Positions 1 to 64,000 of a stretch of DNA of 64,000 nt are shown here, in pieces. A model generated the notes under the pieces. It searched no databases, was not told the origin of the DNA, and was given only the letters and a program-made list of their open reading frames with translations. A program made the position numbers and the translations under genes. This DNA comes from Streptomyces montanisoli (lineage in GTDB: Bacteria > Actinomycetota > Actinomycetes > Streptomycetales > Streptomycetaceae): the NCBI RefSeq assembly GCF_017813245.1, contig NZ_JAGIQL010000001.1, forward strand, positions 62,001 through 126,000, read 5' to 3'. Each line of letters starts with the position of its first letter. Positions within the stretch are counted from its first letter, which is position 1.

Positions 1-63
1 GCGAATGGCAGGTTCATGACCGGAGCCTGCGGCGTGAGGGAAGCTGTGCCGGAGGGGCTTGCG

Positions 64-3003
64 ATGACCGAGCCGACCACCCTGCCCACCCCGATCCCGG
101 CAGGTACCGGATCGTCCACCGTGGGACGGGACGCCCTGTGCGAAACCGTCCGGGCCCACCTCACCGCCGCCGGTGGCGTCCTCCTGACCGGACCGGCCGG
201 CATCGGCAGGACCACGCTGGTGTCTCAACTGGCGGCGGAACTGGGCTCTCGCGGCCACCGGATCCTGCGCTGCTCGCCCTCCCCGTCCGAGCGGGACAGC
301 CCCTACCTCGGACTCATCGACCTGCTCGCCACCGTCGGCGACGACGTCCTCTCCGAACTGGAGGCCCACGAAGAAGCCGCGCTCAAGGCAGCGCTGCTGC
401 GCAGCTCGCCGCCCGCGGGGGACGGTCCGGCCATCGGCCGTGACGCGCTGGTCCTGCGCATCGCCGTCGGCAAGGTACTCGCCCTGCTGAGCGGCGCAGG
501 ACCGGTCCTGCTGGTCATCGACGACGCGCAGTGGCTCGACGTACCGACAGCGGAGATCCTCATGTCCCTTGCCAGACGAGCCGGAGCCGGGCCCACTCCC
601 GGGCCTGGACCCGCGGTGCTCGTCGCGCTGCGAACGGGCGCGGCCGGGAACGAGTCCCGGGACGAATCCCGGGACGAATCCAGGGACGGATCCGGACACG
701 CGAAGGACCACCCGCCGGGCGGCCCCGTGAGCGCCGAGAAGCTGTGTCCACAACCCTTCCGCAGGATACCGGTGCCACCCATGGCCGCCCGCGAGGTCGC
801 CGAGATGCTGGAGCGGCACGACCAGCCGCCATGGCCACGGCCGCTCGTCGCACGCCTGTACGAGGCAGCCGGCGGGAACCCCCGTACGGTGCTCGAGCTC
901 AGCTCGGCGCTCGACGAGCGCGTCCGGATCGACGGAGCGTCCCTGCCGGACGCCACGGAGCCGCTCCCCGTCCCGGACTGTCTGCGCCGGCCGATCCTGG
1001 ACCGTATCGACGCCCTGCCGCCCAGCGCGCGGCAGGCACTCGTCACCGCTGGCGCCGCCGTCCGTCCCACGGTCGAGCTGCTGCGGCGCGCGGGCTGCCA
1101 CCACGCCCCGGCCGACATCGACACCTGCGTCCGGCACGGCATTCTCCAGGCTCCGAGCCACGGAACCATCAGATTCCTGGACCCGCTCACACCGATGGTG
1201 CTGCAGGCCGAGACCCCGTACGAACTCCAGGTGAACGCACACCGCGCGCTGGCCGACGCGACCGACGACGCGGTCGAGCGCGCCTATCACATCGCCCGGT
1301 ACACAGCGGGCCCCGATCCGGCGGTCGCGGCCCGGCTCGTCGACGCGGCCTCCGCCGCCCGCCGCCGCGGCGCTCCGGGGACCGCGGCGGAACTCGGGCG
1401 GCTGGCCGCCGAGTACACCCCGGCCGGCGAGAGACACACCGACACACACCGCCGGCTCACCGCCGCCGAGGACGATCTCGATGCCGGACACTTCGACCTC
1501 GCCAGGCAACTCGCCTACGAGGTGCTGGGCGACGCCGACCGGCCCGACGAGCGAGTACGCGCCTGGAACGTGATCGTCGACTCGTGCGGTCAGGCGATGG
1601 CCGAGATCGCGGACGTCTTCCCCGAGGCGGTGCGCGACGCGGGCGGGGACCCCGGTCTGCTGGCCCAGCTCCACTACCGGATGAGCTGGCGCGAGTGGAT
1701 GGTGGGGGGCTCGGCGGCCCGCGGCCACGCTCACGCCGTCCGCGCCGCCGAGCTCGCGGCGCACGCGGGCAACCGACAGACCGAGATCATGGCGCTGTCC
1801 CAACAGGCGGCCCTGGAACTCTTCCTGGGACTGCCGGAGGCGGAGAGGACGCTCGCCGCCGCTCTCGCCACACCGCACGATGTGCACGCCATGGCACACC
1901 ACAACGGCCCGATCTACCTCAAGCACCGATTCCACCTGGTGCACGACCGCTTGGACGAGGCCAGGGCCGAGCTGCGCACCCTCGTCTACACGCTGCGGCA
2001 ACGAGGTTCGGCGGACAGCCTGAGCCAGTGCCTGATCGGACTCGCGCAGGTCGAGATCCAGCGCGGCCGCTGCCGCCAGGCACTGACCGTCGCCCGGCAG
2101 AGCCTGCGCATCGTCGAACAAGCCGGGCTGAGTCAGGGCCCGGCCTGGTACGCGGTGTCGCTGGCCGAGACGGCGGGCGGCAGCCTGAGCCAGGCGCTCG
2201 CCGCGGCCGAGGCGGCCAGGCGGCACAGCGAGGACGACGACGACAGGCTCTTCCTGCCACGCGCCCTGCACGCCGAGGGCAGGATCAGACTCTTCAGCGG
2301 ACGCAGCCAACAAGCAGCGGAACTACTCAGACGAACAGCCGAGTTGGAGACCGCCCAGGGTCAGCGGGACCCGGCGACCCGTCGTTGGCACGCCGACCTC
2401 GCGGAGGCTCTGGCCCACAGTGGGGCGACGGACGAGGCAGCGGCCGTCATCGCCAAGGCGCGCTCCCAGGCCGCGCGGCTGGGGCGGACGGGTGTGCTCG
2501 CCACGCTCGGCCGGGCGGCAGCCGCGGTCAGCGAGGCCCGCGGCGAACTCGGCGCGGCGGCAGCCGGATACGAGGACGCCGCCGCTCGCCTCCGGGTCGC
2601 CCGCTACCCCATGGAGGAGGCCCGTACCAGAGTGGCGCTCGGCAGGGTCCGCGGGCGTCTCGGGGACGGTGCGCTGTCACACGCCGCCTTCGACGAGGCA
2701 CTGCGGATCTTCACCAAGGCGGGCGCCAGGTCCTGGGTTTCGCTGACCTGTGCCGAGCGGGACCGGGCGGGGGGCCGCTCGGTTCGCCTCCCCGAGGGGA
2801 GTTCCTGGTCGGAGCGCCTCACCTCGACCGAGCGCAGTGTGGTCGCCCGCGTCGCGCAGGGCGCCACCAACCGGGAGATCGCGACGGGCCTGGCGCTCAG
2901 TGTGAAGACCGTCGAAGCGGCGCTCACCCGCGTCTACCGCAAGCTCGGCGCCAAGTCGCGCGTCGACATCACCCGCATCGTCATGGCGCGGCCCACGACG
3001 TAG
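64..3003 (+). CDS. LuxR-family (LAL-type) ATPase transcriptional regulator
   Basis: Large STAND/LAL-type regulator of about 979 residues: an N-terminal nucleotide-binding domain, a long alpha-helical sensor middle and a C-terminal LuxR DNA-binding domain. The P-loop reads GPAGIGRTT (about residues 43-51), so the usual Walker A lysine is arginine. Walker B is LLVIDDAQWLD near residue 150. The LuxR helix-turn-helix (ATNREIATGLALSVKTVEAA) lies near residues 930-955. The ATG at 64 is preferred over an upstream in-frame ATG at 16 because GGAGGGG lies 6 bases before it. A low-complexity ESRD repeat sits near residues 200-210. It precedes an AraC gene and genes for secreted oxidases, so control of that group is plausible but inferred. 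Confidence 0.9.
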   Translation: MTEPTTLPTPIPAGTGSSTVGRDALCETVRAHLTAAGGVLLTGPAGIGRTTLVSQLAAELGSRGHRILRCSPSPSERDSPYLGLIDLLATVGDDVLSELEAHEEAALKAALLRSSPPAGDGPAIGRDALVLRIAVGKVLALLSGAGPVLLVIDDAQWLDVPTAEILMSLARRAGAGPTPGPGPAVLVALRTGAAGNESRDESRDESRDGSGHAKDHPPGGPVSAEKLCPQPFRRIPVPPMAAREVAEMLERHDQPPWPRPLVARLYEAAGGNPRTVLELSSALDERVRIDGASLPDATEPLPVPDCLRRPILDRIDALPPSARQALVTAGAAVRPTVELLRRAGCHHAPADIDTCVRHGILQAPSHGTIRFLDPLTPMVLQAETPYELQVNAHRALADATDDAVERAYHIARYTAGPDPAVAARLVDAASAARRRGAPGTAAELGRLAAEYTPAGERHTDTHRRLTAAEDDLDAGHFDLARQLAYEVLGDADRPDERVRAWNVIVDSCGQAMAEIADVFPEAVRDAGGDPGLLAQLHYRMSWREWMVGGSAARGHAHAVRAAELAAHAGNRQTEIMALSQQAALELFLGLPEAERTLAAALATPHDVHAMAHHNGPIYLKHRFHLVHDRLDEARAELRTLVYTLRQRGSADSLSQCLIGLAQVEIQRGRCRQALTVARQSLRIVEQAGLSQGPAWYAVSLAETAGGSLSQALAAAEAARRHSEDDDDRLFLPRALHAEGRIRLFSGRSQQAAELLRRTAELETAQGQRDPATRRWHADLAEALAHSGATDEAAAVIAKARSQAARLGRTGVLATLGRAAAAVSEARGELGAAAAGYEDAAARLRVARYPMEEARTRVALGRVRGRLGDGALSHAAFDEALRIFTKAGARSWVSLTCAERDRAGGRSVRLPEGSSWSERLTSTERSVVARVAQGATNREIATGLALSVKTVEAALTRVYRKLGAKSRVDITRIVMARPTT

Positions 3004-3053
3004 CCGCTGCGGCGGGGCGGCCGGGTTCATCGAGACAACAGAGGGGGCACGGC

Positions 3054-3977
3054 ATGGCCGACATCGCGGGCGAGGCACTGGAGATGCACAGCCTGGACGT
3101 CACGCGGCCCGGGGTGCTCCCCTTCGCCATCGGTTCGTTCGACACCATCGGCCCGCTGGCCCGGGCCGACTTCCCGCACCGGCACAGCTTCTACGAGATC
3201 GGTCTTGTGACCCACGGCAGCGGCGCGCACGTGGTGGACCTCGTGCGGCAGGACCTGGACCCGCCGTGCCTCTACGCGCTGGTTCCCGGCCAGGTGCACC
3301 AGTGGCAGGACGCCCGGGACGTAGCCGGATGGGTGCTGCTCTTCAACGAGGACTTCCTGCTCACCCACCACGGGGACGCCGAGATCATCCGCACGCTCAG
3401 TGCCCGGCCCCGGCTGCGCCCGAACCGGACCGAGACGGCGGGCCTGCGGTTGCTGCTGAGGGAGCTGGACCGCGAGCACCGCTCGGCCGCCGCGGGACAC
3501 ATCAGCATCCTCTCGTCCTACCTGCACATCCTGCTGCTGTGCTGGTTGCGAATGACCGATCGCGAGACTGCCTCGGACGAGGCGAAACGCGCTCGGAGCC
3601 GTGCCGACGAACTAACGCACGGATTCCGGCGGTTGATGGCCCAACTGGACCCCGGGTTGCGCTCGGTCGAGGCATGCGCACGCGAGCTGGGCGTCTCGAC
3701 GAGCTATCTGCACGACGTCGTCAAGCGGGGGACAGGCAGGACACCGGGACAGCTGATCCGGGCGAAGCAGATCCTGGAGGCCAAACGCCTCATCGCCGGA
3801 ACGGACCTGACGATCGGCCAAGTGGCCTCCGCGGTCGGATTTGGTGACCCGGCGTACTTCTGCCGCTTCTTCCGCAGGGAGACCGGAGTGTCGCCGGGGC
3901 AGTTCCGCCGAGCGGTCGGCGAAAAGCACCACGATCACGCAGAACCGTCCCTCGGCAGCACTGGGTGGCCTGCGTAG
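3054..3977 (+). CDS. AraC-family transcriptional regulator
   Basis: Protein of 307 residues with an N-terminal cupin-like sensor (HRHSFYEIGLVTHGSGAH, about residues 42-59) and a C-terminal pair of helix-turn-helix motifs of AraC type (about residues 203-290, ending GFGDPAYFCRFFRRETGVSP). The ATG at 3054 follows a GAGGGGGC ribosome binding site; a much longer upstream extension of this frame only overlaps the preceding gene antiparallel in frame and is not used. It lies 50 bases after the LuxR-type gene on the same strand and 60 bases before the secreted dioxygenase gene, so it is the likeliest local activator of the dioxygenase/LPMO genes. The ligand is unknown. Confidence 0.92.
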   Translation: MADIAGEALEMHSLDVTRPGVLPFAIGSFDTIGPLARADFPHRHSFYEIGLVTHGSGAHVVDLVRQDLDPPCLYALVPGQVHQWQDARDVAGWVLLFNEDFLLTHHGDAEIIRTLSARPRLRPNRTETAGLRLLLRELDREHRSAAAGHISILSSYLHILLLCWLRMTDRETASDEAKRARSRADELTHGFRRLMAQLDPGLRSVEACARELGVSTSYLHDVVKRGTGRTPGQLIRAKQILEAKRLIAGTDLTIGQVASAVGFGDPAYFCRFFRRETGVSPGQFRRAVGEKHHDHAEPSLGSTGWPA

Positions 3978-4037
3978 ATTCGCACGCAGCTGCGAGAGAC
4001 GTTCCGTATCCGGCCGTACCCGGCGAAGGAGACCACC

Positions 4038-4910
4038 GTGCCCACCCCCCACGACGAGACCGACCGCCCCGACGGTTCCGTACCCGGTGAGAGCCGGGGA
4101 ATCAGCCGGAAGGGCCTGATCAAGGCGGCGTTACTGACCGGCGCCGTTCCGTTGGTGACGGGCGGAGGAGTGGCCTGGGCCCGCGACCGCGACCACTCGG
4201 CCACCCCGGCCCGTCGCCCCGCCGGCCCCCTGGCCCCCACTCCGGCATGCCACGACGGTGACGAGCCCACCGTCCCGAACATCGAGGGGCCCTACTTCAA
4301 GCCCAACTCGCCGCTCAGGACGAACCTCGTCGGCTCCGGCATGCCCGGAACGCCGCTCACCGTCAGCGGCTACGTCTTCGGCCGGGACTGCGCTCCGGTC
4401 TCCGGCGCCCTGCTGGACTTCTGGCAGGCCGACGACAACGGCGCGTACGACATGACCGGCTTCACACTGCGAGGCCACCAGTTCAGCACCGCGCAGGGCG
4501 AGTTCACACTGACCACGATCATGCCCGGCCTGTACCCCGGCCGCACCCGTCACATCCACGTCAAGGTCCAGGCGCCGGGACAGCCCATCCTCACCACACA
4601 GCTGTACTTCCCCGGCGAACCCAGGAACAGCACGGACGCGTACTACGACGTCCGGCTCCAGATGACGGTGCAGCAGGTCGGCTCCGGCGAGCAGGCGACG
4701 TTCGACTTCGTCCTGGACGTAGACGGCAACACCACCCCGCCGCCGACCGACCCACCCCCCGGCGGAAGCGGCACCTGGGCGGCCGGCACCGCCTACCGGG
4801 CGGGCGACCAGGTCACCTACGACTCGGTGACGTACCGATGCGTTCAGGCCCACACGTCGATGACCGGCTGGGAGCCCCCGAACGTCCCGGCGCTCTGGCA
4901 GCGCGTCTGA
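4038..4910 (+). CDS. secreted intradiol dioxygenase with C-terminal CBM5/12 module
   Basis: Predicted extracellular non-haem Fe(III) intradiol dioxygenase of 290 residues that should open catechol-type rings. A twin-arginine-like leader (RGISRKGLIKAALLTG, with RK in place of RR) is followed by the catalytic domain (about residues 75-228). The four expected iron ligands are visible: Tyr137 (NGAYD), Tyr166, His172 and His174 (LYPGRTRHIHV). A Thr/Pro linker leads to a CBM5/12-type module (about 247-290; TYRAGDQVTYDSVTYRC). Fusions of this kind are known from cellulolytic Streptomyces and linked to lignin-derived aromatics. The GTG start follows GAAGGAG. It precedes an LPMO gene by 59 bases, probably one operon. 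Confidence 0.92.
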   Translation: MPTPHDETDRPDGSVPGESRGISRKGLIKAALLTGAVPLVTGGGVAWARDRDHSATPARRPAGPLAPTPACHDGDEPTVPNIEGPYFKPNSPLRTNLVGSGMPGTPLTVSGYVFGRDCAPVSGALLDFWQADDNGAYDMTGFTLRGHQFSTAQGEFTLTTIMPGLYPGRTRHIHVKVQAPGQPILTTQLYFPGEPRNSTDAYYDVRLQMTVQQVGSGEQATFDFVLDVDGNTTPPPTDPPPGGSGTWAAGTAYRAGDQVTYDSVTYRCVQAHTSMTGWEPPNVPALWQRV

Positions 4911-4969
4911 CCACACCGCCCGCGTCCTTGGCACTCCCCGCAGCGTCCCTCGACAACCCAGGAGCTGAC

Positions 4970-5686
4970 ATGCACCTCAAGCGAAGACTTGCCGCCGTGA
5001 TCGGCGTGGGGATCGCTCCCCTCGTCGCGGTGTGCCTTCCGGCCACCACGGCCAGTGCGCACGGATACGTCTCGTCACCCCCGAGCCGCCAGGCGCAGTG
5101 TGCGGCGGGCGTGGTCGAGTGCGGGCCCATCAAGTACGAACCGCAGAGCGTTGAGGGGCCCAAGGGCCTGACGAGTTGCAGCGGCGGCAACGCGGACTAC
5201 GCGGAGCTCGACGACGACAGCAAGAACTGGACGGTCACCCCCGTCGACAGCACGACCACCTTCACCTGGCGCCTGCTGGCCCGGCACGCAACCAGCAACT
5301 GGCAGTACTTCGTCGCAGGCCAGAAGGTGGCGCAGTTCAACGACGGAGGCGCCCAGCCCGGCGCGACGGTCACCCACCAGGTGAACTTCGGCAACATCAC
5401 CGGACGCCAGAAGGTGCTCGCCGTGTGGAACATCGCCGACACGGCCAACGCCTTCTACGCCTGCATCGACGTGAACATCAGCGGCAACGGCGGCGGAGGC
5501 GGCCCAACCGGCCCGGGCGCCTGCACCGCGCCGGCCTGGGACGCCGGGACCGTCTACACCGGCGGTGAGACCGTCACTCGGGACGACCACACCTGGCGCG
5601 CCAAGTGGTGGGTGACCGGCGAGGACCCCACCACCAGCGGCCAGTGGGGCGCCTGGGCCGACCTGGGCCCCTGCACGACGACGTAA
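4970..5686 (+). CDS. AA10 lytic polysaccharide monooxygenase with CBM5/12
   Basis: Secreted copper monooxygenase of 238 residues acting on chitin or cellulose. The signal peptide ends at ATTASA, leaving the mature N-terminal histidine (His31 of the precursor, HGYVSSPPSRQ), which with His106 (LLARHATSNW) forms the copper-binding histidine brace. Phe162 (NAFYACIDV) fits the axial position common in AA10 enzymes. A Gly-rich linker leads to a CBM5/12-type module (about residues 184-238) similar to that on the preceding dioxygenase. The ATG follows AGGAGC, and a strong terminator lies directly downstream. The chitin-versus-cellulose preference cannot be told from this reading. Confidence 0.95.
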   Translation: MHLKRRLAAVIGVGIAPLVAVCLPATTASAHGYVSSPPSRQAQCAAGVVECGPIKYEPQSVEGPKGLTSCSGGNADYAELDDDSKNWTVTPVDSTTTFTWRLLARHATSNWQYFVAGQKVAQFNDGGAQPGATVTHQVNFGNITGRQKVLAVWNIADTANAFYACIDVNISGNGGGGGPTGPGACTAPAWDAGTVYTGGETVTRDDHTWRAKWWVTGEDPTTSGQWGAWADLGPCTTT

Positions 5687-5698
5687 GCGTGTCGCGCC

Positions 5699-5737
5699 CC
5701 GGTAGGGGCGTCGCGCAGGGCGCGACGCCCCTACCGG
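5699..5737 (+). terminator. strong hairpin terminator after LPMO gene
   Basis: A perfect 18-base-pair inverted repeat (arms 5699-5716 and 5720-5737, three-base loop AGG) starts 12 bases after the LPMO stop codon. It probably ends the dioxygenase-LPMO transcript. There is no clear U-tract, which is usual for Streptomyces. Confidence 0.85.
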
Positions 5738-5882
5738 TCGCAACGGAACGTTTGTCTTCGCCATATGACGGTTGTCACGGTGCGGAACCATCGGACATGC
5801 GGCGGAACCCTGTCTCGGCAGCTCGATGTCCTCCTTGGCGTTGGGTCGGTACCAAGGTCGGCTTCACTGTTAGGGGAGATCC

Positions 5883-6563
5883 ATGAACCGCCGTCACGCC
5901 TTCGCCGCTGCCGTAGTCGGCAGCGCCGCCGCGTTCCTCGCTACTGCCTGCGGCCCGTCCGCCTCGGGTTCGAGCGCGGCGGCGAGCACTGCCCCGTCCA
6001 GCGCCGCCAGCTCCGCCGCGCCCTCAACCCAGTCAAGCCCGCCCGGTTCGTCAGGCAGCTCGGCAGGTTCCGAGAGCTCGCCCGCCTCGAACACGGCCGC
6101 GTCGGCGTCCGCCACGACACCGGCCACCAAGGGAACGCTGATCCGCACCGAGACCCTCGTCGACGGCAGCACGGCCAAGATCTACAAGCTCGGCGACACG
6201 CACTACGTCGCCAAGATCACCGCCGACGGGCAGCCCTTCGACAGCCTGGAGACGACGAACGGACACGTGGACGGCCTCGATGACAACGACATGTTCATCG
6301 TGCTCACGCTGGACGGCCATATCCATTCCTGGGAGGGCGGCGCGAAGCAGGGGCCGGGCACGTTCACCGTCGCGGGCGGTTGGACGGCCAAGGTCACGAA
6401 GATCGGCGAGTTCCACTACCGCGCGCAGATAAGCGGCGGCGAGGAAGGCACGGTGGGCACGCTGGAGGCGAAGCAGGGCGACGGCGGCCGCGACGCCGGG
6501 GGCGAGACCAACGGCACGTACTTCGTGCTCGGCGACGACGGCCAGATCAGCGCCCACGAGTAG
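5883..6563 (+). CDS. putative lipoprotein of unknown function
   Basis: Protein of 226 residues with a signal peptide ending in a lipobox-like FLATAC (Cys23), so probably anchored to the outer face of the membrane. A Ser/Ala-rich linker (about residues 25-80) is followed by a folded domain that seems to contain two related halves: TLVDGSTAKIYKLGDTHYVAKI and WTAKVTKIGEFHYRAQISGG share a beta-strand pattern around a HY motif. The ATG follows GGGGAGATCC. The family was not recognised. It is followed by an integrase remnant, so it may mark the end of undisturbed chromosome on the left. Confidence 0.75.
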   Translation: MNRRHAFAAAVVGSAAAFLATACGPSASGSSAAASTAPSSAASSAAPSTQSSPPGSSGSSAGSESSPASNTAASASATTPATKGTLIRTETLVDGSTAKIYKLGDTHYVAKITADGQPFDSLETTNGHVDGLDDNDMFIVLTLDGHIHSWEGGAKQGPGTFTVAGGWTAKVTKIGEFHYRAQISGGEEGTVGTLEAKQGDGGRDAGGETNGTYFVLGDDGQISAHE

Positions 6564-6700
6564 TGGCCGCCGAGCCCCTGGGCATCCGCCAGCTCTCGAA
6601 CCCCCAGGCCAGCACGATGGCCAAGCATCCCGACAAGCAGGTCGCCGCCTCCCGCAACTGGCCGCTCGACATGCGCGAGGGGCCAGGCCTGGAACCAAGT

Positions 6701-6895
6701 ACATGTGGCGCGGTAAGCGCGATGGCGCGCGCCGGGCAGTCCTCCGAGCGCGCCCCGCTCATGTATCAGTACTCGGTCATGGAGCGGCAGCAGAAAGTTG
6801 CAGCCGAACTCGACCAGCTGGTGCAGCGGCAGCGGAAAGCCACACCGGGGAAGCCGGGCGAAGCATCTGGCACGGATCCGGCACACGACGCTTGA
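6701..6895 (+). pseudogene. C-terminal remnant of a tyrosine integrase
   Basis: The reading frame ending at 6895 contains MARAGQSSERAPLMYQYSV and MERQQKVAAELDQLVQ, which match the C-terminus of the complete integrase at 57071-58240 (MVRAGQSSERAALMYQHSD, DERQQEVAAGLDELVR). The catalytic tyrosine region is kept, but everything upstream is missing or scrambled, so the gene is broken. It is the trace of an older element inserted at the same locus. Confidence 0.8.
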
Positions 6896-6916
6896 AGAGG
6901 TCTAGATAAGACGAAA
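6896..6916 (+). repeat. degenerate copy of the integrase-att flank
   Basis: AGAGGTCTAGATAAGACGAA directly follows the integrase remnant and resembles AGAGGTCTAGACAACACGAA after the intact integrase at 58241. The terminator and tRNA part that follow at 58.3 kb are absent here. The stretch 6917-7089 has no gene I can support; around 6990-7035 it resembles 12512-12560 (both contain a CTGACCG-TGTTGTCCGC block and GGGCACGGATGGG). Confidence 0.55.
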
Positions 6917-7089
6917 GCAGGCGGTCGAAGGGAATCTGATCTGCGCTTTCCCGTCGGTCGGGATGTGTGGCTACGGGCTCCGGGAACCGCACCTGACCGT
7001 TGTTGTCCGCTCTGCTGGGCACGGATGGGCCACGAGGCTGGCGGTGCGACACACCCTGCCAAGGCGCGTGGCCCAGGCGGACCGGTGGG

Positions 7090-7491
7090 TCAGACAGGGA
7101 CGATGCGTACTTGGTCGCCACAGAGCTTGGTCATGTCATCGCTGTCGGAGGTCAGGAGGGCGACGGGTTTCGGCTGGCGCAGGGCGACCTCGGCGACCGT
7201 GGCGTCGATGGCGTACTTGTGCCCGTGCAGACCGGCGCGTTTGAGTAGCTCCGCTGCCGCCCTCGCCGATTGTTCGGTGACCGGCTCCACCTTGATCCGG
7301 GACAGAGCCCAGTTCAGGCGAGGCATGTTAGTACGGGAGTGGGTGACTTCCACGATGGTGTTGGCCCCAATCACCAGGTCGGCGCCCATGCCGTGGAACA
7401 CCTGCAACACCGCGAGGAACTTGCGATCCTGCGCGATCCAGGCGGAGAGCCCCTCGAAGTCCAGGACGACGGTCTCGATGCGCTCGCTCAC
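7090..7491 (-). CDS. PIN-domain toxin (VapC-like)
   Basis: Protein of 133 residues with the PIN nuclease pattern of acidic residues: VVLDFEGLSAW near the N-terminus, NTIVEVTHS in the middle, and YAIDATVAEVA plus LLTSDSDDM near the C-terminus. VapC toxins cut RNA, often tRNA. Its ATG overlaps the stop codon of the upstream antitoxin gene by four bases, the usual toxin-antitoxin layout. It lies in the accessory region just right of the integrase remnant, so it may help keep the island in place. Confidence 0.82.
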   Translation of the reverse strand: MSERIETVVLDFEGLSAWIAQDRKFLAVLQVFHGMGADLVIGANTIVEVTHSRTNMPRLNWALSRIKVEPVTEQSARAAAELLKRAGLHGHKYAIDATVAEVALRQPKPVALLTSDSDDMTKLCGDQVRIVPV

Positions 7492-7736
7492 GCGGCGTCC
7501 GCGTCCTTGGAGGAGCCGGCAGCATCGAAGATCTTCGAGCGGGCTTCGGCGAGTTCCTCGTCGCTGAAGTGTCCGTGTTCTTCCTCGTGCCGGCGGAGGT
7601 CGTCGCCCAGGAGTTGGTGCCGGATCTGGCGGGCTACGGCCTCTGCTACGTAGCCGGAGACGTTGTCCGTGAGCTTGCGGAGCTCCGCCACCTGGTCGCT
7701 GGGGAGCGTGACGGTGATGCGAGTCGTCGAGGACAT
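7488..7736 (-). CDS. ribbon-helix-helix-type antitoxin
   Basis: Protein of 82 residues. The N-terminus TTRITVTLPSDQVAELRKL fits a ribbon-helix-helix DNA-binding strand and helix, and the charged C-terminal half (RRHEEEHGHFSDEELAEAR) would wrap the PIN toxin encoded next. I chose the ATG at 7736 because the RHH fold begins right there; a longer frame upstream has no family signal. A 7-2-7 palindrome lies 8 bases upstream and is the likely autorepression site. Confidence 0.78.
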   Translation of the reverse strand: MSSTTRITVTLPSDQVAELRKLTDNVSGYVAEAVARQIRHQLLGDDLRRHEEEHGHFSDEELAEARSKIFDAAGSSKDADAA

Positions 7737-7743
7737 TTGTCCA

Positions 7744-7759
7744 GCATACTGGAGTATGC
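7744..7759. promoter_or_regulatory. operator palindrome of the toxin-antitoxin operon
   Basis: GCATACT-GG-AGTATGC is a perfect inverted repeat just upstream of the antitoxin start. Ribbon-helix-helix antitoxins bind such sites to repress their own operon. The region 7760-8113 has no supported gene. Confidence 0.6.
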
Positions 7760-8113
7760 GAAATGTCGCTGTGCTGTGTTCCGACTGCTCATAGGGCAAG
7801 CGCCGGGTTCCTGTCGGTAACCGAAGGGCCTTTCTAGCTACGTCGAAGTCACGACTCCGGCCACGTGGGGCAGGGAGAGACATGTATCTAGCCCGAGTCG
7901 ACGCAGCGCGACGGCCCTTGTTGAGGCCAGACGGGGAGGAAGCACTCGTCCTGTGCCGGAGGGAGGCTGCGCCGGCCGACGGACGCGGTAGCACATGATG
8001 CCGCGCTGCACGAGCACCTGGGGCGACCGTCGGAGGCTCTCGCCCCGACGCGCCGCACCACGTACGCACACCACGCCGGGTGCTCCTCGCACGCCCTGTC
8101 CGCTCGAATCCAG

Positions 8114-8133
8114 TCCTGATTCCCTGATCAGGA
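8114..8133. promoter_or_regulatory. possible Crp/Fnr-type operator
   Basis: TCCTGAT and ATCAGGA form a 7-base inverted repeat with a 6-base spacer, ending 31 bases before the start of the Crp-family gene. Half sites with a six-base spacer fit Crp-family binding sites, so autoregulation is possible. This rests on position and symmetry only. Confidence 0.4.
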
Positions 8134-8163
8134 TGGCACTTGGACTCGACCTTGAGGTGGGGC

Positions 8164-8898
8164 ATGGAGCGCGCGACACGGGGTGCAGCACAGCGCGGTA
8201 CATATGACATCGGCGAGCGGAGGCCCGCCCGCTTCCTCGGCAGCCTGTCGGAGGATGCCCGGGGAGAACTGTTAAGTATCGCTTCCCCGCAGCAGTACCC
8301 GCCCGGAGCGAAGATCCTTGTCGAAGGGACACCGGGTGATTGCCTGGTGCTCCTGGAGACCGGCTATGTGAAGGTGACCGGGCAGCTCGCCAACGGACAT
8401 GAAGCTTTGATCGCCATTCGGACCGGCGGAGACGTGGTCGGAGAGATGGCTGTGATCGACGACGTGCCCAGGTCGGCCACGGTGACAGCGGGCGAGGACA
8501 TCGACGCACACGTCGTCCAACGCCGAGCGATGCGGAGCTTCCTGGACAAGTACCCCGAGGTCGCCCTTCAGATCGTGCGGCTCAGCAACCGCCGCCTGCG
8601 CAGCGCGAATTCTTGGCGTATCGCGTTCGGTGAGTTCACGGTTCGAGTTCGCCTTGCCCGGGCGCTTGCCGAACTCGCGGAGAACCACGGCGAGCCCCTC
8701 GACTCGCGCACTCTGATCTGCATCGAGCTCACACAGGCCGAACTCGCGGCCCTCATCGGATCGCAAGAGAGGGCGGTGCAGCAGGCGCTGGCAAGGCTTC
8801 GTGCTGACGGGATCGTGGAGACCAAATACCGCGAGGTGGCGGTGCTCAAGCCGGACCGCCTGCGGGTGATCGGTCTCCTGCCGGCGATCGGCCGCTGA
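8164..8898 (+). CDS. Crp/Fnr-family transcriptional regulator
   Basis: Protein of 244 residues with an N-terminal cyclic-nucleotide-binding domain (about residues 20-135) and a C-terminal winged helix (about 165-235; QAELAALIGSQERAVQQALA). The phosphate-binding cassette VGEMAVIDDVPRSATV keeps the G-E and R-S-A residues that hold the phosphate and ribose of cAMP/cGMP-type ligands, so cNMP binding is credible. No Fnr-type cysteine cluster is seen. The ATG at 8164 follows GAGGTGGGG; an in-frame TTG at 8140 is less likely. The next gene, 115 bases downstream on the same strand, encodes a nucleotide-cyclase-like protein, which suggests a functional link. Confidence 0.88.
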   Translation: MERATRGAAQRGTYDIGERRPARFLGSLSEDARGELLSIASPQQYPPGAKILVEGTPGDCLVLLETGYVKVTGQLANGHEALIAIRTGGDVVGEMAVIDDVPRSATVTAGEDIDAHVVQRRAMRSFLDKYPEVALQIVRLSNRRLRSANSWRIAFGEFTVRVRLARALAELAENHGEPLDSRTLICIELTQAELAALIGSQERAVQQALARLRADGIVETKYREVAVLKPDRLRVIGLLPAIGR

Positions 8899-9013
8899 CA
8901 AGACCCGGCATCACGCATTTTTGCGGTTTGTTCGGAGCGTCCAGCATGTCGGCAGCACAGTTGGCGTCCAGCACCACCGACTATCCGAACTCGTCGAATA
9001 GGTGATGGTTCAC

Positions 9014-9820
9014 ATGACGTCGCAGCCGAATGTCCGGCCCTGGGGCAAGTCCATGCCGGATGACCAACGCCACCTCTGCCTGGCGGCGGACATCGAGAAG
9101 TACAGCCGCTTCGACACCCAGGGCCAGCGGACCGCACAGGCTCAACTCGCCCGGGTGCTCAGGACGGCAGCCGAACGCAGCGGGTTGGACCACAGCACGT
9201 GGTCCGTCCAGCCGCAGGGTGACATGGAGTTCGCGGTCCTCCCGGCCGGCACTTCCGAGCAGGTTGTGCTGGGCGGGTACGTCACCCACCTTGCGGCCGA
9301 GCTCGGCGGCTACAACGCCACCCGCCGACCCGCCGGGCGGATACGGCTTCGGCTGGCCATCGACACCGGTGTGGCCGCCACCGCCGCCCTGGGCTTCTCC
9401 GGGCCGGCCCCGATCGCTGTTGCCCGCTTCCTGAACGCACCGGAGGTGAAGCGGGCCCTGGCGGATGCCAGGTCGGCGAGCCTGGTCGTGGTGATCTCCG
9501 ACCGGCTTTACCAGGACGTGGTGCGCTCCCGGTTCCACGGACACGACGCGGAGCAGTACCGCCGTATCCACGTGGAGCAGAAGGGGTTCGCCGGTTACGG
9601 CTGGGTCCGGTTGCCTGGTGTGGATCCCCAAGATGCGGGGGAGCCCTGGCCGGCCGCGCCAGAGGGCGGGCCGCAGCCCGGCGGGCCGCGGCCCCTGGCG
9701 CGAGCGGCGGGGGCGGAGCAGCCGAGCTTCGTCCAACAGGGCGTCCACGGCACCGCCGTCCAGGGCGTGATCCACGGATCCGTTGTCCACGGGGGGGTGC
9801 CTGGCGGGGCAGGCCGATGA
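9014..9820 (+). CDS. class III nucleotide-cyclase-like protein with C-terminal amyloid-like motif
   Basis: Protein of 268 residues. Residues about 20-205 resemble the class III cyclase fold: first metal aspartate in LCLAADIEKYSR, second in QPQGDMEFAVLP, then RLRLAIDTGVAAT and PIAVARFLNAPEV, which match the core strands and the N-x-A-A-R helix. The arginine is present but the usual asparagine seems replaced, so activity is uncertain. After a Pro/Gly-rich linker the last 30 residues (VQQGVHGTAVQGVIHG, then SVVHGG) form a short repeated Gln/Gly/His/Val motif like bacterial amyloid signalling sequences. The ATG at 9014 follows AGGTGATGG. Its stop overlaps the next start by four bases, beginning a five-gene operon. 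Confidence 0.75.
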   Translation: MTSQPNVRPWGKSMPDDQRHLCLAADIEKYSRFDTQGQRTAQAQLARVLRTAAERSGLDHSTWSVQPQGDMEFAVLPAGTSEQVVLGGYVTHLAAELGGYNATRRPAGRIRLRLAIDTGVAATAALGFSGPAPIAVARFLNAPEVKRALADARSASLVVVISDRLYQDVVRSRFHGHDAEQYRRIHVEQKGFAGYGWVRLPGVDPQDAGEPWPAAPEGGPQPGGPRPLARAAGAEQPSFVQQGVHGTAVQGVIHGSVVHGGVPGGAGR

Positions 9821-10104
9821 GCGACACCCCACCCGCGGGAGGCTGCCCCTCCTGCGGGAACGCGGCAGGCGGCTACCGCCAGCAGGACACTCGGGGCCTC
9901 TCCGTCCAGGGCCGGACCGGCGACGTGTACTACTACGCCACCGCCTGCGACCACCGCTCCGCCGCCAGCGCGCGGCGATACATGGCCGGCTTCTCGCCGG
10001 CTCCCTACGAGACGCTGCGTGAGCAGTTGCACCGGATCGCTTGGGCTTGCTCACGCGTTGTGGTCGGCATGGGTGACGATTCGGGAGGTGCACCATGGGA
10101 CTGA
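9817..10104 (+). CDS. small CxxC protein of unknown function
   Basis: Protein of 95 residues with CPSCG near the N-terminus and a second Cys/His pair in TACDHRSAA, which could bind one zinc ion. The family was not recognised. The ATG lies inside the stop region of the cyclase-like gene (ATGA overlap) and its end overlaps the next gene by 10 bases, so it is translated with them. Tight coupling implies a role in the same system. Confidence 0.65.
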   Translation: MSDTPPAGGCPSCGNAAGGYRQQDTRGLSVQGRTGDVYYYATACDHRSAASARRYMAGFSPAPYETLREQLHRIAWACSRVVVGMGDDSGGAPWD

Positions 10105-10841
10105 TCCCCTACAACCGGGTGTTCGATGTGCTGGAGCACCGCTTCCGGCTCACCACACTGCCCTTTTCCATCACCACGGCCGAGGGCCCGACCCTGCTTT
10201 CCGCCTTGTCGGCCAGGCGGGCGCTGTACGGCAGGCCGTCGACCCCGCGGCTTCGCGAGGAGATCTGGCGCCAGGCTGTCGACGCGGCGCAACGTGACAT
10301 CAGCGCGGCCGGATCTGAACGGCTGCTGGCACTTTGGCTGGCCTTGCCCGCCATGCGGCGCACGCTCTATCGGATCGCGAACCGGTGGCCGATCGACCGT
10401 CGGGAACTCGAATCCGAGTCACTGCTCGCTCTACTGACGATACTCGCGGACGTAGACCCGCGGACCCATGAGGCGGGTGACGCACTGCTGCGCCCCGCCA
10501 TCAACCGGGTCTGGGCGTTCGCCCGGGCCCGCACTCGGGAGTGGCCGGTGGCGGACATCGGGGCGCTGGCCGCCACCCACCTCTCCGGGGGCTCCCGCGT
10601 GGAGTCGCCGGTCGGTGACTGGCACGACGGCTGGGAGCTACGGGTGTCACCACCCTCCCGGCCCGATGGCTTGTCGGCGACCGTGCGGTTCAGCGTCGCA
10701 CCGGATCGGCTGGAAAGCTTCCGGCTGGGCGAGCTGGCAGGCCACTTGGGTCTCGGAGAGATCGTGCACCGGGCACGGCGTCCGAGCGAGGGCAGCCGCA
10801 TCGGCACCTTGTCGCTGCGTCCGGCAGGAGGGCAACGGTGA
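10095..10841 (+). CDS. hypothetical protein in cyclase/TIR-like operon
   Basis: Protein of 248 residues, mostly helical in its first two thirds (LLALWLALPAMRRTLYRIAN, RELESESLLALLTILADVDP). The arrangement loosely recalls helical regulatory proteins that probe for sigma-factor-like segments, but I cannot name the family. The C-terminal third (WELRVSPPSRPDGLSATVRF) looks beta-rich. It overlaps the previous gene by 10 bases and the next by four, so it belongs to the five-gene operon. Confidence 0.65.
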   Translation: MGLIPYNRVFDVLEHRFRLTTLPFSITTAEGPTLLSALSARRALYGRPSTPRLREEIWRQAVDAAQRDISAAGSERLLALWLALPAMRRTLYRIANRWPIDRRELESESLLALLTILADVDPRTHEAGDALLRPAINRVWAFARARTREWPVADIGALAATHLSGGSRVESPVGDWHDGWELRVSPPSRPDGLSATVRFSVAPDRLESFRLGELAGHLGLGEIVHRARRPSEGSRIGTLSLRPAGGQR

Positions 10842-11146
10842 CCCCACGTTCCAGGACCTGGTTGTCGTTCAGCGAGGCATTCGACCTGCCGCTAGTCGTC
10901 GACCTGCGCACAGCCGCCCGCGCGCTCGGACTCTGCCCCGCCACCGCGTACAAGCTCGTACACCAGGGCGGTTTCCCATGCCGGTTCCTGCGCCTTGGGT
11001 GGCAGTACCGGATTCCCACCGCCGACCTGCTTCGGGCGCTTGGGATCGAGGAGCGCCCCGTCTACCTGGCTGATCTGCAAGCCGGCGCCGACCTTGAGGA
11101 ACAGCGCCATCAGGCAGAGGATTTCGAAACGGAGGGCCATGCATGA
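10838..11146 (+). CDS. helix-turn-helix (excisionase/MerR-like) small protein
   Basis: Protein of 102 residues with a winged helix-turn-helix of excisionase/MerR type: DLRTAARALGLCPATAYKLV, then GFPCRFLRLGWQYRIPTADL. Small proteins of this type bind DNA as excision factors or regulators. There is no integrase next to it; it sits inside the five-gene operon with four-base overlaps on both sides (GTG start at 10838). A regulatory role within the operon is more likely than excision, by inference. Confidence 0.7.
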   Translation: MTPRSRTWLSFSEAFDLPLVVDLRTAARALGLCPATAYKLVHQGGFPCRFLRLGWQYRIPTADLLRALGIEERPVYLADLQAGADLEEQRHQAEDFETEGHA

Positions 11147-12258
11147 GCACTGTAGCGGTCACTGACGCGAAGCCCGAGGAGGCGTCGATGACGACCTGCT
11201 TCGTCATCGCGCCCATCGGCAACGAGCACGCCCCGGACGGGAGTCCGGAACTCCTGGCGTACGAAGAAAATCTGGAGTTCTACGAGAAGGTCATCTTGCC
11301 CGCCTGCGCCAGGCACGGCATCGTCCCGGTTAGGGCCGACGGGATCGCCGACACGGGTGAGATCACCGAGCAGATCTGCCGCCACGTGCTGCAGGACGAC
11401 ATCGTGATCGCCGACCTCACCGGGTGCAACGCGAACGTCGCCTACGAGCTGGGGATCCGGCACCTGACGGGCAAACCGATCATCCACATCGGCGAGCACG
11501 GGCAGCTGCCGTTCGACCTCTCGCTGATCCGGACGATCATGTTCAAGCGCAGCCGGAGCGGTCTGGTCAGTGCGCGACGGGACCTGGAGACCGCGCTGAA
11601 GGGTGCCTTGGACAATCGGTTCGAGCCGCTGACCCCGGCCCGGATCCTGTTCGGTCTGCCGGCGGCGTCGCCACCGGCAGCTGCGGTCGAGGCGGAGCCG
11701 GACGACCTGGAAGCCCCCGGACTGTTCGATCAGTTCGCCCGGGTGGAGGCGCAGGCGGAGGCGATCGGCGAGACCACGGAGGCGATCGCCGGGTTCATGA
11801 CGGTGATCTCCGAATCTGCTGTGCAGATCGGTCCCGTGATGGAGCGGGCCGCCCAGCCGGGGGCGCCGATGAGCGCGTGGCTGCCGGCGATGCACGAGTT
11901 GTCCAAGGCGATGGCCGAACCGGCCTCCGGTCTCCGGGAGGCCTGCACCCGCTTCGCCGGGCAGATGGTGGAGATGGACGCGGCGGTCCAGACGGCATTC
12001 GACGTCATCGAGGCGATGCCGCCCGAGCAGCGCGCCGGTTCGCCGAGCGGCTTCCTGGAGCAGATGATCAGTACCGCCGAGTCCACCCATGAGGTGGTCG
12101 GCGTGCTCGAAGAGATCGAGGTCGGCATGCGGTGGATGGTGAAGATGAGCCGGGACCTGCGGGTGCCGGGCCGGGACCTCACGGCCGCGGTCAAGCAGGT
12201 CAGTGGCGTGATGGCCCGGATCGCAGACTGGGAACGCAGGGCCCGCGCGTTGATCTGA
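11143..12258 (+). CDS. TIR-like / nucleoside-deoxyribosyltransferase-like effector
   Basis: Protein of 371 residues. The N-terminal domain (about residues 15-150) has the flavodoxin-like pattern shared by nucleoside 2-deoxyribosyltransferase-like and TIR-like folds: TCFVIAPIG, then DDIVIADLTGCNANVAYELG, where the glutamate of YELG fits the catalytic position. Such domains in defence systems cleave NAD+ or act on nucleotides. The C-terminal half is helical (GETTEAIAGFMTVISESAVQ) and may be a sensor or oligomerisation region. The ATG overlaps the preceding stop by four bases; a second ATG at 11188 sits at the domain start. It is the last gene of the operon that begins with the cyclase-like gene. 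Confidence 0.78.
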   Translation: MSTVAVTDAKPEEASMTTCFVIAPIGNEHAPDGSPELLAYEENLEFYEKVILPACARHGIVPVRADGIADTGEITEQICRHVLQDDIVIADLTGCNANVAYELGIRHLTGKPIIHIGEHGQLPFDLSLIRTIMFKRSRSGLVSARRDLETALKGALDNRFEPLTPARILFGLPAASPPAAAVEAEPDDLEAPGLFDQFARVEAQAEAIGETTEAIAGFMTVISESAVQIGPVMERAAQPGAPMSAWLPAMHELSKAMAEPASGLREACTRFAGQMVEMDAAVQTAFDVIEAMPPEQRAGSPSGFLEQMISTAESTHEVVGVLEEIEVGMRWMVKMSRDLRVPGRDLTAAVKQVSGVMARIADWERRARALI

Positions 12259-12351
12259 CCGTGAGGCGGAGGGCTGCCCCGCTCCACCACGGCCAAGCGG
12301 CTGAACCGGGCGACACGATCTCGGCAGGCCACGAGTAGGTCCTGACAACGA

Positions 12352-12382
12352 CGAAGTCCCAGGTCGCTGACCTGGGGCTTCG
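12352..12382. terminator. hairpin terminator next to att copy
   Basis: Arms 12352-12365 and 12369-12382 pair over 14 bases with one G-T wobble and a three-base loop. The hairpin matches in position the terminator downstream of the tRNA-Gly gene at 58261-58285, so it probably came with the att copy. It would also end the five-gene operon. Confidence 0.65.
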
Positions 12383-12389
12383 TTGGAAG

Positions 12390-12430
12390 AGCGGGTGACG
12401 AGAATCGAACTCGCGCTCTGAGCTTGGGAA
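12390..12430. repeat. att copy: 3' part of tRNA-Gly (41 bp)
   Basis: Identical over 41 bases (AGCGGGTGACGAGAATCGAA ... GAGCTTGGGAA) to 45559-45599 and to 58295-58335, where it is the 3' part of the complete tRNA-Gly gene. Here the rest of the tRNA is missing. It marks an old attachment junction and the probable left end of the 12.4-45.6 kb block. The stretch 12431-12680 holds no supported gene. Confidence 0.88.
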
Positions 12431-12680
12431 TCAAGGTGCGTGGAGCTGCTGATATGGATCTGACCTTCGTGTTTGCCCGACGCGAGAGGTCAGTCGAGGT
12501 CGCGAGAGAGCCGTGTCTGACCGCTGTTGTCCGCCCTGAAGGGCACGGATGGGGCACGCCCTCCGGCGCGCCGAGAAGGTGACTCCAGGGCGGGTCGCGG
12601 TGCTTGGTGGTTCAAGCGCCCGGTATCCGGCGGGCTAGAGCCCATTGCTACGACCGCACGCAGGCCGGTCATGTCGTCGC

Positions 12681-13115
12681 CTACGGCTGCGCGGGGGCGA
12701 TCTCTGCGATCAGGTCTTCGACGAGGGTCTTGATCTCGTCGCGGATCGGGCGGACGGCTTCGACGCCCTGACCGGCCGGGTCGTCGAGCTGCCAGTCGAG
12801 GTAGCGCTTGCCGGGGAAGACGGGGCAGGTGTCGCCGCAGCCCATGGTGATGCAGACATCCGACTCGCGGACCGCGTCGGCGGTGAGGATCTTCGGCGTC
12901 TCCCGGGTGATGTCGATGCCCGCCTCGGCCATGGCCTCGACGGCTGCCGGGTTGACCTGGTCGCCGGGGTCGGAGCCGGCGGAGCGGACCTCGACGCGGT
13001 CGCCGGCCAGGTGGGTCAGCCAGGCGGCCGCCATCTGGGAGCGGCCGGCGTTGTGGACGCAGACGAACAGGACGGACGGCTTGTCGGCGATGGTGCTCGT
13101 TCTCTCTCGTCGCAT
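12681..13115 (-). CDS. arsC: arsenate reductase (LMW phosphatase-like ArsC)
   Basis: Protein of 144 residues that should reduce arsenate to arsenite. The low-molecular-weight phosphatase-type loop CVHNAGRSQ carries the catalytic cysteine and arginine, and two further cysteines occur in ITMGCGDTCPVFPG, near the end of the fold as in thiol-coupled ArsC proteins. Residues RYLDWQLDDPAGQ follow, as in actinobacterial relatives. It is transcribed away from arsR, with about 70 bases between the starts, so both genes can be controlled from one promoter region. Confidence 0.92.
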   Translation of the reverse strand: MRRERTSTIADKPSVLFVCVHNAGRSQMAAAWLTHLAGDRVEVRSAGSDPGDQVNPAAVEAMAEAGIDITRETPKILTADAVRESDVCITMGCGDTCPVFPGKRYLDWQLDDPAGQGVEAVRPIRDEIKTLVEDLIAEIAPAQP

Positions 13116-13152
13116 GGCGGAACCCGGCCGCCAATGACTTCAGCCGTCGCTG

Positions 13153-13185
13153 GTATCAGCGGACGGTGATGTGACAGTATCAGCG
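13153..13185. promoter_or_regulatory. direct repeats in the arsC-arsR intergenic region
   Basis: GTATCAGCG occurs at 13153-13161 and again at 13177-13185, the second touching the arsR start. The spacing of 24 bases places both on about the same face of the helix. They are candidate ArsR binding sites controlling both divergent genes. The arsR ATG follows within two bases and has no ribosome binding site, so its message may be leaderless. Confidence 0.45.
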
Positions 13186-13186
13186 C

Positions 13187-13495
13187 ATGCTGACTTCAGT
13201 CGATCCTGATGTGATCCGGGTGCTGGGCGATCCGCTCCGCTTGAAGATCGTGTCCCTTTTGGCGCGCGAGACGCTGTGCACGACGCACCTGGTCGAGGAG
13301 ACGGGAGCCAAGCAGACCAACCTGTCCAACCACATGAGGGTGCTGCGCGAGGCCGGGCTGGTGGAGACCGAGCCGTGCGGCCGCTTCACCTATTACCGGC
13401 TCAAGCCCGAGGTCCTGGCCGGTCTGTCCGAGCAGTTTGCCGAGCTGGCCGCCTCTGCCCGTACCGCCGCCGATAACAAGAGGGCCTGCCCGTGA
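13187..13495 (+). CDS. arsR: ArsR-family metalloregulator
   Basis: Winged-helix repressor of 102 residues that should release DNA when it binds arsenite. The helix-turn-helix is KQTNLSNHMRVLREAGLV (about residues 43-60). Cysteines at LARETLCTTHL, ETEPCGRF and near the C-terminus (RACP) could form the As(III) site; this differs from the classic CVC pair of plasmid ArsR. Its stop overlaps the GTG of the efflux gene by four bases, so the two are co-translated. Confidence 0.9.
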   Translation: MLTSVDPDVIRVLGDPLRLKIVSLLARETLCTTHLVEETGAKQTNLSNHMRVLREAGLVETEPCGRFTYYRLKPEVLAGLSEQFAELAASARTAADNKRACP

Positions 13496-14610
13496 CCTCC
13501 ACAGAGCCCACCGCCGCCCGTGCCCACGGTGCCGGCCCGGCCGGGGACGACTCGATCGTCAGGAAGCTCTCTACCCTCGACCGCTACCTCGCTGTGTGGA
13601 TCCTGCTCGCCATGGCCGTCGGCCTCGGCCTTGGCCGCCTGATCCCGGGGATGAACGACGCGCTCGCCAAGTTCGAGGTTGGCGGGATCTCCCTGCCGAT
13701 CGCGCTCGGCCTGCTGGTCATGATGTATCCGGTGCTGGCCAAGGTCCGCTACGACCGGCTCGATCGCGTGACCGGCGACAAGAGGATGATGGTCTCCTCG
13801 CTGGTCATCAACTGGATCGTCGGGCCGGCGGTGATGTTCGCCCTGGCGTGGATCTTTCTGCCGGATCTGCCCGCGTACCGCACCGGCCTGATCATCGTCG
13901 GCCTTGCCCGGTGCATCGCCATGGTCATCATCTGGAACGATCTGGCCTGCGGCGACCGGGAGGCCGCCGCTGTCCTGGTCGCGCTGAACTCGGTGTTCCA
14001 GGTGGTCGCGTTCGGCCTGCTGGGCTGGTTCTACCTCGACCTGCTGCCGCGCCGGCTGCATCTCGGTGACGGCCAGGGCCTGGACGTGTCCGTGTGGCAC
14101 ATCGCGCTGAACGTCGTCGTCTTCCTCGGCATCCCGCTGCTGGCCGGCTTCCTGACCCGCCGCATCGGCGAGCGGAGGATGGGCCGCGCCGACTACGAGC
14201 GGAAGTTCCTGCCGAGGATCGGCCCGTGGGCGCTGTACGGGCTGCTGTTCACGATCGTCATCCTCTTCGCCCTGCAGGGCAGGACCATTACGTCGCAGCC
14301 CCTGGACGTTGTCCGGATCGCGCTGCCGCTGCTCGTCTACTTCGCGGTCATGTTCTTCGGGACGTTCCTGCTCGGCAAGGGCCTGGGTCTGGCCTATGAC
14401 CGCACGGCGACCCTGGCGTTCACCGCGGCGGGCAACAACTTCGAGCTGGCCATCGCGGTCGCCATCGCCACCTTCGGTGTGACCAGCGGGCAGGCCCTGT
14501 CGGGCGTCGTCGGTCCGCTCATCGAAGTGCCGGTGCTGATCGGCCTGGTCTACGTCGCGCTCGCCTGGCGCAGGAAGTTCGCCGCCGACGCGGTGACAAC
14601 GGCCCCGTGA
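13492..14610 (+). CDS. acr3: ACR3-family arsenite efflux permease
   Basis: Membrane protein of 372 residues with about ten hydrophobic helices, exporting As(III) that ArsC produces. The signature LARCIAMVIIWNDLACGD (near residues 142-160) holds the conserved cysteine of ACR3 proteins, and FTAAGNNFELAIAVAIATFG near the C-terminus is also typical. The GTG start overlaps the arsR stop by four bases. Together with arsC and arsR it forms a complete arsenate-resistance set. Confidence 0.95.
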   Translation: MTSTEPTAARAHGAGPAGDDSIVRKLSTLDRYLAVWILLAMAVGLGLGRLIPGMNDALAKFEVGGISLPIALGLLVMMYPVLAKVRYDRLDRVTGDKRMMVSSLVINWIVGPAVMFALAWIFLPDLPAYRTGLIIVGLARCIAMVIIWNDLACGDREAAAVLVALNSVFQVVAFGLLGWFYLDLLPRRLHLGDGQGLDVSVWHIALNVVVFLGIPLLAGFLTRRIGERRMGRADYERKFLPRIGPWALYGLLFTIVILFALQGRTITSQPLDVVRIALPLLVYFAVMFFGTFLLGKGLGLAYDRTATLAFTAAGNNFELAIAVAIATFGVTSGQALSGVVGPLIEVPVLIGLVYVALAWRRKFAADAVTTAP

Positions 14611-14882
14611 CGCAGCACACGGACGTCGTGGTGGTCGGCGGCGGCCAGGCAGAGCTCGCAGCCCGCGACCCGGACTCCTCACCGCGAAGCCCATGTTCCG
14701 AAAGATCGCTGCCGACGGCGTCCGCCGCCGAGTCGCGTTTGCGCCCGCAGCGCGGGGCTTCCATCAGCCGGGCAACCCTTCCGGATGCGGGGGAGGCAGA
14801 ATCCAAATGGTTGCTGTTGCAGAAAATCTGTAGCGGATGGAGTAGACATTGGCGTCGGAGGGGGTTAGTGTTTTCCGCGTAG
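14607..14882 (+). pseudogene. remnant of a flavin-dependent oxidoreductase (ArsO-like)
   Basis: The GTG at 14607 overlaps the efflux stop by four bases and begins TQHTDVVVVGGGQAELAA, the FAD-binding Rossmann start seen in flavin monooxygenases of ars operons. After about 19 residues the match is lost and the frame continues as unrelated Arg/Ser-rich sequence to 14882. So only the first turn of the gene remains. The rest of the stretch to 15052 holds no supported gene. Confidence 0.65.
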
Positions 14883-15248
14883 CCCAGAAGTCAGTAGGGC
14901 ACGGCAGAGGCGAACTGCCGTGCAAGCAGGTCAACGCAGGAGCGGCCCGGTAGCGGAGTGGTGGAGCCGGAAATGATGGGTTCTTCCGCTGGCTGCCGGG
15001 CCGAGCGACCCACGGGGCCGCACGGCAGTACCGTGTCACCAGCCAGTACAGATTGATCAAAGAGGTAAGGAGCCGCACGCCATCAGGATCGCCCGGGGTC
15101 GGGACGATGTCCGCCCGGGTACCGCAGACCCCGGATTGGAAGGTGGTCCCCGGTCACGCAACCGCGATCCCCGCAGCCCCGCCTCCGCGGGTGGACCTGC
15201 GGAAGAAGAAGGCCGGTGCAGTCGGCCGGCAGATGGTGTTGAAAGCTC

Positions 15249-15280
15249 GGGGCCCGGGCGCCGTTTGGCGCCCGGGCCCC
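15249..15280 (+). terminator. perfect GC hairpin in the leader of the MerR-like gene
   Basis: Arms 15249-15262 and 15267-15280 (GGGGCCCGGGCGCC and its complement) pair over 14 bases around a GTTT loop. It lies 27 bases before the start at 15308, not after a gene, so it is more likely an attenuator or structured leader than a simple end. The leader from about 15040 keeps short purine-rich blocks (AAAGAGGTAAGGAG at 15058) but no clear coding signal. Confidence 0.55.
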
Positions 15281-15307
15281 TCGACGCGTCCCTGGAAGAA
15301 GAGGTCT

Positions 15308-15643
15308 ATGACCGCTCGCAGTACCCGCCCTGCCGACAAATTCGACGACGACGACTATCCCGCCTACACCATGGGCCGGGCTGCCGAGATGCTTGGCGCC
15401 ACACCGGCCTTCCTGCGCGCGTTGGGTGAGTACCGTTTGATCACCCCGCTGCGCTCCGAAGGCGGCCACCGCCGCTACTCCCGCTACCAGCTGCGTATTG
15501 CCGGCCGGGCTCGCGAACTCGTCGACTCCGGCACGCCCATCGAGGCGGCTTGCCGCATCATCATCCTTGAGGATCAGCTTGAGGAAGCCCAGCGCATCAA
15601 CGAAGAACTCCGCGGGCACGACCGGCCTGAGTCCTCGGCCTGA
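15308..15643 (+). CDS. MerR-family transcriptional regulator
   Basis: Protein of 111 residues with a MerR-type winged helix: [20 protein letters not shown], then [19 protein letters not shown] helical tail ([16 protein letters not shown]) would form the dimer coiled coil. There is no cysteine-rich metal site or drug-binding domain. The ATG follows GAAGAAGAGG. It lies near a cold-shock gene set on the opposite strand and has a long structured leader, so a link to temperature stress is possible but inferred. Confidence 0.85.
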
Positions 15644-15913
15644 TCCACGCTCGGCTGTCGCGCGAGACGGAGCACTCGAAGGCGCGGGCACGGTCTCGAA
15701 CGGCGATTGGCTGGGCGGCGTCGTGGCCCGAGGCCCGCTCTCGGTATCGGATGGTTCCGCTGCCACTCCGAGGGCCGCCGAAACGCCGGCAACCGTGGCC
15801 GCTCCGGGCCCAAGCCACGTGACGAGCGGTTTCTCGGCCCACCGAGACGAGGTGAGCGATGAAACCCGTCCAGTATGTTCCCGTCACGTGTCACGGTTGT
15901 GTTCGGCCTCGGC

Positions 15914-16243
15914 TCACACCTGACCGTAGTTGAGGCGGGTGGGTTGTGTCCCGAGCGCGGCGGAAGCCCTCTGATAGGCGCCGGCCATGGGGACGGATCC
16001 GGCAGTGGGGCGCGTACGGCAGGTGAAGCCGAGGCGGGTCATGGCTCTCAGGACCTCGACGGCGCTGAAGTCCCGGCGGTCCTGGTGGGTGAGCACCTGT
16101 CCGACCTGCTTGGCGGGGTAGTGGCGTCGCCCGATGATGACGAGGTGGTCGTCGGTGGCCGGCTCGGGCTTGACGCCCTTCATCGATTCCAGCACGCCGC
16201 TCTTGGTCAGGTCGAACGGGAAGCGGGCGATGACACAGCGCAT
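15914..16243 (-). CDS. SCO5918-like conserved protein
   Basis: Protein of 109 residues beginning MRCVIARFPFDLTKSGVLES and continuing VIIGRRHYPAKQVGQVLTHQ and DFSAVEVLRAMTRLGFTC. I recognise this as the small Streptomyces family named after SCO5918, found beside DEAD-box helicase and cold-shock genes; its function is unknown. The ATG at 16243 is preferred over an overlapping frame that gives Arg/Pro-rich nonsense. It follows the CBS protein gene on the same strand by 49 bases. Confidence 0.8.
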   Translation of the reverse strand: MRCVIARFPFDLTKSGVLESMKGVKPEPATDDHLVIIGRRHYPAKQVGQVLTHQDRRDFSAVEVLRAMTRLGFTCRTRPTAGSVPMAGAYQRASAALGTQPTRLNYGQV

Positions 16244-16292
16244 GATGCCTCACAGGGAAGGAGCAGACGGGGCCGTGCGGGCTGAGGGGGGT

Positions 16293-16667
16293 TCAGTAGG
16301 AGACGGCGAGCGAGCCGCGGGCGCTGCCGTGGTCTTCGGTCAGGGGCGGGTTTTCGAGCGGCCGGCGGTGCCTGGGGGGTTGGGCTTCGGAGCCGGGGCC
16401 GCCGGCGACGTCGCGCAGGCGGATCGAGTCCGTGTAGCGGGGGCTGTCACGGACGTCGGTGAGGCGCGTCAGAGTGACATGTCCGGTGCGCAGGCCGTCC
16501 TCGTCGCAGATGACCAGGTGGCGTGTGCGGGCGGCGGACATGAGGCAGAGCGCGACCTCTACGGTCATGGCGTCCCAGACCTGTGGTCCGGACGGGGCCA
16601 TGGGCTCGGCAAGCGTCTGGACCGCGTGGGGCGCGGCAGGGTGGGGGTGGGTATGGAACAGTGACAA
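16293..16667 (-). CDS. single CBS-domain-like protein
   Basis: Protein of 124 residues. The middle (MTVEVALCLMSAARTRHLVI, then DGLRTGHVTLTRLTDVRDSP) fits one CBS motif, a module that binds adenine nucleotides. The C-terminal tail is Pro/Arg-rich. I chose the TTG at 16667 because GCAGGAGGCACC lies just upstream; the longer frame to 16727 lacks such a site. It sits between the DEAD-box helicase and the SCO5918-like gene on the same strand. Confidence 0.7.
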   Translation of the reverse strand: MSLFHTHPHPAAPHAVQTLAEPMAPSGPQVWDAMTVEVALCLMSAARTRHLVICDEDGLRTGHVTLTRLTDVRDSPRYTDSIRLRDVAGGPGSEAQPPRHRRPLENPPLTEDHGSARGSLAVSY

Positions 16668-16702
16668 GAGGTGCCTCCTGCAGAGTTGGGCCGGCTCACT
16701 GA

Positions 16703-18202
16703 TCACGACGGTCCTCGGCCGCCACACGCGGACGCAGCCAGTCCTGCGGGGACCCGCCCGGTCATCGAAGCGGGGCGGTAGCCGCCGCCTGAGGCGGCCG
16801 CGCGCTTGCGGCGGCGTTCGGCCGGCGGCGCGGCGATGACGACGGGGATGCCGGAGGGGGCCTGTGCGCCGGTGATGCGGTGCAGGGCCTCTTCGCCGGC
16901 GCGGACCTGGGTGGTCTGCGGGACGACGCCTGCTGCTGCCATCAAGCGGGTCATGCTCCGGCGCTGGCTGGGGGTGACCAGGGTGACGACGCTGCCGGAC
17001 TGTCCGGCTCGGGCCGTGCGGCCTCCGCGGTGGAGGTAGTCCTTGGGGTCGGTCGGCGGATCAACGTTGACGACGAGGTCGAGGTTGTCGACGTGGATTC
17101 CGCGTGCGGCGACGTTGGTCGCCACCAGCACACTGACGTGGCCCGTTTTGAATTGTGCCAGCGTGCGGGTGCGCTGCGGCTGCGACTTCCCGCCGTGCAG
17201 GGCCGCGGCCCGCACCCCGCTGTGCAGCAGATGCTCGGTCAGGCGGTCGACGGCGTGCTTGGTGTCGAGGAAGAGGATCACACGGCCGTGGCGTGCGGCG
17301 ATCTCGGTAGTGGCGGCGCGCTTGTCGGCGCCGTGGACGTGGAGCACATGGTGCTCCATCGTCGTGACCGCACCGGCCGAAGGATCGACGGAGTGCACCA
17401 CGGGGTCGTTGAGGTAGCGGCGCACCAGCAGATCGACATTGCGGTCCAAGGTGGCGGAGAACAGCATGCGCTGCCCTGTGGGACTCACCTGGTCAAGCAG
17501 AGCGGTGACCTGCGGCATAAAGCCCATGTCGGTCATCTGGTCGGCTTCGTCGAGGACCGTGACAACCACCTGGTCCAGTCGGCAGTGGCCTTGGTCGATC
17601 AGGTCCTTGAGGCGTCCGGGTGTGGCGACGAGGACCTCGGAGCCGTTGCGCAGAGCCGCCGTCTGCCTGCCGGCCGGCACCCCGCCCACGATCGCGGTCA
17701 GCCGCAGGTGCACGGCGCGGGCGTATGGAGTGAGCGCGTCGGTGACCTGCTGCGCCAGCTCACGGGTCGGTACGAGGATCAGTGCAAGCGGTCGTCCGGG
17801 CTCGGCACGCCGCCCGGCCGTACGGGCCAGCAGGGCGAGGCCGAAGGCGAGGGTCTTGCCCGAGCCGGTGCGTCCCCTGCCCAGCACATCACGGCCGCAA
17901 AGGGAGTTCGGAAGCGTCGCGGCCTGGATCGGAAACGGCACGGTCACGCCTTGCGAGCCGAGCGCGGCCACAAGCGCCCCGGGCATGTCGAGATCCGCGA
18001 ACCTCTCCACGGCGGGAAGCGCGGGGCTGATCGTCCCGGGGAGGGAGAACTCGGCCTGTGACCGGGCGGAACGCACGCTGCTGCCACCGGAACGGGCCGG
18101 CCTGCCAGAACGACTCGCGCCCTGCGAGCCGAAGTGGCTGCTCTTTTCTGAGCCGGCATTGCCGTCACGAGTGCTGAAAACGCGGTTGACTGTGCGGTTC
18201 AT
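16703..18202 (-). CDS. DEAD-box RNA helicase
   Basis: ATP-dependent RNA helicase of 499 residues. In order: Q motif (VPFPIQAATLP), Walker A GRGRTGSGKT, PTRELAQQ, TPGRL, the DEAD box VLDEADQM, SAT, and in the second lobe VATNVAARGIHV and HRGGRTARAG. The N-terminal 60 and C-terminal 60 residues are basic and Ser/Arg-rich and probably bind RNA. Such helicases unfold mRNA in the cold. The ATG at 18202 follows AAGGAAGG, but that ribosome binding site is paired in a hairpin (18211-18237). A cold-shock gene lies upstream on the same strand. Confidence 0.95.
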   Translation of the reverse strand: MNRTVNRVFSTRDGNAGSEKSSHFGSQGASRSGRPARSGGSSVRSARSQAEFSLPGTISPALPAVERFADLDMPGALVAALGSQGVTVPFPIQAATLPNSLCGRDVLGRGRTGSGKTLAFGLALLARTAGRRAEPGRPLALILVPTRELAQQVTDALTPYARAVHLRLTAIVGGVPAGRQTAALRNGSEVLVATPGRLKDLIDQGHCRLDQVVVTVLDEADQMTDMGFMPQVTALLDQVSPTGQRMLFSATLDRNVDLLVRRYLNDPVVHSVDPSAGAVTTMEHHVLHVHGADKRAATTEIAARHGRVILFLDTKHAVDRLTEHLLHSGVRAAALHGGKSQPQRTRTLAQFKTGHVSVLVATNVAARGIHVDNLDLVVNVDPPTDPKDYLHRGGRTARAGQSGSVVTLVTPSQRRSMTRLMAAAGVVPQTTQVRAGEEALHRITGAQAPSGIPVVIAAPPAERRRKRAAASGGGYRPASMTGRVPAGLAASACGGRGPS

Positions 18203-18210
18203 ACGGAACC

Positions 18211-18237
18211 TTCCTTGATGCGGCACACATCAAGGAA
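18211..18237 (-). promoter_or_regulatory. hairpin sequestering the helicase ribosome binding site
   Basis: In the minus-strand transcript TTCCTTGATG pairs perfectly with CATCAAGGAA around a 7-base loop. The second arm contains most of the AAGGAAGG ribosome binding site, 6 bases before the ATG at 18202. Translation should therefore depend on opening this 10-bp stem. The rest of 18238-18485 has no supported gene. Confidence 0.65.
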
Positions 18238-18485
18238 TCTTCCGGTAGCGATGAGCAGCGCGGAGAATCACAAGAATGGGCCGGATGGAGCGCAAAAAGC
18301 GTGATCGCGTGCAGTCTGCGCAGGCGCCTGCGGAAAGGGTGACCACGCGATGGTGATGCACTACCGGGAGCGTTGGCCGCAGGGTGAGCCAGGGTGCGCT
18401 CCTACGCGCCTTCAGGGCGCTTCGCGTGCGGCGAATTCAGCTTCGTCGGAGTTGCCCGGGATGAGACCGGCACTGCGCGATGGAT

Positions 18486-18527
18486 GCAGATGGGGCCCGC
18501 ACCCCGAGGGGTGCGGGCCCCATCTGC
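18486..18527. terminator. terminator after cold-shock gene
   Basis: A perfect 20-base inverted repeat (18486-18505 and 18508-18527) lies 20 bases downstream of the cold-shock gene stop on the minus strand. It would end that short transcript and separate it from the helicase. Confidence 0.85.
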
Positions 18528-18547
18528 ACGTGTGTCACACGCGTCAG

Positions 18548-18751
18548 TCAGGCAGGAACGATGTTCTCCGCCGTCGGGCCCTTCTGGCCCTGCGCGATGT
18601 CGAAGTTCACCTTCTGGCCTTCCAGCAGTTCACGGAAGCCCTGGGCGGCGATGTTCGAGTAGTGGGCGAACACGTCAGCGCCGCCGCCGTCCTGCTCGAT
18701 GAAGCCGAAGCCCTTTTCCGCATTGAACCACTTCACGGTACCTGAACTCAT
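18548..18751 (-). CDS. cold-shock protein (CspA family)
   Basis: Single OB-fold RNA chaperone of 67 residues. Both nucleic-acid-binding motifs are present: [14 protein letters not shown] (RNP1) and DVFAHYSNI (RNP2). The ATG at 18751 follows GAAGGAG; an extension upstream is not coding. The length is exactly that of the family. It is followed by a perfect terminator and preceded by a long leader, as for many cold-shock genes. Confidence 0.97.
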
Positions 18752-19277
18752 GTCATTCTCCTTCGGGGGCACTGCACCGGCATCCGCACAGCGCGAATGC
18801 CATGTCACCGCGATGATTGCCCCGACCGGAAAATACCGGAATTACCAGGAATGCTTTAACGACTCGAACGCCGCCGAAGCGCCTGAAGTACTGGGAACCA
18901 CAACTGCAACCTAGAACGACAGTAGCACGCCGAAACGGCTTGAGCAGACTGAATAGCGCCAGTGTGGCCGCTGCGGGAATAAATCTGTGCGCGGACCCGG
19001 ATAAAATTCTGGATCCGCTGGAACAGTTTTTGAGGCAGCCTGGGCACAGCATTCCGGGAGGAGTGGCGTCATGCCCAGCCTCGTCGTGCTGGTGCCCATC
19101 GGAAGCCGCTTAGCAACGGCCACATCCGGTCGACGCCGGCCGGCCGCGAACGGAATGTGAGCGCGCGCTACCAGGCCATCGGCGGTCGGAACAGCGCGCC
19201 AGCGTCTGGTTGGCCTCAGGAGAGTCGCTGAAGACGACCGCGCGGGCCGTCGATGGCCACCCTGGCGCCGGTGGAGA
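18752..19277 (-). other. long region upstream of cold-shock gene, no gene seen
   Basis: About 525 bases separate the cold-shock gene from the RheA-like gene. Base composition is more AT-rich than its neighbours between about 18820 and 19030 (for example AAATACCGGAATTACC), as expected for a promoter and a structured cold-shock leader. Open frames here show no protein family signal. I see no RNA gene. Confidence 0.4.
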
Positions 19278-19919
19278 TCACCCGGGCGCGCGTGTGGCGA
19301 GGATGTCGAGGCGCGCGGCGAGGTCGGGGTGGGTGGCGGCGAGGTGGGGGCGGGTGGCGTTGAGCGGGGGGACGAGGGTGGCGGGGTCGTCGTGGGCGAG
19401 GGCTGCGTCGAGTTGGCTGAGGGGCCCGCGTGCGGCGGTGGGGAGGTCGGTGAGGGTGGTGATCTGTGCGGCGATGCGGCGCAGGTCGGCGGCGTTGTCG
19501 CGGGCCCAGGTGGTGAGGGAGCGGTCGGCGGCGCGGCGTTCGCGGGTGGCTTGGACGCGTTGTTCGCCGGTCGTTCCAGTGGGCCCGGGGCGGTTGCGGA
19601 GGTAGCGGCGTTCGGCGGCCTGGCGGCTGGCGACGCCGAGGGGGCGGGCGAGGTCGGCCCAACTGGCGCCTGCGTGGCGGGCGGTTTCGATCAGGCCGGA
19701 CTCCCATCCGGAGAGCTCTTCGCGGATCTGCCGCAGTAGCAGGAGAGAGGCCAGCGCCTGCTCCGGTCCGCCTGTGGCCGTGTCGTTCACGGACGGGGTC
19801 TGATCCTGCGCGGCGCGCAACGCGCCGCTTATGGCTTCAAGGGCCGCCGCCGCGGCGAGGAACGAGGCCGGGCTGTGGCCGTCAGCGGGGGAAGGGTACG
19901 GCTGGTCGGCTGACGCCAT
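19278..19919 (-). CDS. rheA: RheA-like repressor of hsp18
   Basis: Protein of 213 residues, recognised as the Streptomyces HSP18 regulator type: LLLLRQIREELSGWESGLIE, then the helix-turn-helix-like GASWADLARPLGVASRQAAE, then RRAADRSLTTWARDNAADLR. It lies divergent to the small heat-shock gene. The ATG at 19919 has AAGGAGGTG just upstream. Two sites of the form TGTCATC-N5-GATGACA, the operator known for RheA of Streptomyces albus, lie between the two genes, which supports the assignment. RheA is described as a thermosensing repressor that releases DNA on heating. Confidence 0.8.
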   Translation of the reverse strand: MASADQPYPSPADGHSPASFLAAAAALEAISGALRAAQDQTPSVNDTATGGPEQALASLLLLRQIREELSGWESGLIETARHAGASWADLARPLGVASRQAAERRYLRNRPGPTGTTGEQRVQATRERRAADRSLTTWARDNAADLRRIAAQITTLTDLPTAARGPLSQLDAALAHDDPATLVPPLNATRPHLAATHPDLAARLDILATRAPG

Positions 19920-19936
19920 GGGCACCTCCTTCAACA

Positions 19937-19955
19937 TGTCATCCATGGGATGACA
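19937..19955. promoter_or_regulatory. RheA-type operator 1 (perfect)
   Basis: TGTCATCC-ATG-GGATGACA, a perfect 8-3-8 palindrome that contains the known RheA consensus TGTCATC-N5-GATGACA. It overlaps the region just upstream of the repressor gene, so it should mediate autoregulation as well as control of hsp18. Confidence 0.82.
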
Positions 19956-19962
19956 TCGTGTT

Positions 19963-19981
19963 TGTCATCCACTGGACGACA
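19963..19981. promoter_or_regulatory. RheA-type operator 2 (one mismatch)
   Basis: TGTCATCC-ACT-GGACGACA, the same palindrome with one changed base, centred 26 bases from operator 1. Two sites roughly 2.5 turns apart suggest binding of more than one dimer and tight heat control of the divergent genes. Confidence 0.72.
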
Positions 19982-20045
19982 TGGTACAACGGTTCCAGTG
20001 AGCGCATTGGCAGATACTGCCCGAACCTTCTGGAGGTGTTTCGCG

Positions 20046-20477
20046 ATGTTGATGCGCACCGACCCCTTCCGCGAGCTCGACCGTCTCGCCCAGCACCTGA
20101 CCGGCCCCGGCACCTGGTCCCGTCCCTCCGCGATGGCGATGGACGCCTACCGCGAGGGCGACGAGTACGTGGTGGCCTTCGACCTCCCCGGTGTCAGCGC
20201 GGAGGCGATCGACATCGACGTCGAGCGGAACACGCTGACGGTCAAGGCGGAGCGGCGCCCCGCGGCGAGCGCTGACGACGTGCAGATGGAGCTGTCGGAG
20301 CGGCCGCTGGGTGTCTTCTCCCGCCAGATCGTGCTGGCCGACACGTTGGACGCCGAGCGCATCTCGGCCGACTACGACGCCGGGGTGCTCACCCTGCGCA
20401 TCCCGATCGCCGAGCGCGCCAAGCCCCGCAAGATCGCCATCGGCGGGGAATCGTCCCGCAAGCAGATCTCCGGCTGA
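20046..20477 (+). CDS. hsp18: small heat-shock protein Hsp18 (Hsp20 family)
   Basis: Alpha-crystallin-type chaperone of 143 residues that holds unfolding proteins. The N-terminus MLMRTDPFRELDRLAQHL is typical of actinobacterial Hsp18. The crystallin domain spans about residues 38-130, with VVAFDLPGVSAEAIDIDVER and the closing strand DYDAGVLTLRIPIAE. The ATG at 20046 follows GGAGGTG by 7 bases. It is divergent from the RheA-like gene with two operators between, and a 13-bp hairpin follows the stop. Confidence 0.95.
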   Translation: MLMRTDPFRELDRLAQHLTGPGTWSRPSAMAMDAYREGDEYVVAFDLPGVSAEAIDIDVERNTLTVKAERRPAASADDVQMELSERPLGVFSRQIVLADTLDAERISADYDAGVLTLRIPIAERAKPRKIAIGGESSRKQISG

Positions 20478-20502
20478 ACTCCCGGCAGCCGGAGGCCGTT
20501 AC

Positions 20503-20543
20503 AGCGGAGGACGGGCACCTGACCCCCTCACCCGTCCTCCGCT
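20503..20543 (+). terminator. hairpin terminator after hsp18
   Basis: AGCGGAGGACGGG (20503-20515) pairs perfectly with 20531-20543 around a 15-base loop, 26 bases after the hsp18 stop. It separates hsp18 from the DUF2267 genes. Confidence 0.7.
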
Positions 20544-20561
20544 CCGGACGCGAGAAGGGCG

Positions 20562-20966
20562 GTGGCTGACATGGTCTTGCGCTGGGAAGCATTTCTCGGC
20601 CATGTACAGGAACGCGGCGAATACGAAAGCCGCCAGGAGGCGGAACGCGTGGCTCGCGTGGTGCTTGCCCTCCTGGGAGCACACCTGGTCGGCGAGGTAC
20701 GTGCCCAGCTCGCGGCGCGTCTACCGGAAAGCCTGGCGCTCATCCTCCTCAACCCGCTGCAGAGCGCCGAACCCCTGTCACCGGAGCGGTTCGTGCGAGC
20801 GACGGCGGCCTGGATCGAGGGAGCCACGGAGGCGACCGCCGCCTGGGACGTCAGCGCGGTCCTCAGCACGGTCGCCGACGCGGCCGGCGACGACCTGCTC
20901 CAGCAGATCCTGCTCCAGCTCCCCGCCGGTTACGACCTCCTCTTCGGCCGCCCCCGGTCCACCTGA
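20562..20966 (+). CDS. DUF2267 protein
   Basis: Protein of 134 residues with the DUF2267 pattern: WEAFLGHVQERGEYESRQEA, then ALLGAHLVGEVRAQLAARLP and LLQQILLQLPAGYDLLFGRP. The function is unknown; members occur near stress and general-metabolism genes in actinobacteria. The GTG at 20562 follows GAGAAGGGC; an ATG at 20571 is possible. It is followed by a related gene and may be its duplicate. Confidence 0.8.
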   Translation: MADMVLRWEAFLGHVQERGEYESRQEAERVARVVLALLGAHLVGEVRAQLAARLPESLALILLNPLQSAEPLSPERFVRATAAWIEGATEATAAWDVSAVLSTVADAAGDDLLQQILLQLPAGYDLLFGRPRST

Positions 20967-21042
20967 CCACCGCTCGCAGGCACCCGCACCCCCGCGGGCG
21001 CCTGCGACCACCACCACGGAACACAGAAAGGCAGCAGCCGCG

Positions 21043-21480
21043 GTGATATCCGACCTGTGCGCACCCCAGCAGCACTCGCCCGCCATGACGTTCGAGCAGA
21101 TGCTGGAGAAGATCCGCTACGAAGGCGCCTACCCCACCAGGGAACGGGCAGAAGAAGCGGTCCGCCTGATCCTTTCGGGACTCGGACGCCGGCTGACGGG
21201 CGACGAACGCGTCGAACTCGCCGCCCGCCTGCCCCGCGAGGCCGCATCCATCCTCACCGCCCAGATTCCCGAGCCCCAGCCACTCACCGGCTGGGCCTTC
21301 GTCAAAGACCTCGCCGACCGCACCGGCGCCACCCCGGCCACCACCCGCTGGGACACCGGCACCGTCCTCGTCACCGTCGCGGCCCTCGCCGGTGATGACC
21401 TCCTCACCCGTATCCTCCGCCAACTCCCCACCGGCTACGCCCTCCTGTTCGGCCGCGCCGAACTCACCCAAGCCGCATAA
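21043..21480 (+). CDS. DUF2267 protein (paralogue of the previous gene)
   Basis: Protein of 145 residues from the GTG at 21043 (131 from the ATG at 21085). It shares with its neighbour the order FEQMLEKIRYEGAYPTRERA, ILSGLGRRLTGDERVELAAR and LLTRILRQLPTGYALLFGRA, so the pair arose by tandem duplication. No catalytic motif is visible. The start is uncertain: the best ribosome binding site (GAAAGGC) favours the GTG. The location beside hsp18 and a cold-shock set suggests a stress role, by inference. Confidence 0.78.
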   Translation: MISDLCAPQQHSPAMTFEQMLEKIRYEGAYPTRERAEEAVRLILSGLGRRLTGDERVELAARLPREAASILTAQIPEPQPLTGWAFVKDLADRTGATPATTRWDTGTVLVTVAALAGDDLLTRILRQLPTGYALLFGRAELTQAA

Positions 21481-21958
21481 ACGACACGCCCCGCGCGCGT
21501 GGGTGTCCGCTGGGGACGGCGGCCACCACCGCTGTCCCAGCGCGCGCTACACGGTGGGACGGTCCTCTTGGTGCGTATCGATGGGCACGGCGTGCGCGCC
21601 GAGGCCCTGGCTACGGCGACGGTCTCGAGCTGCGCACGGCGACGGATTTCCCGCACAAGGCGTCGTCTGGGCAAGTGACACGGCGGGTTTGAGGCATCCA
21701 GGCAGTTCACCAGCAAATCTGGGAGCGCGCGCGATCCTGCGGACGAGTCGCGCGGGTGCGGACCACTCGGTAACCAACAGGGCCCGCACCCTGCACGGCG
21801 TTGAGCCGCACCCCGGAGACCCGTGCGCCAGGTCTCGGGGCCGCGTGGGCCTCGGAGGGGGAGCAGGAGAGGCCCACGTCTTCGTTATAGCCATCCTGAC
21901 TGCGGCTGCACTTCGGAAACGGCCTGTTCACCCGTACAGCCCAGGGTCGAGCACGGCG
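21481..21958. other. gap between DUF2267 gene and ATPase gene
   Basis: A hairpin-forming stretch at about 21507-21543 (GTCCGCTGGGGACGGCGG and a near complement) may end the DUF2267 transcript. The rest holds only unsupported frames without family signal. Nothing else was seen. Confidence 0.35.
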
Positions 21959-22423
21959 TCACCGGTGTGAGGAGTCGGGCTCGTCGGCCAGCGTGATGGC
22001 GGCGGTGACGCGTTTGCCGACGGGTTCGCGGTGGACGGTGAAGTCCTCGCTGACGGCGAGGACGATTTCCAGCCCGTGCTGGCCGACCCGGCCGCAGTCG
22101 GCGGTCCGGGCGATCGGCAACGCGGGTTCGCTGTCCCACAGCGTGACGTTGACGGCATTACCGGTGGCGTGGAGGGTCAGTTCGCAGGGGCCGGGGGCGT
22201 ATTTGCGGGCGTTGGTGACCAGCTCGCTGACGACCAGCTGCACCGTGCCCATGACGCGTTCGGAGACGGGAAGGCCGTGTATGGCTTGGAGATCGGTCAG
22301 GAAGGTGCGGGCCAGGTCGCGGGCAGCAGCGATCTCCTCGCTGCTATCGAACGCGGCAGTGACCGTGATGCTGGGCACCTCGACCAGCACCTGCTGGTTC
22401 GCGCCGTCGGCAGCCTGCTCCAT
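21959..22423 (-). CDS. HATPase-type anti-sigma-factor-like protein
   Basis: Protein of 154 residues of the RsbW/HATPase_c_2 type common in Streptomyces. The N-box helix is VQLVVSELVTNARKYAPGPC, and the ATP-lid region is LWDSEPALPI with GRVGQHGLEIVLAVSED. Such proteins bind ATP and often hold sigma factors in stress control. I chose the ATG at 22423 because the fold begins shortly after; a longer frame upstream has no signal. A small membrane-protein gene lies upstream. Confidence 0.85.
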   Translation of the reverse strand: MEQAADGANQQVLVEVPSITVTAAFDSSEEIAAARDLARTFLTDLQAIHGLPVSERVMGTVQLVVSELVTNARKYAPGPCELTLHATGNAVNVTLWDSEPALPIARTADCGRVGQHGLEIVLAVSEDFTVHREPVGKRVTAAITLADEPDSSHR

Positions 22424-22548
22424 GGGTGGCCTGCCTCCGCTCGCTCCCTCAATTACTGAACGGGACGCGCTTACCCGCAAACCCCAGCTCCACGCAGTCG
22501 TCCCGCCGAACACTCGTGCGGGGGCCGGTGCACCTGTTGCCGTAGCGA

Positions 22549-22758
22549 TCAGGAGCTCGCGTGAGTAATGCTGCTGGCGAGTTGGCCAGCCACCTGGGCC
22601 AGACTGTGCCCGAACGGGGTGGGTGCGATGAGCACTCCGAGGACCAGGACGATGACGACGGTCACCTTCTCGTCCAGGCGGCTGCGCGCCTGGGTGCGGC
22701 GCCGCAGTCGCATCACGACGATGACGGCGATCAGCACGGCCACGTTGATGGTCAGCAC
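22549..22758 (-). CDS. small two-helix membrane protein
   Basis: Protein of 69 residues with two hydrophobic segments, MLTINVAVLIAVIVVM and VTVVIVLVLGVLIAPT, joined by a basic loop (RLRRRTQARSR). This predicts two membrane helices with the loop in the cytoplasm. The GTG follows CAGGAGC. The family is a small Streptomyces type without known function. The region 22759-23123 has no supported gene. Confidence 0.65.
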   Translation of the reverse strand: MLTINVAVLIAVIVVMRLRRRTQARSRLDEKVTVVIVLVLGVLIAPTPFGHSLAQVAGQLASSITHASS

Positions 22759-23123
22759 CCCGGCTCCTGCCCTCCTGGTCGGCTCACAGGGAGCCGACTA
22801 CCGGCCCCAGGCTCATGGTGGCGATCGAGGCGCCGACCCTGGGAGCGGGTTGCGTCGACGTGGCGCTATCGAGCGCAACTGCGACCGGATAGGCACTCTT
22901 TACACACGGCGACTGTCTCAGTCATCTTGTGGCCGGCCGTTCGACGAAGCGCCGGTATTCCTTGGGTGGCGAAGTGCTTGAGGAAGGTATCAGGGGGTTA
23001 GCGGCCAGAGCGGTCAGGCCGTGTCGACCGCCCTCGCCGAGGATCCAAACCGAGCAGGGCCGCTGCTTCCAGCACAGCCCGACTGGGTCGGCTGCTGCTT
23101 CCACGCCGAACGGGATCTAGAGC

Positions 23124-23480
23124 GTGTCTAATAATGATCTTGTTCGGGTCGAAGTGGCAGCGGGGCACGTCGACACAGCCCAACACGCCCTGCGCGACGT
23201 CGACGGCGTACTCGACGTCGGCCAGGTCCGCATGCGCTGGATCGGCCACACCCTCCGCGCGGAAGCCGACATCGTCGTCGCCCCCGACAACACCGTCATC
23301 CAGGCCCACGCCCTGGCCGTCACCGCCGAACACGCCCTCATCCACGCCGTCCCACGCCTCACCGCCACGACCGTCCACACCGCGCACGGCACCGACCCCA
23401 ACATCTCTCGCCCACCACAAAGACGCTTCCAGCAGCTCCGATTGAGCCTCACGTCTCCTCAGCATTTCCGAGACCGTTGA
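23124..23480 (+). pseudogene. C-terminal domain of a CDF cation-efflux protein (remnant)
   Basis: The frame reads DVDGVLDVGQVRMRWIGHTL, then AEADIVVAPDNTVI and AVTAEHALIHAVPRLTATTV, which matches the cytoplasmic dimer domain of cation-diffusion-facilitator transporters. The membrane part of about 200 residues is missing, and the upstream sequence shows no trace of it. It is either a truncated gene or a free-standing domain; truncation is more likely in this mosaic region. Confidence 0.6.
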
Positions 23481-23531
23481 TCACCCACCGCCTTGCTGAA
23501 CCGTCGACAATCGCTGTCCTGGACGTCGACT

Positions 23532-24521
23532 CTACGGTCGGCTCGAGTGGTGCAGGATGGCAGCCCTGGCCGCCCATGCCAAGACGCTCTGACTCCGCAT
23601 GGACAGCCCGAGCCGGTTCCAGTGGAAGATCACGTGGTAGCTCAGGACACGCCGCAGCCCGCGGTCGAGTGTTCCTTCGTGTACGGCGTGCCTGAGCGCT
23701 TGGCCCGTGATGCGGAAGGCTGTCGCCCACTCGGCGACCGGCTCCAACGGGCCGCCGGGGCGCAGCAGGGCGCCGTCGTCTGCCAGCAGCAGGGGGTGTA
23801 TCTCACTGGCGCGGGCGTTGAGGTGACCCCTCGGTACGTCGTCGATGGCCGAACGGTGCTCGCCCGTGATGACGCGATGCCAGACGTCTCCCTGCTCGTA
23901 CCACTCCAGTTCGGCGGCGCGCATCGTGATCGTGCAGAGGAGCACGGACAACTCGCGCGGCCTGATCAGCAGATCGGTTCGGTCTCGTAGGCGCTGTGCC
24001 TGCCGGCTGTCGGTGACGAACAGGGCGTGTGCGGCCGTCATGCTGGCCTCGCCTCCGAACGCTGCCGTCTCCGGCTCGTAGATGCCGGGCCACCACCGGT
24101 GCAAGTGCCCGATGGCGACGAGGCGGTCGAAGCCGTCGCCGAGGGAGAGCTCCGCTCCTGTCCCGGATTGCACATGGACCCGCAGGCGCCAGCAGGGGTA
24201 CTTCCTCGTGTACCACCAGCCGTCAATCGTGTGCGCTGTCTCCGCTTCGCGCAGTACCGGCAGGACGTGGGCGAGGAAGACGGCGTCGGCGTTCGACCAG
24301 TCGGTGAAATGCAAGTAGACCTGCCGCCAGTCGGTCGCGGCGGCATTGCGGGACAGCGCCTCTCGGCCCGCCTGGTTGTAGACCGCGACGGCGTCGGACA
24401 GGACTGCCGGGTCCATCCGGTGCTGCTGCGCTGTGTCGGGGAGGGGAAGGCCGGCCATCACGGCGAGGACCGCGCGCTGGACTGGACCGGGGTCGGGTTG
24501 GGTCAGTTGATCAAGAGACAT
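23532..24521 (-). CDS. stand-alone lanthipeptide/thiopeptide-type elimination-domain protein
   Basis: Protein of 329 residues of the 'thiopeptide-type bacteriocin biosynthesis' (SpaB_C) type: DWRQVYLHFTDWSNADAVFL, WWYTRKYPCWRLRVHVQ, RLVAIGHLHRWWPGIYEPET and FVTDSRQAQRLRDRTDL. In class I lanthipeptide enzymes this domain removes glutamate from activated Ser/Thr to give dehydro residues. Here the LanB encoded upstream already seems to have one, so this is a second copy. It overlaps the LanC gene; starts at 24521 or 24530 are possible. It is the last gene of the cluster operon. Confidence 0.85.
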   Translation of the reverse strand: MSLDQLTQPDPGPVQRAVLAVMAGLPLPDTAQQHRMDPAVLSDAVAVYNQAGREALSRNAAATDWRQVYLHFTDWSNADAVFLAHVLPVLREAETAHTIDGWWYTRKYPCWRLRVHVQSGTGAELSLGDGFDRLVAIGHLHRWWPGIYEPETAAFGGEASMTAAHALFVTDSRQAQRLRDRTDLLIRPRELSVLLCTITMRAAELEWYEQGDVWHRVITGEHRSAIDDVPRGHLNARASEIHPLLLADDGALLRPGGPLEPVAEWATAFRITGQALRHAVHEGTLDRGLRRVLSYHVIFHWNRLGLSMRSQSVLAWAARAAILHHSSRP

Positions 24522-25732
24522 GCGTCCCATCCGGTGGTCGGCGCCTGCTGCGAGGCGTAGGTGGCGAGGGCGAGTGCGGTTCCGGCTTCGCCGTTGATCA
24601 GCCCACTCGGGGCGGGGCCACCGGGCCGAGCGTGTCCGGCGAGCGTCTTGCCGAGGCGATTCGGCAGTGCATGAAGTCGGGGGTCGCGAGCGTCGGCTGC
24701 GGCACGGTAAGCGGTCTGGTAGATGCCCGCCCAGCCGTGGCACAGCCCGGCGTCCGTCACGTGCGCGAGCTGTGCGGGGTCGGTCAGGGCCCGGTACAGG
24801 GCGTCCTCGTAGAACGCCTGGAGGTCGGGAGCGCGTAGGGCAATTCCTGCGAGTTGACCGGCTCGCGCGATACCCGTCGTGCCGTAGCACCAGCTCGGGC
24901 GGGCGGGGGCGTCGTGGTGGGGGCGTCCGCCTTCGAGGTCTCGGCGCGAGATGTGCTCGGGCCACCACGGGCCGGAGGGCGCGTACTGACACCAGGCGTC
25001 GAGGTGTTCGCAGACGGCCAGCACGGCTTCCCGATGGCCTTCGACGGTGATGCCACGGCGCAGCGCTTGGGCCAGGAGGAGCAGCGGGCCCGTGATGCCG
25101 TGCGCCGCCCCGAAGTTGGCGTGTCCACCGGGGAACAGGGGCGATTCTCCGCGAGCCGGGTCATGGCGAACCCACCAGCCCGGGAGGCTGTGCCCTCCGG
25201 GAGCGAGCAGGCGGGTCAGGTCGACGAGATACCCGAGGACGCATTCCAGCGCGGCACCCCCAGGATCAGCGCGCAGGAGGTAGGCCCCGATGCCGGTGAG
25301 GCCGTAGAAGAGGTCGTACTCCGCGAACGTGGGCAGGCCGCGGTTGCTGATCCGAGTGCGCGCCGCCTCCACGCGGCGGTGGGCGAGTGCGGTGATGTGC
25401 TGGTGGAGAGTTCTGTGTGCCGGGGCGTACAGGTGCTGATAGGCGGGTGGAACCGTGGCGAGGACGAAGCCGATGGCCGGAGCGCCGAGGAAGAGGCCGG
25501 CGGTGTCGGCTGCACTGACAGAGCCGGCGGCAGCGGCGGTGATCCACCGGTGGGCGGGGTGCCAAGGGCGACCGTACCGGGCGGCCATCTCAATGTGCAG
25601 GAGGCTGATCCCGGCGGCGCCTTCGGCGAGAGACTGCACTGCCCACGGTTCGTCCGGTGGCGGGGCAGGTGGGTCCGCCAGCCGGTCGGTGTACTGCTCC
25701 AGCAGCGACGCGGCCGTGGTCGGCGCGTTCAT
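24503..25732 (-). CDS. lanC: lanthionine synthetase C-like cyclase (LanC)
   Basis: Zinc enzyme of 409 residues that joins cysteine thiols to dehydro residues to form lanthionine rings. The zinc ligands are visible: Cys in RPSWCYGTTGIARAG and Cys-His in GLCHGWAGIYQTAYRA. N-terminal repeats such as LAEGAAGISLLHIEMA and YGLTGIGAYLL fit the alpha/alpha toroid. The ATG at 25732 overlaps the LanB stop by four bases, so both are made together. The length is normal for the family. Confidence 0.93.
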   Translation of the reverse strand: MNAPTTAASLLEQYTDRLADPPAPPPDEPWAVQSLAEGAAGISLLHIEMAARYGRPWHPAHRWITAAAAGSVSAADTAGLFLGAPAIGFVLATVPPAYQHLYAPAHRTLHQHITALAHRRVEAARTRISNRGLPTFAEYDLFYGLTGIGAYLLRADPGGAALECVLGYLVDLTRLLAPGGHSLPGWWVRHDPARGESPLFPGGHANFGAAHGITGPLLLLAQALRRGITVEGHREAVLAVCEHLDAWCQYAPSGPWWPEHISRRDLEGGRPHHDAPARPSWCYGTTGIARAGQLAGIALRAPDLQAFYEDALYRALTDPAQLAHVTDAGLCHGWAGIYQTAYRAAADARDPRLHALPNRLGKTLAGHARPGGPAPSGLINGEAGTALALATYASQQAPTTGWDACLLIN

Positions 25733-28700
25733 CCGCTTGTCCTCCGGTGCTGGAGGGCCGCGTTGCGCACGAGGCGCAGTGTCGTCGCCTCGGCGCTCGG
25801 ACTGACACCGAGAGCCCGGACGTGATGGTGGTGCACCAGGGATCGGGCGACGGTGAGCGGATCGCGCTCGCGGCCCAGGATGATCCGGTAGACGTTCAAC
25901 GCGCTGGCGCGGGCCTGCCATGCTTCGGCAACCTGGGTGCCGCCGGGAAGTTCTACGAGAGCGGAACTCCCGTCAGCCGCGGCGAGTTCGAGCACCTGGT
26001 TGTGCAGGGCTCGGTCGAGCTTTCCGCTGCCCTGCGGAAGGTTGCGCACCAGCCACTCCTCGGCTTCGGCGGCGTCCGACGCGAGCTGTGTGACCAGGTC
26101 CAGTGCACTCGCCGCGGCGATGGCCTGTGGAGAGAAGGCGTCGGCTCGCTCGGCGAGCCGGATCTGCGCGAGGGCGGCGGCGGAGTCCGCCGCGAATACC
26201 TGGTGTGCGGCGTCCATGGCGGCTCCGTGGCCGTAGCGTCCTGTCTGCGGGTGGTAGGCGGCCAGGACGAGCCCCGATGTCAGGCCGACGGTGTGAAGCG
26301 TCTCCGCCCATTTTCGCGCATGGGCGGCCGCGATGCCGTACGCGCCCGGCGGTAGATGCAGTGTGAGGCCGAGGTGCTGATCGGCGTCGGGGCGCGCCAT
26401 TTCCCGATAGCGGGTAAACCACCAGGTTGGCGGGGTGTCGCCGAATACGGCGAGAAGGCGAGGCAGGTGCCGGCTCAGGATCTCGTCGTAGCGTCCCGGA
26501 TGGGCATGGAGCTGGGCGTGGAGGAAGTCCCCGACCTCGGGGGCACCCGGCTCCGTTGCTTCCGGAGTGTGGTGCTGCTGGGGCACCTTGGCGTTCTCGG
26601 GTTCGGGAGCGCCGGCGTGCTCCGGCTGGGCGAGGCCGAGGGAGAGCCATACCTCGTGCGCTCGTCCGATCCAGCCATGGGCGTCGCTGCTGGGGACTTC
26701 GCGCAGCTCCAGGCGGCGAAGGTTGTCCAGGGCGGAGCGCAGCAGGCGGCGGTGGACGGGGTGGGTCGTGTCCAGTGGAAGGCGCTGGTCGTACTCCATC
26801 ATGGCGACGTGTTCCGGTACGCGGAGGCGGTCTCGCCAGGCATCGAAGGCGTGGCCCCACTGTGCCGCTGAGGCCGTCCGGCCGGGTAGGTCTTCGGCGG
26901 TCAGCAGCCAGCGGGCCTGGGCGAGGGCGGTGCGGCGGTAGCGCACACGGGGCAGGAAGGGCAGCCGGGCGGCGGCGCCGAAGTCGAAGGGCTTGTAGGC
27001 GGCGTACCGCGCGGTGGCGACCTCGGCGAGGAAGCGCGCGAGTGGCGGGGTCTGGGTGCCGGCTTCGAGTGCGTGCAGGACTCGTACGTCGATGGGGTCG
27101 CCGGTGGAGTGCCGTACGAGGTGGATGGTGCGCGCGTCGGCGGTGACGGCGATGTCCGCGAGGGGGATCGTCGTCTCGTCGGTGGTGTGGTGGCCGGACA
27201 GCTCGATGACGTGAGGCAGCAGGCGTGAGGTGCGGGTGACGTTCTCGTTGCGGCGCCGGCGCGGAGGGAAGACGAGCTGAGTGCAGAGCGTGCCTGGCGC
27301 TCCGTGGTACGTGGCGGTCAGTGCGTCTTGCTGTGCCGGAGGCAGGATGTGGGCGAATCGGCCGGCCATGCTGCTGCCGGGGCGGGGGACCGAGGTCAGC
27401 AGTACGTCGAAGTCACCGTCGGCGAGCGTCGTGGAGCTGGGTGAGTGGACTTCGAAGGCGACTTCCACCCGCGGCACGAACAGTCGTTCGTCACTACCGG
27501 CAGCCTTTTCCAGTGCGTCGACCATCGCTTCGGTGAGCCGGAGTTCCTCCCGGCCGTCCATGAGGACCTGCTGCACCATGGCGAGGAGCACTTCGTCCCG
27601 GTCGGTGAGCGGCTTCGGCGCGGGGCCGCGTTCGGAGCCGATGTACCCGGCGGGCAGTCCGAGGCCGCTGTCGGCCACCAGGTCCATCACGGGGACTACG
27701 GCGCCAGCTCCGTACCTGGCCCGGAAACGGCGGTGGTAGTCGCGCCAGTGCTGGTAGCCGTAGGGCTGCGGCGTGGTCCGGTAGAGGCGCGATACAGCAG
27801 CTTGCACTTCCGAGACCACGGCCTGCGGAAGCTGCACCTCGGCGTCGAGGGCGGTATCGACGAGCAGAGGTGTCGAGGTGACGGGGGAGAGATCGAGCAT
27901 TCTCGCCGAGACAGCTCTCAGGTCGGCGCCGCAGAGCTCAGGCTGCCACGCGGAGATGTCCTCCCGCACCGCGTTCAGCGCGTGAACCAGGTCACGGACT
28001 TCCGGCACGGTGTCTGCCTGGTGCTTGTCCAGCTCACGACATAGGTGCTGGAAGGCGTCCACGGCGGTCATCGGGGCCCAGAGGCTGGTGAGGAGGAATT
28101 GCTGTTCGATCAGGCTGCTGAGGAGGGCATCGATCTTCTCGTCGGTGGCCTGCGGGAAACCGGCGCGCAGACGGGCATGGAGGTCGCAGTAGGTGATGGG
28201 GCTGCGGGCGGCCTGCATGGCGGTCTCCACCGGGCGGGCGAGACGGACGGATACCTCGGCGGGGGCGAGCAGCTTGGCGTACCCGTCGGCGGGCGGGCCC
28301 GGCGCCACCAGTCGATCACCACGCGTGCGGGCGGCATTGTTGGCGACCAGCGGTAACCGCCTCAGCAACTGGGGGCTGCGCTGGAGGCGCAGGATGATGT
28401 CGGTGATCCATTCCGCGTCGGGCCGGATCGCCACACGGTGTTTGTTTCGCCATCCCACCTCGGGACGGGAGCCGACCGTCAGGGGAGCGGTGCCGGCGAA
28501 CAGGCCGAGCGGCGTGGGACGGTGCTGCCACCGTAGGAGGTACGAGGCGGTGGACAACGCGGTACGGCGGACGTGCCGGGGGTCGCTCCGCCTGCCCTCG
28601 CCCAGGGCCTCGATGGCGGCGGACAAGACCGGGGTGGCAAGTTCCAGCGCGCTGCGAACCTCTGCACGCTGCCAGACGTCGCTCAGCCACCTGCGGGTGA

Positions 28701-28815
28701 CGGTCGCATCGTCCAGGTCGAGGGTGCGGGGTACGTCCACCGGCCCAAGAGCGGTGGTCGCGCGCAGCATCGCGAAGCCCTGCCACCGGTAGTTGGCGAC
28801 TGCTCGGGGAGCCAT
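25729..28815 (-). CDS. lanB: class I lanthipeptide dehydratase (LanB)
   Basis: Protein of 1028 residues. The N-terminal two thirds fit the LanB glutamylation domain: FAMLRATTALGPVDVP, LRWQHRPTPLGLFAGTAPLT, RRTALSTASYLL and QLVFPPRRRRNENVTRTSRL. The last 270 residues (WWFTRYREMARPDADQHLGL ... LVHHHHVRALGVSPSAEATT) fit an elimination (SpaB_C) domain. LanB uses glutamyl-tRNA to dehydrate Ser and Thr of the precursor. The ATG at 28815 follows AAGGAAGGAC; an ATG at 28830 is less likely. A strong hairpin and the precursor gene lie just upstream. Confidence 0.93.
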   Translation of the reverse strand: MAPRAVANYRWQGFAMLRATTALGPVDVPRTLDLDDATVTRRWLSDVWQRAEVRSALELATPVLSAAIEALGEGRRSDPRHVRRTALSTASYLLRWQHRPTPLGLFAGTAPLTVGSRPEVGWRNKHRVAIRPDAEWITDIILRLQRSPQLLRRLPLVANNAARTRGDRLVAPGPPADGYAKLLAPAEVSVRLARPVETAMQAARSPITYCDLHARLRAGFPQATDEKIDALLSSLIEQQFLLTSLWAPMTAVDAFQHLCRELDKHQADTVPEVRDLVHALNAVREDISAWQPELCGADLRAVSARMLDLSPVTSTPLLVDTALDAEVQLPQAVVSEVQAAVSRLYRTTPQPYGYQHWRDYHRRFRARYGAGAVVPVMDLVADSGLGLPAGYIGSERGPAPKPLTDRDEVLLAMVQQVLMDGREELRLTEAMVDALEKAAGSDERLFVPRVEVAFEVHSPSSTTLADGDFDVLLTSVPRPGSSMAGRFAHILPPAQQDALTATYHGAPGTLCTQLVFPPRRRRNENVTRTSRLLPHVIELSGHHTTDETTIPLADIAVTADARTIHLVRHSTGDPIDVRVLHALEAGTQTPPLARFLAEVATARYAAYKPFDFGAAARLPFLPRVRYRRTALAQARWLLTAEDLPGRTASAAQWGHAFDAWRDRLRVPEHVAMMEYDQRLPLDTTHPVHRRLLRSALDNLRRLELREVPSSDAHGWIGRAHEVWLSLGLAQPEHAGAPEPENAKVPQQHHTPEATEPGAPEVGDFLHAQLHAHPGRYDEILSRHLPRLLAVFGDTPPTWWFTRYREMARPDADQHLGLTLHLPPGAYGIAAAHARKWAETLHTVGLTSGLVLAAYHPQTGRYGHGAAMDAAHQVFAADSAAALAQIRLAERADAFSPQAIAAASALDLVTQLASDAAEAEEWLVRNLPQGSGKLDRALHNQVLELAAADGSSALVELPGGTQVAEAWQARASALNVYRIILGRERDPLTVARSLVHHHHVRALGVSPSAEATTLRLVRNAALQHRRTSG

Positions 28816-28855
28816 GTGTCCTTCCTTCATGCAACGCGCGGGAGGAGGGGAGGGG

Positions 28856-28895
28856 GCCGGTGGGCCGGGCGCGGCGCCACGCCCGGCCCACCGGC
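28856..28895 (-). terminator. intracluster hairpin between precursor and lanB
   Basis: Arms of 16 bases (28856-28871 and 28880-28895) pair perfectly around an 8-base loop, between the precursor stop and the lanB start. Such a partial terminator would let the precursor be made in excess over the enzymes. Confidence 0.72.
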
Positions 28896-28911
28896 AACGG
28901 AGTGGCCTGGC

Positions 28912-29103
28912 TCAGGCCGGGTCCTCCACGAAGGAGTTGCAGGCGGAGGAGCCCGTCGCGCACGTGGAGCCGCAGCCGTCGCCGGTGCTGCACATGAGCT
29001 TCCCGTACGCGTGCTCGGCGATGACGATCTTCACGTCCAGGGGTGCGAAGTCGTCGTCGAGGTCCGCCAGCGGGGCGGGCGGGGCCAGCGTGGTGCTCGT
29101 CAT
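28912..29103 (-). CDS. lanA: FxLD-family lanthipeptide precursor
   Basis: Peptide of 63 residues. The leader contains ADLDDDFAPLDVKIVIAEHA, a form of the FxLD motif with one extra residue (F-A-P-L-D). The core is about MCSTGDGCGSTCATGSSACN plus SFVEDPA, with four cysteines and six Ser/Thr before the tail, matching FxLD lanthipeptides (DGCGSTC is characteristic). Several rings can form. The Asp-Gly in STGDGCG is the likely target of the cluster's isoaspartate-type methyltransferase. The ATG follows GAAGGAAGGG. It is followed by a hairpin and then lanB, lanC and the elimination-domain gene. Confidence 0.9.
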   Translation of the reverse strand: MTSTTLAPPAPLADLDDDFAPLDVKIVIAEHAYGKLMCSTGDGCGSTCATGSSACNSFVEDPA

Positions 29104-29155
29104 GGTGGTGCCCTTCCTTCTGTTTCGGTGATGTGGAACCGCCTGGCTCCCGGCG

Positions 29156-30392
29156 TTACGCCGAGGGCCAGGAGAGCGAGATCCGGCTGTGCACCTTGTC
29201 GATGACCCGTTGAGTCGAGATCTGGTCGTCGGAGGTGCCGGCCGGATATACCCGGATGACTGGGCCGGGCCCGCCGCGCCTGTTGGCTTCCCAGTCGCGC
29301 AGCACGTCCGCGACCTTGTCGGCGAAGGGCTGCGCATGCGGTCCGAGGGCATGGACGCCGTATTCGACGTGCTTGTTGTCCTCGGTGCGTCGGGTGACGA
29401 GGTAGGCGAAGGTGTCGTCCTCGACGGCGGCGAGGGTGAACCGCTTGTTCGCCGGGGTGACGAGGCCCGTGTCCAGGTCCTCGTCGACGGTCATCGTGCA
29501 GAATCCCGGCAGGCTGATCGCCATGGTCATCTGGAGGGTGTCGAGCAGTTCGGAAAGGCCGACGGTGACCCCGGTCCACAGCTCGTGGCGCGGCGTCGTG
29601 ACGGCGTTGTCCAGCCGGTTCGGGTCCGCGGGCAGGCCGTCGTCGAACCGCAGCCCGATCTCTGGCGTGCCGTTGACCAGCAGGATTTCTTCTCGGTGAA
29701 CGGTCGAACCCTGCATGGGGACGAAGCCGCAGATACGCGCCGACTCACTCTCCAGGTGCCGGCCGTGCTCCCCCCGTGGCCTGGGTGAAGGCGACCGAGC
29801 GGGTCAGGCCCCGCATCCGCAGTGGTACAACGAGCCGGCCGCCCTGCTTGAGGTGCGACGTCCAGGAGGGGGAGATGTCCCAGGCCCCCGCGGTCACCAT
29901 GACGACATCGACCTCGCCGAGGTCCGGGACGGGCTCGGCCGCGTCGGCGGTGACCACACGGACGTCTTCGTAGCCGTGCTGATCCAGGAGCCGACGAGCG
30001 CGTTCGGTGACAGCAGGGTCGATGTCGATGGTCACGACCTCACCGTCCTCGCCGACGAGTTCGGCGAGATAGGCCGCGTTCAGCCCGCCCGAGCCGACCT
30101 CCAGCACGCGCATACCGGGACGCATCTGGGCCTGCTCCAGCATCATGGCCTGGACCTGCGGGGCCGAGACGGAACTGAGCTGCACGCCGTGCTCATCCGT
30201 CTTGGTGATCACGGCGGCGTACGTGTCGTACGCCTTCTCCAGGGACGTGCCAGGTGCGAACTCGTGGCGAGGCACGTTGCGCATCGCCGCTTCGATCTCG
30301 GGAGAAGAGACGGTGCCATCGGCGCACAGCTCGTCCACCACTTGGTTGCGCAGGCGGGTCGCCTCGTCTGGATCGACGATCTTGTTGGTCAT
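29156..30392 (-). pseudogene. FxLD-system methyltransferase, frameshifted
   Basis: The N-terminal frame (ATG at 30392 after AAGGAATC) encodes a PCMT-like methyltransferase: RNVPRHEFAPGTSLEKAYD, SAPQVQAMMLEQAQMRPGM, RVLEVGSGGLNAAYLAEL (SAM site) and GAWDISPSWTSHLKQGGRLV. After VAFTQATGG it runs into a stop, while the next frame continues the family sequence (HLESESARICGFVPMQGSTV) to 29156. One extra G in the G6 run (29770-29775) explains this; without it the protein is about 411 residues. In this family it should methylate an aspartate of the precursor. It is either a broken gene, a sequence error or a slippage site. Confidence 0.85.
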
Positions 30393-30418
30393 TTGATTCC
30401 TTCGGTTGGCGGAAGAGG

Positions 30419-30841
30419 TCACGCGACGCTTCTGACGGTCCGCGTCTCAGCCAGTCGTTCGAGAAGGGCGTTGGTGAGGCCGGCCATACGCCTCAAGTAG
30501 CCGAGGGCCCGGCGACTGTCATCGGGCATTACCGCTGCGCGCAATATGAGACCGCGTTGGACGAGGGCCGCCACCTGTGCGTCGCTCTCCTCTACCGCCA
30601 CCGCGATGTCTACCAGGACGGTCAGGCCCCCGCGGAGACGCTCGGCCAGGTCCCCGAACTCGGCCTCGAGCGGCGCCTGATCGCCGAGAACGTCTCCGAC
30701 GTCGTCGAGGATCGTCTCCAGAGACCGTGTGCTGCGCAGTCGTCTGGCGACTCGGGCGAGACCATCCGCGTCCAGGGGTGGCGACCACGGCGCGATAGGC
30801 CGGGGCCGCGAACCACGCTCCGTCAAGGCCAGTGGGTACAT
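30419..30841 (-). CDS. hypothetical helical protein (DUF6415-like)
   Basis: Protein of 140 residues, mostly helical (RVARRLRSTRSLETILDDVG, RLRGGLTVLVDIAVAVEES, RALGYLRRMAGLTNALLERL). It resembles the small Streptomyces family often found beside HATPase-type regulators, which I recall as DUF6415; its function is unknown. I chose the ATG at 30841 because it overlaps the stop of the ATPase gene (TGATG), so the two are coupled. It lies between that gene and the lanthipeptide methyltransferase gene on the same strand. Confidence 0.72.
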   Translation of the reverse strand: MYPLALTERGSRPRPIAPWSPPLDADGLARVARRLRSTRSLETILDDVGDVLGDQAPLEAEFGDLAERLRGGLTVLVDIAVAVEESDAQVAALVQRGLILRAAVMPDDSRRALGYLRRMAGLTNALLERLAETRTVRSVA

Positions 30842-31362
30842 CAGCGGCTCCCGGTGGTGAAGAGGCACCAGGTGGTTGCCCCGCCGTCACTGACGCCCCA
30901 GCGCGTGGCGAGCGCGGCGACCAGGAAGAGCCCTCGACCCGAGACGTCGTCTTCGGCCGGGCAACGCAGTTCAGCAAGCATCGCCGGATTGCCGTCCGCG
31001 ACCTCGACGATCAACTCGTCGGTGGTGCACCACACCTTCAGGCTCACCTGACCGCAGCCGTAGGAGACGGCATTGGTGACGAGTTCCGAGACGGCGAGCA
31101 CGATGTCCTCGGCCAACTGGTCGGATACGTGCCACTGCCGCAGGTGAGCGCCGGTGAGGCGTCTCGCCCGGCTGACGTGGGCTTCCTCCGCCGCGAACGC
31201 CGCATCGAAGCCACGGACGTGCGTGGGCCGGGAGACGAAGTCCGATGCGGTGCCTGTTTCAGCCGCCGGCACCTCCGGCCCGCACCTCCGATCCCGCGAC
31301 TGTCTGCTGGGCGTGCGGACGAAGGCGGAGACGTGATCTGCCACGGTTCCCACACTCCCCAT
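30841..31362 (-). CDS. HATPase-type regulatory protein
   Basis: Protein of 173 residues with an RsbW-like ATPase fold at residues 60-165: DIVLAVSELVTNAVSYGCGQ (N-box), VEVADGNPAMLA and SGRGLFLVAALATRWGV. Residues 1-55 are poorly conserved and the true start may be downstream. It is divergent from an XRE/TPR regulator gene (31515) and coupled to the DUF6415-like gene; such pairs are common next to RiPP clusters in Streptomyces, so a role in cluster control is plausible. Confidence 0.82.
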   Translation of the reverse strand: MGSVGTVADHVSAFVRTPSRQSRDRRCGPEVPAAETGTASDFVSRPTHVRGFDAAFAAEEAHVSRARRLTGAHLRQWHVSDQLAEDIVLAVSELVTNAVSYGCGQVSLKVWCTTDELIVEVADGNPAMLAELRCPAEDDVSGRGLFLVAALATRWGVSDGGATTWCLFTTGSR

Positions 31363-31514
31363 TCCGGTCGGCGAACGTCAGGGCAGGCGGCCCGCCTACG
31401 GGCTGCGCTGCGGTAGTGAGATGAGTCTGGGGCCGTCGCCGACGGGTGGGCATCGCCGCCGCGATATCGCCGCAGAGATATCGATCTCCGCATAGCCTGT
31501 GACTCAGTGAAGTC

Positions 31515-33038
31515 ATGAACTCACCGAGTACGGCGGGTGCTGCCATGAAGATGCCCAACCGCGCTTGCACCAAGTGCGGGAGCGCGCTGAGCCAGTACAA
31601 CCCTGGCTCCCTGTGCGCGTCGTGCTCGCGCTCTGACGCGGCACCGAACGTGCCAGACAGGGCGTGGCGGGATCCTCTGGTCCAACGTGCCTTGGCCGAG
31701 TGGGACTTCGGGACGCTTCTTCGGCTGTTGCGTCGTCGATCGGGCTTGTCTCAGATGCAGATGCGCGCCCTGACAGGCTTCACCCAATCGCACATTTCCG
31801 GCCTGGAGAACGGGCGGAAGCAGTTGGGTGGCCGAGACGCCATCATCGATCTGCTCACCGGTCTGGGTGTTCCGGCAGATCTCCGGCCGCTCCTCCTGAC
31901 ACCGCTCGCCGGCCGCCCGCAGACGGTGGTCACAGAGGCTCTGGACCCGGCGATGCCGTGGACGGCGGATCGTATGGTGACCTCACTTGAAGTTGCTGTC
32001 GGAGGTCCCGTGAAGCGTCGCAGCGTGCTGGCCGCCCTGAGCGGTTCCGTGCTCACCCAATACATACTGCAGTCGGCCGTCGCGCCCACGGAGGCGTTGG
32101 CCGCCGAGACACGCGACGGAACACGAGTGACCGTCCCACTTCTCGAATCCCTGCAGAGCACCACCAACGCGCTGAGAGAGATGGACGCCGCGAGCGGCAG
32201 CGGCTCCCTGGCCGGTACCGCCAAGCAGCAGCTACGCGTCCTGCTCGGGCTGATGAAGACAGGCACGTACAACGATCGCACCGGTCGCCGTCTCGCCGCG
32301 GTTACCGCCGATACCGCCATGCAGGCCGGTTGGTACGCGCTCGACGGCGGCAACCACGATGCCGCGCAGCGGCTGCTCCTGGGCGCGCTTCGCGCCGCAC
32401 ACGCGTCGGGGGACTCGCGGCTCCGCGCCGGTGCACTGTCGTTCCTGGCCATTCACGGCTACTCCGTCGGTGACCCCCGCGACGCGGTGACCGCGGCGAG
32501 AACCGCACGGCAGGCGATCTCCGACAAGGACGCGCCGGCCCTGCACGCCATGCTTCTGACACGGCAAGCGCGCGGCCACGCCCGATTGCGAGAAGAGCGG
32601 CACGCGCTCGCGGCCCTCCAGGAAGCCGAGGCGCTGTGTGCCCGTGGCGCAGGCGAAGACGATCCGCACTGGCTGTACTGGATCAACCCGGGCGAGATCC
32701 TCGGCCAACGTGGCAGCGCCTACCTGGAGATGGGGAAGCTGGCCGAGGCCGCCTCCACCTTCGCCCAGGCCCGAGGCGTGCTGAGCCAGGACGAAGTCCG
32801 CACCAGAGCACAGTTCCTCTCGCGCGCCGCCACAGCCCAGATGCGTGCCGGGGACGCCGACGCCGGCTGTGCGATCGGGGAAGAGGTCCTGACGATGGTG
32901 AACGGAGTCCACTCCGCCCGGCTGAACGAGCACCTTCACTCCATGCTCCACGAGGCCCGCCAGTTCGGCGACACGGTCGCCACGCGGTCCTTCATCGAAC
33001 ACGGCGAAGGTCTTCTGCGAGAGCGGGCGGTGGCATGA
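31515..33038 (+). CDS. XRE-family regulator with TPR-like repeats
   Basis: Protein of 507 residues. The N-terminus carries a zinc-ribbon-like CTKCG ... CASC, followed by an XRE helix-turn-helix (RRRSGLSQMQMRALTGFTQS, then HISGLENGRKQLG; about residues 75-115) and about 380 residues of helical TPR-like repeats (RARGVLSQDEVRTRAQFLSR). Such proteins often sense small peptides or signalling molecules. A second ATG at 31545 is a possible start. It overlaps the HAD gene by four bases. It is divergent from the HATPase gene near the lanthipeptide cluster. Confidence 0.85.
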   Translation: MNSPSTAGAAMKMPNRACTKCGSALSQYNPGSLCASCSRSDAAPNVPDRAWRDPLVQRALAEWDFGTLLRLLRRRSGLSQMQMRALTGFTQSHISGLENGRKQLGGRDAIIDLLTGLGVPADLRPLLLTPLAGRPQTVVTEALDPAMPWTADRMVTSLEVAVGGPVKRRSVLAALSGSVLTQYILQSAVAPTEALAAETRDGTRVTVPLLESLQSTTNALREMDAASGSGSLAGTAKQQLRVLLGLMKTGTYNDRTGRRLAAVTADTAMQAGWYALDGGNHDAAQRLLLGALRAAHASGDSRLRAGALSFLAIHGYSVGDPRDAVTAARTARQAISDKDAPALHAMLLTRQARGHARLREERHALAALQEAEALCARGAGEDDPHWLYWINPGEILGQRGSAYLEMGKLAEAASTFAQARGVLSQDEVRTRAQFLSRAATAQMRAGDADAGCAIGEEVLTMVNGVHSARLNEHLHSMLHEARQFGDTVATRSFIEHGEGLLRERAVA

Positions 33039-33736
33039 TCCTCGTCCTGTGGGACATCGACCGGACCCTGCTCTACGTCGGTGAGACCGATCGCCTGGTC
33101 TACCGCGAGGTCTTCCGCGCCCTGGTCGGCCGCTCCGCGACCGCCCTCCCCGCCAGGGGGACCGGCGTCACCATGCCCCTCGCCGTGCGAGAACTTCTCT
33201 CGGCCAACGACGTGCCGGCATCGTCGATCGACCACCTAGCGGGACAGATGGTTGACCGCCTCCCAGGTGAACTGCGTCGCCATCAGGAGGCGCTGCTCCG
33301 CGACGGGAGCCTGATGCCCGGGGCTGTCGAAGCGCTCAAGGCTGTGCACGCGGACCCGCAGCTCGTTCCGACGATCGTGACCGGGAACCTGAAAGAGAGC
33401 GCCGAGATCAAGCTGTCTGCCTTCGGTCTCGCCGGGTTCGTCGACATGGCTGTCGGAGGTTACGCCTCGGACGACTCGCACCGTCCGGCCCTCGTCCGCA
33501 TCGCCCAGGACAAGGCGGAAACGACTTACGGGCACCTGTTCACGCGCGAGAACACCGTCATCATTGGTGACTCCCTCCAAGACGTCCGTACTGGACAGGA
33601 GGGTGGGGCCCGGGTCATCGCCGTCACCTCCGGCACGACCTCAGCCCAGGCTCTGACCGAGGCGGGAGCTGACCACATCATCGAGGACCTGACGGACCCG
33701 GTACAGGTCCTGTCCTTGATCCACGATCGGCCATAG
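33035..33736 (+). CDS. HAD-family hydrolase
   Basis: Phosphatase-like protein of 233 residues. The HAD motifs are present: DIDRTLL (D7 and D9), VTGNLKESAEIKL (motif II), and IIGDSLQDVRTGQEGGARVI (motif IV, GDS-x-x-D). The cap lies between residues 15 and 100. The substrate is unknown; relatives include phosphoglycolate phosphatase-like enzymes. The ATG overlaps the regulator stop by four bases, so both are co-translated. Confidence 0.9.
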   Translation: MILVLWDIDRTLLYVGETDRLVYREVFRALVGRSATALPARGTGVTMPLAVRELLSANDVPASSIDHLAGQMVDRLPGELRRHQEALLRDGSLMPGAVEALKAVHADPQLVPTIVTGNLKESAEIKLSAFGLAGFVDMAVGGYASDDSHRPALVRIAQDKAETTYGHLFTRENTVIIGDSLQDVRTGQEGGARVIAVTSGTTSAQALTEAGADHIIEDLTDPVQVLSLIHDRP

Positions 33737-33772
33737 GACTTCCCCGAGACGTTCTGCGGCTTGCGGCCTGGG

Positions 33773-35482
33773 TCACCTGTGGCGCACGGGATGTTCCGCA
33801 TGGCTATGCGGTGGGGCAGCCGATGCGGGCGGACGCGGAGATGGCGCGGACGGTATCCGGCGCGTGCTGCGTGCCTGCGCGGCGATGGCTCGCGCACTGG
33901 GTGGCGTGTGATGCGCCTGGCGGCGGACCCGCCAGGTGAGGGTCTGGGCCGGAGATCGGGCGTCGTCCAGGCTGCGGGCGGAAACGGCCCGCTTCAGGAG
34001 AACCAAGGGCTGGTGTCCTGCGGCCTCCGCCTGCGCGAGGGATGCGGCCAGAGCAGGCCAGGCGGGATCGTCGAGGATTCGTTCTGCCAGCTCGGGCACC
34101 GCCGCGCGGAGGTGCTGGGCGTGGCGTTTGACGGCGGGCATGGGCGGCCTCTGCCGGCTCAGAGCTGCCAGTGGCGCGGCAGCCGCTTGCTGGGAGGCTG
34201 CTTGCAGGTGGACAAGGGCCTGTTGGGCGGCGGCGACCTGCTGGTCGTGCTGGTGGAGTCGGTGCCAGCGCGCGGTGGCGATGGCGACGAGGACGGTGAC
34301 GTCGAGGAACATCGCCAGCCCGTCGCCGGAGGCGGGGCTGGTGCGCAGGGCGCGGATCGCTCCACGCAGCGCGCGAGCCTGGTCGTGTTCTGCGCGGATG
34401 CGGGAACGGGTGGCCCGTTCGAACGTGGCAGCGGCCTGCTGGAGTGCCGGTCGGAACTCGACGGATACGAGGAGGGGAAGGGCGTCGAGTGCCTCGCCGA
34501 GGGCCGCGATGTGCGCTTGGGCGATGGCGCCGTCGCCTCGTTCCAGGTGATGGGGGATGCGCTCGGCCGCGGCGGTGGCCTGGTGCCAGGGGTCGGCCCT
34601 GCGGTGGGCGCGGGGTTCGGCGCTGGGCTGCGCCTCGACGGTGGAGAGGCGTTCGCGGATCTCGGGGAAAGACAGGTCGGGGGCGAGTGTGGAGCCGGAG
34701 AACCAGACGGGTTCGCCCGAGGCGTTGGTGTCACCTTCGACGGCTACCTTGTAGCCGCGTACGTCGCCGGAGGGGAAACGCTGGATGTCGACCACCACGC
34801 CCTCGACATTGTCGAGGAGACGGAGGAATTCCTCCGGACTCGCGGAGACGGACACCACGGTGCGGATCGTGGCACGCAGCCGTGCGCGGGGAGTGCCGGT
34901 GCGGCCGGTGCGTTGGGCCTTCTCTTGCTCCGCGCGTGTGGGGCGCCGGGCCGCGGTGCGATCGCCGCGCCTTACCTCCTGGAGGCCGTACTCCTTCTCC
35001 ACCGCTGCGAGCTCCTTGTCGGCGGTGAGGTAGTCGTTCCAGTGGCGGGCCGGCCGAAGGTCTCCTCGGACCTTGGTGGCAGCGATGTGGATGTGGTCGT
35101 CGGCGTGCCGGACGGCGATCCAGCGGCAGCCGTCCGGGTCGTCCGCCGGCGCGATCCCGGTGGCCGCGACCACACGGCGGGCGATGGCCGCCCAGTCGTC
35201 ATCGGTGAGTACACGGTCTCCGGGTGCGCCGCGGAGCGAGCAGTGCCACACGTGCTGCTTCGGTGCACGGCCGAGGCGCTGGGCTTGCTTGACGCGCAGG
35301 TCGAGGTCGGCCACGAGGAGCGTCCTGCTGGCTGCGGTGTCGTCGGTGCGGCCGGGGTCGGGTGCGAATCCGTCCCAGGAGGCGACGAGGTGTGGGTCGG
35401 TGTGCTCGTTGGCGCGGCCGGGGCCGAAGAGGTAGCGGACGAGGCCGGCGGTGCTCTTGCCGCTGCTGATCTTGGCGATCAC
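33773..35482 (-). CDS. relaxase/mobilisation protein
   Basis: Protein of 569 residues. The N-terminal relaxase domain starts MIAKISSGKSTAGLVRYLFG and holds KQHVWHCSLRG and the histidine motif RHADDHIHIAATKV. These enzymes nick at an origin of transfer and lead the DNA strand into a recipient. Residues 230-569 are helical and Ala/Arg-rich. The start overlaps the stop of the MobC-like gene by four bases. With its neighbours it forms a mobilisation module; no FtsK or type IV secretion gene lies beside it, so it may use the transfer protein of another element. Confidence 0.88.
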   Translation of the reverse strand: MIAKISSGKSTAGLVRYLFGPGRANEHTDPHLVASWDGFAPDPGRTDDTAASRTLLVADLDLRVKQAQRLGRAPKQHVWHCSLRGAPGDRVLTDDDWAAIARRVVAATGIAPADDPDGCRWIAVRHADDHIHIAATKVRGDLRPARHWNDYLTADKELAAVEKEYGLQEVRRGDRTAARRPTRAEQEKAQRTGRTGTPRARLRATIRTVVSVSASPEEFLRLLDNVEGVVVDIQRFPSGDVRGYKVAVEGDTNASGEPVWFSGSTLAPDLSFPEIRERLSTVEAQPSAEPRAHRRADPWHQATAAAERIPHHLERGDGAIAQAHIAALGEALDALPLLVSVEFRPALQQAAATFERATRSRIRAEHDQARALRGAIRALRTSPASGDGLAMFLDVTVLVAIATARWHRLHQHDQQVAAAQQALVHLQAASQQAAAAPLAALSRQRPPMPAVKRHAQHLRAAVPELAERILDDPAWPALAASLAQAEAAGHQPLVLLKRAVSARSLDDARSPAQTLTWRVRRQAHHTPPSARAIAAQARSTRRIPSAPSPRPPASAAPPHSHAEHPVRHR

Positions 35483-36126
35483 TGCGGGCCCTTTGTGGCG
35501 GCGGCCTGGTTTGTGGCCACCGCGATGTGGCGGACGGTGCTACCGACCGCGCCGAGGGAGCGCTCGGCCTGGGCGAGGAGCGCGGTGTCCCCAGGGTGTG
35601 GATAGTCGCCGGAGTTGAGTTTCTTGGCCATCTGGTTGATGTTGTGGCCGATCTTGGCGACCTCGCTGCGCAGGGCTGTGAGTTCGTCGATGTAGTCGTC
35701 GAGCTGGGTGCGCTGGCCGCGCAGGGCGAGGCCGCCGTGCAGGTGGGTCATGACGACGGCGCCGACGTAGTGGGCGGCGGCGATGTTGAGCGAGCGGGCC
35801 ATGGCGAGGATGACGGCTTTCTCGTCACTGCTGTAGCGGACGTCGACGCGCTCTTTGCGCTGGGTCTCTTTGCGCCGGCGGCGTCGGGCGACGCGGTGCA
35901 GCGCGGCGGCTTCGGCGGCACGCGGCGGCAGAACGCTGGCGGCGTCGGCGGGCTGGTCCTGCTCGGGCGCCCCCCGGTGCCCGACGTCCTCCGCCACCCC
36001 CGGGGCGGAGGGCATCGCGTTGGACCGGCCCTTGGACGGTCCAACGCCATACCTTGCTCCGCCTGGTTCCGGGGTGCAGGTGATCTGCTTCTGTGCGGCT
36101 TGGGGTTCGTGTTCGACGTGGTGCAA
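35479..36126 (-). CDS. MobC-like mobilisation accessory protein
   Basis: Up to 215 residues. The C-terminal half fits the MobC pattern: VDVRYSSDEKAVILAMARSL, then YIDELTALRSEVAKIGHNIN and QMAKKLNSGD, an RHH-like domain plus coiled coil that guides the relaxase to the transfer origin. The N-terminal 75 residues are disordered and the start may be at the ATG encoding MPSAPGVAEDVG. Its stop overlaps the relaxase start. A transfer origin could lie upstream, but I cannot identify one. Confidence 0.78.
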   Translation of the reverse strand: MHHVEHEPQAAQKQITCTPEPGGARYGVGPSKGRSNAMPSAPGVAEDVGHRGAPEQDQPADAASVLPPRAAEAAALHRVARRRRRKETQRKERVDVRYSSDEKAVILAMARSLNIAAAHYVGAVVMTHLHGGLALRGQRTQLDDYIDELTALRSEVAKIGHNINQMAKKLNSGDYPHPGDTALLAQAERSLGAVGSTVRHIAVATNQAAATKGPQ

Positions 36127-36177
36127 CTGGGCTCCTGGACGCGGTGGGTGCTGGTGCTGGATGGGGGCCGTTCGGGG

Positions 36178-37047
36178 TCAGCCGGTGCTTGCGCTGTTCT
36201 CGTCGAGTTCGGCCTGCAGCACGTCCTTGACCTTGTCCAGGCGGCTTCGGGAGATGGCGAATCCCTTGTCGCGGATGGCCTTCTCGATGTTGCGGCGCGA
36301 GACGCGGTCGCCTCGCCCGAGGGGAGCCGTGCGGGCGATGTCGATGGCCTGCTCCATGGGCAGGCTCGGTTGGGCGCTTCCCGTCCGTGGCGCAGGCACT
36401 GCCGCCTGGTCTGTGGTCGGCCGCGGCTCGTCCTCCGCGCCGGTGGCGAGAGGCGTGGCCGTCTCACCGTCGTTCTCGCCCGGGTCGGGTTTGTGGCCCT
36501 CGTTCTTGTGGCGGTCGGCGTTGACGTGGTGGCGGGCGATGAGGAGGTAGAGGTGGACGGCTCCGGCCAGGGCGAGTGGGGCGATGGCGGAGATGACGCC
36601 GACGGTGATGTTGTCGAGGGCCAGGCCGTTGTGGCGGGCTTGCTGGTTGAGGCGTATGGCGTGCAGGACGTTGGCCCAGATGCTTGTGGCGGTGGCGACG
36701 CCTACCAGCGCCCAGACGTAGAGGCGGGCGGGCAGGGGCGCGGTACGTAGGACGAGCAGGGCGCCGATCCCGATGGCGATGAAGCCGTCGATGACGAGCG
36801 GGAAGGCATAGGTGAGCACCGGGTGGATCTGGCTGGCGGCGGCCATCTGGCGCAGGGCGTCGTAGGAGAGCGCGAAGGCCGAGAGGGCCAGTAGTGCGAC
36901 ACCCGCCCTGATCGCTGTGGTCAGGGCCATCGATGCGGTGGATGAGGGTGCGGGCAGCGGAGAAGGCAAGGGGAAGGCGCTCCAGGGGTACGGAGGTGGG
37001 AGGGCGTGGCCTGGGGATGGGGGGAGACCCGTCGCGACTCGTCGCAT
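36178..37047 (-). CDS. DUF2637 membrane protein
   Basis: Protein of up to 289 residues with four hydrophobic helices in the N-terminal 190 residues (AIRAGVALLALSAFALSYDA, HPVLTYAFPLVIDGFIAIGI, YVWALVGVATATSIWANVLH, ISAIAPLALAGAVHLYLLIA). This is DUF2637, frequent in Streptomyces mobile elements and related to spread proteins. The C-terminus (RRNIEKAIRDKGFAISRSRL) looks like a small DNA-binding domain. The start is uncertain because residues 1-35 are Pro-rich. It lies between the MobC-like and DUF3631 genes on one strand. Confidence 0.82.
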   Translation of the reverse strand: MRRVATGLPPSPGHALPPPYPWSAFPLPSPLPAPSSTASMALTTAIRAGVALLALSAFALSYDALRQMAAASQIHPVLTYAFPLVIDGFIAIGIGALLVLRTAPLPARLYVWALVGVATATSIWANVLHAIRLNQQARHNGLALDNITVGVISAIAPLALAGAVHLYLLIARHHVNADRHKNEGHKPDPGENDGETATPLATGAEDEPRPTTDQAAVPAPRTGSAQPSLPMEQAIDIARTAPLGRGDRVSRRNIEKAIRDKGFAISRSRLDKVKDVLQAELDENSASTG

Positions 37048-37161
37048 GCCTGGTCAGGACAGGTACGGGTGGGACGGTGGCATCGGGTCGACTCGTCACC
37101 GCCCCCCGACCCGTCACTGCGCTGACCTGCGCGGAGACGAGTCGTGACGGGTCGTGTCGGG

Positions 37162-38394
37162 TCAGGCGCCGGTAGGGACTTCCGGGACGGGCTCGGGGCA
37201 GTAGCGGGCCCAGGAGTCGGCGAAATCCAGACGGGCATAGCCACGGGCCTGGACGTTGCCGTGGAAGCGGCGGACCGCGGACCTTATGCCGTACTCGTTG
37301 AGCAGGATCTGCAGCCCTCGGGGCGTCAGGCCCTTGCTGGTGTACTCCGGCCATGGCGTCTCGGCGTCCTGGTTGAGGACATCGAGGAGACGGCTGGTGC
37401 GAAGCGCCGGCGGGTTGCCCTCGGTGGTGAACGCGCGCCGGATGTCCGCCAGGAGGCGGATGCTCAGGCTGCCACTGTCCTGCTCCTGGGCGGCCTCGCG
37501 CTCGGTCATGAGCCGGCAGGCGGTCCGCGCCGAGTCGGGCCAGGATCCGCCCGCGAGGTCGGCGACCGACACCAGCGGCTGCCAGGTGTCAGCCGCGCGG
37601 TCCTGGACCGGCATGACCGGGGTCAGTTCCATCGCCTCGGTGTGGAGCGGAGTCAGCCAGGCGACGAGCCGATCGCGCAGGGAGTGCAGGGGCGGGGTGT
37701 CGCGGAAGGTGCGGAATTCCGCCACCTTCTCGCCCGGCCTGCGACGGCGCATCCGGATGACGACTGACCGGTCCATGATCGTGTCGGGCAGGTCGCCGAT
37801 GCCCGCGAGAGCCGCCATGGCGAAGGTCGGGAACTTCGCCACCTCGTGATTTGGCCCGCAGACCCGCAGGGTGGGCCTGTTGCGCTGATGCCCCGCATTG
37901 AGCAGACCGCGCATCTCCTCGTTCTTCTCCGCGACCTTCGCGGAACCGAAGAGAGTGTCGGCCTCGTCGACCAGCAGGGTGGGCGGGGTGCTGGTGATCG
38001 ACCGGAACACCGCGGCGGCAGAGGCGTTGACCGTGATCAGCGGATCGTGCACGCTCTCGGTGATCACATCCAGCAACCGCGACTTCCCGCACCGTTTCGC
38101 CGGGCCCACCACGGCCAACCGCGGTGCGTGCTGCCACGCCGTCTGCAAGTGGGTCGCGGCGACCCACAGCGTCACGGCCGTGAACGCTTCTTCGCTCGGC
38201 AGCACGACGTACCGGCGGATCTGCTCACGCAACTCCACCAGTACGCGCTCCCCGTCGGATGCCGAGGCGGAGGTGTTGGCTACCTCGGGTGCTACTTCAT
38301 CGGCGGGCCGGCCTGGTACCGCCGCAGGTGGCCCAGCGCAGGCGTTGACCTGAGGGGATGGCGCGGTCGGGGTGGCATCGTCCATACTGGACAT
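37162..38394 (-). CDS. DUF3631 P-loop ATPase
   Basis: Protein of 410 residues. Walker A is VVGPAKRCGKSRLLD and the Walker B-like segment is TLLVDEADTLFG, followed by RNRPTLRVCGPNHEVAKFPT and MDRSVVIRMRRRRPGEKV. The C-terminal DUF3631 domain includes LLADIRRAFTTEGNPPALRT. Such proteins act as helicase-like replication factors of mobile elements. I chose the ATG at 38394 because GAGGAGC lies just upstream. It is transcribed divergently from the XRE gene, with a 30-base palindrome between. Confidence 0.85.
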   Translation of the reverse strand: MSSMDDATPTAPSPQVNACAGPPAAVPGRPADEVAPEVANTSASASDGERVLVELREQIRRYVVLPSEEAFTAVTLWVAATHLQTAWQHAPRLAVVGPAKRCGKSRLLDVITESVHDPLITVNASAAAVFRSITSTPPTLLVDEADTLFGSAKVAEKNEEMRGLLNAGHQRNRPTLRVCGPNHEVAKFPTFAMAALAGIGDLPDTIMDRSVVIRMRRRRPGEKVAEFRTFRDTPPLHSLRDRLVAWLTPLHTEAMELTPVMPVQDRAADTWQPLVSVADLAGGSWPDSARTACRLMTEREAAQEQDSGSLSIRLLADIRRAFTTEGNPPALRTSRLLDVLNQDAETPWPEYTSKGLTPRGLQILLNEYGIRSAVRRFHGNVQARGYARLDFADSWARYCPEPVPEVPTGA

Positions 38395-38596
38395 GAAGCT
38401 CCTCTGCTTGCGGGCCAATGGGACGGCAATCCCGGCCTCGCAGGTCGGTCGTTCAGGGATGGGCGGCTTGAGGTTTGCGTTGTGAGCCCCTCGGTGTTGC
38501 ATCACCGGGGGGCTTTCTGCGTGTCGGGGAGGGGCTGAGGGCGCGCCTCAGCGGACCCCTGCGGTCTCGTGGGGAGATCAACAGTACCACGAGCTG

Positions 38597-38626
38597 TGCG
38601 GATCGCATAGGGCTATGCGATCCGCA
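38597..38626. promoter_or_regulatory. large perfect palindrome between divergent operons
   Basis: TGCGGATCGCATAG and CTATGCGATCCGCA form a perfect 14-2-14 inverted repeat, 68 bases before the XRE gene start. It is the likely binding site of that repressor and can control the integrase/excisionase operon and the divergent DUF3631-mobilisation operon. Another hairpin, at 38486-38513, lies in the leader of the DUF3631 gene. Confidence 0.7.
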
Positions 38627-38693
38627 GAAGTGATGTTACTGTTGTGGCATGCCGCAAAACCGGCGGTGAGCGCGGAATTCGAGAGGGCAAGAC

Positions 38694-39185
38694 ATGCCGG
38701 ATGACGACGGAACCTCGCAGGGGGTGCTCCTCAGCGGCGAGGAGAACGCCGCTGTGCGGGTCAAGCTGGAGCGTGAGAAGCGCGGTTGGAGTACCACGGT
38801 GGTGTCCGACCGCCTGAACGATGCCGGCTTCGACATGAACCCGTCCGCCGTCTGGCGCATCGAAAACCGCAAGCGGCGCATCAACCTCGACGAGGCCATC
38901 GGCTTCGCCGAGATCTTCGGCGTGGCGCTCAGCAACTTCGTCGGGCCACCCGGCCTGGCGACCATGGGCCGCGCCATGGAGCTGATCGACAACGTCGTTG
39001 CCACATACAGAGCCTCTCACCGCGCCAACCACGAGGCCCGGAGAGCACGCGACCAACTCGATGCCTACCTCGCCGAACACCCGGACATCCGCGAAGAGGC
39101 GGACGTGATGGTGTCCAACGCCATTGCCGGCGAGGTCATGAAGATCAACGACGAGTACGGTCCCGGCTCCGACGCCGACGCATAG
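38694..39185 (+). CDS. XRE-like regulator of the mobile element
   Basis: Protein of 163 residues. The N-terminal helix-turn-helix reads VKLEREKRGWSTTVVSDRLN, then PSAVWRIENRKRRINLDEAI (about residues 24-65), followed by a helical C-terminus (RARDQLDAYLAEHPDIREEA). The ATG follows AGAGGGC. It lies between the 30-base palindrome and the excisionase/integrase genes, so it probably keeps the element quiet. Confidence 0.85.
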   Translation: MPDDDGTSQGVLLSGEENAAVRVKLEREKRGWSTTVVSDRLNDAGFDMNPSAVWRIENRKRRINLDEAIGFAEIFGVALSNFVGPPGLATMGRAMELIDNVVATYRASHRANHEARRARDQLDAYLAEHPDIREEADVMVSNAIAGEVMKINDEYGPGSDADA

Positions 39186-39373
39186 CCGTCCGCGGCACCT
39201 GCCGCAGCGAGATCGCAGACCCTCGCTGCGGCCGTACCACCCGTCCCATCCCTGAACGCCACGAGGCCGAAGCAGAGTTGCCGCTCTGCCCGCCGGCCAG
39301 AACCCGGAGCACGCTCTTGCGCCACTCGGCGATACCGCACGTCCCCACTCAGCGCTCCCAGCCGCAGGGGGAG

Positions 39374-39592
39374 GTGACCACAACCGACACCCTCCTCACC
39401 GTGGAGCAAGCCGCCGAACGCCTCGGTACCGGCGTCCGCTTCATCCGCCGACTCATCCAGGAACGCCGAATCCGCTACGTCAAGCTCGGCAAGCCCGTAC
39501 GGATACCCGAGAGCGCCCTCGCCGAGTACGTCGCAGAACGCACCGTTCCGACGCTCCGCGAAGCGCGTTCGAGCTTCCGGAAGGTCGCCTGA
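39374..39592 (+). CDS. xis: excisionase (Xis-like)
   Basis: Protein of 72 residues with the helix-turn-helix of excisionases: LTVEQAAERLGTGVRFIRRL and IRYVKLGKPVRIPESALAEY. The GTG at 39374 has AGGGGGAG just upstream; a longer frame has no family signal. Its stop overlaps the integrase start (TGATG). It is similar to the excisionase at 56859, so both elements share this module. Confidence 0.85.
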   Translation: MTTTDTLLTVEQAAERLGTGVRFIRRLIQERRIRYVKLGKPVRIPESALAEYVAERTVPTLREARSSFRKVA

Positions 39593-40740
39593 TGGCGGGC
39601 CGCAGGCCGCAGAGGCGGCGGGAATTCGGCACCGTCCGACAGCTCCCCTCAGGACGGTGGCAGGCACGCTACTGGGCACCGGACGGCAACCGCCGCAAAG
39701 CACCGGAGACCTTCCCGACGCGCACCGACGCCCAGACCTGGCTCACGCTCACCCAGGCCGACATCGAGCGCAATCACTGGGTGGACCCCGACGCGGGCAA
39801 GGTGAACTTCGCCGCGTACGCGGTCCGGTGGATCGAGGAGCGCGGGCTCTCGGCCACCACGGAGGAGCTGTACCGCAGGCTCCTGCGGTTGCACCTGCTG
39901 CCCACGTTCGCCTCGGTGAACCTGGACGACATCACCCCGCCTGTCGTGCGCACCTGGCGGGCCGAGCGGCTGGAGGCAACCGGCGCGACGACCGTCGCCA
40001 AGGCGTACCGCCTCCTCAAGGCCATCATGGAGACGGCCGCCGACGACGAGCTGATCCGCCGCAACCCGTGCCGGATCAGGGGCGCCGGCAGCGAAAAGGC
40101 AGGGGAACGCCCGACGGCCACCGTGGAACAGGTCGACGCGCTCGCGGAAGCCATGGGACCGAGGTGGCGGTTGATGGTGTACTTCGGCGCCTACGGGCCG
40201 ATGCGCCCGGAGGAGCAGGCGGCTCTGCGCCGTCCTGATGTCACGCTCGACCCCCTCGCGGTCAAGATCCGCGAGGCCGCTCCCGAGCTGGCCACCGGAC
40301 GCAGGGTCGAAGGCGACACAAAGTCGATGGCGGGCAGGCGCACTGTCTTCCTCCCGGCCTTCCTGCATGTAGAGGTCGAGCGGCACCTGAAATGGTTCGC
40401 CGAGAAGGAGCCCGACGGGCTCATCTTCGTCGGCGAGAAGGGCGCGCCGTTCCGACGGTCCACGTTCGGCCGCAAGTGGCGCAGGGCACGGGCGAAGGCC
40501 GGCCTGCCGGAGGGCTTCCGCTTCTACGACCTCCGCCACACCGGCCACACCCTGTCCACCCAGTCGGGCGCCACGCTCAAGGACACGATGGTGCGCGCCG
40601 GTCAGTCCTCGGAGAAGGCGGCGCTGATCTACCAGCACTCCGACGGGGAGCGGCAGCGTGAGGTAGCCGGAGGGATTGATTCCCGCGTCCGGGCCGTCCG
40701 CCAGAGGGCGCTCGACCAGTCGACGACGCGCGAAATCTGA
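39592..40740 (+). CDS. int: tyrosine site-specific integrase
   Basis: Tyrosine recombinase of 382 residues with an N-terminal arm-binding part, a SAM-like core-binding domain (about 60-150) and a catalytic domain. Catalytic residues are visible in GPMRPEEQ (Arg), DLRHTGHT (Arg-His) and ALIYQHSD (Tyr). It is clearly a relative of the integrase at 57071 over its full length, so it probably also uses the tRNA-Gly site. Unlike that gene, it is not next to an att copy: the nearest lies 4.8 kb to the right. The extra genes between may have been inserted later. Confidence 0.93.
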   Translation: MAGRRPQRRREFGTVRQLPSGRWQARYWAPDGNRRKAPETFPTRTDAQTWLTLTQADIERNHWVDPDAGKVNFAAYAVRWIEERGLSATTEELYRRLLRLHLLPTFASVNLDDITPPVVRTWRAERLEATGATTVAKAYRLLKAIMETAADDELIRRNPCRIRGAGSEKAGERPTATVEQVDALAEAMGPRWRLMVYFGAYGPMRPEEQAALRRPDVTLDPLAVKIREAAPELATGRRVEGDTKSMAGRRTVFLPAFLHVEVERHLKWFAEKEPDGLIFVGEKGAPFRRSTFGRKWRRARAKAGLPEGFRFYDLRHTGHTLSTQSGATLKDTMVRAGQSSEKAALIYQHSDGERQREVAGGIDSRVRAVRQRALDQSTTREI

Positions 40741-41099
40741 GCTGACCGTTGGGGCGTGCTGGACGGCGTGGGGGAGCCGGACTCGTCGACGGGTATCTCA
40801 ATGGCTGAGTACCCCGACCGGGCTGATCGCTCTCGATTGTGCTGCGGCACGTTTGTTTGATGAGCCGGGCGACCGGCGAATTCAACCGCCGTCGCCGTCG
40901 CCGTCGCCGTCGCCGTGGCCGTGTAAGAGGTAGTGGGAATCGCCCGGGTGGCCATTTACACGGGACTGCCGCCAGGCGGCGTCGAACGACATCTGTCTTG
41001 CAGGCGAGGCACATGTTCTGGCCCGGCGCATCAGCCGAAGGGCATGCCAGCTGGTACGTGGGGACAGCAGAAGGCGCCACAACGTTGTGTGTGTGGCGC
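40741..41099. other. intergenic region with hexanucleotide repeat
   Basis: No gene is supported here. The notable feature is a run of GCCGTC hexamers at 40887-40914 continued by GTGGCC. It is not in a convincing reading frame. Confidence 0.4.
40887..40914. repeat. GCCGTC hexanucleotide microsatellite
   Basis: Four to five perfect tandem copies of a six-base unit. Such runs slip during replication, and a second, different hexamer run lies 220 bases away at 41137. Confidence 0.7.
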
Positions 41100-41888
41100 T
41101 CACGACGCGTCCTCGGCGAGCGGGGTCCCCTCGGTTGCTGGTGCTGGTGCTGGTGCTGGTGCTGGTTGCGCCAGGGCGTCGACCCGGTCGGCGTGACCGG
41201 GTTTACGGGCGGCACGCATGCCGTTGGCGAGCAGCATCATTAGCAGGCGCTTCTGTTCCTCCTTGGGGAATTCGGCGAGGAAATCCCGCAGGATGTTCAG
41301 GAGTTGCAGCTCTACGGGTTCATGGCGGTCCTTCGGGTAGCTGCGAAACCGTCGTGCGAGTGCCTCCAACTGCGCTTCGCCGGGTGGCTGGGTGATCTGC
41401 GCATCGGCCTGTTGCAGCCATCGGACCAGCAGGGCAGCTGGGTGGGCGAGTTCTTTGGCGAGCGCCTCCGTGCCCTGTCTGCTAAGGGTTTCCGTGGTCC
41501 CTTGGGCACGTATGGCGATGAGCAGTTCCTTCACTGCGGCACGGTCCTCGTCCGCGAGTTCGAGGTGGACGGAGGCGGTGACCGTGGCACGGCCCGGAAG
41601 ACCGAGACTCTGAGGTGTGCGCAGCTGCTGTGCGCAGGCGTCCTGCGCGGCGGGGAGGTCGATCGGGTCTTGGTCGCGTACTGCAGCCGCCGCTGTGATG
41701 CGCAGGGCGGCACGGACGCGGTCGGCGATCTCGTCCGGGTCGTAGGGGCCTGATGGGTCCGGGGTCAGGGTTGCGCGGATGGTGGCTGTGTAGAGGATGC
41801 CCGGTCGGCTACTGCGCAGTACCGCGGAGAAAGCACCGATTCTTCGGCGGAGTTGCTTGCGGCGGGCTCGTTTGGAGATGCGTCTCAT
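41100..41888 (-). CDS. hypothetical protein coupled to the amyloid-motif ATPase gene
   Basis: Protein of 262 residues. The N-terminus is very basic (MRRISKRARRKQLRRRIGAF), the middle (GILYTATIRATLTPDPSGPY, VTASVHLELADEDRAAVKEL) is strand-rich and loosely recalls a band-7/SPFH-type domain, and the rest is helical (LQLLNILRDFLAEFPKEEQK). The C-terminus has a Pro-Ala repeat encoded by five GCTGGT hexamers. The family was not recognised. Its start overlaps the stop of the ATPase gene by four bases, so it is the third gene of that operon. Confidence 0.65.
   Translation of the reverse strand: MRRISKRARRKQLRRRIGAFSAVLRSSRPGILYTATIRATLTPDPSGPYDPDEIADRVRAALRITAAAAVRDQDPIDLPAAQDACAQQLRTPQSLGLPGRATVTASVHLELADEDRAAVKELLIAIRAQGTTETLSRQGTEALAKELAHPAALLVRWLQQADAQITQPPGEAQLEALARRFRSYPKDRHEPVELQLLNILRDFLAEFPKEEQKRLLMMLLANGMRAARKPGHADRVDALAQPAPAPAPAPATEGTPLAEDAS
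41137..41166. repeat. GCTGGT x5 repeat inside coding sequence
   Basis: Five perfect tandem hexamers encode the Pro-Ala tail of the minus-strand protein. Gain or loss of a unit keeps the frame and changes tail length by two residues. Confidence 0.75.
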
Positions 41889-44101
41889 GCCTCGTCCCCC
41901 GTCTCAGTGCGGAGGGCGGGAACGACCTCGAGGGGTGCCGCGGGTTGCGTCATCAAGGGTTGGTTGCTGTGCATCTCCGAGCGTGTCTCTCGTGGGTCGT
42001 TCCAGCGCAGAATGAGGCGCTCGCGCAGGTTGACGACCGACTGTGAGGTGTATCCCGTACCGGCCCGACCGGCGATGAAAGTGGACAGCGGGCCTGACAT
42101 CCAGTGTTCGCGGATGACGCGGTTGAGCACCTCCACCACTGCGTCAGCGTCGAGCGAGCCGTCAGCCACGGCTTCGGCCCAAGCGCTCAGGACTTCCTCG
42201 CAACGTGGTTCCAGAGTCGGCACGGATAGAGCTGCGGACCAGCCCTGTACGAGTTCATCGGCTGTGTCCGTGTACTCCAGGGCATTGGCCAGCAGCAGGG
42301 TCGCCACGGGATAGTCGGCCGAGGGACGGAGTAGGGCCAGGACGGCCCGGCATGCGGCAAGATGGTTCCGGTCGTCCGGTTGCTGGTAGTCAGTAAGCCA
42401 TCTGTTGGCCGTGGCCCATACGCGTGGCAGCAGCTGGACATCTGAGCCCATGGCGCGCAGGACTTCCTCGGCGACGGATACTGCGCTGTCGTGTTCGGGA
42501 CGGCCCAGTACCCAGCGCAGGCAGGTGAGTGCCTGGCGGGGATATTCCTTCGAGAAGGGTCCCTGGCACACCACTGCGGCTACGGTGGCGTTGGCCCGGG
42601 ATTCCTGGCCGGCCCAGGACCGCAGTCTCGTACGGGCTTCCTGGCCGAGGGCGGGGTCCCTGGCGACGCGTGCGAGCAGACGGGATGCGCCGTCTTGGCC
42701 GGCGTCGCCAGTCGCGGCCCATGATTGGGCGACGTCCAGTGGGCGCAGGTCACGTTCGTCCACGGCGAGTTGGGCGAGCAGATCCGCGATCTGCAGGATC
42801 CGCGCGGCGCCGGGCTTCTTGGGTGCCGTGAGCTGCTTGATCCACTGGATCAGGCCGGGCTGGATATCACTGAGCTGGCGCCAGAAATGCCCCAGCACTG
42901 CGACCGGGTACCCGGGCAGATGGCGGAAGGAGACTCGCTGCCCGTCGATCTTCGCCTGGATTGCCTCAAGTCGCGTAACGAGGTCGCGGCCGGTGAGAAT
43001 GTCCCGGATGCCGCGCTTCCTCTGGTCATCGAGCAGCAGACGTGCCCCATCCAGGACCTCGGCGGGACTGAGTCCTTCCAGCATCACGGCTGCCAGCAGC
43101 AACGCTCTGTCGTCCGCGCTGTCCTGTGTTTCGCGGAAGACGGTACTGACCCGTTCACGCCAGCGCAGTACGAGGTCGCGGGCGTCCTTGACGGTGCCGC
43201 CCGAGTCGCTGATGCGGCTGAGTTCAAGAGCAAGTGCCGCGGCGTCGCCCGGCTGCATGTCGGCGCGCAGGAGGCCGGTAAGGGGTGCCCAACGGTCCAC
43301 ACCATCAGGCCCGTCACCTCCCCTGCTGGCTTCCCGGACGCTTTCCTGCATCCATCCGCGGCGTGCGGCCCCCGGATAAAGCCGTTCGATATGGCGACGC
43401 GCGATCCGGTTGCCCGGGGGCGCGCTGACGGCCCGGACGACGTTGCGCCCCAAGACCGGGTCGTTCTCGGGCCAGCCGTGCTCGCCGACGACCACAACAA
43501 GATAGGAACCCCTCTTCCGCAGGGTCTCAGCATGAGCGAGGAACTTCCTGGCCGTGACGTCCGGTCTCTCCCAGCGCGCGCTCTCGCCCGAGACATCAAG
43601 CAGGTATCCCCGGCCGGGCTCAGCGGGGAGCAGGAATTTGTCCTTCTCGACCGACTCCCAGTCCGGCAGCACGTGCTCAAGACGCAGCCGTAGCCTCGAC
43701 CCGCCGATTCCGGGCAGTATGGGGCGCAACTCCGATAGGGCGCGCAGTCCCGCGCCGGTCTTGCCCGTCCCGGGTGGACCGGCGATCACGACCACCCGCT
43801 CGTCGCAGCCGAGCATCGTCAGCACTCCAGGAGCGGTCGCGATCTCCTTGCCCTCGCCGTCTTCGGCGACCCAAGCGCGGCGGATCGCATCGATTTCCGC
43901 CGAGGGCACGGGCTCCGTAGGCAGGGGATCTTGCTGGTGCAGGTTGATGTCTCGCCCGGCCTGCAGCAGAGTCGAGTAGGTGTTGTTGGCGGCGTGGATC
44001 CCGCCGCCGGACGCATGGTTGCCGGACGGCACAGTAAACGAGGGCACTGCTGGCTCACACGCTTGGATTGCGAGGCGGAACCCCATAGTTGATGCCCCCA
44101 C
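41885..44101 (-). CDS. P-loop ATPase with N-terminal amyloid-like motif (NLR-like)
   Basis: Protein of about 738 residues. Near the N-terminus (about residues 39-54) stands ANNTYSTLLQAGRDINLH, which resembles bacterial amyloid signalling motifs. The ATPase follows, with Walker A VVVIAGPPGTGKTGAG (about 105-120) and a hydrophobic strand SYLVVVVGEHGWPENDPV. The C-terminal 450 residues are helical and repeat-like (RILQIADLLAQLAVDERDLR, NHLAACRAVLALLRPSADYP), suited to sensing. The start is a GTG at 44101 or an ATG at 44086; either overlaps the upstream effector-like gene. The layout matches NLR proteins that switch a partner through matching amyloid motifs. Confidence 0.75.
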   Translation of the reverse strand: MGASTMGFRLAIQACEPAVPSFTVPSGNHASGGGIHAANNTYSTLLQAGRDINLHQQDPLPTEPVPSAEIDAIRRAWVAEDGEGKEIATAPGVLTMLGCDERVVVIAGPPGTGKTGAGLRALSELRPILPGIGGSRLRLRLEHVLPDWESVEKDKFLLPAEPGRGYLLDVSGESARWERPDVTARKFLAHAETLRKRGSYLVVVVGEHGWPENDPVLGRNVVRAVSAPPGNRIARRHIERLYPGAARRGWMQESVREASRGGDGPDGVDRWAPLTGLLRADMQPGDAAALALELSRISDSGGTVKDARDLVLRWRERVSTVFRETQDSADDRALLLAAVMLEGLSPAEVLDGARLLLDDQRKRGIRDILTGRDLVTRLEAIQAKIDGQRVSFRHLPGYPVAVLGHFWRQLSDIQPGLIQWIKQLTAPKKPGAARILQIADLLAQLAVDERDLRPLDVAQSWAATGDAGQDGASRLLARVARDPALGQEARTRLRSWAGQESRANATVAAVVCQGPFSKEYPRQALTCLRWVLGRPEHDSAVSVAEEVLRAMGSDVQLLPRVWATANRWLTDYQQPDDRNHLAACRAVLALLRPSADYPVATLLLANALEYTDTADELVQGWSAALSVPTLEPRCEEVLSAWAEAVADGSLDADAVVEVLNRVIREHWMSGPLSTFIAGRAGTGYTSQSVVNLRERLILRWNDPRETRSEMHSNQPLMTQPAAPLEVVPALRTETGDEA

Positions 44102-44507
44102 TGCCAGCGTCCAGGTTGCCGGACGCCTGCAGGATCTGGCTGTTGCTGTTGTTCTGAGCGGTCAATGCCGGGGCGCCCGCCGGTAGCGGGCCGTCCGGGG
44201 CCGGCAGAAGTGCCCCCAACTCCTCGCTCATGTCGGGGTAGCGGTCCAGATAGGCGGCGAGTTGCAGGACGAGTCGTTGCTTCAGCTGGTTGCGCAGATC
44301 GTCGCGGTGTTCCTCCGCCGCCTCGCTCAAGGTCTGCTCCGCGGTGTCGAGCAGCTCCAGCTGCCGATCCACGGTCGGCTTCCCATCGCGCCTGAAGAAG
44401 CGGGCTAGCGCTCCGCGCAACGTTACCCAGCCGCCCCGGGCCATCTCCGCCGCCACGGCAGTCGCCACTGGCACAGCCACTGCCATCGCGTCCAGTTCCG
44501 CTGTCAA
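44055..44507 (-). CDS. small helical effector-like protein with C-terminal amyloid-like motif
   Basis: Protein of 150 residues from the TTG at 44507, which has GAGGGGG 5 bases upstream. The N-terminal 100 residues are helical (MAVAVPVATAVAAEMARGGW, LRGALARFFRRDGKPTVDRQ, LNQLKQRLVLQLAAYLDRYPD-like) and fit the small Streptomyces proteins with a Bell-type domain. The C-terminus holds QNNSNSQILQASGNLDAG (about residues 118-134), similar to the motif ANNTYSTLLQAGRDINLH in the protein encoded next. In such pairs the ATPase templates amyloid assembly of the small protein, which then attacks the membrane. That role is inferred here. Confidence 0.72.
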   Translation of the reverse strand: MTAELDAMAVAVPVATAVAAEMARGGWVTLRGALARFFRRDGKPTVDRQLELLDTAEQTLSEAAEEHRDDLRNQLKQRLVLQLAAYLDRYPDMSEELGALLPAPDGPLPAGAPALTAQNNSNSQILQASGNLDAGSGGINYGVPPRNPSV

Positions 44508-44682
44508 CGTTCCCCCTCGTTCCCGTTCGAAAGTCGTCGCTTCACGGCCGGAGAACAGTCTGCGATCAGCCATGCACACAGGGCAGCAATATGGGGAAGT
44601 GTGACGGAAACGGATCTGGTTGGCCGCCGCGATCACACGGCGCATGCGCTGCCCGAAATAAGCCACTCCATGAAGAACCAAT

Positions 44683-45347
44683 TCACCTGCCGCCCTTGTG
44701 GAGGGGACTGGCGATCGGGTGTTCGGAGCAAATCGAGCCATGGTGGTGTGAGACACGTGAAGCCGGAATTAGAGCGCGGCAATTGTCAAGATGGCTGAAT
44801 TCGAGCCCCCGCCACGCTGTGGCAGCCGCTGGGTAAACCGTGTCCACCCAGCGGAGCAGGCGGCCGATCAACAGCCGACCGACCCCGCCCCGTCCACGCC
44901 ACGCCGGAGTGATCCGCACGCGGTCGATGATGACGACCTGGTCAGCGCTCACCAGGCACTCCTCCAGATCGGAGTGCAAGCCGAGATCTCCCGACTTGTC
45001 GAAGAGCGGTGAGAAGTGCTCGTAGTCGGCGTCGCGCGAGTCCAGCGACTCGTAGGCGTTCCCGATGCGACACAGGTCCAGCGTGAGGCCGACATTGCGA
45101 GGATCGTCAACTCCTGGCGCTCACCCCGGGACGTCTGGGCCAGCGATATGCCAGGTGCAAGGAGGCGTGCGTTGTCGGCCGCGGTCTCTTCGCCATCCGG
45201 CAGGACGGCGCGGCAACCACATTCCAGCGCCGCCGAGTCGTCGTGGGCATCCGACGCGACCAGAGTGGCGGCGCAGTCGAAACGTAACTCTAGCCGGCTG
45301 AGACACGACAGGAGTTCCACCCCGGCGGGCGTCCGTCTTGGGGCCAC
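44683..45347 (-). pseudogene. frameshifted GNAT acetyltransferase remnant
   Basis: The frame ending at 44683 carries VVIIDRVRITPAWRGRGGVG and RLLIGRLLRWVDTV, the acetyl-CoA-binding motif of GNAT enzymes. Upstream this frame meets a stop near 45124 without a usable start, while plausible N-terminal sequence (LELRFDCAATLVASDAHDDS) continues in another frame up to 45347. The C-terminus after VDTVYP also loses the match. So the gene appears frameshifted and truncated. Confidence 0.5.
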
Positions 45348-45504
45348 ACGCTAGCCACGAGCGCTGTCGCACGGGAGGTGGTTCCTGGGATGGGTGGAAA
45401 ACCTCTCGGCAGGGCACGGCGCAAGTGGTGCAAGGTGGTGCGCCGCGCGCCCCCGATCAGGGCATTCGTGCGAGATGGGGCACGCGGAGGGCACGGCAGG
45501 CTCC

Positions 45505-45599
45505 GAGAGGTCTAGACAACAAACAGCCCCGGGCCGTTGGCCTGGGGCTTTTCCTTGGAGCGGGTGACGAGAATCGAACTCGCGCTCTGAGCTTGGGAA
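45505..45599. repeat. middle att copy with integrase flank and terminator
   Basis: GAGAGGTCTAGACAAC (45505), a terminator hairpin (45525-45549) and the 41-base tRNA part (45559-45599) repeat, with a few changes, the block 58240-58335. It is the junction between two tandem elements: right end of the 12.4-45.6 kb block and left end of the 45.6-58.3 kb element. The tRNA itself is not complete here. Confidence 0.85.
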
Positions 45600-45746
45600 T
45601 CGCGGGCTGAAGCGCCGCTATTGATGCCCTGACCTGCACAGATGCCTGCGCGGTCGCCTCGCGCGAGCGGGGCAAATGCCCTGCTCGTGTCCGTGGCTCA
45701 CCGTACGTTCTGGTGCGCGTCTGGTGCGGCGGGTACGGTCGATTGC

Positions 45747-46673
45747 ATGACCTCGGAGGCGGCCGGCGGGCCGGTTGGACGACAGGAGTTCACGGCGGGG
45801 ACGGCTGGCGCGTCGTTGCGTGAGGCGTGCGCGGCCGCCGGCGTCGACGCCTCTGGCGCAGAGCTGCTGCGGCTGGGGTCGAACGCCGTGTACCGGCTCC
45901 CGTCCGCTCCGGTTATCGTCCGCATCGCCCGTGACGTGGACGCGGCCGAGGACATGCAACGGGCGGTCGCGGTGGCGCGCTGGTTGGCGTCGCAGGACTT
46001 CCCGGCGACTCGGATACTGCCTCGCATCGAGCAGCCGCTGACTGCGGCTGGCCGGGTGGTGACGTTCTGGGAGAGCGCGCAGGAGCGCGAGGAATACGCG
46101 ACGGTCGCGGAGCTGGCCGACCTGCTCAAGCGCCTGCACTGGCTGGACGAGCCGGAGACGCTGCACCTGTCGTACTTCGATCCCGTCGGCAAGCTGTGGT
46201 CATCGCTGCGCGCCATGCGCGGGGTGGCGCCCGAAGACGCGGCGTTCCTGGAGCAGCGGGTCGTACGCCTGGCCAAGGAGTACGAGCGGCTGGACTTCGT
46301 GCTCCCGTTCGGGATGATCCACGGTGACGCCAACGTGGGCAACGTGCTGCGCCACCGCGACGGGCAAGCCATCCTCATCGACCTCGACGGCTTCACTCTC
46401 GCGCCGCGGGAGTGGGACCTGATCCTGACCGCGATCTACTACGACCGCTTCGGCTGGCACACGCGCACGGAGTATGAGGGATTCGTCCACCACTACGGCT
46501 TCGACGTTATGAACTGGCCCGGGTACTCGGTCCTGGCTGACGTCCGTGAGTTGATGATGGTTCTCTGGATGGGCCAGCAGGTTGCCGACAGCGCCAAGTC
46601 AGCGGCGGAGTTCGGGCGACGGGTGGAGACGTTGCGCACGGATGGAAGCCGCAAGGAGTGGAGTCCCTTCTGA
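45747..46673 (+). CDS. aminoglycoside-phosphotransferase-fold kinase-like protein
   Basis: Protein of 308 residues. Kinase-like features: the nucleotide-lobe strand VYRLPSAPVIVRIARDVD, the catalytic loop MIHGDANVGNVL (H-G-D-x-x-x-x-N) and the metal motif ILIDLDGF. The substrate is not known; APH-fold proteins phosphorylate antibiotics, sugars or other small molecules. The ATG at 45747 has no clear ribosome binding site, so the message may be leaderless. It is the first gene inside the left end of the conjugative element and converges with an XRE regulator gene. Confidence 0.85.
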   Translation: MTSEAAGGPVGRQEFTAGTAGASLREACAAAGVDASGAELLRLGSNAVYRLPSAPVIVRIARDVDAAEDMQRAVAVARWLASQDFPATRILPRIEQPLTAAGRVVTFWESAQEREEYATVAELADLLKRLHWLDEPETLHLSYFDPVGKLWSSLRAMRGVAPEDAAFLEQRVVRLAKEYERLDFVLPFGMIHGDANVGNVLRHRDGQAILIDLDGFTLAPREWDLILTAIYYDRFGWHTRTEYEGFVHHYGFDVMNWPGYSVLADVRELMMVLWMGQQVADSAKSAAEFGRRVETLRTDGSRKEWSPF

Positions 46674-46683
46674 GGGCGTTGCC

Positions 46684-48063
46684 TCAGGCCCCCACCGCAG
46701 AGGCCAGCCACAGCCGGTTGTCGGCTGCCTGTTCCATGATGTCGCGCTGTGCCGCTGAGGGACCGAGGGCGTCGAGGTGCTGGCGGAACTCCGTGAGGTA
46801 GGCGACGCAGCGGGCCGACTTGAGCTGTTCGCCGAGGTCGAGCGCATCGAGCGCCACCCGGCACGCTTCCTCGGTGTCGCCCGCGTGCAGGTGGGCGTCC
46901 GCGAGAACCATGGTCGCGAAGAAGTCGCTCCGCACGTGGCTGCCGCTCATGGCGTTCTCGGCGTGCTCGACCGCTTGCCGGGCCCGCCGTACGTCGCGGA
47001 AGCAGTGGGCCGTCTCAGCGGCCAGCTCTGCGGCGTCGAAGTACGTGATCCACTCGGGTTCGTCGCTCGCGTTCGAGGCGTCCAGGGCCTTGGCGGCCTC
47101 GCTGAGCGCCGTCTCGGTTGCGCGGCGGTCTCCGGTGCGGGCGAGCGCGCGGGCCTCCATGGCGTGGAACTGCGCTCGTAGCGTCGGCGTGGCAACACCC
47201 GAGATGCCCATCAGGGCAGCACGGGCGAGCGTCGCGGCGTGGGTGTACTGCCCGAGGAACGTGGCCTGGTGACTCATCGCGGACAGGATGCTCCCTGCGA
47301 GCCGCCGATCGGTGCCGTCCTGGGCGAGCCGTAGCGCCTGGAGGAAGTAGCGCTGCGCGAGGCCGTGGTGTCCTGCGTCGTACGACATCCAACCGGCCAA
47401 CAGCGTGGCCTCCGCGACCGTCGAGAACAGAGCTCGACCGACTGTGTCCGTGTACCGCCCCTTGAGCAGCGGGGCCACGTCTCGGCTGAGGTACTGGATG
47501 ACGGACTGCCGCGCGTGGTCTCCGCCGAACTGGTCATCCAAGCCGGCGAACATGTCACTGGTCGTCTTGATCACGGACACGTCGGCCAGCCCGACCTTCG
47601 GGGCACGTTCGTTGCTGTGCGCGGTGAAGGAGGCCTCTGGCGCGACGAGCCAACGAAGTGATGCTTCGTTCCATGCCGGTTCGGACGGTTCCGCCTGGAG
47701 CAGCGGCTCGTAGCCGTTCAGATCGGCACGCCACAGGCGGTCGACCGTAGCGATAGCCACATCGGGGCTCGTGGGGTAAGCCGCGTCCAGCAGGTGCGCG
47801 TCGGTGCTGCTCAGGTGGTTGAGCCCAAGCTCGGCGGCCGACAGATCGAGCGCGGTACAGAGCAGGGGGCCGTAGAACTCATCGGGCGTGCTGTGGCCGT
47901 TCTCCCAACTGGCGATGCGCCGCTTGACGCTGGCGTCGGTGGGTAGCGCCTGGCCGTGTTGGGCGGACGCTCGCCGTAGCTCGTTGACCAGGCGGAGCTG
48001 GCTCCAACCGCGCCGAGTCCGAGCATCCCGTAACCGGCTTCCGACGGACGGCGGTGTGGCCAT
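46684..48063 (-). CDS. XRE-family regulator with TPR-like domain
   Basis: Protein of 459 residues from the ATG at 48063 (MATPPSVGSRLRDARTRRGW). The helix-turn-helix region is SQLRLVNELRRASAQHG and SVKRRIASWENGHSTPDEFY. The rest is helical repeats (QRYFLQALRLAQDGTDRRLA, ATLARAALMGISGVATPTLR) as in sensors of small signals. An in-frame start at 48150 is less likely. It sits next to the phosphotransferase-type gene, a common pair in Streptomyces. Confidence 0.85.
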   Translation of the reverse strand: MATPPSVGSRLRDARTRRGWSQLRLVNELRRASAQHGQALPTDASVKRRIASWENGHSTPDEFYGPLLCTALDLSAAELGLNHLSSTDAHLLDAAYPTSPDVAIATVDRLWRADLNGYEPLLQAEPSEPAWNEASLRWLVAPEASFTAHSNERAPKVGLADVSVIKTTSDMFAGLDDQFGGDHARQSVIQYLSRDVAPLLKGRYTDTVGRALFSTVAEATLLAGWMSYDAGHHGLAQRYFLQALRLAQDGTDRRLAGSILSAMSHQATFLGQYTHAATLARAALMGISGVATPTLRAQFHAMEARALARTGDRRATETALSEAAKALDASNASDEPEWITYFDAAELAAETAHCFRDVRRARQAVEHAENAMSGSHVRSDFFATMVLADAHLHAGDTEEACRVALDALDLGEQLKSARCVAYLTEFRQHLDALGPSAAQRDIMEQAADNRLWLASAVGA

Positions 48064-48210
48064 GCGTCTGTACCTCCCCGAGGGTCCGCATACGAGGCCC
48101 GTTTCTGCGCTGCTCACCAACTCTACGTAACCGGACGGACACTTGAACACCCTGTTTGGCGCTCACAAGCGGGCCAGGGCCGATGACGGGTGCTGACGCG
48201 CGCCTCGCCA

Positions 48211-48240
48211 CCTCGTCATCCCTCGTCACCTCTCGTCATC
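48211..48240. promoter_or_regulatory. three tandem 10-bp repeats upstream of primase-like gene
   Basis: CCTCGTCATC, CCTCGTCACC and TCTCGTCATC lie head to tail with exact 10-base spacing, between the divergent XRE gene and the gene at 48317. One helical turn per unit suggests a binding array for a regulator on one face of the DNA. The rest of the intergenic region shows no gene. Confidence 0.5.
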
Positions 48241-48316
48241 TCCCCAGCTCAGGGCCGAGACAGGAGTCTGTTCGTACGGCGGCCGAACCGGGCCGATAGA
48301 GAAGCGTCCGACCGAG

Positions 48317-48895
48317 GTGGATGACGTGCAGAGGATGACCAAGCGGGGCATGCAGTGGCTGTCCGCTGTCGCCGAGGACCCCGAACTGTGCCGTAAGTAC
48401 TGGGCGGACGACCTTCGGCGTCCGTACGCCCTGCCCGTCGGTGTGGCCTTCGAGATGGTGGTGACAGACCAGCGTCTCGGCGTCGAGGTCTTCGACCAAC
48501 TGGAGCGCAGGAACATGCCGGTCGGGCCGGTGATGGCCGACCGAGGGAGTAGGCAGGTGGGATTCTTCCTGCCGCTCAAAGCCCGGGACCGCTTCGCCCG
48601 GCTCGTCGGCCGGGAGACGGACACGCCCCCGGCGTACCGTTACCTGGACCGCGGCTCGCACGTCGTCGTCCCGGGCCCGATCCCCATGGCGGACGACCGC
48701 TACCAGTGGCTGCGCGCGCCCAACCGTCGGCCCGAAAGCAGCCCGCTGCGCACCGCTTCCCTGGCCGTGATGCTGGTCGCCTCCGCTGTCCTGCTGGAGC
48801 GAGCCGACCACTACGGCGAGCACTGCGCCGATGTCCAGGCCGTGAACGGCGGGCCGGCCGAAGTGGGAGAGCAGGTGGTCGGCCGTGCCGAATGA
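48317..48895 (+). CDS. primase/polymerase-like (prim-pol N-terminal) element protein
   Basis: Protein of 192 residues. The pattern GMQWLSAVAEDPELCRKYW, FEMVVTDQRLGVEVFDQLER, GPVMADRGSRQVGFFLPLKA and RYLDRGSHVVVPGPIPMADD recalls the N-terminal part of bifunctional primase/polymerase-type proteins common in Streptomyces elements. The acidic catalytic residues of an active primase are not obvious, so a regulatory role is possible. The GTG at 48317 or ATG at 48335 may be the start. It overlaps the next gene by 11 bases. Confidence 0.65.
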   Translation: MDDVQRMTKRGMQWLSAVAEDPELCRKYWADDLRRPYALPVGVAFEMVVTDQRLGVEVFDQLERRNMPVGPVMADRGSRQVGFFLPLKARDRFARLVGRETDTPPAYRYLDRGSHVVVPGPIPMADDRYQWLRAPNRRPESSPLRTASLAVMLVASAVLLERADHYGEHCADVQAVNGGPAEVGEQVVGRAE

Positions 48896-49169
48896 CGACG
48901 AACGTTCGGATGCGGCGCACTGGTCGCCGCTGGACACGGAGGAGTGGTACGCGGCGCGGGCGGCCGCCTCCTCGCTGAGGGACATCCTGACGGCGGCGGG
49001 CATGGCAAGGGACTTCCCTTACCTGCGTGCCGACCTCAACGCCTTCGGGCACGGCCTCATCGACCTGGGGCGCATTTCTCCGGCTACCGCCGAACGCCTG
49101 GCCGAACTCGTACGTCGGGCTTTGCGCTGCGAATGCGACACGGGCGAGACCCGCCGCACCTCGAACTGA
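48885..49169 (+). CDS. small element protein A (tandem paralogue)
   Basis: Protein of 94 residues (GTG start overlapping the previous gene). The core RAAASSLRDILTAAGMARDF, then PYLRADLNAFGHGLIDLGRI and ATAERLAELVRRAL, is matched step by step by the next protein. The family was not recognised; small helical proteins at this place are usual in such elements. Confidence 0.7.
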   Translation: MPNDDERSDAAHWSPLDTEEWYAARAAASSLRDILTAAGMARDFPYLRADLNAFGHGLIDLGRISPATAERLAELVRRALRCECDTGETRRTSN

Positions 49170-49187
49170 TCGACAGGGAGAACCAAG

Positions 49188-49481
49188 ATGGCAGACCTCA
49201 TGGACCCGCGCCGCGTCGTCGCTCGACGTGCAGAGAACCTGTCCGAAGCGCGGCCGTACGTGCGAGGTTGGGGGCAGGCCAAGCGAGCAGCGGAAGCGCT
49301 GGCGCAGCAGCTCCGAGCTGCGGGCCTGGAGACGGACTTCCCCGGCCTCAAGGCTGACGTGTCGGTCTTCGGGGACGGCCTGGTCTGCCTGGGCACCCTC
49401 GGCCCGGACGCGGCCGAACTGCTGGCGCGCCTGGTCGCCGTTGGCCTCTCCGCGGAGATGGCCGAACGGGCGGCCGGGTGA
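49188..49481 (+). CDS. small element protein B (tandem paralogue)
   Basis: Protein of 97 residues with RAAEALAQQLRAAGLETDFP, GLKADVSVFGDGLVCLGTLG and AAELLARLVAVGL, which align with protein A. The ATG follows AGGGAGAACC. Tandem duplication followed by divergence is the likely origin. The function is unknown. Confidence 0.72.
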   Translation: MADLMDPRRVVARRAENLSEARPYVRGWGQAKRAAEALAQQLRAAGLETDFPGLKADVSVFGDGLVCLGTLGPDAAELLARLVAVGLSAEMAERAAG

Positions 49482-49858
49482 TCGAACCGCCCAGACGCCC
49501 CGGCGTCATAGACACCGACTGACGAGAGCCTCACTCCGCCGAAACTGGCGCAGCGGGGCTTTCGCGTGTCTGGACTCGTGTGGCGCAGCCGCGCCCGGCG
49601 GCCGGCCGGGACCGGCGCCCCAGCGCCGCAGCCCGGACGAGTCGCTGGGCCAATAGAGCCGGACCTCATCTTCCCGAAGCAGTGCGGGCAGGGAGCGATC
49701 TGCGGTTCAAGGGAAGCCAAGCCTTGTGCGGGGCTGTCGACTGGCTACCCACTCCTGACACGGCCCCTTCGTCCCGAGCTTGGGCAGCACAGTCCGCCGT
49801 CGAGGGCCGTTGTCAAGCGGCTGCGGTAGTGATGGTTTTCAACTTCAGACAGTGGCAA
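49482..49858. other. gap before the ATPase/DUF4145 pair
   Basis: No supported gene. A weak hairpin near 49530-49560 may end the upstream operon. Composition drops towards AT from about 49830 on, where the ATPase gene ends. Confidence 0.35.
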
Positions 49859-51307
49859 TTAAGCTACATTGAAGGTCTTCCAAAGACCTGGATGTAGCTG
49901 CATTCCGTCGTCGTAGACCAAGGCGGCTTGAGGATTACGGAATTTGAACCTAAAGTATTGCTCATACCCTCCAGCGGGCCCGCCCGAAACGTTGCCCAAA
50001 AATCCGCTATCGAACATGGCGGAAAGCACCTTCTCAGGGTCAATTCTTCCCTTGAAGCGATGGTCTCGCTGCACCACGTCGACAAGTTCTTGATGTGTGA
50101 ACTGTCGCTTTCGTAGCGTTCCGAGCAGCTCTTCGATGCGTCGAATATCTTCCTGCTGGAAATAAGTCGAGAGCGCGTCTCGCATCTCTCCGATGAAGTA
50201 GCTGCTGGAGTACTCGGCGACACCTGCTAGGATGCTAGCGTTCGGAATTTTTCCAGCCTGCTCCACGTGGCTCTGGATAACTTTCAGAAGCTGCAGGAGA
50301 TCCCTGGGCGTGTGGCGCGTCTGGAGCAACAGAAATTCAATTGCGTCTCTGTTGGAAATTCGTTCGGGGAAAAATTCATCGAAGACATTGGAACAGTTAG
50401 GGTCGACTAGTCTTGCCCGCAGGTTCGCCAGCCGGACAAGGTGCGTCGCTCGAAAATCTCGCGTGTTCTGATACCAATTCAACTCTAGTCCATCATCGCG
50501 CCGAATTTTTCCCGCTCGTGGAAGGGATAGGCGCGCGTACAAATCTGTCCTGCAGCAGACGATAATCTTGACGGGACTCTCGCTTGAAACGAATAGATCG
50601 TTTAGGTCGGCTGCTGCCTGAATTAGGCCTCCAAGCAAGGCCGCCCTGCCTTCTTGAACAATGGAGGCGTCGTCCAGTCCATCAATAAAAATGTAGTGCT
50701 GTCGCGAACTGTTGAAGCATGATACTTCATGCTTTAGATACAAGATCCAGTCTTCGAGTCTGCTCGCATCGGTGCTGCGGATGCTACCGGTAGACGGCAA
50801 TGAAGTACCAAGCGGGTCAACATTACTCGTGCGCAGTCGTTTCATGGCTGCGGGACTTTGAGGTGTGACTCCCGCTCTTTGGAGCTGCTCATGGGCGGCG
50901 TTGACACTTTCTCTGTGCGCCTTATCTGCCTGGGCATCCTGCGCCAATTGAGAGACGATATGGATCAGTAGGTGGAGTTCCCAGACCCATTGGTGGCGAA
51001 TGTGGGGATCAATGGCCTCTGGAACGACTCTTCTGAATTCCTTCAAAGAAAGTCGGTCTACGTGAATTGGGGCTGGAGCGGAATAACGCCCTGGGGAATC
51101 CTGTGCGATCAACTGCAACCGTCCACCAATGGCAGATTTTCCTGATCCTTTATAGCCAAGGATGAGAAACTCGTGCGAATTGAGTACGCTCTCCTCGATC
51201 CTTCCAAGGTCGTAAAATCCTTCTCGCAGTAGCCGTGGAGATCGAGTGTACTCGCGACCTGAATCAGAGTATCCGAAGTCGAACTTGCGAAAATCGCCGG
51301 TTGCCAT
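49859..51307 (-). CDS. P-loop ATPase of Sll1717 type
   Basis: Protein of 482 residues. It starts MATGDFRKFDFGYSDSGREY and has Walker A LILGYKGSGKSAIG (about residues 50-63) and Walker B HYIFIDGLDDAS (about 205-216), followed by VKIIVCCRTDLYARLSLP and HTPRDLLQLLKVIQSHVEQA. This fits the Sll1717-type ATPases, which occur alone or in defence-like gene sets. The ATG at 51307 follows AAGGAG; an upstream ATG at 51331 is possible. The gene is visibly more AT-rich than its surroundings, a sign of recent transfer. It lies downstream of a DUF4145 gene. Confidence 0.82.
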   Translation of the reverse strand: MATGDFRKFDFGYSDSGREYTRSPRLLREGFYDLGRIEESVLNSHEFLILGYKGSGKSAIGGRLQLIAQDSPGRYSAPAPIHVDRLSLKEFRRVVPEAIDPHIRHQWVWELHLLIHIVSQLAQDAQADKAHRESVNAAHEQLQRAGVTPQSPAAMKRLRTSNVDPLGTSLPSTGSIRSTDASRLEDWILYLKHEVSCFNSSRQHYIFIDGLDDASIVQEGRAALLGGLIQAAADLNDLFVSSESPVKIIVCCRTDLYARLSLPRAGKIRRDDGLELNWYQNTRDFRATHLVRLANLRARLVDPNCSNVFDEFFPERISNRDAIEFLLLQTRHTPRDLLQLLKVIQSHVEQAGKIPNASILAGVAEYSSSYFIGEMRDALSTYFQQEDIRRIEELLGTLRKRQFTHQELVDVVQRDHRFKGRIDPEKVLSAMFDSGFLGNVSGGPAGGYEQYFRFKFRNPQAALVYDDGMQLHPGLWKTFNVA

Positions 51308-51362
51308 GGCGAGAATCTCCTTGTGGGTCATTTGGCGTTTGTTTTTCGATCCACTTTGTGGC

Positions 51363-51974
51363 TTACGGATTTGTCGAGCTCTGTTGGCGATTAAGGCGCT
51401 GCTGACGGGCACGTTCCACCCGGGCAGGCGATTGATAGACTTCAAGAAGTACCTCGTCCATCAACGTTAGAATCTCCGCCGTTTCCTCGTAAGAGAATGG
51501 GCCGCTCAGGATGTCGCCATGCGCTACGTCATTTCCACCCAACCGAACCTCGTGTGCGGCCTCTTTGATGTGCTCTCGAATAAGCCCGGAAGTGTGCATC
51601 TGGTCGATTTTTGAATAGAGATTTCCGCTCCCAATTCCCTTGTCCTTGGCTGTGGCCTCAATTACCGCTCGGGCAAGAACAACTGCACCTCTGCCGGCAT
51701 TTACAGACAGGCTGTCGTGTGCCTCTATGGCGAGCGATGCAATCTCGACAGGTACGTCGGGGAATTCCTTCTGAGTGCCTGCTCTGGGCAGCCACTTTTC
51801 AGGCCCCTCCCCGTCTATGCTTCCGTAGCGGATAAGAAGATTTCTACAGTGATCGCATTGGTGCGCTTGAGAGTACGTTTCTCGCTCGAAGTCTGCTCCG
51901 CCTTGGTAGGCAGTGCCGCCCCATAGACTCATGTTGGCCACTCGGCCGCACCATCCACACGTCGTGCTCGTCAT
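51363..51974 (-). CDS. DUF4145-domain protein
   Basis: Protein of 203 residues. An N-terminal zinc-ribbon-like pair (CGWC ... CDHC) is followed by the helical DUF4145 domain: SLAIEAHDSLSVNAGRGAVV, LARAVIEATAKDKGIGSGNL and HEVRLGGNDVAHGDILSGPF. DUF4145 proteins often accompany restriction or other defence genes. It is AT-rich like the next gene and 55 bases upstream of it, so the two form one unit. The region 51975-52225 has no supported gene. Confidence 0.82.
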   Translation of the reverse strand: MTSTTCGWCGRVANMSLWGGTAYQGGADFERETYSQAHQCDHCRNLLIRYGSIDGEGPEKWLPRAGTQKEFPDVPVEIASLAIEAHDSLSVNAGRGAVVLARAVIEATAKDKGIGSGNLYSKIDQMHTSGLIREHIKEAAHEVRLGGNDVAHGDILSGPFSYEETAEILTLMDEVLLEVYQSPARVERARQQRLNRQQSSTNP

Positions 51975-52225
51975 GTAGTGAGGCTATCGACCTGCGCCGG
52001 GTAGTACCTGTCATATGTCGGAAGTTGACCGCAGACCGTCGCAGCCGCGACGTAGTCCTTTCCGGACGACAGGCGACCGACTGCCGTGAGCGCGGTACGG
52101 ACTCCAGCTGGGCTGGAGCGGGGCGGAGACAGGAGCGCAGGTCCGGCCGGGAGTCGGGTCACGCGCGGGGAGCGGAGCGAGCCGCCTTGAAGACGTAGAG
52201 AAAGTTTGAGCCACGCAACCCGACG

Positions 52226-52966
52226 TCAGAGGTTGTAGCTGAGCTCCAAGTCGTCTCCGGGCAGTTGGAACTCCTCCAGGGCCAGCGGCTTGCCCTCTCC
52301 GTTCAGCGTGACCCGGAGGATGTGCAGCAGCGGGACTCCGTCGGAGAGGCGCAAGGCTTCGGCCTCGTCGGGGAGCGGCATGCGGGTGCGCAGGTACTCC
52401 GTGAACCGGAGGTCGTGACCGAGGTCCCTGAGTGCGCCGTAGAGCTGGGGGACTGGCGGGGGTGCCTCCTCCTCGTACTTCGTGTCGAGGAGGACCGAGA
52501 ACGGCACGTGTGTGCGGTGGAGTTGGCGAAGGCGGCCCCGGTCGGCGGTCTGCAACGCGTCGTACGTGTACATGGGCTCGCCCGGCGGGATGTTCAGCAG
52601 GTCCGCGAGCGCTAGCGGGGCGTCGGTGCGGGTGACTGCGGGTTCCTCGGCGTCCGTCCAGCGCAGTCCGTCGGCCTCGACGTAGCGGCCGTTGGCGTCG
52701 CTGCGGACGCCCCGGGGGCGCGTGTAGCTCGGGCGTGAGTGGGGCGAGCGGACGAACATGCCGCGGCCCATCATGACCTCGACCAGTCCGGCGGCCCGCA
52801 GCTCAGCGATGCCCTGGCGCACGGTCGGCCTGGTCACCCCGAACTGCTTGGCCAGCACCTCTTCCGACGGCAGCGGTTGGCCGGCCGGGTAGGTGCCTTC
52901 CAGGATGCCCGCGCGCAGGTGCTCTGCGATCTGCCGGTACTTGGCGGGCGTTCGCTCGGGTGGCAT
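52226..52966 (-). CDS. GntR-family repressor (KorSA-like)
   Basis: Protein of 246 residues with an N-terminal GntR winged helix (YRQIAEHLRAGILEGTYPAG, LPSEEVLAKQFGVTRPTVRQ; residues 9-60) and a UTRA ligand domain (about 90-240; LRVTLNGEGKPLALEEFQLP). In pSAM2-like elements such a protein, KorSA, represses transfer and replication. It is divergent from the SCO3933-like gene, and two ACCCGTA-N-TACGGGT palindromes lie between the starts. Confidence 0.88.
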   Translation of the reverse strand: MPPERTPAKYRQIAEHLRAGILEGTYPAGQPLPSEEVLAKQFGVTRPTVRQGIAELRAAGLVEVMMGRGMFVRSPHSRPSYTRPRGVRSDANGRYVEADGLRWTDAEEPAVTRTDAPLALADLLNIPPGEPMYTYDALQTADRGRLRQLHRTHVPFSVLLDTKYEEEAPPPVPQLYGALRDLGHDLRFTEYLRTRMPLPDEAEALRLSDGVPLLHILRVTLNGEGKPLALEEFQLPGDDLELSYNL

Positions 52967-53050
52967 CGCGTCTCCGTTGATCCTCTGGCCTGTCGCGGCT
53001 GGTTCTCGTGCTGCCCACGGTCGGGGACAGCATCTCTCACGCCATCACGC

Positions 53051-53104
53051 TTGACAACCCGTAGTACGGGTTGCACTCTTGTCATCGCTACCCGTACTAC
53101 GGGT
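53051..53104 (+). promoter_or_regulatory. element promoter with two GntR-type operators
   Basis: CAACCCGTA-G-TACGGGTTG (53055-53073) and ACCCGTA-C-TACGGGT (53090-53104) are perfect palindromes with the same core. TTGACA at 53051-53056 is a good -35 box touching the first, and the second overlaps or follows the -10 region. A half site CCCGTAGT lies at 53114. This layout would let the GntR protein shut off the transfer-replication operon. Confidence 0.75.
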
Positions 53105-53160
53105 GGATGCCTTCCCGTAGTGAAGCTCTACGGGCCGATGGATCAAAGGAGTTGTAAGCA

Positions 53161-53520
53161 GTGGCAAGCCTTCCGATCGATACGAGCAAGTTCACGGGGA
53201 TCTTCTGTGCGGTGCCTCCGGCCCCGCGCGTCGCCAACCGGGAGACGGGGCAGGTGCGCGTCGACCGCGTGACCGGGCAGACCGTGTATCAGGTCGGCCT
53301 GTGCCTGATGTCCGGTGCGACCGCCGAGGTGGTCAACGTCAGCGTGGCCGGTGAGCCGCACGGCGTGCAGCTCGGCATGCCGGTACAGGTCCGCGATCTG
53401 GTGGCCACCCCGTGGGAGAACGACGGCCGACACGGCGTCGCCTTCCGGGCGGCCGAGATCAAGGCACTTTCCGCCTCGCCGTCGTCCGGTGGCGCGGCGG
53501 GCAAGGGCGGTGCGCAGTGA
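53161..53520 (+). CDS. SCO3933-family regulatory protein
   Basis: Protein of 119 residues, beginning MASLPIDTSKFTGIFCAVPP and containing QVRVDRVTGQTVYQVGLCLM. I recognise the family from Streptomyces integrative elements, where it precedes the FtsK-type gene; its exact role is unknown. The GTG follows AAAGGAG. Its stop overlaps the next GTG (GTGA), so translation is coupled. Confidence 0.82.
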   Translation: MASLPIDTSKFTGIFCAVPPAPRVANRETGQVRVDRVTGQTVYQVGLCLMSGATAEVVNVSVAGEPHGVQLGMPVQVRDLVATPWENDGRHGVAFRAAEIKALSASPSSGGAAGKGGAQ

Positions 53521-54914
53521 TCGGTCTTGCCGTGCAGTCCTCGGCGCAGGGGCCCGGCATAGCGCTGGTGGTGCTGGCGGCTCTGGCGCTGGGGCTCTTG
53601 GTGGGCGCTCCGGTGCTTCGTCGCCATTGTCCGGTCGCCTGGTGGTACTTCGTCGGTTTCCCGTGTGCCTGGGTGCGGCTGGCGCGGACATGGCGTCCGC
53701 TGATGGCCGGGTGCGGGCTGGCCGTGAGCCGAAAGGCGGCCCTCGTCGTGGTTTCCGGGCTCGTTGGCAAGGGAGCGCCGCCTCCTCAGCCGAGGGTTCC
53801 CGCCCGTGGTGTGCTGCATCCGACGGCCGGTGGCTTCTGGTTCCTGGTGCGGCTGTTGCCGGGACAGGTGCCCGACTCATTCGCCAAGGCGGCTCCCGCC
53901 ATGGCGGAGGGCTGGCAGGTGCACGCAGTACGCGTCACTGCCCACCGGCCCGGTGTCGTGCGTGTTGTGGCCTCAGCCACCGATCCACTCCGCGAGCCGC
54001 GCATACCTCGGCATCAGGAATCTGGTCGTCTCCTGCGGGTAGCGGTGGGGGCTCTGGAGACTGGCGCGCAGTGGGTGATCGACCTTCGGGAAGTGCCGCA
54101 CTGGTTGGTCGTGGGTGCCACTCGATCCGGCAAGTCGACGCTCATCAACGCTCTGGTGGCCGGCCTGGCGCCGCAGCCGGTCGCGCTGGTCGGTGTCGAC
54201 TGCAAGGGCGGCATGGAACTGTCCCTCTACGGCCCTCGGTTGTCGGCTCTTGCGACCGATCGGCGGCAGGCGGTCAAGCTGTTGTCGGCGCTCGTAGACC
54301 TGACGCTCGACCGGATGGCGGTCTGCCGGACGGCACACGTCCGGAACATCTGGGGACTGCCCGAAGAGGACCGGCCGACACCCGTAGTGGTGATCGTTGA
54401 CGAGATCGCAGAGCTCTTTCTCCTCGCCAACCGCAGCGAGAAGGACGAAGCGCAGGCGGCCGGTACGGCGCTGATTCGGCTGGCTCAACTGGGCGCAGCG
54501 CTCGGGGTGTTCCTCGTTGTGGCCGGGCAGCGCGTCGGTTCCGACCTCGGCCCGGGAGTCACCGCGCTGCGCGCACAGCTCGGCGGCCGTGTCTGCCATC
54601 GGGTGGCCGATCCGGGTACGGCGGAAATGGCGCTCGGGGACCTCAACCCCGATGCCATCAAGGCGGCCCAAGCCATCCGGCCCGATCAGGCCGGTACGGC
54701 CGTCCTGGCGTCCGGCGACGGCTGGGAGCGGGCCCGGTCGCATCTCGTCTCGGAGACGCAGGCTGAGGCGACCGCGGCCGAGTACGCGCACCTGACCCCT
54801 TACCTCCCCGAACTGGCCGACTTCTTCGGCTCTCCCTCCGCCGGGCCTGCTGTGCACCTGGAACGGCTCGACGGCGACAACCCCGACAGCAAGAACCCCC
54901 GCGACCACACATGA
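53517..54914 (+). CDS. FtsK/SpoIIIE-type conjugal transfer ATPase (TraSA-like)
   Basis: DNA translocase of 465 residues that moves double-stranded element DNA between mycelia. Two or three hydrophobic segments at the N-terminus (IALVVLAALALGLLVGAPVL) anchor it in the membrane. Walker A is VVGATRSGKSTLIN (about residue 200), Walker B is VVVIVDEIAELF (about 288), and VFLVVAGQRVGSDLGPGVTA follows. Such single-protein transfer systems define the actinomycete conjugative elements. The GTG start overlaps the previous stop. Confidence 0.93.
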   Translation: MIGLAVQSSAQGPGIALVVLAALALGLLVGAPVLRRHCPVAWWYFVGFPCAWVRLARTWRPLMAGCGLAVSRKAALVVVSGLVGKGAPPPQPRVPARGVLHPTAGGFWFLVRLLPGQVPDSFAKAAPAMAEGWQVHAVRVTAHRPGVVRVVASATDPLREPRIPRHQESGRLLRVAVGALETGAQWVIDLREVPHWLVVGATRSGKSTLINALVAGLAPQPVALVGVDCKGGMELSLYGPRLSALATDRRQAVKLLSALVDLTLDRMAVCRTAHVRNIWGLPEEDRPTPVVVIVDEIAELFLLANRSEKDEAQAAGTALIRLAQLGAALGVFLVVAGQRVGSDLGPGVTALRAQLGGRVCHRVADPGTAEMALGDLNPDAIKAAQAIRPDQAGTAVLASGDGWERARSHLVSETQAEATAAEYAHLTPYLPELADFFGSPSAGPAVHLERLDGDNPDSKNPRDHT

Positions 54915-54917
54915 GAG

Positions 54918-55121
54918 GTGTACGCCGTGCTCGTCACCATGTCGGCCGCGCTGCTGCTCGGCCTCCTGATCTGGTTCCTGCTGCGCATCCGCTACCTGCG
55001 GTGGGTGGAGTTCCTGCTCTGCTCGGTCTTCGGCTTCCTCGTCGCTACGACCGCAGCAGCACCGGTCATCCGCACCGCACTGGAGGGGGTGAGCGGCTTC
55101 CTCGGCCATCTCCACTTCTGA
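54918..55121 (+). CDS. small membrane protein (SpdA-like)
   Basis: Protein of 67 residues with two hydrophobic helices (AALLLGLLIWFLLRI and VEFLLCSVFGFLVATTAAAP). It lies directly after the transfer ATPase gene, where spread genes are found in pSAM2-like elements; these help plasmid spread within the mycelium. The assignment rests on position and topology. Confidence 0.68.
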   Translation: MYAVLVTMSAALLLGLLIWFLLRIRYLRWVEFLLCSVFGFLVATTAAAPVIRTALEGVSGFLGHLHF

Positions 55122-55261
55122 CCGGCTACGAAACGAGGCAGGTTCACATGCCCGTATTCCTCGTCTCCAACGGCCTCCGACGGGGCGCGAAGTCGCCAAA
55201 CCCGACCCCGCCGGAAGCCCACTCCAACCGCCACATGAGCAGCAAAAGGAGCACTCACACT

Positions 55262-55507
55262 TTGACCAACCCCAACCACTCGCGCAAATCTCCGCCCCTT
55301 CGTTGTGCACTGCGGGAATGGGAGCACCCCACCTGCGTCGGTCGACCGGAAGTCGTTCTGGTCAGCCGGGATGCCACCGAGCAGCGGCTCTGCCCGGCGC
55401 ACGCCGCCGCCCTCTGGCTGACCGACCCGACGCTCAGGTTCAGCGCCAAGACCCGTCCGGAAGCCATCGCCACCGTGATGGCCCACGCCTTCGGAGGTGG
55501 CCGATGA
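55262..55507 (+). CDS. small element protein before the replication gene
   Basis: Protein of 81 residues (TNPNHSRKSPPLRC ... PEAIATVMAHAFGGGR) with two or three cysteines (RCALREWEHPTC, RLCPAHAAAL) that may bind zinc. The TTG start follows AAAAGGAG; an upstream ATG at 55148 would add low-complexity sequence. The stop overlaps the replication gene start by four bases, so it is coupled to it. Function unknown. Confidence 0.6.
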   Translation: MTNPNHSRKSPPLRCALREWEHPTCVGRPEVVLVSRDATEQRLCPAHAAALWLTDPTLRFSAKTRPEAIATVMAHAFGGGR

Positions 55508-56862
55508 ACGCCACACCGAACGCCGTGACCGCGCTCGTCGAGCGAGCGTCGGCAGGTGACTTCACCTCCTGGTACGGCGGCATCGTCCGCCTGGACGGTT
55601 GCACCAACCCCGTCCACCTGGTCGGAAGTGCCACCCTCTTCGATGCCACGACCGGGGAGGCCCTGTACTCCTTCTCGTCCGAGGAGCGCGGCGGGCGGTT
55701 GCTCACAGCCTGTGGAAACCGGCGGGCGAGCGTCTGCCCGACCTGTGCCGCGCTCTACCGTGCGGACACGTACCAGCTCATCCGCGCCGGCCTGGTCGGC
55801 GGCAAAGGGACTGCGGCGACGGTCGGCGGACACCCGCGCGTCTTCGCGACCCTCACCGCGCCCGGCTTCGGTGCGGTCCACACCCGCCGGGAACACGACG
55901 GCCGCGTGCGGCCCTGTCGGCCTCGGCGCACGTCGGGACGGTGCCAGCATGGCGCGCTCGTCGGGTGCAACGTGCGCCATGGCGGGGACGACGCCCGACT
56001 CGGGGAACCGCTGTGCCCGCGCTGCTACGACTACGCGGGGGCAGTGCTCTGGCAGGCGCACGCGGGTCAGCTCTGGCACCGCTTCGCGTTGGAGCTGCGC
56101 CGTGAGATCGCCCGACGGGTCGGACTCAGCCGGACCGACCTCGGCCGTCGGCTCCGCCTCTCTTACGCGAAGGTGGCCGAGTACCAGCGGCGTGGCCTGA
56201 TCCACTTCCACGCCGTCATCCGACTCGACGGCCCGGACGGACCCGACTCGGCACCACCGACCTGGGCGACTACCCGACTGCTGACCGACGCTGTTCGGGA
56301 GGCGGCCGGTCGGGTCCGTCTCATCGCGCCGGGCAGTGCGGTGATCGGGCCGCGTGTGCTGCGGTTCGGGCAGCAGATCGACGTACGACCCATCGCTGAG
56401 TTCGGCGCGGGCGAACGTCTGACGTCGGCGGCTGTGGCCGCGTACATCGCCAAGTACGCGACGAAGGGTGCGGAAGCGGCCGGCGCGGTCGACACCCGGA
56501 TTCGGCATGCGGCCGATTTCGCAGTGCTGCCCGTGCGGGCACACACGCTCCGCATGATCAGTACCTGTTGGTGGCTGGGCGCGCTGCCCGACTTCGAGCC
56601 TCTGGGGCTACGGCGCTGGGCCCACATGCTCGGCTACGGCGGCCACTTCTCCACCAAGTCACGGCGCTACTCGACCACGTTGACGGCACTCCGTGCGGCT
56701 CGCGCTGAGCACCGCGCCGAACAGCAGCGTGCCGCGCTCGGTCTGGCTGATCGGCCCACCGTCACCGTGGGGCACTGGGCCTTCGCCGGACGTGGCTACG
56801 CCCTGGACGAAGCGCTCATCGCGGCGGGCATCAGGGCGGCGAAGCGGGAGGCGCGGGCATGA
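55504..56862 (+). CDS. RepSA-like replication initiator
   Basis: Protein of 452 residues with cysteine clusters in the N-terminal half (ACGNRRASVCPTCAALY, LVGCNVRHGGDD, LCPRCYDYAG) and the histidine motif RGLIHFHAVIRLDG, as in RepSA-type rolling-circle initiators of pSAM2-like elements. Later motifs YIAKYATKGAEA and MLGYGGHFSTKSRRYS are typical for the family. It should nick the element to start replication after excision. It overlaps the excisionase gene by four bases. Confidence 0.9.
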   Translation: MNATPNAVTALVERASAGDFTSWYGGIVRLDGCTNPVHLVGSATLFDATTGEALYSFSSEERGGRLLTACGNRRASVCPTCAALYRADTYQLIRAGLVGGKGTAATVGGHPRVFATLTAPGFGAVHTRREHDGRVRPCRPRRTSGRCQHGALVGCNVRHGGDDARLGEPLCPRCYDYAGAVLWQAHAGQLWHRFALELRREIARRVGLSRTDLGRRLRLSYAKVAEYQRRGLIHFHAVIRLDGPDGPDSAPPTWATTRLLTDAVREAAGRVRLIAPGSAVIGPRVLRFGQQIDVRPIAEFGAGERLTSAAVAAYIAKYATKGAEAAGAVDTRIRHAADFAVLPVRAHTLRMISTCWWLGALPDFEPLGLRRWAHMLGYGGHFSTKSRRYSTTLTALRAARAEHRAEQQRAALGLADRPTVTVGHWAFAGRGYALDEALIAAGIRAAKREARA

Positions 56863-57071
56863 GCGAACGCCTCCTCTCCGTACCCGAAGTCGCCGAGCGT
56901 CTGGGCACCACCCAGCGCTTTCCGCGACGGCTGATCGCCGAGCGACGCATCGTCTTCGTGCGCGTGGGCCGTCACGTTCGCATCCCTGAAAAAGCAGTCA
57001 GCGACTTCATCAACCGCAACACCATTCCGGCCGCAGGTCGCCGAGGTCGTCGGCGCGGGAGGGCTGCCTGA
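56859..57071 (+). CDS. xis: excisionase (Xis-like)
   Basis: Protein of 70 residues: LSVPEVAERLGTTQRFPRRL and RIVFVRVGRHVRIPEKAVSD form the excisionase helix-turn-helix, and the C-terminus is strongly basic (RRGRRRGRAA). It is a close relative of the protein encoded at 39374. Starts and stops overlap with both neighbours (ATGA, TGATG), so replication, excision and integration proteins are made from one message. Confidence 0.9.
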   Translation: MSERLLSVPEVAERLGTTQRFPRRLIAERRIVFVRVGRHVRIPEKAVSDFINRNTIPAAGRRGRRRGRAA

Positions 57072-58240
57072 TGGCGAACAAGAAAGGCCGGCGGCGCCGG
57101 TTCGGCTCCGTGCGGCAGTACCGCTCCGGTCGCTGGACCGCCGCCTACCTCGACCCGCAGGGTCAGGAGCGCAGGGCACCCGAGACCTTCGCGACCAAGG
57201 GCGACGCCGAGGTGTGGCTCTCTCAGGTGGAGGCCGACCTTACCCGCGGAGACTGGGAGGACCCTGACGCCGGAGCGGTCAACTTCGCCGAGTACGCGGG
57301 GCGGTGGGTGAACGAGCGTGGACTCGCCCCCACCACGGATGAGCTGTACCGGCGGCTGCTCCGGCTCCACGTCCTGCCCACCTTCGGCACGGTCGACCTG
57401 GACGAGATCACGGCGCCCCGCGTCCGAGCGTGGCGCGCTGAGCGGTTGGAGGCCACGCAGGCACCTACGACGGTTGCCAAGGCGTACCGGCTGCTGAAGG
57501 CGGTCCTGGAAACGGCCGTGGACGACGAGCTGATCCGGCGCAACCCGTGCCGGATCAAGGGTGCGGGCAAGGAGTCCGCAGCCGAGCGGCGTATCGCGAC
57601 CGTCCCCCAGGTCGACGCCCTTGCCTCGGCCCTCGGGCCCCGGTGGCGGCTGATGGTCTACCTCGGCGCGTACGGTCCGCTGAGGCCCGAGGAACAGGCG
57701 GGGCTCCGCCGGCGTGACGTCGACCTCGACGCCATGACTGTGCGAGTCCGGCTCGCTGCGCCGGAACTGACCACGGGGCGCCGGGCGGAAGGGCCCACCA
57801 AGTCCGAGGCCGGTACCCGTCTCGTCGTGCTGCCGCGGTTCCTGCGCATCGAGGTGCGGCGGCATCTGGACTGGTACGCCCAGGAGGGGCCGGACGGGTT
57901 GCTGTTCGTGGGGGAGAAGGGCAAGCCGTTCCGGCGCTCGACGTTCGGGCGGAAGTGGCGCAAGGCGCGGACGGTGGTCGGGCTGCCGGAGACATTCCGC
58001 TTCTACGACCTTCGGCACACCGGGCACACGCTCGCGACCCGGTCCGGTGCCACGCTCAAGGACACGATGGTGCGCGCCGGGCAGTCCTCCGAGCGGGCCG
58101 CGCTCATGTATCAGCACTCGGACGACGAGCGACAGCAGGAAGTTGCAGCCGGGCTGGACGAGCTGGTGCGCGTCGAGCGTAAGAAGCTGCGGAAGGATCC
58201 GCCCGGCCCTTCTGGTGCGGATCTGGTGCAAGACGCTTAG
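57071..58240 (+). CDS. int: tyrosine site-specific integrase of the conjugative element
   Basis: Tyrosine recombinase of 389 residues. Catalytic residues are visible in GPLRPEEQ (Arg), YDLRHTGHT (Arg-His) and ALMYQHSD (Tyr), with a core-binding domain at about residues 60-150. It ends 52 bases before the tRNA-Gly 3' end, the usual place for an integrase that uses a tRNA attachment site. The gene and excisionase overlap (TGATG). It is the intact relative of the remnant at 6.7 kb and of the integrase at 39.6 kb. Confidence 0.96.
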   Translation: MANKKGRRRRFGSVRQYRSGRWTAAYLDPQGQERRAPETFATKGDAEVWLSQVEADLTRGDWEDPDAGAVNFAEYAGRWVNERGLAPTTDELYRRLLRLHVLPTFGTVDLDEITAPRVRAWRAERLEATQAPTTVAKAYRLLKAVLETAVDDELIRRNPCRIKGAGKESAAERRIATVPQVDALASALGPRWRLMVYLGAYGPLRPEEQAGLRRRDVDLDAMTVRVRLAAPELTTGRRAEGPTKSEAGTRLVVLPRFLRIEVRRHLDWYAQEGPDGLLFVGEKGKPFRRSTFGRKWRKARTVVGLPETFRFYDLRHTGHTLATRSGATLKDTMVRAGQSSERAALMYQHSDDERQQEVAAGLDELVRVERKKLRKDPPGPSGADLVQDA

Positions 58241-58260
58241 AGAGGTCTAGACAACACGAA

Positions 58261-58285
58261 AGCCCCGGGCCGTTGGCCTGGGGCT
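58261..58285. terminator. bidirectional terminator between int and tRNA-Gly
   Basis: AGCCCCGGGCC and GGCCTGGGGCT pair over 11 bases with one wobble and a three-base loop, flanked by GAA on the left and TTTTCTTT on the right. It can end both the integrase and the tRNA transcripts. The same hairpin is repeated at 45525 and, changed, at 12352. Confidence 0.8.
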
Positions 58286-58291
58286 TTTCTT

Positions 58292-58365
58292 TGGAGCGGG
58301 TGACGAGAATCGAACTCGCGCTCTGAGCTTGGGAAGCTCATGTTCTACCATTAAACTACACCCGC
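58292..58365 (-). tRNA. tRNA-Gly (anticodon CCC)
   Basis: The minus strand folds as a complete cloverleaf: acceptor arm GCGGGTG/CACCCGC, D arm around TAGTTTAATGGTA, anticodon arm TGAGC-TTCCCAA-GCTCA giving anticodon CCC, T arm GCGAGTTCGATTCTCGT, and encoded CCA. It reads GGG codons. Its 3' part is the attachment site of the integrated element, which restores it. Confidence 0.96.
58295..58335. repeat. att copy inside the complete tRNA-Gly
   Basis: The 41-base segment identical to 12390-12430 and 45559-45599. It runs from the discriminator base of the tRNA through the T arm to the anticodon loop and marks the right junction of the conjugative element. Confidence 0.88.
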
Positions 58366-58629
58366 ACATCGACGCCGCGTCCGAAGATCGCCTCGTCGTA
58401 TCTGCTCGTACTCTACCTCATCCTCCCGCCCCCGGTGCAGCGCGCCGGGGCTTGTCGTGTTGCCTGGGTTGCGGGGGTTTCTGGGGGACTCGCGGGGTTC
58501 TTCGGCGTGCGTACGTGCGCGTGGGTGGCGGGAGTTGGGGCGTAGCGTGTGTGTCGGAGTGCCGGGGGGCTCGGCGTCCTGGTCATCCCCTAATGTGGCG
58601 TTCGTCCGCGTTTTTGGGGAAGGGACCTG

Positions 58630-58812
58630 ATGGACTTGATGGAGCGCACCGTCGTCCGCTGTGCCGATGGTCATGTGTTCAGCACCACGTCGTTCCCGCT
58701 GCAGCATCTCGACGCCGGGAGGATCGGGCCCGGGCGGCTCATCCGGTGTCCTCGGTGTGCGCGGCTGCGCCATGCCGTGCCTGTGCCCGGGGCGCGGCGC
58801 GAGCAGGGTTAG
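58630..58812 (+). CDS. small CxxC protein
   Basis: Protein of 60 residues, [20 protein letters not shown] and [18 protein letters not shown]. The cysteines in VRCADGH and RCPRC can bind one zinc ion, as in a zinc ribbon. This is a small conserved Streptomyces type without known function. The ATG follows GAAGGGACC. The gap between the tRNA and this gene (58366-58629) has no other gene. Confidence 0.75.
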
Positions 58813-58892
58813 CGGCCGGCGGCGCACGTGGGGAACGGGTGCGCGGGGCGGCCGGTCACGGGCGGCCCGCGCACCCCCCGTATCCTCGGGGC

Positions 58893-59468
58893 GTGCTCCT
58901 CTCCGACAAGGACATCCGCGCCGAGCTCGACTCAGGCAACGTCCGCCTCGAACCGTACGACCCCTCGATGGTCCAGCCATCCAGCATCGACGTCCGGCTC
59001 GACCGGTACTTCCGGGTCTTCGAGAACCATCTGTACCCCCACATCGACCCCGCCGTGGAGCAGTCCGGCCTCACCCGCCTCGTCGAGCCCGAGGGCGATG
59101 ACGCGTTCATCCTGCACCCGGGGGAGTTCGTGCTCGCCTCGACGTACGAGGTGATCTCGCTGCCCGACGGCATCGCCTCGCGGCTAGAGGGGAAGTCGAG
59201 CCTGGGGCGGCTCGGGCTCGTGACGCATTCGACGGCCGGGTTCATCGACCCCGGGTTCTCCGGGCACGTCACGCTCGAGCTGTCGAACATGGCCACCCTG
59301 CCCATCAAGCTGTGGCCTGGCATGAAGATCGGGCAGCTCTGCCTCTTCCGGCTCAGCTCACCCGCCGAGTTCCCGTACGGGTCGAAGCGTGCCGGGTCGC
59401 GTTACCAGGGGCAGCGCGGGCCGACGGCCTCGCGCTCCTATCTCAATTTCCACCGGACCCAAGTCTGA
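58893..59468 (+). CDS. dcd: dCTP deaminase
   Basis: Enzyme of 191 residues, the normal length, converting dCTP to dUTP for thymidylate synthesis. Family motifs: [20 protein letters not shown] at the N-terminus, [15 protein letters not shown], the catalytic [11 protein letters not shown] and the [16 protein letters not shown] region, then [16 protein letters not shown]. The GTG at 58893 gives the exact family start. It is a housekeeping gene and marks intact chromosome right of the hot spot. Confidence 0.97.
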
Positions 59469-59485
59469 GGTTGGGAGTCGCAGGC

Positions 59486-59983
59486 GTGAGCCAGTCCAGG
59501 GAGGACCTCTCCTACGAGCGGTTCGGCGTCGCCGTGCGCGAGCTCGCGCAGGCCGTCGCAGACGACGGGTACGAGCCGGACATAATCCTCTCCATCGCCC
59601 GCGGCGGCGTCTTCGTCGCCGGCGGCCTCGCGTACGCGCTGGACTGCAAGAACATCCACCTCGTCAACGTGGAGTTCTACACCGGCGTGGGGACGACGCT
59701 CGCCATGCCGGTCATGCTGGCGCCCGTGCCGAACGTCGTCGACTTCAGCGACAAGCGCGTCCTGATCACGGATGACGTCGCCGACAGCGGCAAGACGCTC
59801 AAGCTCGTGCACGACTTCTGCCGGGAGCACGTCGCCGAGGTGCGCAGCGCCGTCATCTACGAGAAGTCCGCGTCGCAGGTGAAGTGCGAGTACGTGTGGA
59901 AGCGCACGGACCAGTGGATCAACTTCCCGTGGAGCGTTCAGCCGCCTGTCGTGCGGCGGTCCGGGCAGGTTTTGGACGCCTGA
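59486..59983 (+). CDS. phosphoribosyltransferase
   Basis: Type I phosphoribosyltransferase of 165 residues. The PRPP-binding loop VLITDDVADSGKTLKLV is clear, with PDIILSIARGGVFVAGGLAY near the N-terminus. Relatives are annotated as hypoxanthine/guanine- or xanthine-type enzymes; the base used cannot be told here. The GTG at 59486 follows GGGAG, 17 bases after dcd, so the two probably form one operon for nucleotide metabolism. Confidence 0.92.
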   Translation: MSQSREDLSYERFGVAVRELAQAVADDGYEPDIILSIARGGVFVAGGLAYALDCKNIHLVNVEFYTGVGTTLAMPVMLAPVPNVVDFSDKRVLITDDVADSGKTLKLVHDFCREHVAEVRSAVIYEKSASQVKCEYVWKRTDQWINFPWSVQPPVVRRSGQVLDA

Positions 59984-60032
59984 GGCCGGAGGGGCCCGGG
60001 AGGCCACGCGCAGGCCCGGGGGCGTCCGTGCG

Positions 60033-61133
60033 TCAGAACGTGCCCAGCTTCAGCAGTGACAGCAGCGCAAGCAGCTCGATCGCCGACGCGCCCAGCGCCT
60101 TGGGCCACGGCAGGTCGTGCGACTTGCGGACCATCGACGTCATCAGCGCGCCCGCGAGCAGCCAGGTCAGCCAGCCGAGGATCTGCACGAAGCCGTTGTC
60201 GCCGCCGAGGAACGCGGCGAAGACCAGCCTCGGCACGTCCGTCACGGACATGATCAGCATCGAGAGGCCGACCGTCGGCTGCCACGATCCGTCGCCGCCC
60301 AGCTGCCGTGCCACCGTGTGGGTGACGGCGCCGAGGATGAGGCTGCCGATGACGAACGCGACGCCTGTGAACAGGACGTACGGGAGGGCCATCGAGAACG
60401 CGGACGAGATGACGTCGTGCCGCGCGTCATCGAACCCGAACAGCGCCAGCATGCCGTAGATCAGGGTGACGATGATCGCGGGGCCCCAGACGGGGTAGTC
60501 CCGCATCTGGAGGAACGTCTGGCTCGGGCGCATCACGATGCCGGTCAGCAGGTCGCGCCAGGCGAGCCGGGGGCCGCTGGGGACGGGCGCCGCGCCGGCG
60601 CGGTACGTGGCGCCGTCGCCGTACGGGTCGTCGCTGACGCGGAAGACCTGGGTGTGGCCCGGGTTGTTCGCGTGCGGGTTGGGGTCAGCGGAGGGTATGC
60701 CGCCCTGCATCGGGCCGCCGCCCCCCTGCATCGGGCCGCCCTGCATCGGGCCGCCGTTCTGCGGCTGGGAGTGCGGGGCGTAGGGGTCCCCGGGTCCGTA
60801 CGGGTCCTGCGGCGCGTAGGGGGCCTGCTGGTACGGGCCCTGCTGCCGGTACGGGTCGTCCTGGTACGGCTGTGGCCTCGGCTCGCCGAAGTACTCGGGT
60901 TCGCCGCTGTACTGTCCGCCGCCCGCTCCCGCCGGGGGCCACTGCGCCGCCTGCGGGCCGGCGTAGGGACGCGGCGGCTGCTGCCGTCGCGCTCGCGGTT
61001 GCTGTCGCGGGTCGCGGTTGTCCCGGCCGCGTCCGTTCCTGAATCCAGCCACGCTCTCGAAAGTACCCGGTCGCGCCGGCGCGGGCGGCCGGGGGAGGCG
61101 AACGTGCATGCCATTGGGGCTGTCCTGTGACAT
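60033..61133 (-). CDS. Yip1-family membrane protein
   Basis: Up to 366 residues. The N-terminal 180 residues are Pro/Gln/Tyr/Gly-rich and disordered, with PYQQAPYAPQDPYGPGDPYA and a GGPMQ repeat encoded at about 60707-60765. The C-terminal half has five hydrophobic helices (VWGPAIIVTLIYGMLALFGF, ALPYVLFTGVAFVIGSLILG, ILGWLTWLLAGALMTSMV), fitting the Yip1 domain. The start is uncertain: an in-frame GTG at 61052 (before AGFRNGRGRDN) may be the real one. The function in bacteria is unknown. Confidence 0.82.
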   Translation of the reverse strand: MSQDSPNGMHVRLPRPPAPARPGTFESVAGFRNGRGRDNRDPRQQPRARRQQPPRPYAGPQAAQWPPAGAGGGQYSGEPEYFGEPRPQPYQDDPYRQQGPYQQAPYAPQDPYGPGDPYAPHSQPQNGGPMQGGPMQGGGGPMQGGIPSADPNPHANNPGHTQVFRVSDDPYGDGATYRAGAAPVPSGPRLAWRDLLTGIVMRPSQTFLQMRDYPVWGPAIIVTLIYGMLALFGFDDARHDVISSAFSMALPYVLFTGVAFVIGSLILGAVTHTVARQLGGDGSWQPTVGLSMLIMSVTDVPRLVFAAFLGGDNGFVQILGWLTWLLAGALMTSMVRKSHDLPWPKALGASAIELLALLSLLKLGTF

Positions 61134-61197
61134 CCGTTGCTGAGACCGTGGTCAGGTGTCAGCATTCCGGGCATTTCTGCTCGGAAGGTCCGTCTCT

Positions 61198-62646
61198 TTA
61201 CCAGAGCGTGAGTGCTTCGGTGTGAGGACGGTCTCTCGTTTCTGTCTGCCGTTGGTGCGGCAGGGTTGCGCCACCTGCCCGCCCCGCGCTCGCCGTGCGG
61301 GTGGTGCGGGTCTTGCGGTCGGCTCCACGAGGTTTCAACGCCGCCGGGGCGGTGTCCTGGTCTCCGGCCACTCCGGTACCAGTTACTGCGTTCGCCGCGA
61401 GGGCGGCGAGGTTGAGTGCGGCATTGTCGTCCCGGTCGATGACCAGGCCGCAGGCGTCGCAGGTGTAGGTCCGCATGTGCAGCGGCAGCTTGGCTTTCAC
61501 CGCGCCGCACCCGGAACAGGTCTTGGAAGAGGGATACCAGCGGTCCGCCACGATCACGCGGGTGGCATGGCGTCGGCGGGTTTTGTAGTCGAGCTGGCGG
61601 CTGATTTCACCGAAGCCGGCGTCGGCGATGCGGCGGGCCAGGCGCCGGTTTCTGAGCATGCCGGCGACATGCAGGTCTTCGACCACGATGGTGCCGTACT
61701 CGGCCGCCACCGAGGTGGTGAGTTTGTGCAGGGCATCGGTGCGCAGGTTCGCGACCCGGTGGTGGATCTTGTTGCGGGTGGCGTTGGCCTTCTCCCAGCG
61801 TCGGGACGGTTTGCCTCCGGTGCGCCGGTCGGGGCCCTGGCGGCGGGAGACGGTGCGGGAGGCGCGGCGCAGCAGCTTCAGCGCGGCCTCGTAGTGGCGG
61901 GGGTTGGGCACGGTGCGGATCTCGCCGGTCGAGTCGGCCAGCACCGCGAGGGTCTTCACCCCGAGGTCGATACCGACCGCCACGTCCGGCCGGGCGACCC
62001 GTTCGAGGTCGCGCTTGACTTCAACCTGGAATGAGGCGAACCAGCGTCCACGTTCGTGACGGACGGTCGCCGACAGGATCCGGGCCGTCCCCGCCTGAAC
62101 GTGGGTGAGGAGGTCGCAGGTGGGCTCGTGGGTGCGGATCCTTCCCAGCCTCGGCAGGGTGATGTGACGGCCATCCACGTCCACCCGGATCGTGCCGGTG
62201 GTGAACCGGCACGCAAGACGTGCCTTCCGCTTCGACTTGAACCGCGGCGGGCCTACCCGCTTGCCGCGCCGCTTGCCGTTCTTCGACTTGGCGTAGTTGT
62301 CGAACGCCGCCGACGCGTTCGCGAGGCCGGTGTTGTATGCCTCCTTCGAGTTCTCCTCCCACCAGGCAGCGAACCTCGGATCAGTGTGCTTGGCTTCGTT
62401 GAACCTCTTCCGCAGTGTGGGCAGCGACCATGGCCGCCATGCGGTCAACTCCTTCTCGGGGGTGCCGTAGGTCTCCTCCGCGCGGCGCTGCCACCACGAC
62501 GCCTCGACCCAGCCGACAGCCCAGTTGTACGCGGCACGTGCCGCACCGCAGTGTGAACCCAGTGCGGCCTCCTGCCGGGCGTTCGGGTCCAACGCGTATC
62601 GGTAGGCCTGCACCACAAAACCGGGCTGCGGCTTGAATTTCCTCAC
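61198..62646 (-). CDS. tnpB: TnpB RNA-guided nuclease of IS607-type element
   Basis: Protein of 482 residues. The split RuvC site is complete: Asp in VGIDLGVKTLAVL, Glu in IVVEDLHVAGML, Asp in IDRDDNAALNLAA. The zinc finger CSGCGAVK ... CDACG lies between the last two. TnpB cuts DNA using an RNA from the element's end, which helps the element persist. The GTG at 62646 overlaps the tnpA stop. The C-terminal 50 residues are Arg/Thr-rich and overlap the probable guide-RNA region. Confidence 0.93.
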   Translation of the reverse strand: MRKFKPQPGFVVQAYRYALDPNARQEAALGSHCGAARAAYNWAVGWVEASWWQRRAEETYGTPEKELTAWRPWSLPTLRKRFNEAKHTDPRFAAWWEENSKEAYNTGLANASAAFDNYAKSKNGKRRGKRVGPPRFKSKRKARLACRFTTGTIRVDVDGRHITLPRLGRIRTHEPTCDLLTHVQAGTARILSATVRHERGRWFASFQVEVKRDLERVARPDVAVGIDLGVKTLAVLADSTGEIRTVPNPRHYEAALKLLRRASRTVSRRQGPDRRTGGKPSRRWEKANATRNKIHHRVANLRTDALHKLTTSVAAEYGTIVVEDLHVAGMLRNRRLARRIADAGFGEISRQLDYKTRRRHATRVIVADRWYPSSKTCSGCGAVKAKLPLHMRTYTCDACGLVIDRDDNAALNLAALAANAVTGTGVAGDQDTAPAALKPRGADRKTRTTRTASAGRAGGATLPHQRQTETRDRPHTEALTLW

Positions 62647-63230
62647 GAGGTGGCCTTGCCGGTCGCCACGGCCACCGCGCGGGCGGCCTTGTTCTTCGCC
62701 GCGCCTGGCCCGCACAGGCGGGCGCACATCGAGGTGAGCGCCTCGGTGATGTCCCGCACCAGGTCGTCGGTCGTCTCGGTGGGGTCGAGGACGACCAGGC
62801 GCCTGCCGGATGCGGACAGGACGGCTTCGAGATGCTCGACGCCGAAGGAGGCCAGCCGGTCACGGTGCTCGACCACGATCACCGACGTCAGCGGATCGGA
62901 CAGCAGGCGGTGCAGCTTGCGCCGCCGCCCGTTCAGCCCCGAACCGACCTCCGTGACGACCTGCGCAACTGGCAGGCCGAGCCCGTTCGCACCGGCCACG
63001 ACCCGGGCCCCCTGCCGCTCAAGATCCTCTTTCTGGTCACCGGACGACACGCGGCAGTACGCCACCACCCGCCCCAAGGCCGCAGAGACAGCCGGAGCAG
63101 GCTCGGTTACCAGCCAGGTTCCCGACGGCGCCTGGCGGACCGGAACGGGCATCTTCCCGTCCCTCACCCAACGCCACGCAGTCTGGTAACTCACGCCCTG
63201 CTGCCGCGCCCACTCCGAAAGCTTCACCAA
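62643..63230 (-). CDS. tnpA: IS607-type serine recombinase (TnpA)
   Basis: Protein of 195 residues with an N-terminal MerR-like helix-turn-helix (LSEWARQQGVSYQTAWRWVR) followed by the serine recombinase domain: VVAYCRVSSGDQKEDLERQG (catalytic serine) and SVIVVEHRDRLASFGVEHLE. This domain order is particular to IS607 transposases. The ATG at 63230 follows TTTTGG, a weak site. It is upstream of tnpB. Confidence 0.93.
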   Translation of the reverse strand: MVKLSEWARQQGVSYQTAWRWVRDGKMPVPVRQAPSGTWLVTEPAPAVSAALGRVVAYCRVSSGDQKEDLERQGARVVAGANGLGLPVAQVVTEVGSGLNGRRRKLHRLLSDPLTSVIVVEHRDRLASFGVEHLEAVLSASGRRLVVLDPTETTDDLVRDITEALTSMCARLCGPGAAKNKAARAVAVATGKATS

Positions 63231-63397
63231 AACAAGGTATTCGATGTATACGGCTAGGAATGCTCATAAATGACTAGAAAATCTGTAGCAGCATTCGCCC
63301 CTAGGGGGCATCAGTGGGGCTGCTCGGCGCCGTCCTTCGGCGCTTGCGGTGACGGTGAGATTACGTTGGGTGCCCGTCACCGTTCTCTGGAGGTCCC

Positions 63398-63994
63398 ATG
63401 CCATCCGTACGGTCCGCCGTCGCCTCCGCGCTGGCCGCGCCCGCCCTTCTGCTGTGCCTCACGACGCCCGCGGCCGCCGCGCAGGCGGGCACGGTGCAGG
63501 ACGGCACCTACTACGTCAAGGACGTGGCGTCCGGCCGGTGCCTTGCCGGGACGCGGCTGGAGACCTGCGGCGTCGACGGCACCGAGTGGGTCCTGCGCAA
63601 CCACGCGGACGGCACCGTCCAGTTCGTCCGGCCGGGGCCGGACAGCCGCTGCCTGTCGATGCCGCGGACGCTGGGCTACCCGGCGCCCGTGCGGGTGGAC
63701 GCCTGCGGGTCGGCGCCCAGTCAATCCGCGAGCGGTGAGGCCGGTACGGACGCCGCCGGCGACGACGCCGCCGACGACGCCGCCGTGGACGACAACGCCG
63801 CCGACGCCTCCGGCGCCGTGCCCACGGGGCGCGCCGAGCGCGCCGACCGGTGGCGCATCGAGGGGTGGCCCGACGGGCCCGTCACCATCGCGCACGCCTA
63901 CCCGCCCGCCGGGCGCCTCGTCGTTCAGGGTTCCTCCGTACGGGTCAGCAACAACAGTTCGGCCATGTGGGTGTTCCTGCCCGTCGATGCGTGA
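63398..63994 (+). CDS. secreted protein of unknown function
   Basis: Protein of 198 residues with a clear signal peptide (AAPALLLCLTTPAAAAQA). The mature part has a beta-rich domain with cysteine pairs (GRCLAG, LETCGVDG, SRCLSM, VDACGS) that recalls a half beta-trefoil, then an acidic Asp/Ala linker (DAAGDDAADDAAVDDNAADA) and a second short beta segment. The ATG follows GGAGGTCCC. The function is unknown; carbohydrate or protein binding is a guess. Confidence 0.78.
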   Translation: MPSVRSAVASALAAPALLLCLTTPAAAAQAGTVQDGTYYVKDVASGRCLAGTRLETCGVDGTEWVLRNHADGTVQFVRPGPDSRCLSMPRTLGYPAPVRVDACGSAPSQSASGEAGTDAAGDDAADDAAVDDNAADASGAVPTGRAERADRWRIEGWPDGPVTIAHAYPPAGRLVVQGSSVRVSNNSSAMWVFLPVDA

Positions 63995-64000
63995 TCCCCG

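What the first reader, a model, noticed from the sequence alone, without database searches (positions are those of the whole stretch)
23532..30392. FxLD-type lanthipeptide cluster without visible transporter or protease
Precursor, LanB, LanC, a stand-alone elimination-domain protein and a PCMT-like methyltransferase gene lie in one direction. No exporter, leader protease or immunity gene is seen nearby. The core has an Asp-Gly inside the ring-forming region, a likely site for isoaspartate formation. The leader motif has one residue more than the usual F-x-L-D.
Basis: partly seen in the sequence, partly recalled or inferred. Interest (0 to 1): 0.65.

Follow-up and report, generated by a model that had tools for sequence, protein, structure and literature searches.

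The report
Phage-defence-type lanthipeptide cluster on mobile element
A Streptomyces-type bacterium carries, on a piece of mobile DNA, a known kind of gene set for a small ring-shaped peptide; related sets are reported to protect bacteria against viruses from inside the cell, which would explain why no export or leader-cutting genes are present.

Summary
The cluster is real and correctly named, but mostly ordinary. Precursor, LanB, LanC, stand-alone elimination protein and PCMT-like methyltransferase match the known families. The missing exporter, protease and immunity genes are normal here: 31 related loci share a 6.85-kb cassette and no transporter or leader protease as a common neighbour. 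FAPLD occurs in 25 of 27 precursors extracted from those loci. IsoAsp formation at TxDGC is published chemistry.

(1) The methyltransferase is broken by a frameshift near 29,775, absent from 38 of 38 aligned relatives. (2) The cassette is cargo of a relaxase-bearing integrative element at tRNA-Gly(CCC), in tandem with a pSAM2-type element. (3) The genome holds a second FxLD cluster beside a conservon, the type that secondary sources call lanthiphage: anti-phage lanthipeptides acting inside the cell. At least 6 of 31 relatives lie beside anti-phage genes.

Best reading: a mobile FxLD/PAMT lanthipeptide system, probably an intracellular anti-phage peptide, with a damaged tailoring enzyme in this assembly. 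New member of a known kind.

The parts
28912..29103 (-). lanA, FxLD precursor peptide, 63 aa, leader motif FAPLD, core with TGDGC
   Evidence: TIGR04363 at 56.2 bits, cut-off 30
25729..28815 (-). lanB, full-length dehydratase with its own C-terminal elimination domain
   Evidence: PF04738 E 1.7e-206 and PF14028 E 1.5e-27
24503..25732 (-). lanC, cyclase
   Evidence: PF05147 E 1.7e-34
23532..24530 (-). stand-alone elimination-domain protein (thiopeptide-type); start set at MGRMS as in relatives
   Evidence: TIGR03891 E 4.1e-58, PF14028 E 3.5e-23; start from the sequence and relatives' starts
29745..30392 (-). PAMT methyltransferase, catalytic half (positions 1-196 of 394), frame lost at its end
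   Evidence: TIGR04364 E 9.7e-101, PF01135 E 6.2e-35
29156..29716 (-). PAMT C-terminal half in another frame (ORF from its first ATG; family match 195-394 begins slightly upstream)
   Evidence: TIGR04364 E 1.5e-65; frame break near 29775 absent in 38 of 38 aligned relatives
30419..30868 (-). DUF6415 protein upstream, same direction; possible regulator, not part of the shared cassette DNA
   Evidence: PF19979 E 5.4e-10; homologue within 6 kb in 14 of 31 loci
30841..31362 (-). HATPase_c_2 anti-sigma-like protein upstream
   Evidence: PF13581 E 3.1e-18; homologue within 6 kb in 19 of 31 loci
31515..33038 (+). helix-turn-helix regulator, divergent
   Evidence: PF13560 E 3e-14
33773..35482 (-). MobA/VirD2-like relaxase of element B
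   Evidence: PF03432 E 3.5e-8
35479..36126 (-). MobC mobilisation protein of element B
   Evidence: PF05713 E 6.1e-7
39592..40740 (+). tyrosine integrase of element B
   Evidence: PF00589 E 2.5e-8; its homologue lies next to tRNA-Gly(CCC) in NRRL F-5126
12389..12432 (+). att repeat, distal end of element B
   Evidence: 44-bp repeat of the tRNA-Gly 3' end, 0 expected in shuffles
45558..45601 (+). att repeat between element B and element A
58292..58365 (-). tRNA-Gly(CCC), integration site; holds the third att copy (58294-58337, one mismatch)
45558..58337 (.). element A: pSAM2-type AICE (Prim-Pol, GntR, FtsK, RepSA, integrase) in tandem with element B

Best explanation
An FxLD-family class I lanthipeptide cassette carried by an integrative, relaxase-bearing element at tRNA-Gly(CCC). 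LanB dehydrates Ser/Thr of the core, LanC closes thioether rings, the extra elimination protein has an undefined role, and a PAMT (OlvSA-type) methylates the Asp of TGDGC to give aspartimide and isoAsp. In this assembly the PAMT frame is broken, so the last step is doubtful. The product most likely stays inside the cell and acts against phages, as reported for lanthiphages, which explains the lack of exporter, leader protease and immunity genes. Shown here: gene identities, frame break, mobile element, homology to conservon-adjacent FxLD clusters. Inferred: rings, isoAsp, intracellular action, anti-phage function. Identity and mobile context are near certain; the confidence is for the functional part.
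For: Family models. Shared 6.85-kb cassette without exporter or leader protease in 31 loci. Element with integrase, MobC and relaxase between att repeats, and a related element on the same tRNA in NRRL F-5126. Six of 31 relatives lie within 6 kb of PprPIWI, JetC3, LmuB or DrmD genes. FxLD precursors lie about 5 kb from a conservon gene in 6 of 9 chosen genomes, and in 4 of the 6 loci fetched they have the published lengths of the lanthiphage_Sco precursors, 59 and 43 aa (lengths from PMC3091789), with homologous LanB, LanC, elimination and PAMT parts. Anti-phage, intracellular action and no obvious antibiotic activity are described in PMC12360287 section 14.
Against: The primary lanthiphage paper was not held, so whether FAPLD cassettes belong to its family is unknown. 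Identity to the conservon-type enzymes is only 33-43%. No defence gene was recognised by Pfam in the window's own element, though PADLOC was not run on it. JetC3-like genes occur in 100 of 101 Streptomyces genomes, mobile islands gather defence genes anyway, and the loci are not independent. PMC3091789 calls SCO6931 and SCO6932 97% identical, unlike the precursor pairs. A Frankia cluster of the wider group does have an ABC transporter gene.
Confidence: 0.57

Rival explanations
1. A classical secreted lantibiotic whose leader is cut and whose product is exported by general host proteases and transporters encoded elsewhere.
For: Class I machinery with a Cys- and Ser/Thr-rich core. The mature form of this product family is described as unknown (PMC7268733 passage). 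A single shared host exporter would also leave no gene nearby; no search for one was made.
Against: No immunity gene was recognised either, and the cassette moves between hosts without these genes. The related conservon-adjacent type is reported to act inside the cell and without obvious antibiotic activity.
Confidence: 0.22
2. A decaying or inactive copy: the methyltransferase break is real and the cluster is on its way out in this strain.
For: Frame break in the methyltransferase, unique among 39 aligned sequences. The strain has another FxLD cluster with an unbroken fused PAMT.
Against: The other four genes are open and full length. The assembly has 401 contigs, so a single frame break at a G run may be a sequencing error. 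This rival does not contradict the family-level reading.
Confidence: 0.13
3. A signalling peptide or a control device of the mobile element rather than an effector.
For: Regulators of HATPase, DUF6415 and helix-turn-helix type lie beside the cassette, and 18 of 26 precursors share one 27-residue core.
Against: No exporter or receptor pair is conserved around the cassette. Core pN/pS is only moderately low, 0.31. Similar regulators are common in Streptomyces (recalled).
Confidence: 0.05

Closest known systems
FxLD family lanthipeptides with OlvSA/PAMT methyltransferase (lanthimiditides; OlvA of Streptomyces olivaceus NRRL B-3009)
   Same: TIGR04363 precursor, TIGR04364 methyltransferase, LanB, LanC, TxDGC core motif (PMC10787088 and PMC13001092 passages)
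   Different: Leader motif FAPLD; PAMT frame broken in this assembly. OlvA itself was not compared.
Lanthiphages, anti-phage lanthipeptides (lanthiphage_Sco of S. coelicolor, beside cvn8)
   Same: LanBC-type class I, Actinomycetota; homologous LanB, LanC, elimination and PAMT parts in conservon-adjacent clusters taken to be of the Sco type; defence genes beside at least 6 of 31 relatives
   Different: 33-43% identity to those enzymes; stand-alone rather than fused elimination and PAMT genes; on a mobile element with no recognised defence neighbour in the window; activity untested
pSAM2-type AICEs and mobilizable integrative elements at tRNA genes
   Same: tRNA-Gly(CCC) site, 44-bp att repeats, tyrosine integrase, MobC and relaxase
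   Different: RepSA and FtsK were recognised only in the neighbouring element A; 9 ORFs within element B were not scanned

Membership tests
FxLD family lanthipeptide cluster | precursor over the TIGR04363 cut-off | tested here: met
   56.2 bits against 30
FxLD family lanthipeptide cluster | methyltransferase of TIGR04364 in one open frame | tested here: not met
   Both halves match but lie in different frames; absent break in 38 of 38 aligned relatives; a sequencing error is possible. Filed as a member of the family because precursor, LanB and LanC are met and the first half alone exceeds the cut-off (337.7 against 320 bits)
FxLD family lanthipeptide cluster | LanB and LanC | tested here: met
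   PF04738, PF14028, PF05147
PAMT lanthipeptide (lanthimiditide) | TxDGC core motif | tested here: met
   TGDGC in the core
PAMT lanthipeptide (lanthimiditide) | Asp converted to aspartimide or isoAsp | not testable with these tools
   needs mass spectrometry or NMR
Lanthiphage | LanBC-type class I cluster in Actinomycetota | tested here: met
   292 or more genus members searched as the same genus, and the named nearest relatives are Streptomyces
Lanthiphage | lies in a defence island | tested here: inconclusive
   Window: none recognised by Pfam, PADLOC not run on it. Relatives: at least 6 of 31 loci
Lanthiphage | same clade as the published anti-phage precursors | tested here: inconclusive
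   Conservon-adjacent clusters with 59- and 43-aa FxLD precursors are homologous, but the primary paper and S. coelicolor itself were not read
Lanthiphage | protects against phages, acts inside the cell | not testable with these tools
   needs expression and phage challenge
Integrative mobilizable element | att repeats at a tRNA, integrase and relaxase | tested here: met
   supported by the related element in NRRL F-5126
Integrative mobilizable element | excision and transfer | not testable with these tools
   needs PCR across the att repeats and mating; no empty site was found

The most novel reading that the evidence does not exclude
The whole FxLD/PAMT lanthipeptide family, whose mature product is described as unknown, is the lanthiphage family or its near kin: a plug-in intracellular anti-phage module that travels as cargo of integrative elements, with the aspartimide/isoAsp residue as part of its active chemistry. 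The held 2026 aspartimide review has no word beginning with 'phage', and a search for lanthipeptide, aspartimide and anti-phage listed no paper with all three terms (15 of 28 listed); the primary lanthiphage paper could not be read.
Probability: 0.3. Interest if true: 0.6.

Novelty: new member of a known kind. Interest (0 to 1): 0.34.

Why it matters
It removes the puzzle of the missing exporter and protease: the cassette lacks them in its relatives too, and the reported intracellular anti-phage role of related clusters would account for it. It joins two bodies of work that the held papers treat apart, PAMT/isoAsp lanthipeptides and lanthiphages, and makes a direct test possible: is the isoAsp-forming methyltransferase needed for phage protection? 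If real, the broken methyltransferase of this strain is a natural test case. It also shows this gene set as cargo of a tRNA-targeted mobile element.

Tried and rejected
Exporter or leader protease near the cluster: not found. Pfam scans covered 30 window ORFs outside the cluster (one search lists 62 ORFs, and 9 of those inside element B were not scanned) and 194 representatives of 301 flank genes from 31 loci. print only 25 of 101 and 25 of 122 families, so a gene present in one locus could be hidden. ABC_tran matched 2 of the 97 representatives; Hydrolase_4, described as serine aminopeptidase S33, matched 2 there; neither is a common neighbour. In the window an SBF symporter (13492-14610) and a ZT_dimer fragment (23124-23480) were seen and not taken for peptide exporters.

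Empty integration site: not found; the left flank is poorly conserved in the 61 genomes searched. The element was delimited by att repeats and by NRRL F-5126.

Special selection on the core: not claimed; pN/pS 0.31 in the core, 0.51 in the 18 residues from the motif on.

Defence neighbours: mad3 hits cover a small part of the proteins and were not counted, nor were partial OLD, AriAB, HamB and REase_III hits (L040, L026, L029, L024). Of the 20 flank proteins scanned singly, 8 gave no PADLOC family at 1e-20: L019 and L034, and L030, L020, L014 (18464-20644), L037, L032 and L036 (4309-6315). JetC3-like genes occur in 100 of 101 Streptomyces genomes, so their mere presence says nothing; PprPIWI occurs in 15 of 101. 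No control set of flanks was scanned.

Rows lost: precursors of L017, L033 (stretch cut by contig ends), L023 and L025 (not matched by my pattern) are missing from the 27 of 31. The pattern required a TGD.C-like motif, so that motif's presence in its rows is not independent evidence. One search's 52 precursors include the window twice and apparent repeats of the same species. In one search, 38 of 40 relatives could be aligned.
Full report
WHAT IS THERE. Five gene functions on the minus strand fill 23532-30392. The precursor (28912-29103, 63 aa) scores 56.2 bits against TIGR04363, FxLD family lanthipeptide, cut-off 30. LanB (25729-28815) has the N-terminal domain and a C-terminal elimination domain; LanC (24503-25732) and a further stand-alone elimination protein (23532-24530) follow. 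Upstream of the precursor lie two halves of TIGR04364, 'methyltransferase, FxLD system'.

THE METHYLTRANSFERASE IS BROKEN. The ORF 29745-30392 matches TIGR04364 positions 1-196 and ends in unrelated residues; positions 195-394 are found in another frame downstream, where the ORF list gives 29156-29716 from its first ATG. The shift lies at a G run near 29775 and is absent in 38 of 38 relatives that could be aligned there, of 40 tried. In the genus search with the C-terminal half, the next 15 best hits lie in open frames of 356-605 aa and the window's in one of 215 aa. The assembly has 401 contigs, so a sequencing error is possible.

FAMILY AND MISSING GENES. A LanB query found 31 loci: 27 Streptomyces, 2 Actinacidiphila, 2 Actinomadura. 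In 27 of the 31, DNA similarity to the window runs from about 23.55 to about 30.4 kb at 70-92% identity; L017 and L033 are cut by contig ends, and L037 and L038 align in pieces. NRRL F-5126 alone continues without a gap to 40667; L040 has one more stretch (31571-33699) and six others (L015, L018, L021, L023, L039 and none further) have short matches at 35-38 kb (the short-match loci number five). The shared unit is thus a cassette of about 6.85 kb without exporter, protease or immunity gene. Among 194 groups made from 301 genes within 6 kb of the cassette, 2 matched ABC_tran, and no subtilisin-type or C39 leader protease is among the families printed (the tables are cut at 25 families). For the second FxLD cluster of the same genome, 10 ORFs in and around it were scanned and none is an ABC transporter or protease. 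A 2010 survey says that actinobacterial clusters typically encode LanA, B, C and a methyltransferase, with an ABC transporter gene noted in one Frankia cluster (PMC3091789, passages).

MOTIF AND ISOASP. FAPLD occurs in 25 of 27 precursors extracted from the 31 loci; the two Actinomadura ones have FDLD, and the same genome's second precursor has FGLD. The Asp-Gly lies in TGDGC, an instance of the TxDGC motif of PAMT lanthipeptides (PMC10787088, passages). For OlvSA of S. olivaceus, methylation after LanB and LanC, aspartimide and 70-80% isoAsp are described (PMC13001092, passages).

MOBILE ELEMENT. A 44-bp repeat, the 3' part of tRNA-Gly(CCC), occurs at 12389, 45558 and, with one mismatch, in the tRNA at 58294; shuffles give none. 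Between the second and third copies lies a pSAM2-type element with RepSA, FtsK, GntR and integrase genes. Between the first and second lies a 33.2-kb element with integrase, MobC, relaxase and the cassette. In NRRL F-5126 a related 31.2-kb element sits directly at tRNA-Gly(CCC) between two repeats; outside it the chromosome matches window 2-6574 and 58240-61135 plus 63298-63999, and inside it matches window 23551-40667; the distal part differs. So the cassette is cargo, and the window's strain has a second element at the same tRNA. Within 6 kb of the cassette, 9 of 31 loci have a relaxase group: MobA-like in 4, and a 1,486-aa TraA/TrwC-like group in 5. The second name is inferred, which does not tell which member matched TrwC.

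DEFENCE NEIGHBOURHOOD. All 194 representatives were scanned in bulk against PADLOC and 20 flank proteins singly. Matches over most of a model: PprPIWI and PprDinG in L021 (L023 by similarity), JetC3 in L039, LmuB in L036 and L041, DrmD in L014: 6 of 31 loci, a lower bound. Base rates: PprPIWI in 15 of 101 Streptomyces genomes, JetC3-like genes in 100 of 101. The loci are not independent, no control set was scanned, and mobile islands gather defence genes anyway; this supports a defence role without proving it.

LINK TO LANTHIPHAGES. Secondary sources describe lanthiphages as LanBC-type class I clusters of Actinomycetota in defence islands (PMC12715929, passages). PMC12360287 section 14 reports protection of Streptomyces, inhibited late phage transcription, escape mutants in phage GNAT genes, activity of intracellular peptides only so far, and no obvious antibiotic activity. 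Lanthiphage_Sco is the S. coelicolor cluster beside cvn8 (PMC13343842, passages; PMC8510531, passages), with precursors SCO6931 and SCO6932 (PMC12175524, passages) of 59 and 43 aa (PMC3091789, passages). The primary paper was not held. TIGR04363 hit 114 of 392 Streptomyces genomes. I chose 9 of these, 7 for neighbouring precursor hits and 2 by guess from genome size; in 6 of the 9 a conservon gene (DUF742) lies about 5 kb from the precursors. In 4 of the 6 loci fetched (L087-L090) the two precursors are 59 and 43 aa; L085 gave one precursor by my pattern, and L086 has one FGLD precursor. In five of the six (all but L086) LanB, LanC, elimination and PAMT N-half are 36-43% identical to the window's parts and the PAMT C-half 33-35%; in L086 the values are 33, 35, 39 and 25% for LanB, elimination, PAMT N and C, with no LanC hit among the ORFs called. 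One misfit: PMC3091789 calls SCO6931 and SCO6932 97% identical, which the pairs seen here are not; S. coelicolor itself was not read. The window's own genome has such a conservon locus on contig C112 (precursor at 109495, DUF742 at 114806), collinear with L086 over 12 kb at 86%. So the strain holds a conservon-adjacent FxLD locus and an element-borne FAPLD cassette.

VERDICT. A mobile FAPLD-type member of the FxLD/PAMT lanthipeptide family, most likely an intracellular anti-phage peptide system, with a damaged methyltransferase in this assembly. The absent exporter and protease are expected for the kind. New member of a known kind.

Noticed in passing
45558-58337: A pSAM2-type AICE (Prim-Pol, GntR, FtsK, RepSA, integrase) lies in tandem with the lanthipeptide element on the same tRNA-Gly(CCC); an APH-type phosphotransferase gene (45642-46673) sits at its left end.
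   Followed up: partly
L043 (G000 contig C112, 96000-115000): Second FxLD cluster in the same genome, with an elimination-PAMT fusion and FGLD precursor, about 5 kb from a conservon gene.
   Followed up: yes
L018-L024, L026, L027, L031, L039: In 11 of 31 loci a group that looks like a GNAT acetyltransferase (named by eye), mostly next to a TPR-type helix-turn-helix gene, lies within 6 kb of the cassette. Lanthiphage escape mutants map to phage GNAT genes, so an immunity or partner role is worth a test.
   Followed up: no
L023, about 9667-9915: The precursor of this locus reads in a shifted frame upstream of the core.
   Followed up: no
tRNA-Gly(CCC) region in G009, G019, G029: Several Streptomyces genomes show further att-like copies of the tRNA end near this tRNA, suggesting a common integration hotspot.
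   Followed up: no
50001-52000: G+C drops to 0.533 in this 2-kb bin inside element A, against about 0.67-0.73 elsewhere.
   Followed up: no
41885-44101: A 738-aa ORF in element B, between the integrase and the att repeat, has no Pfam match.
   Followed up: no
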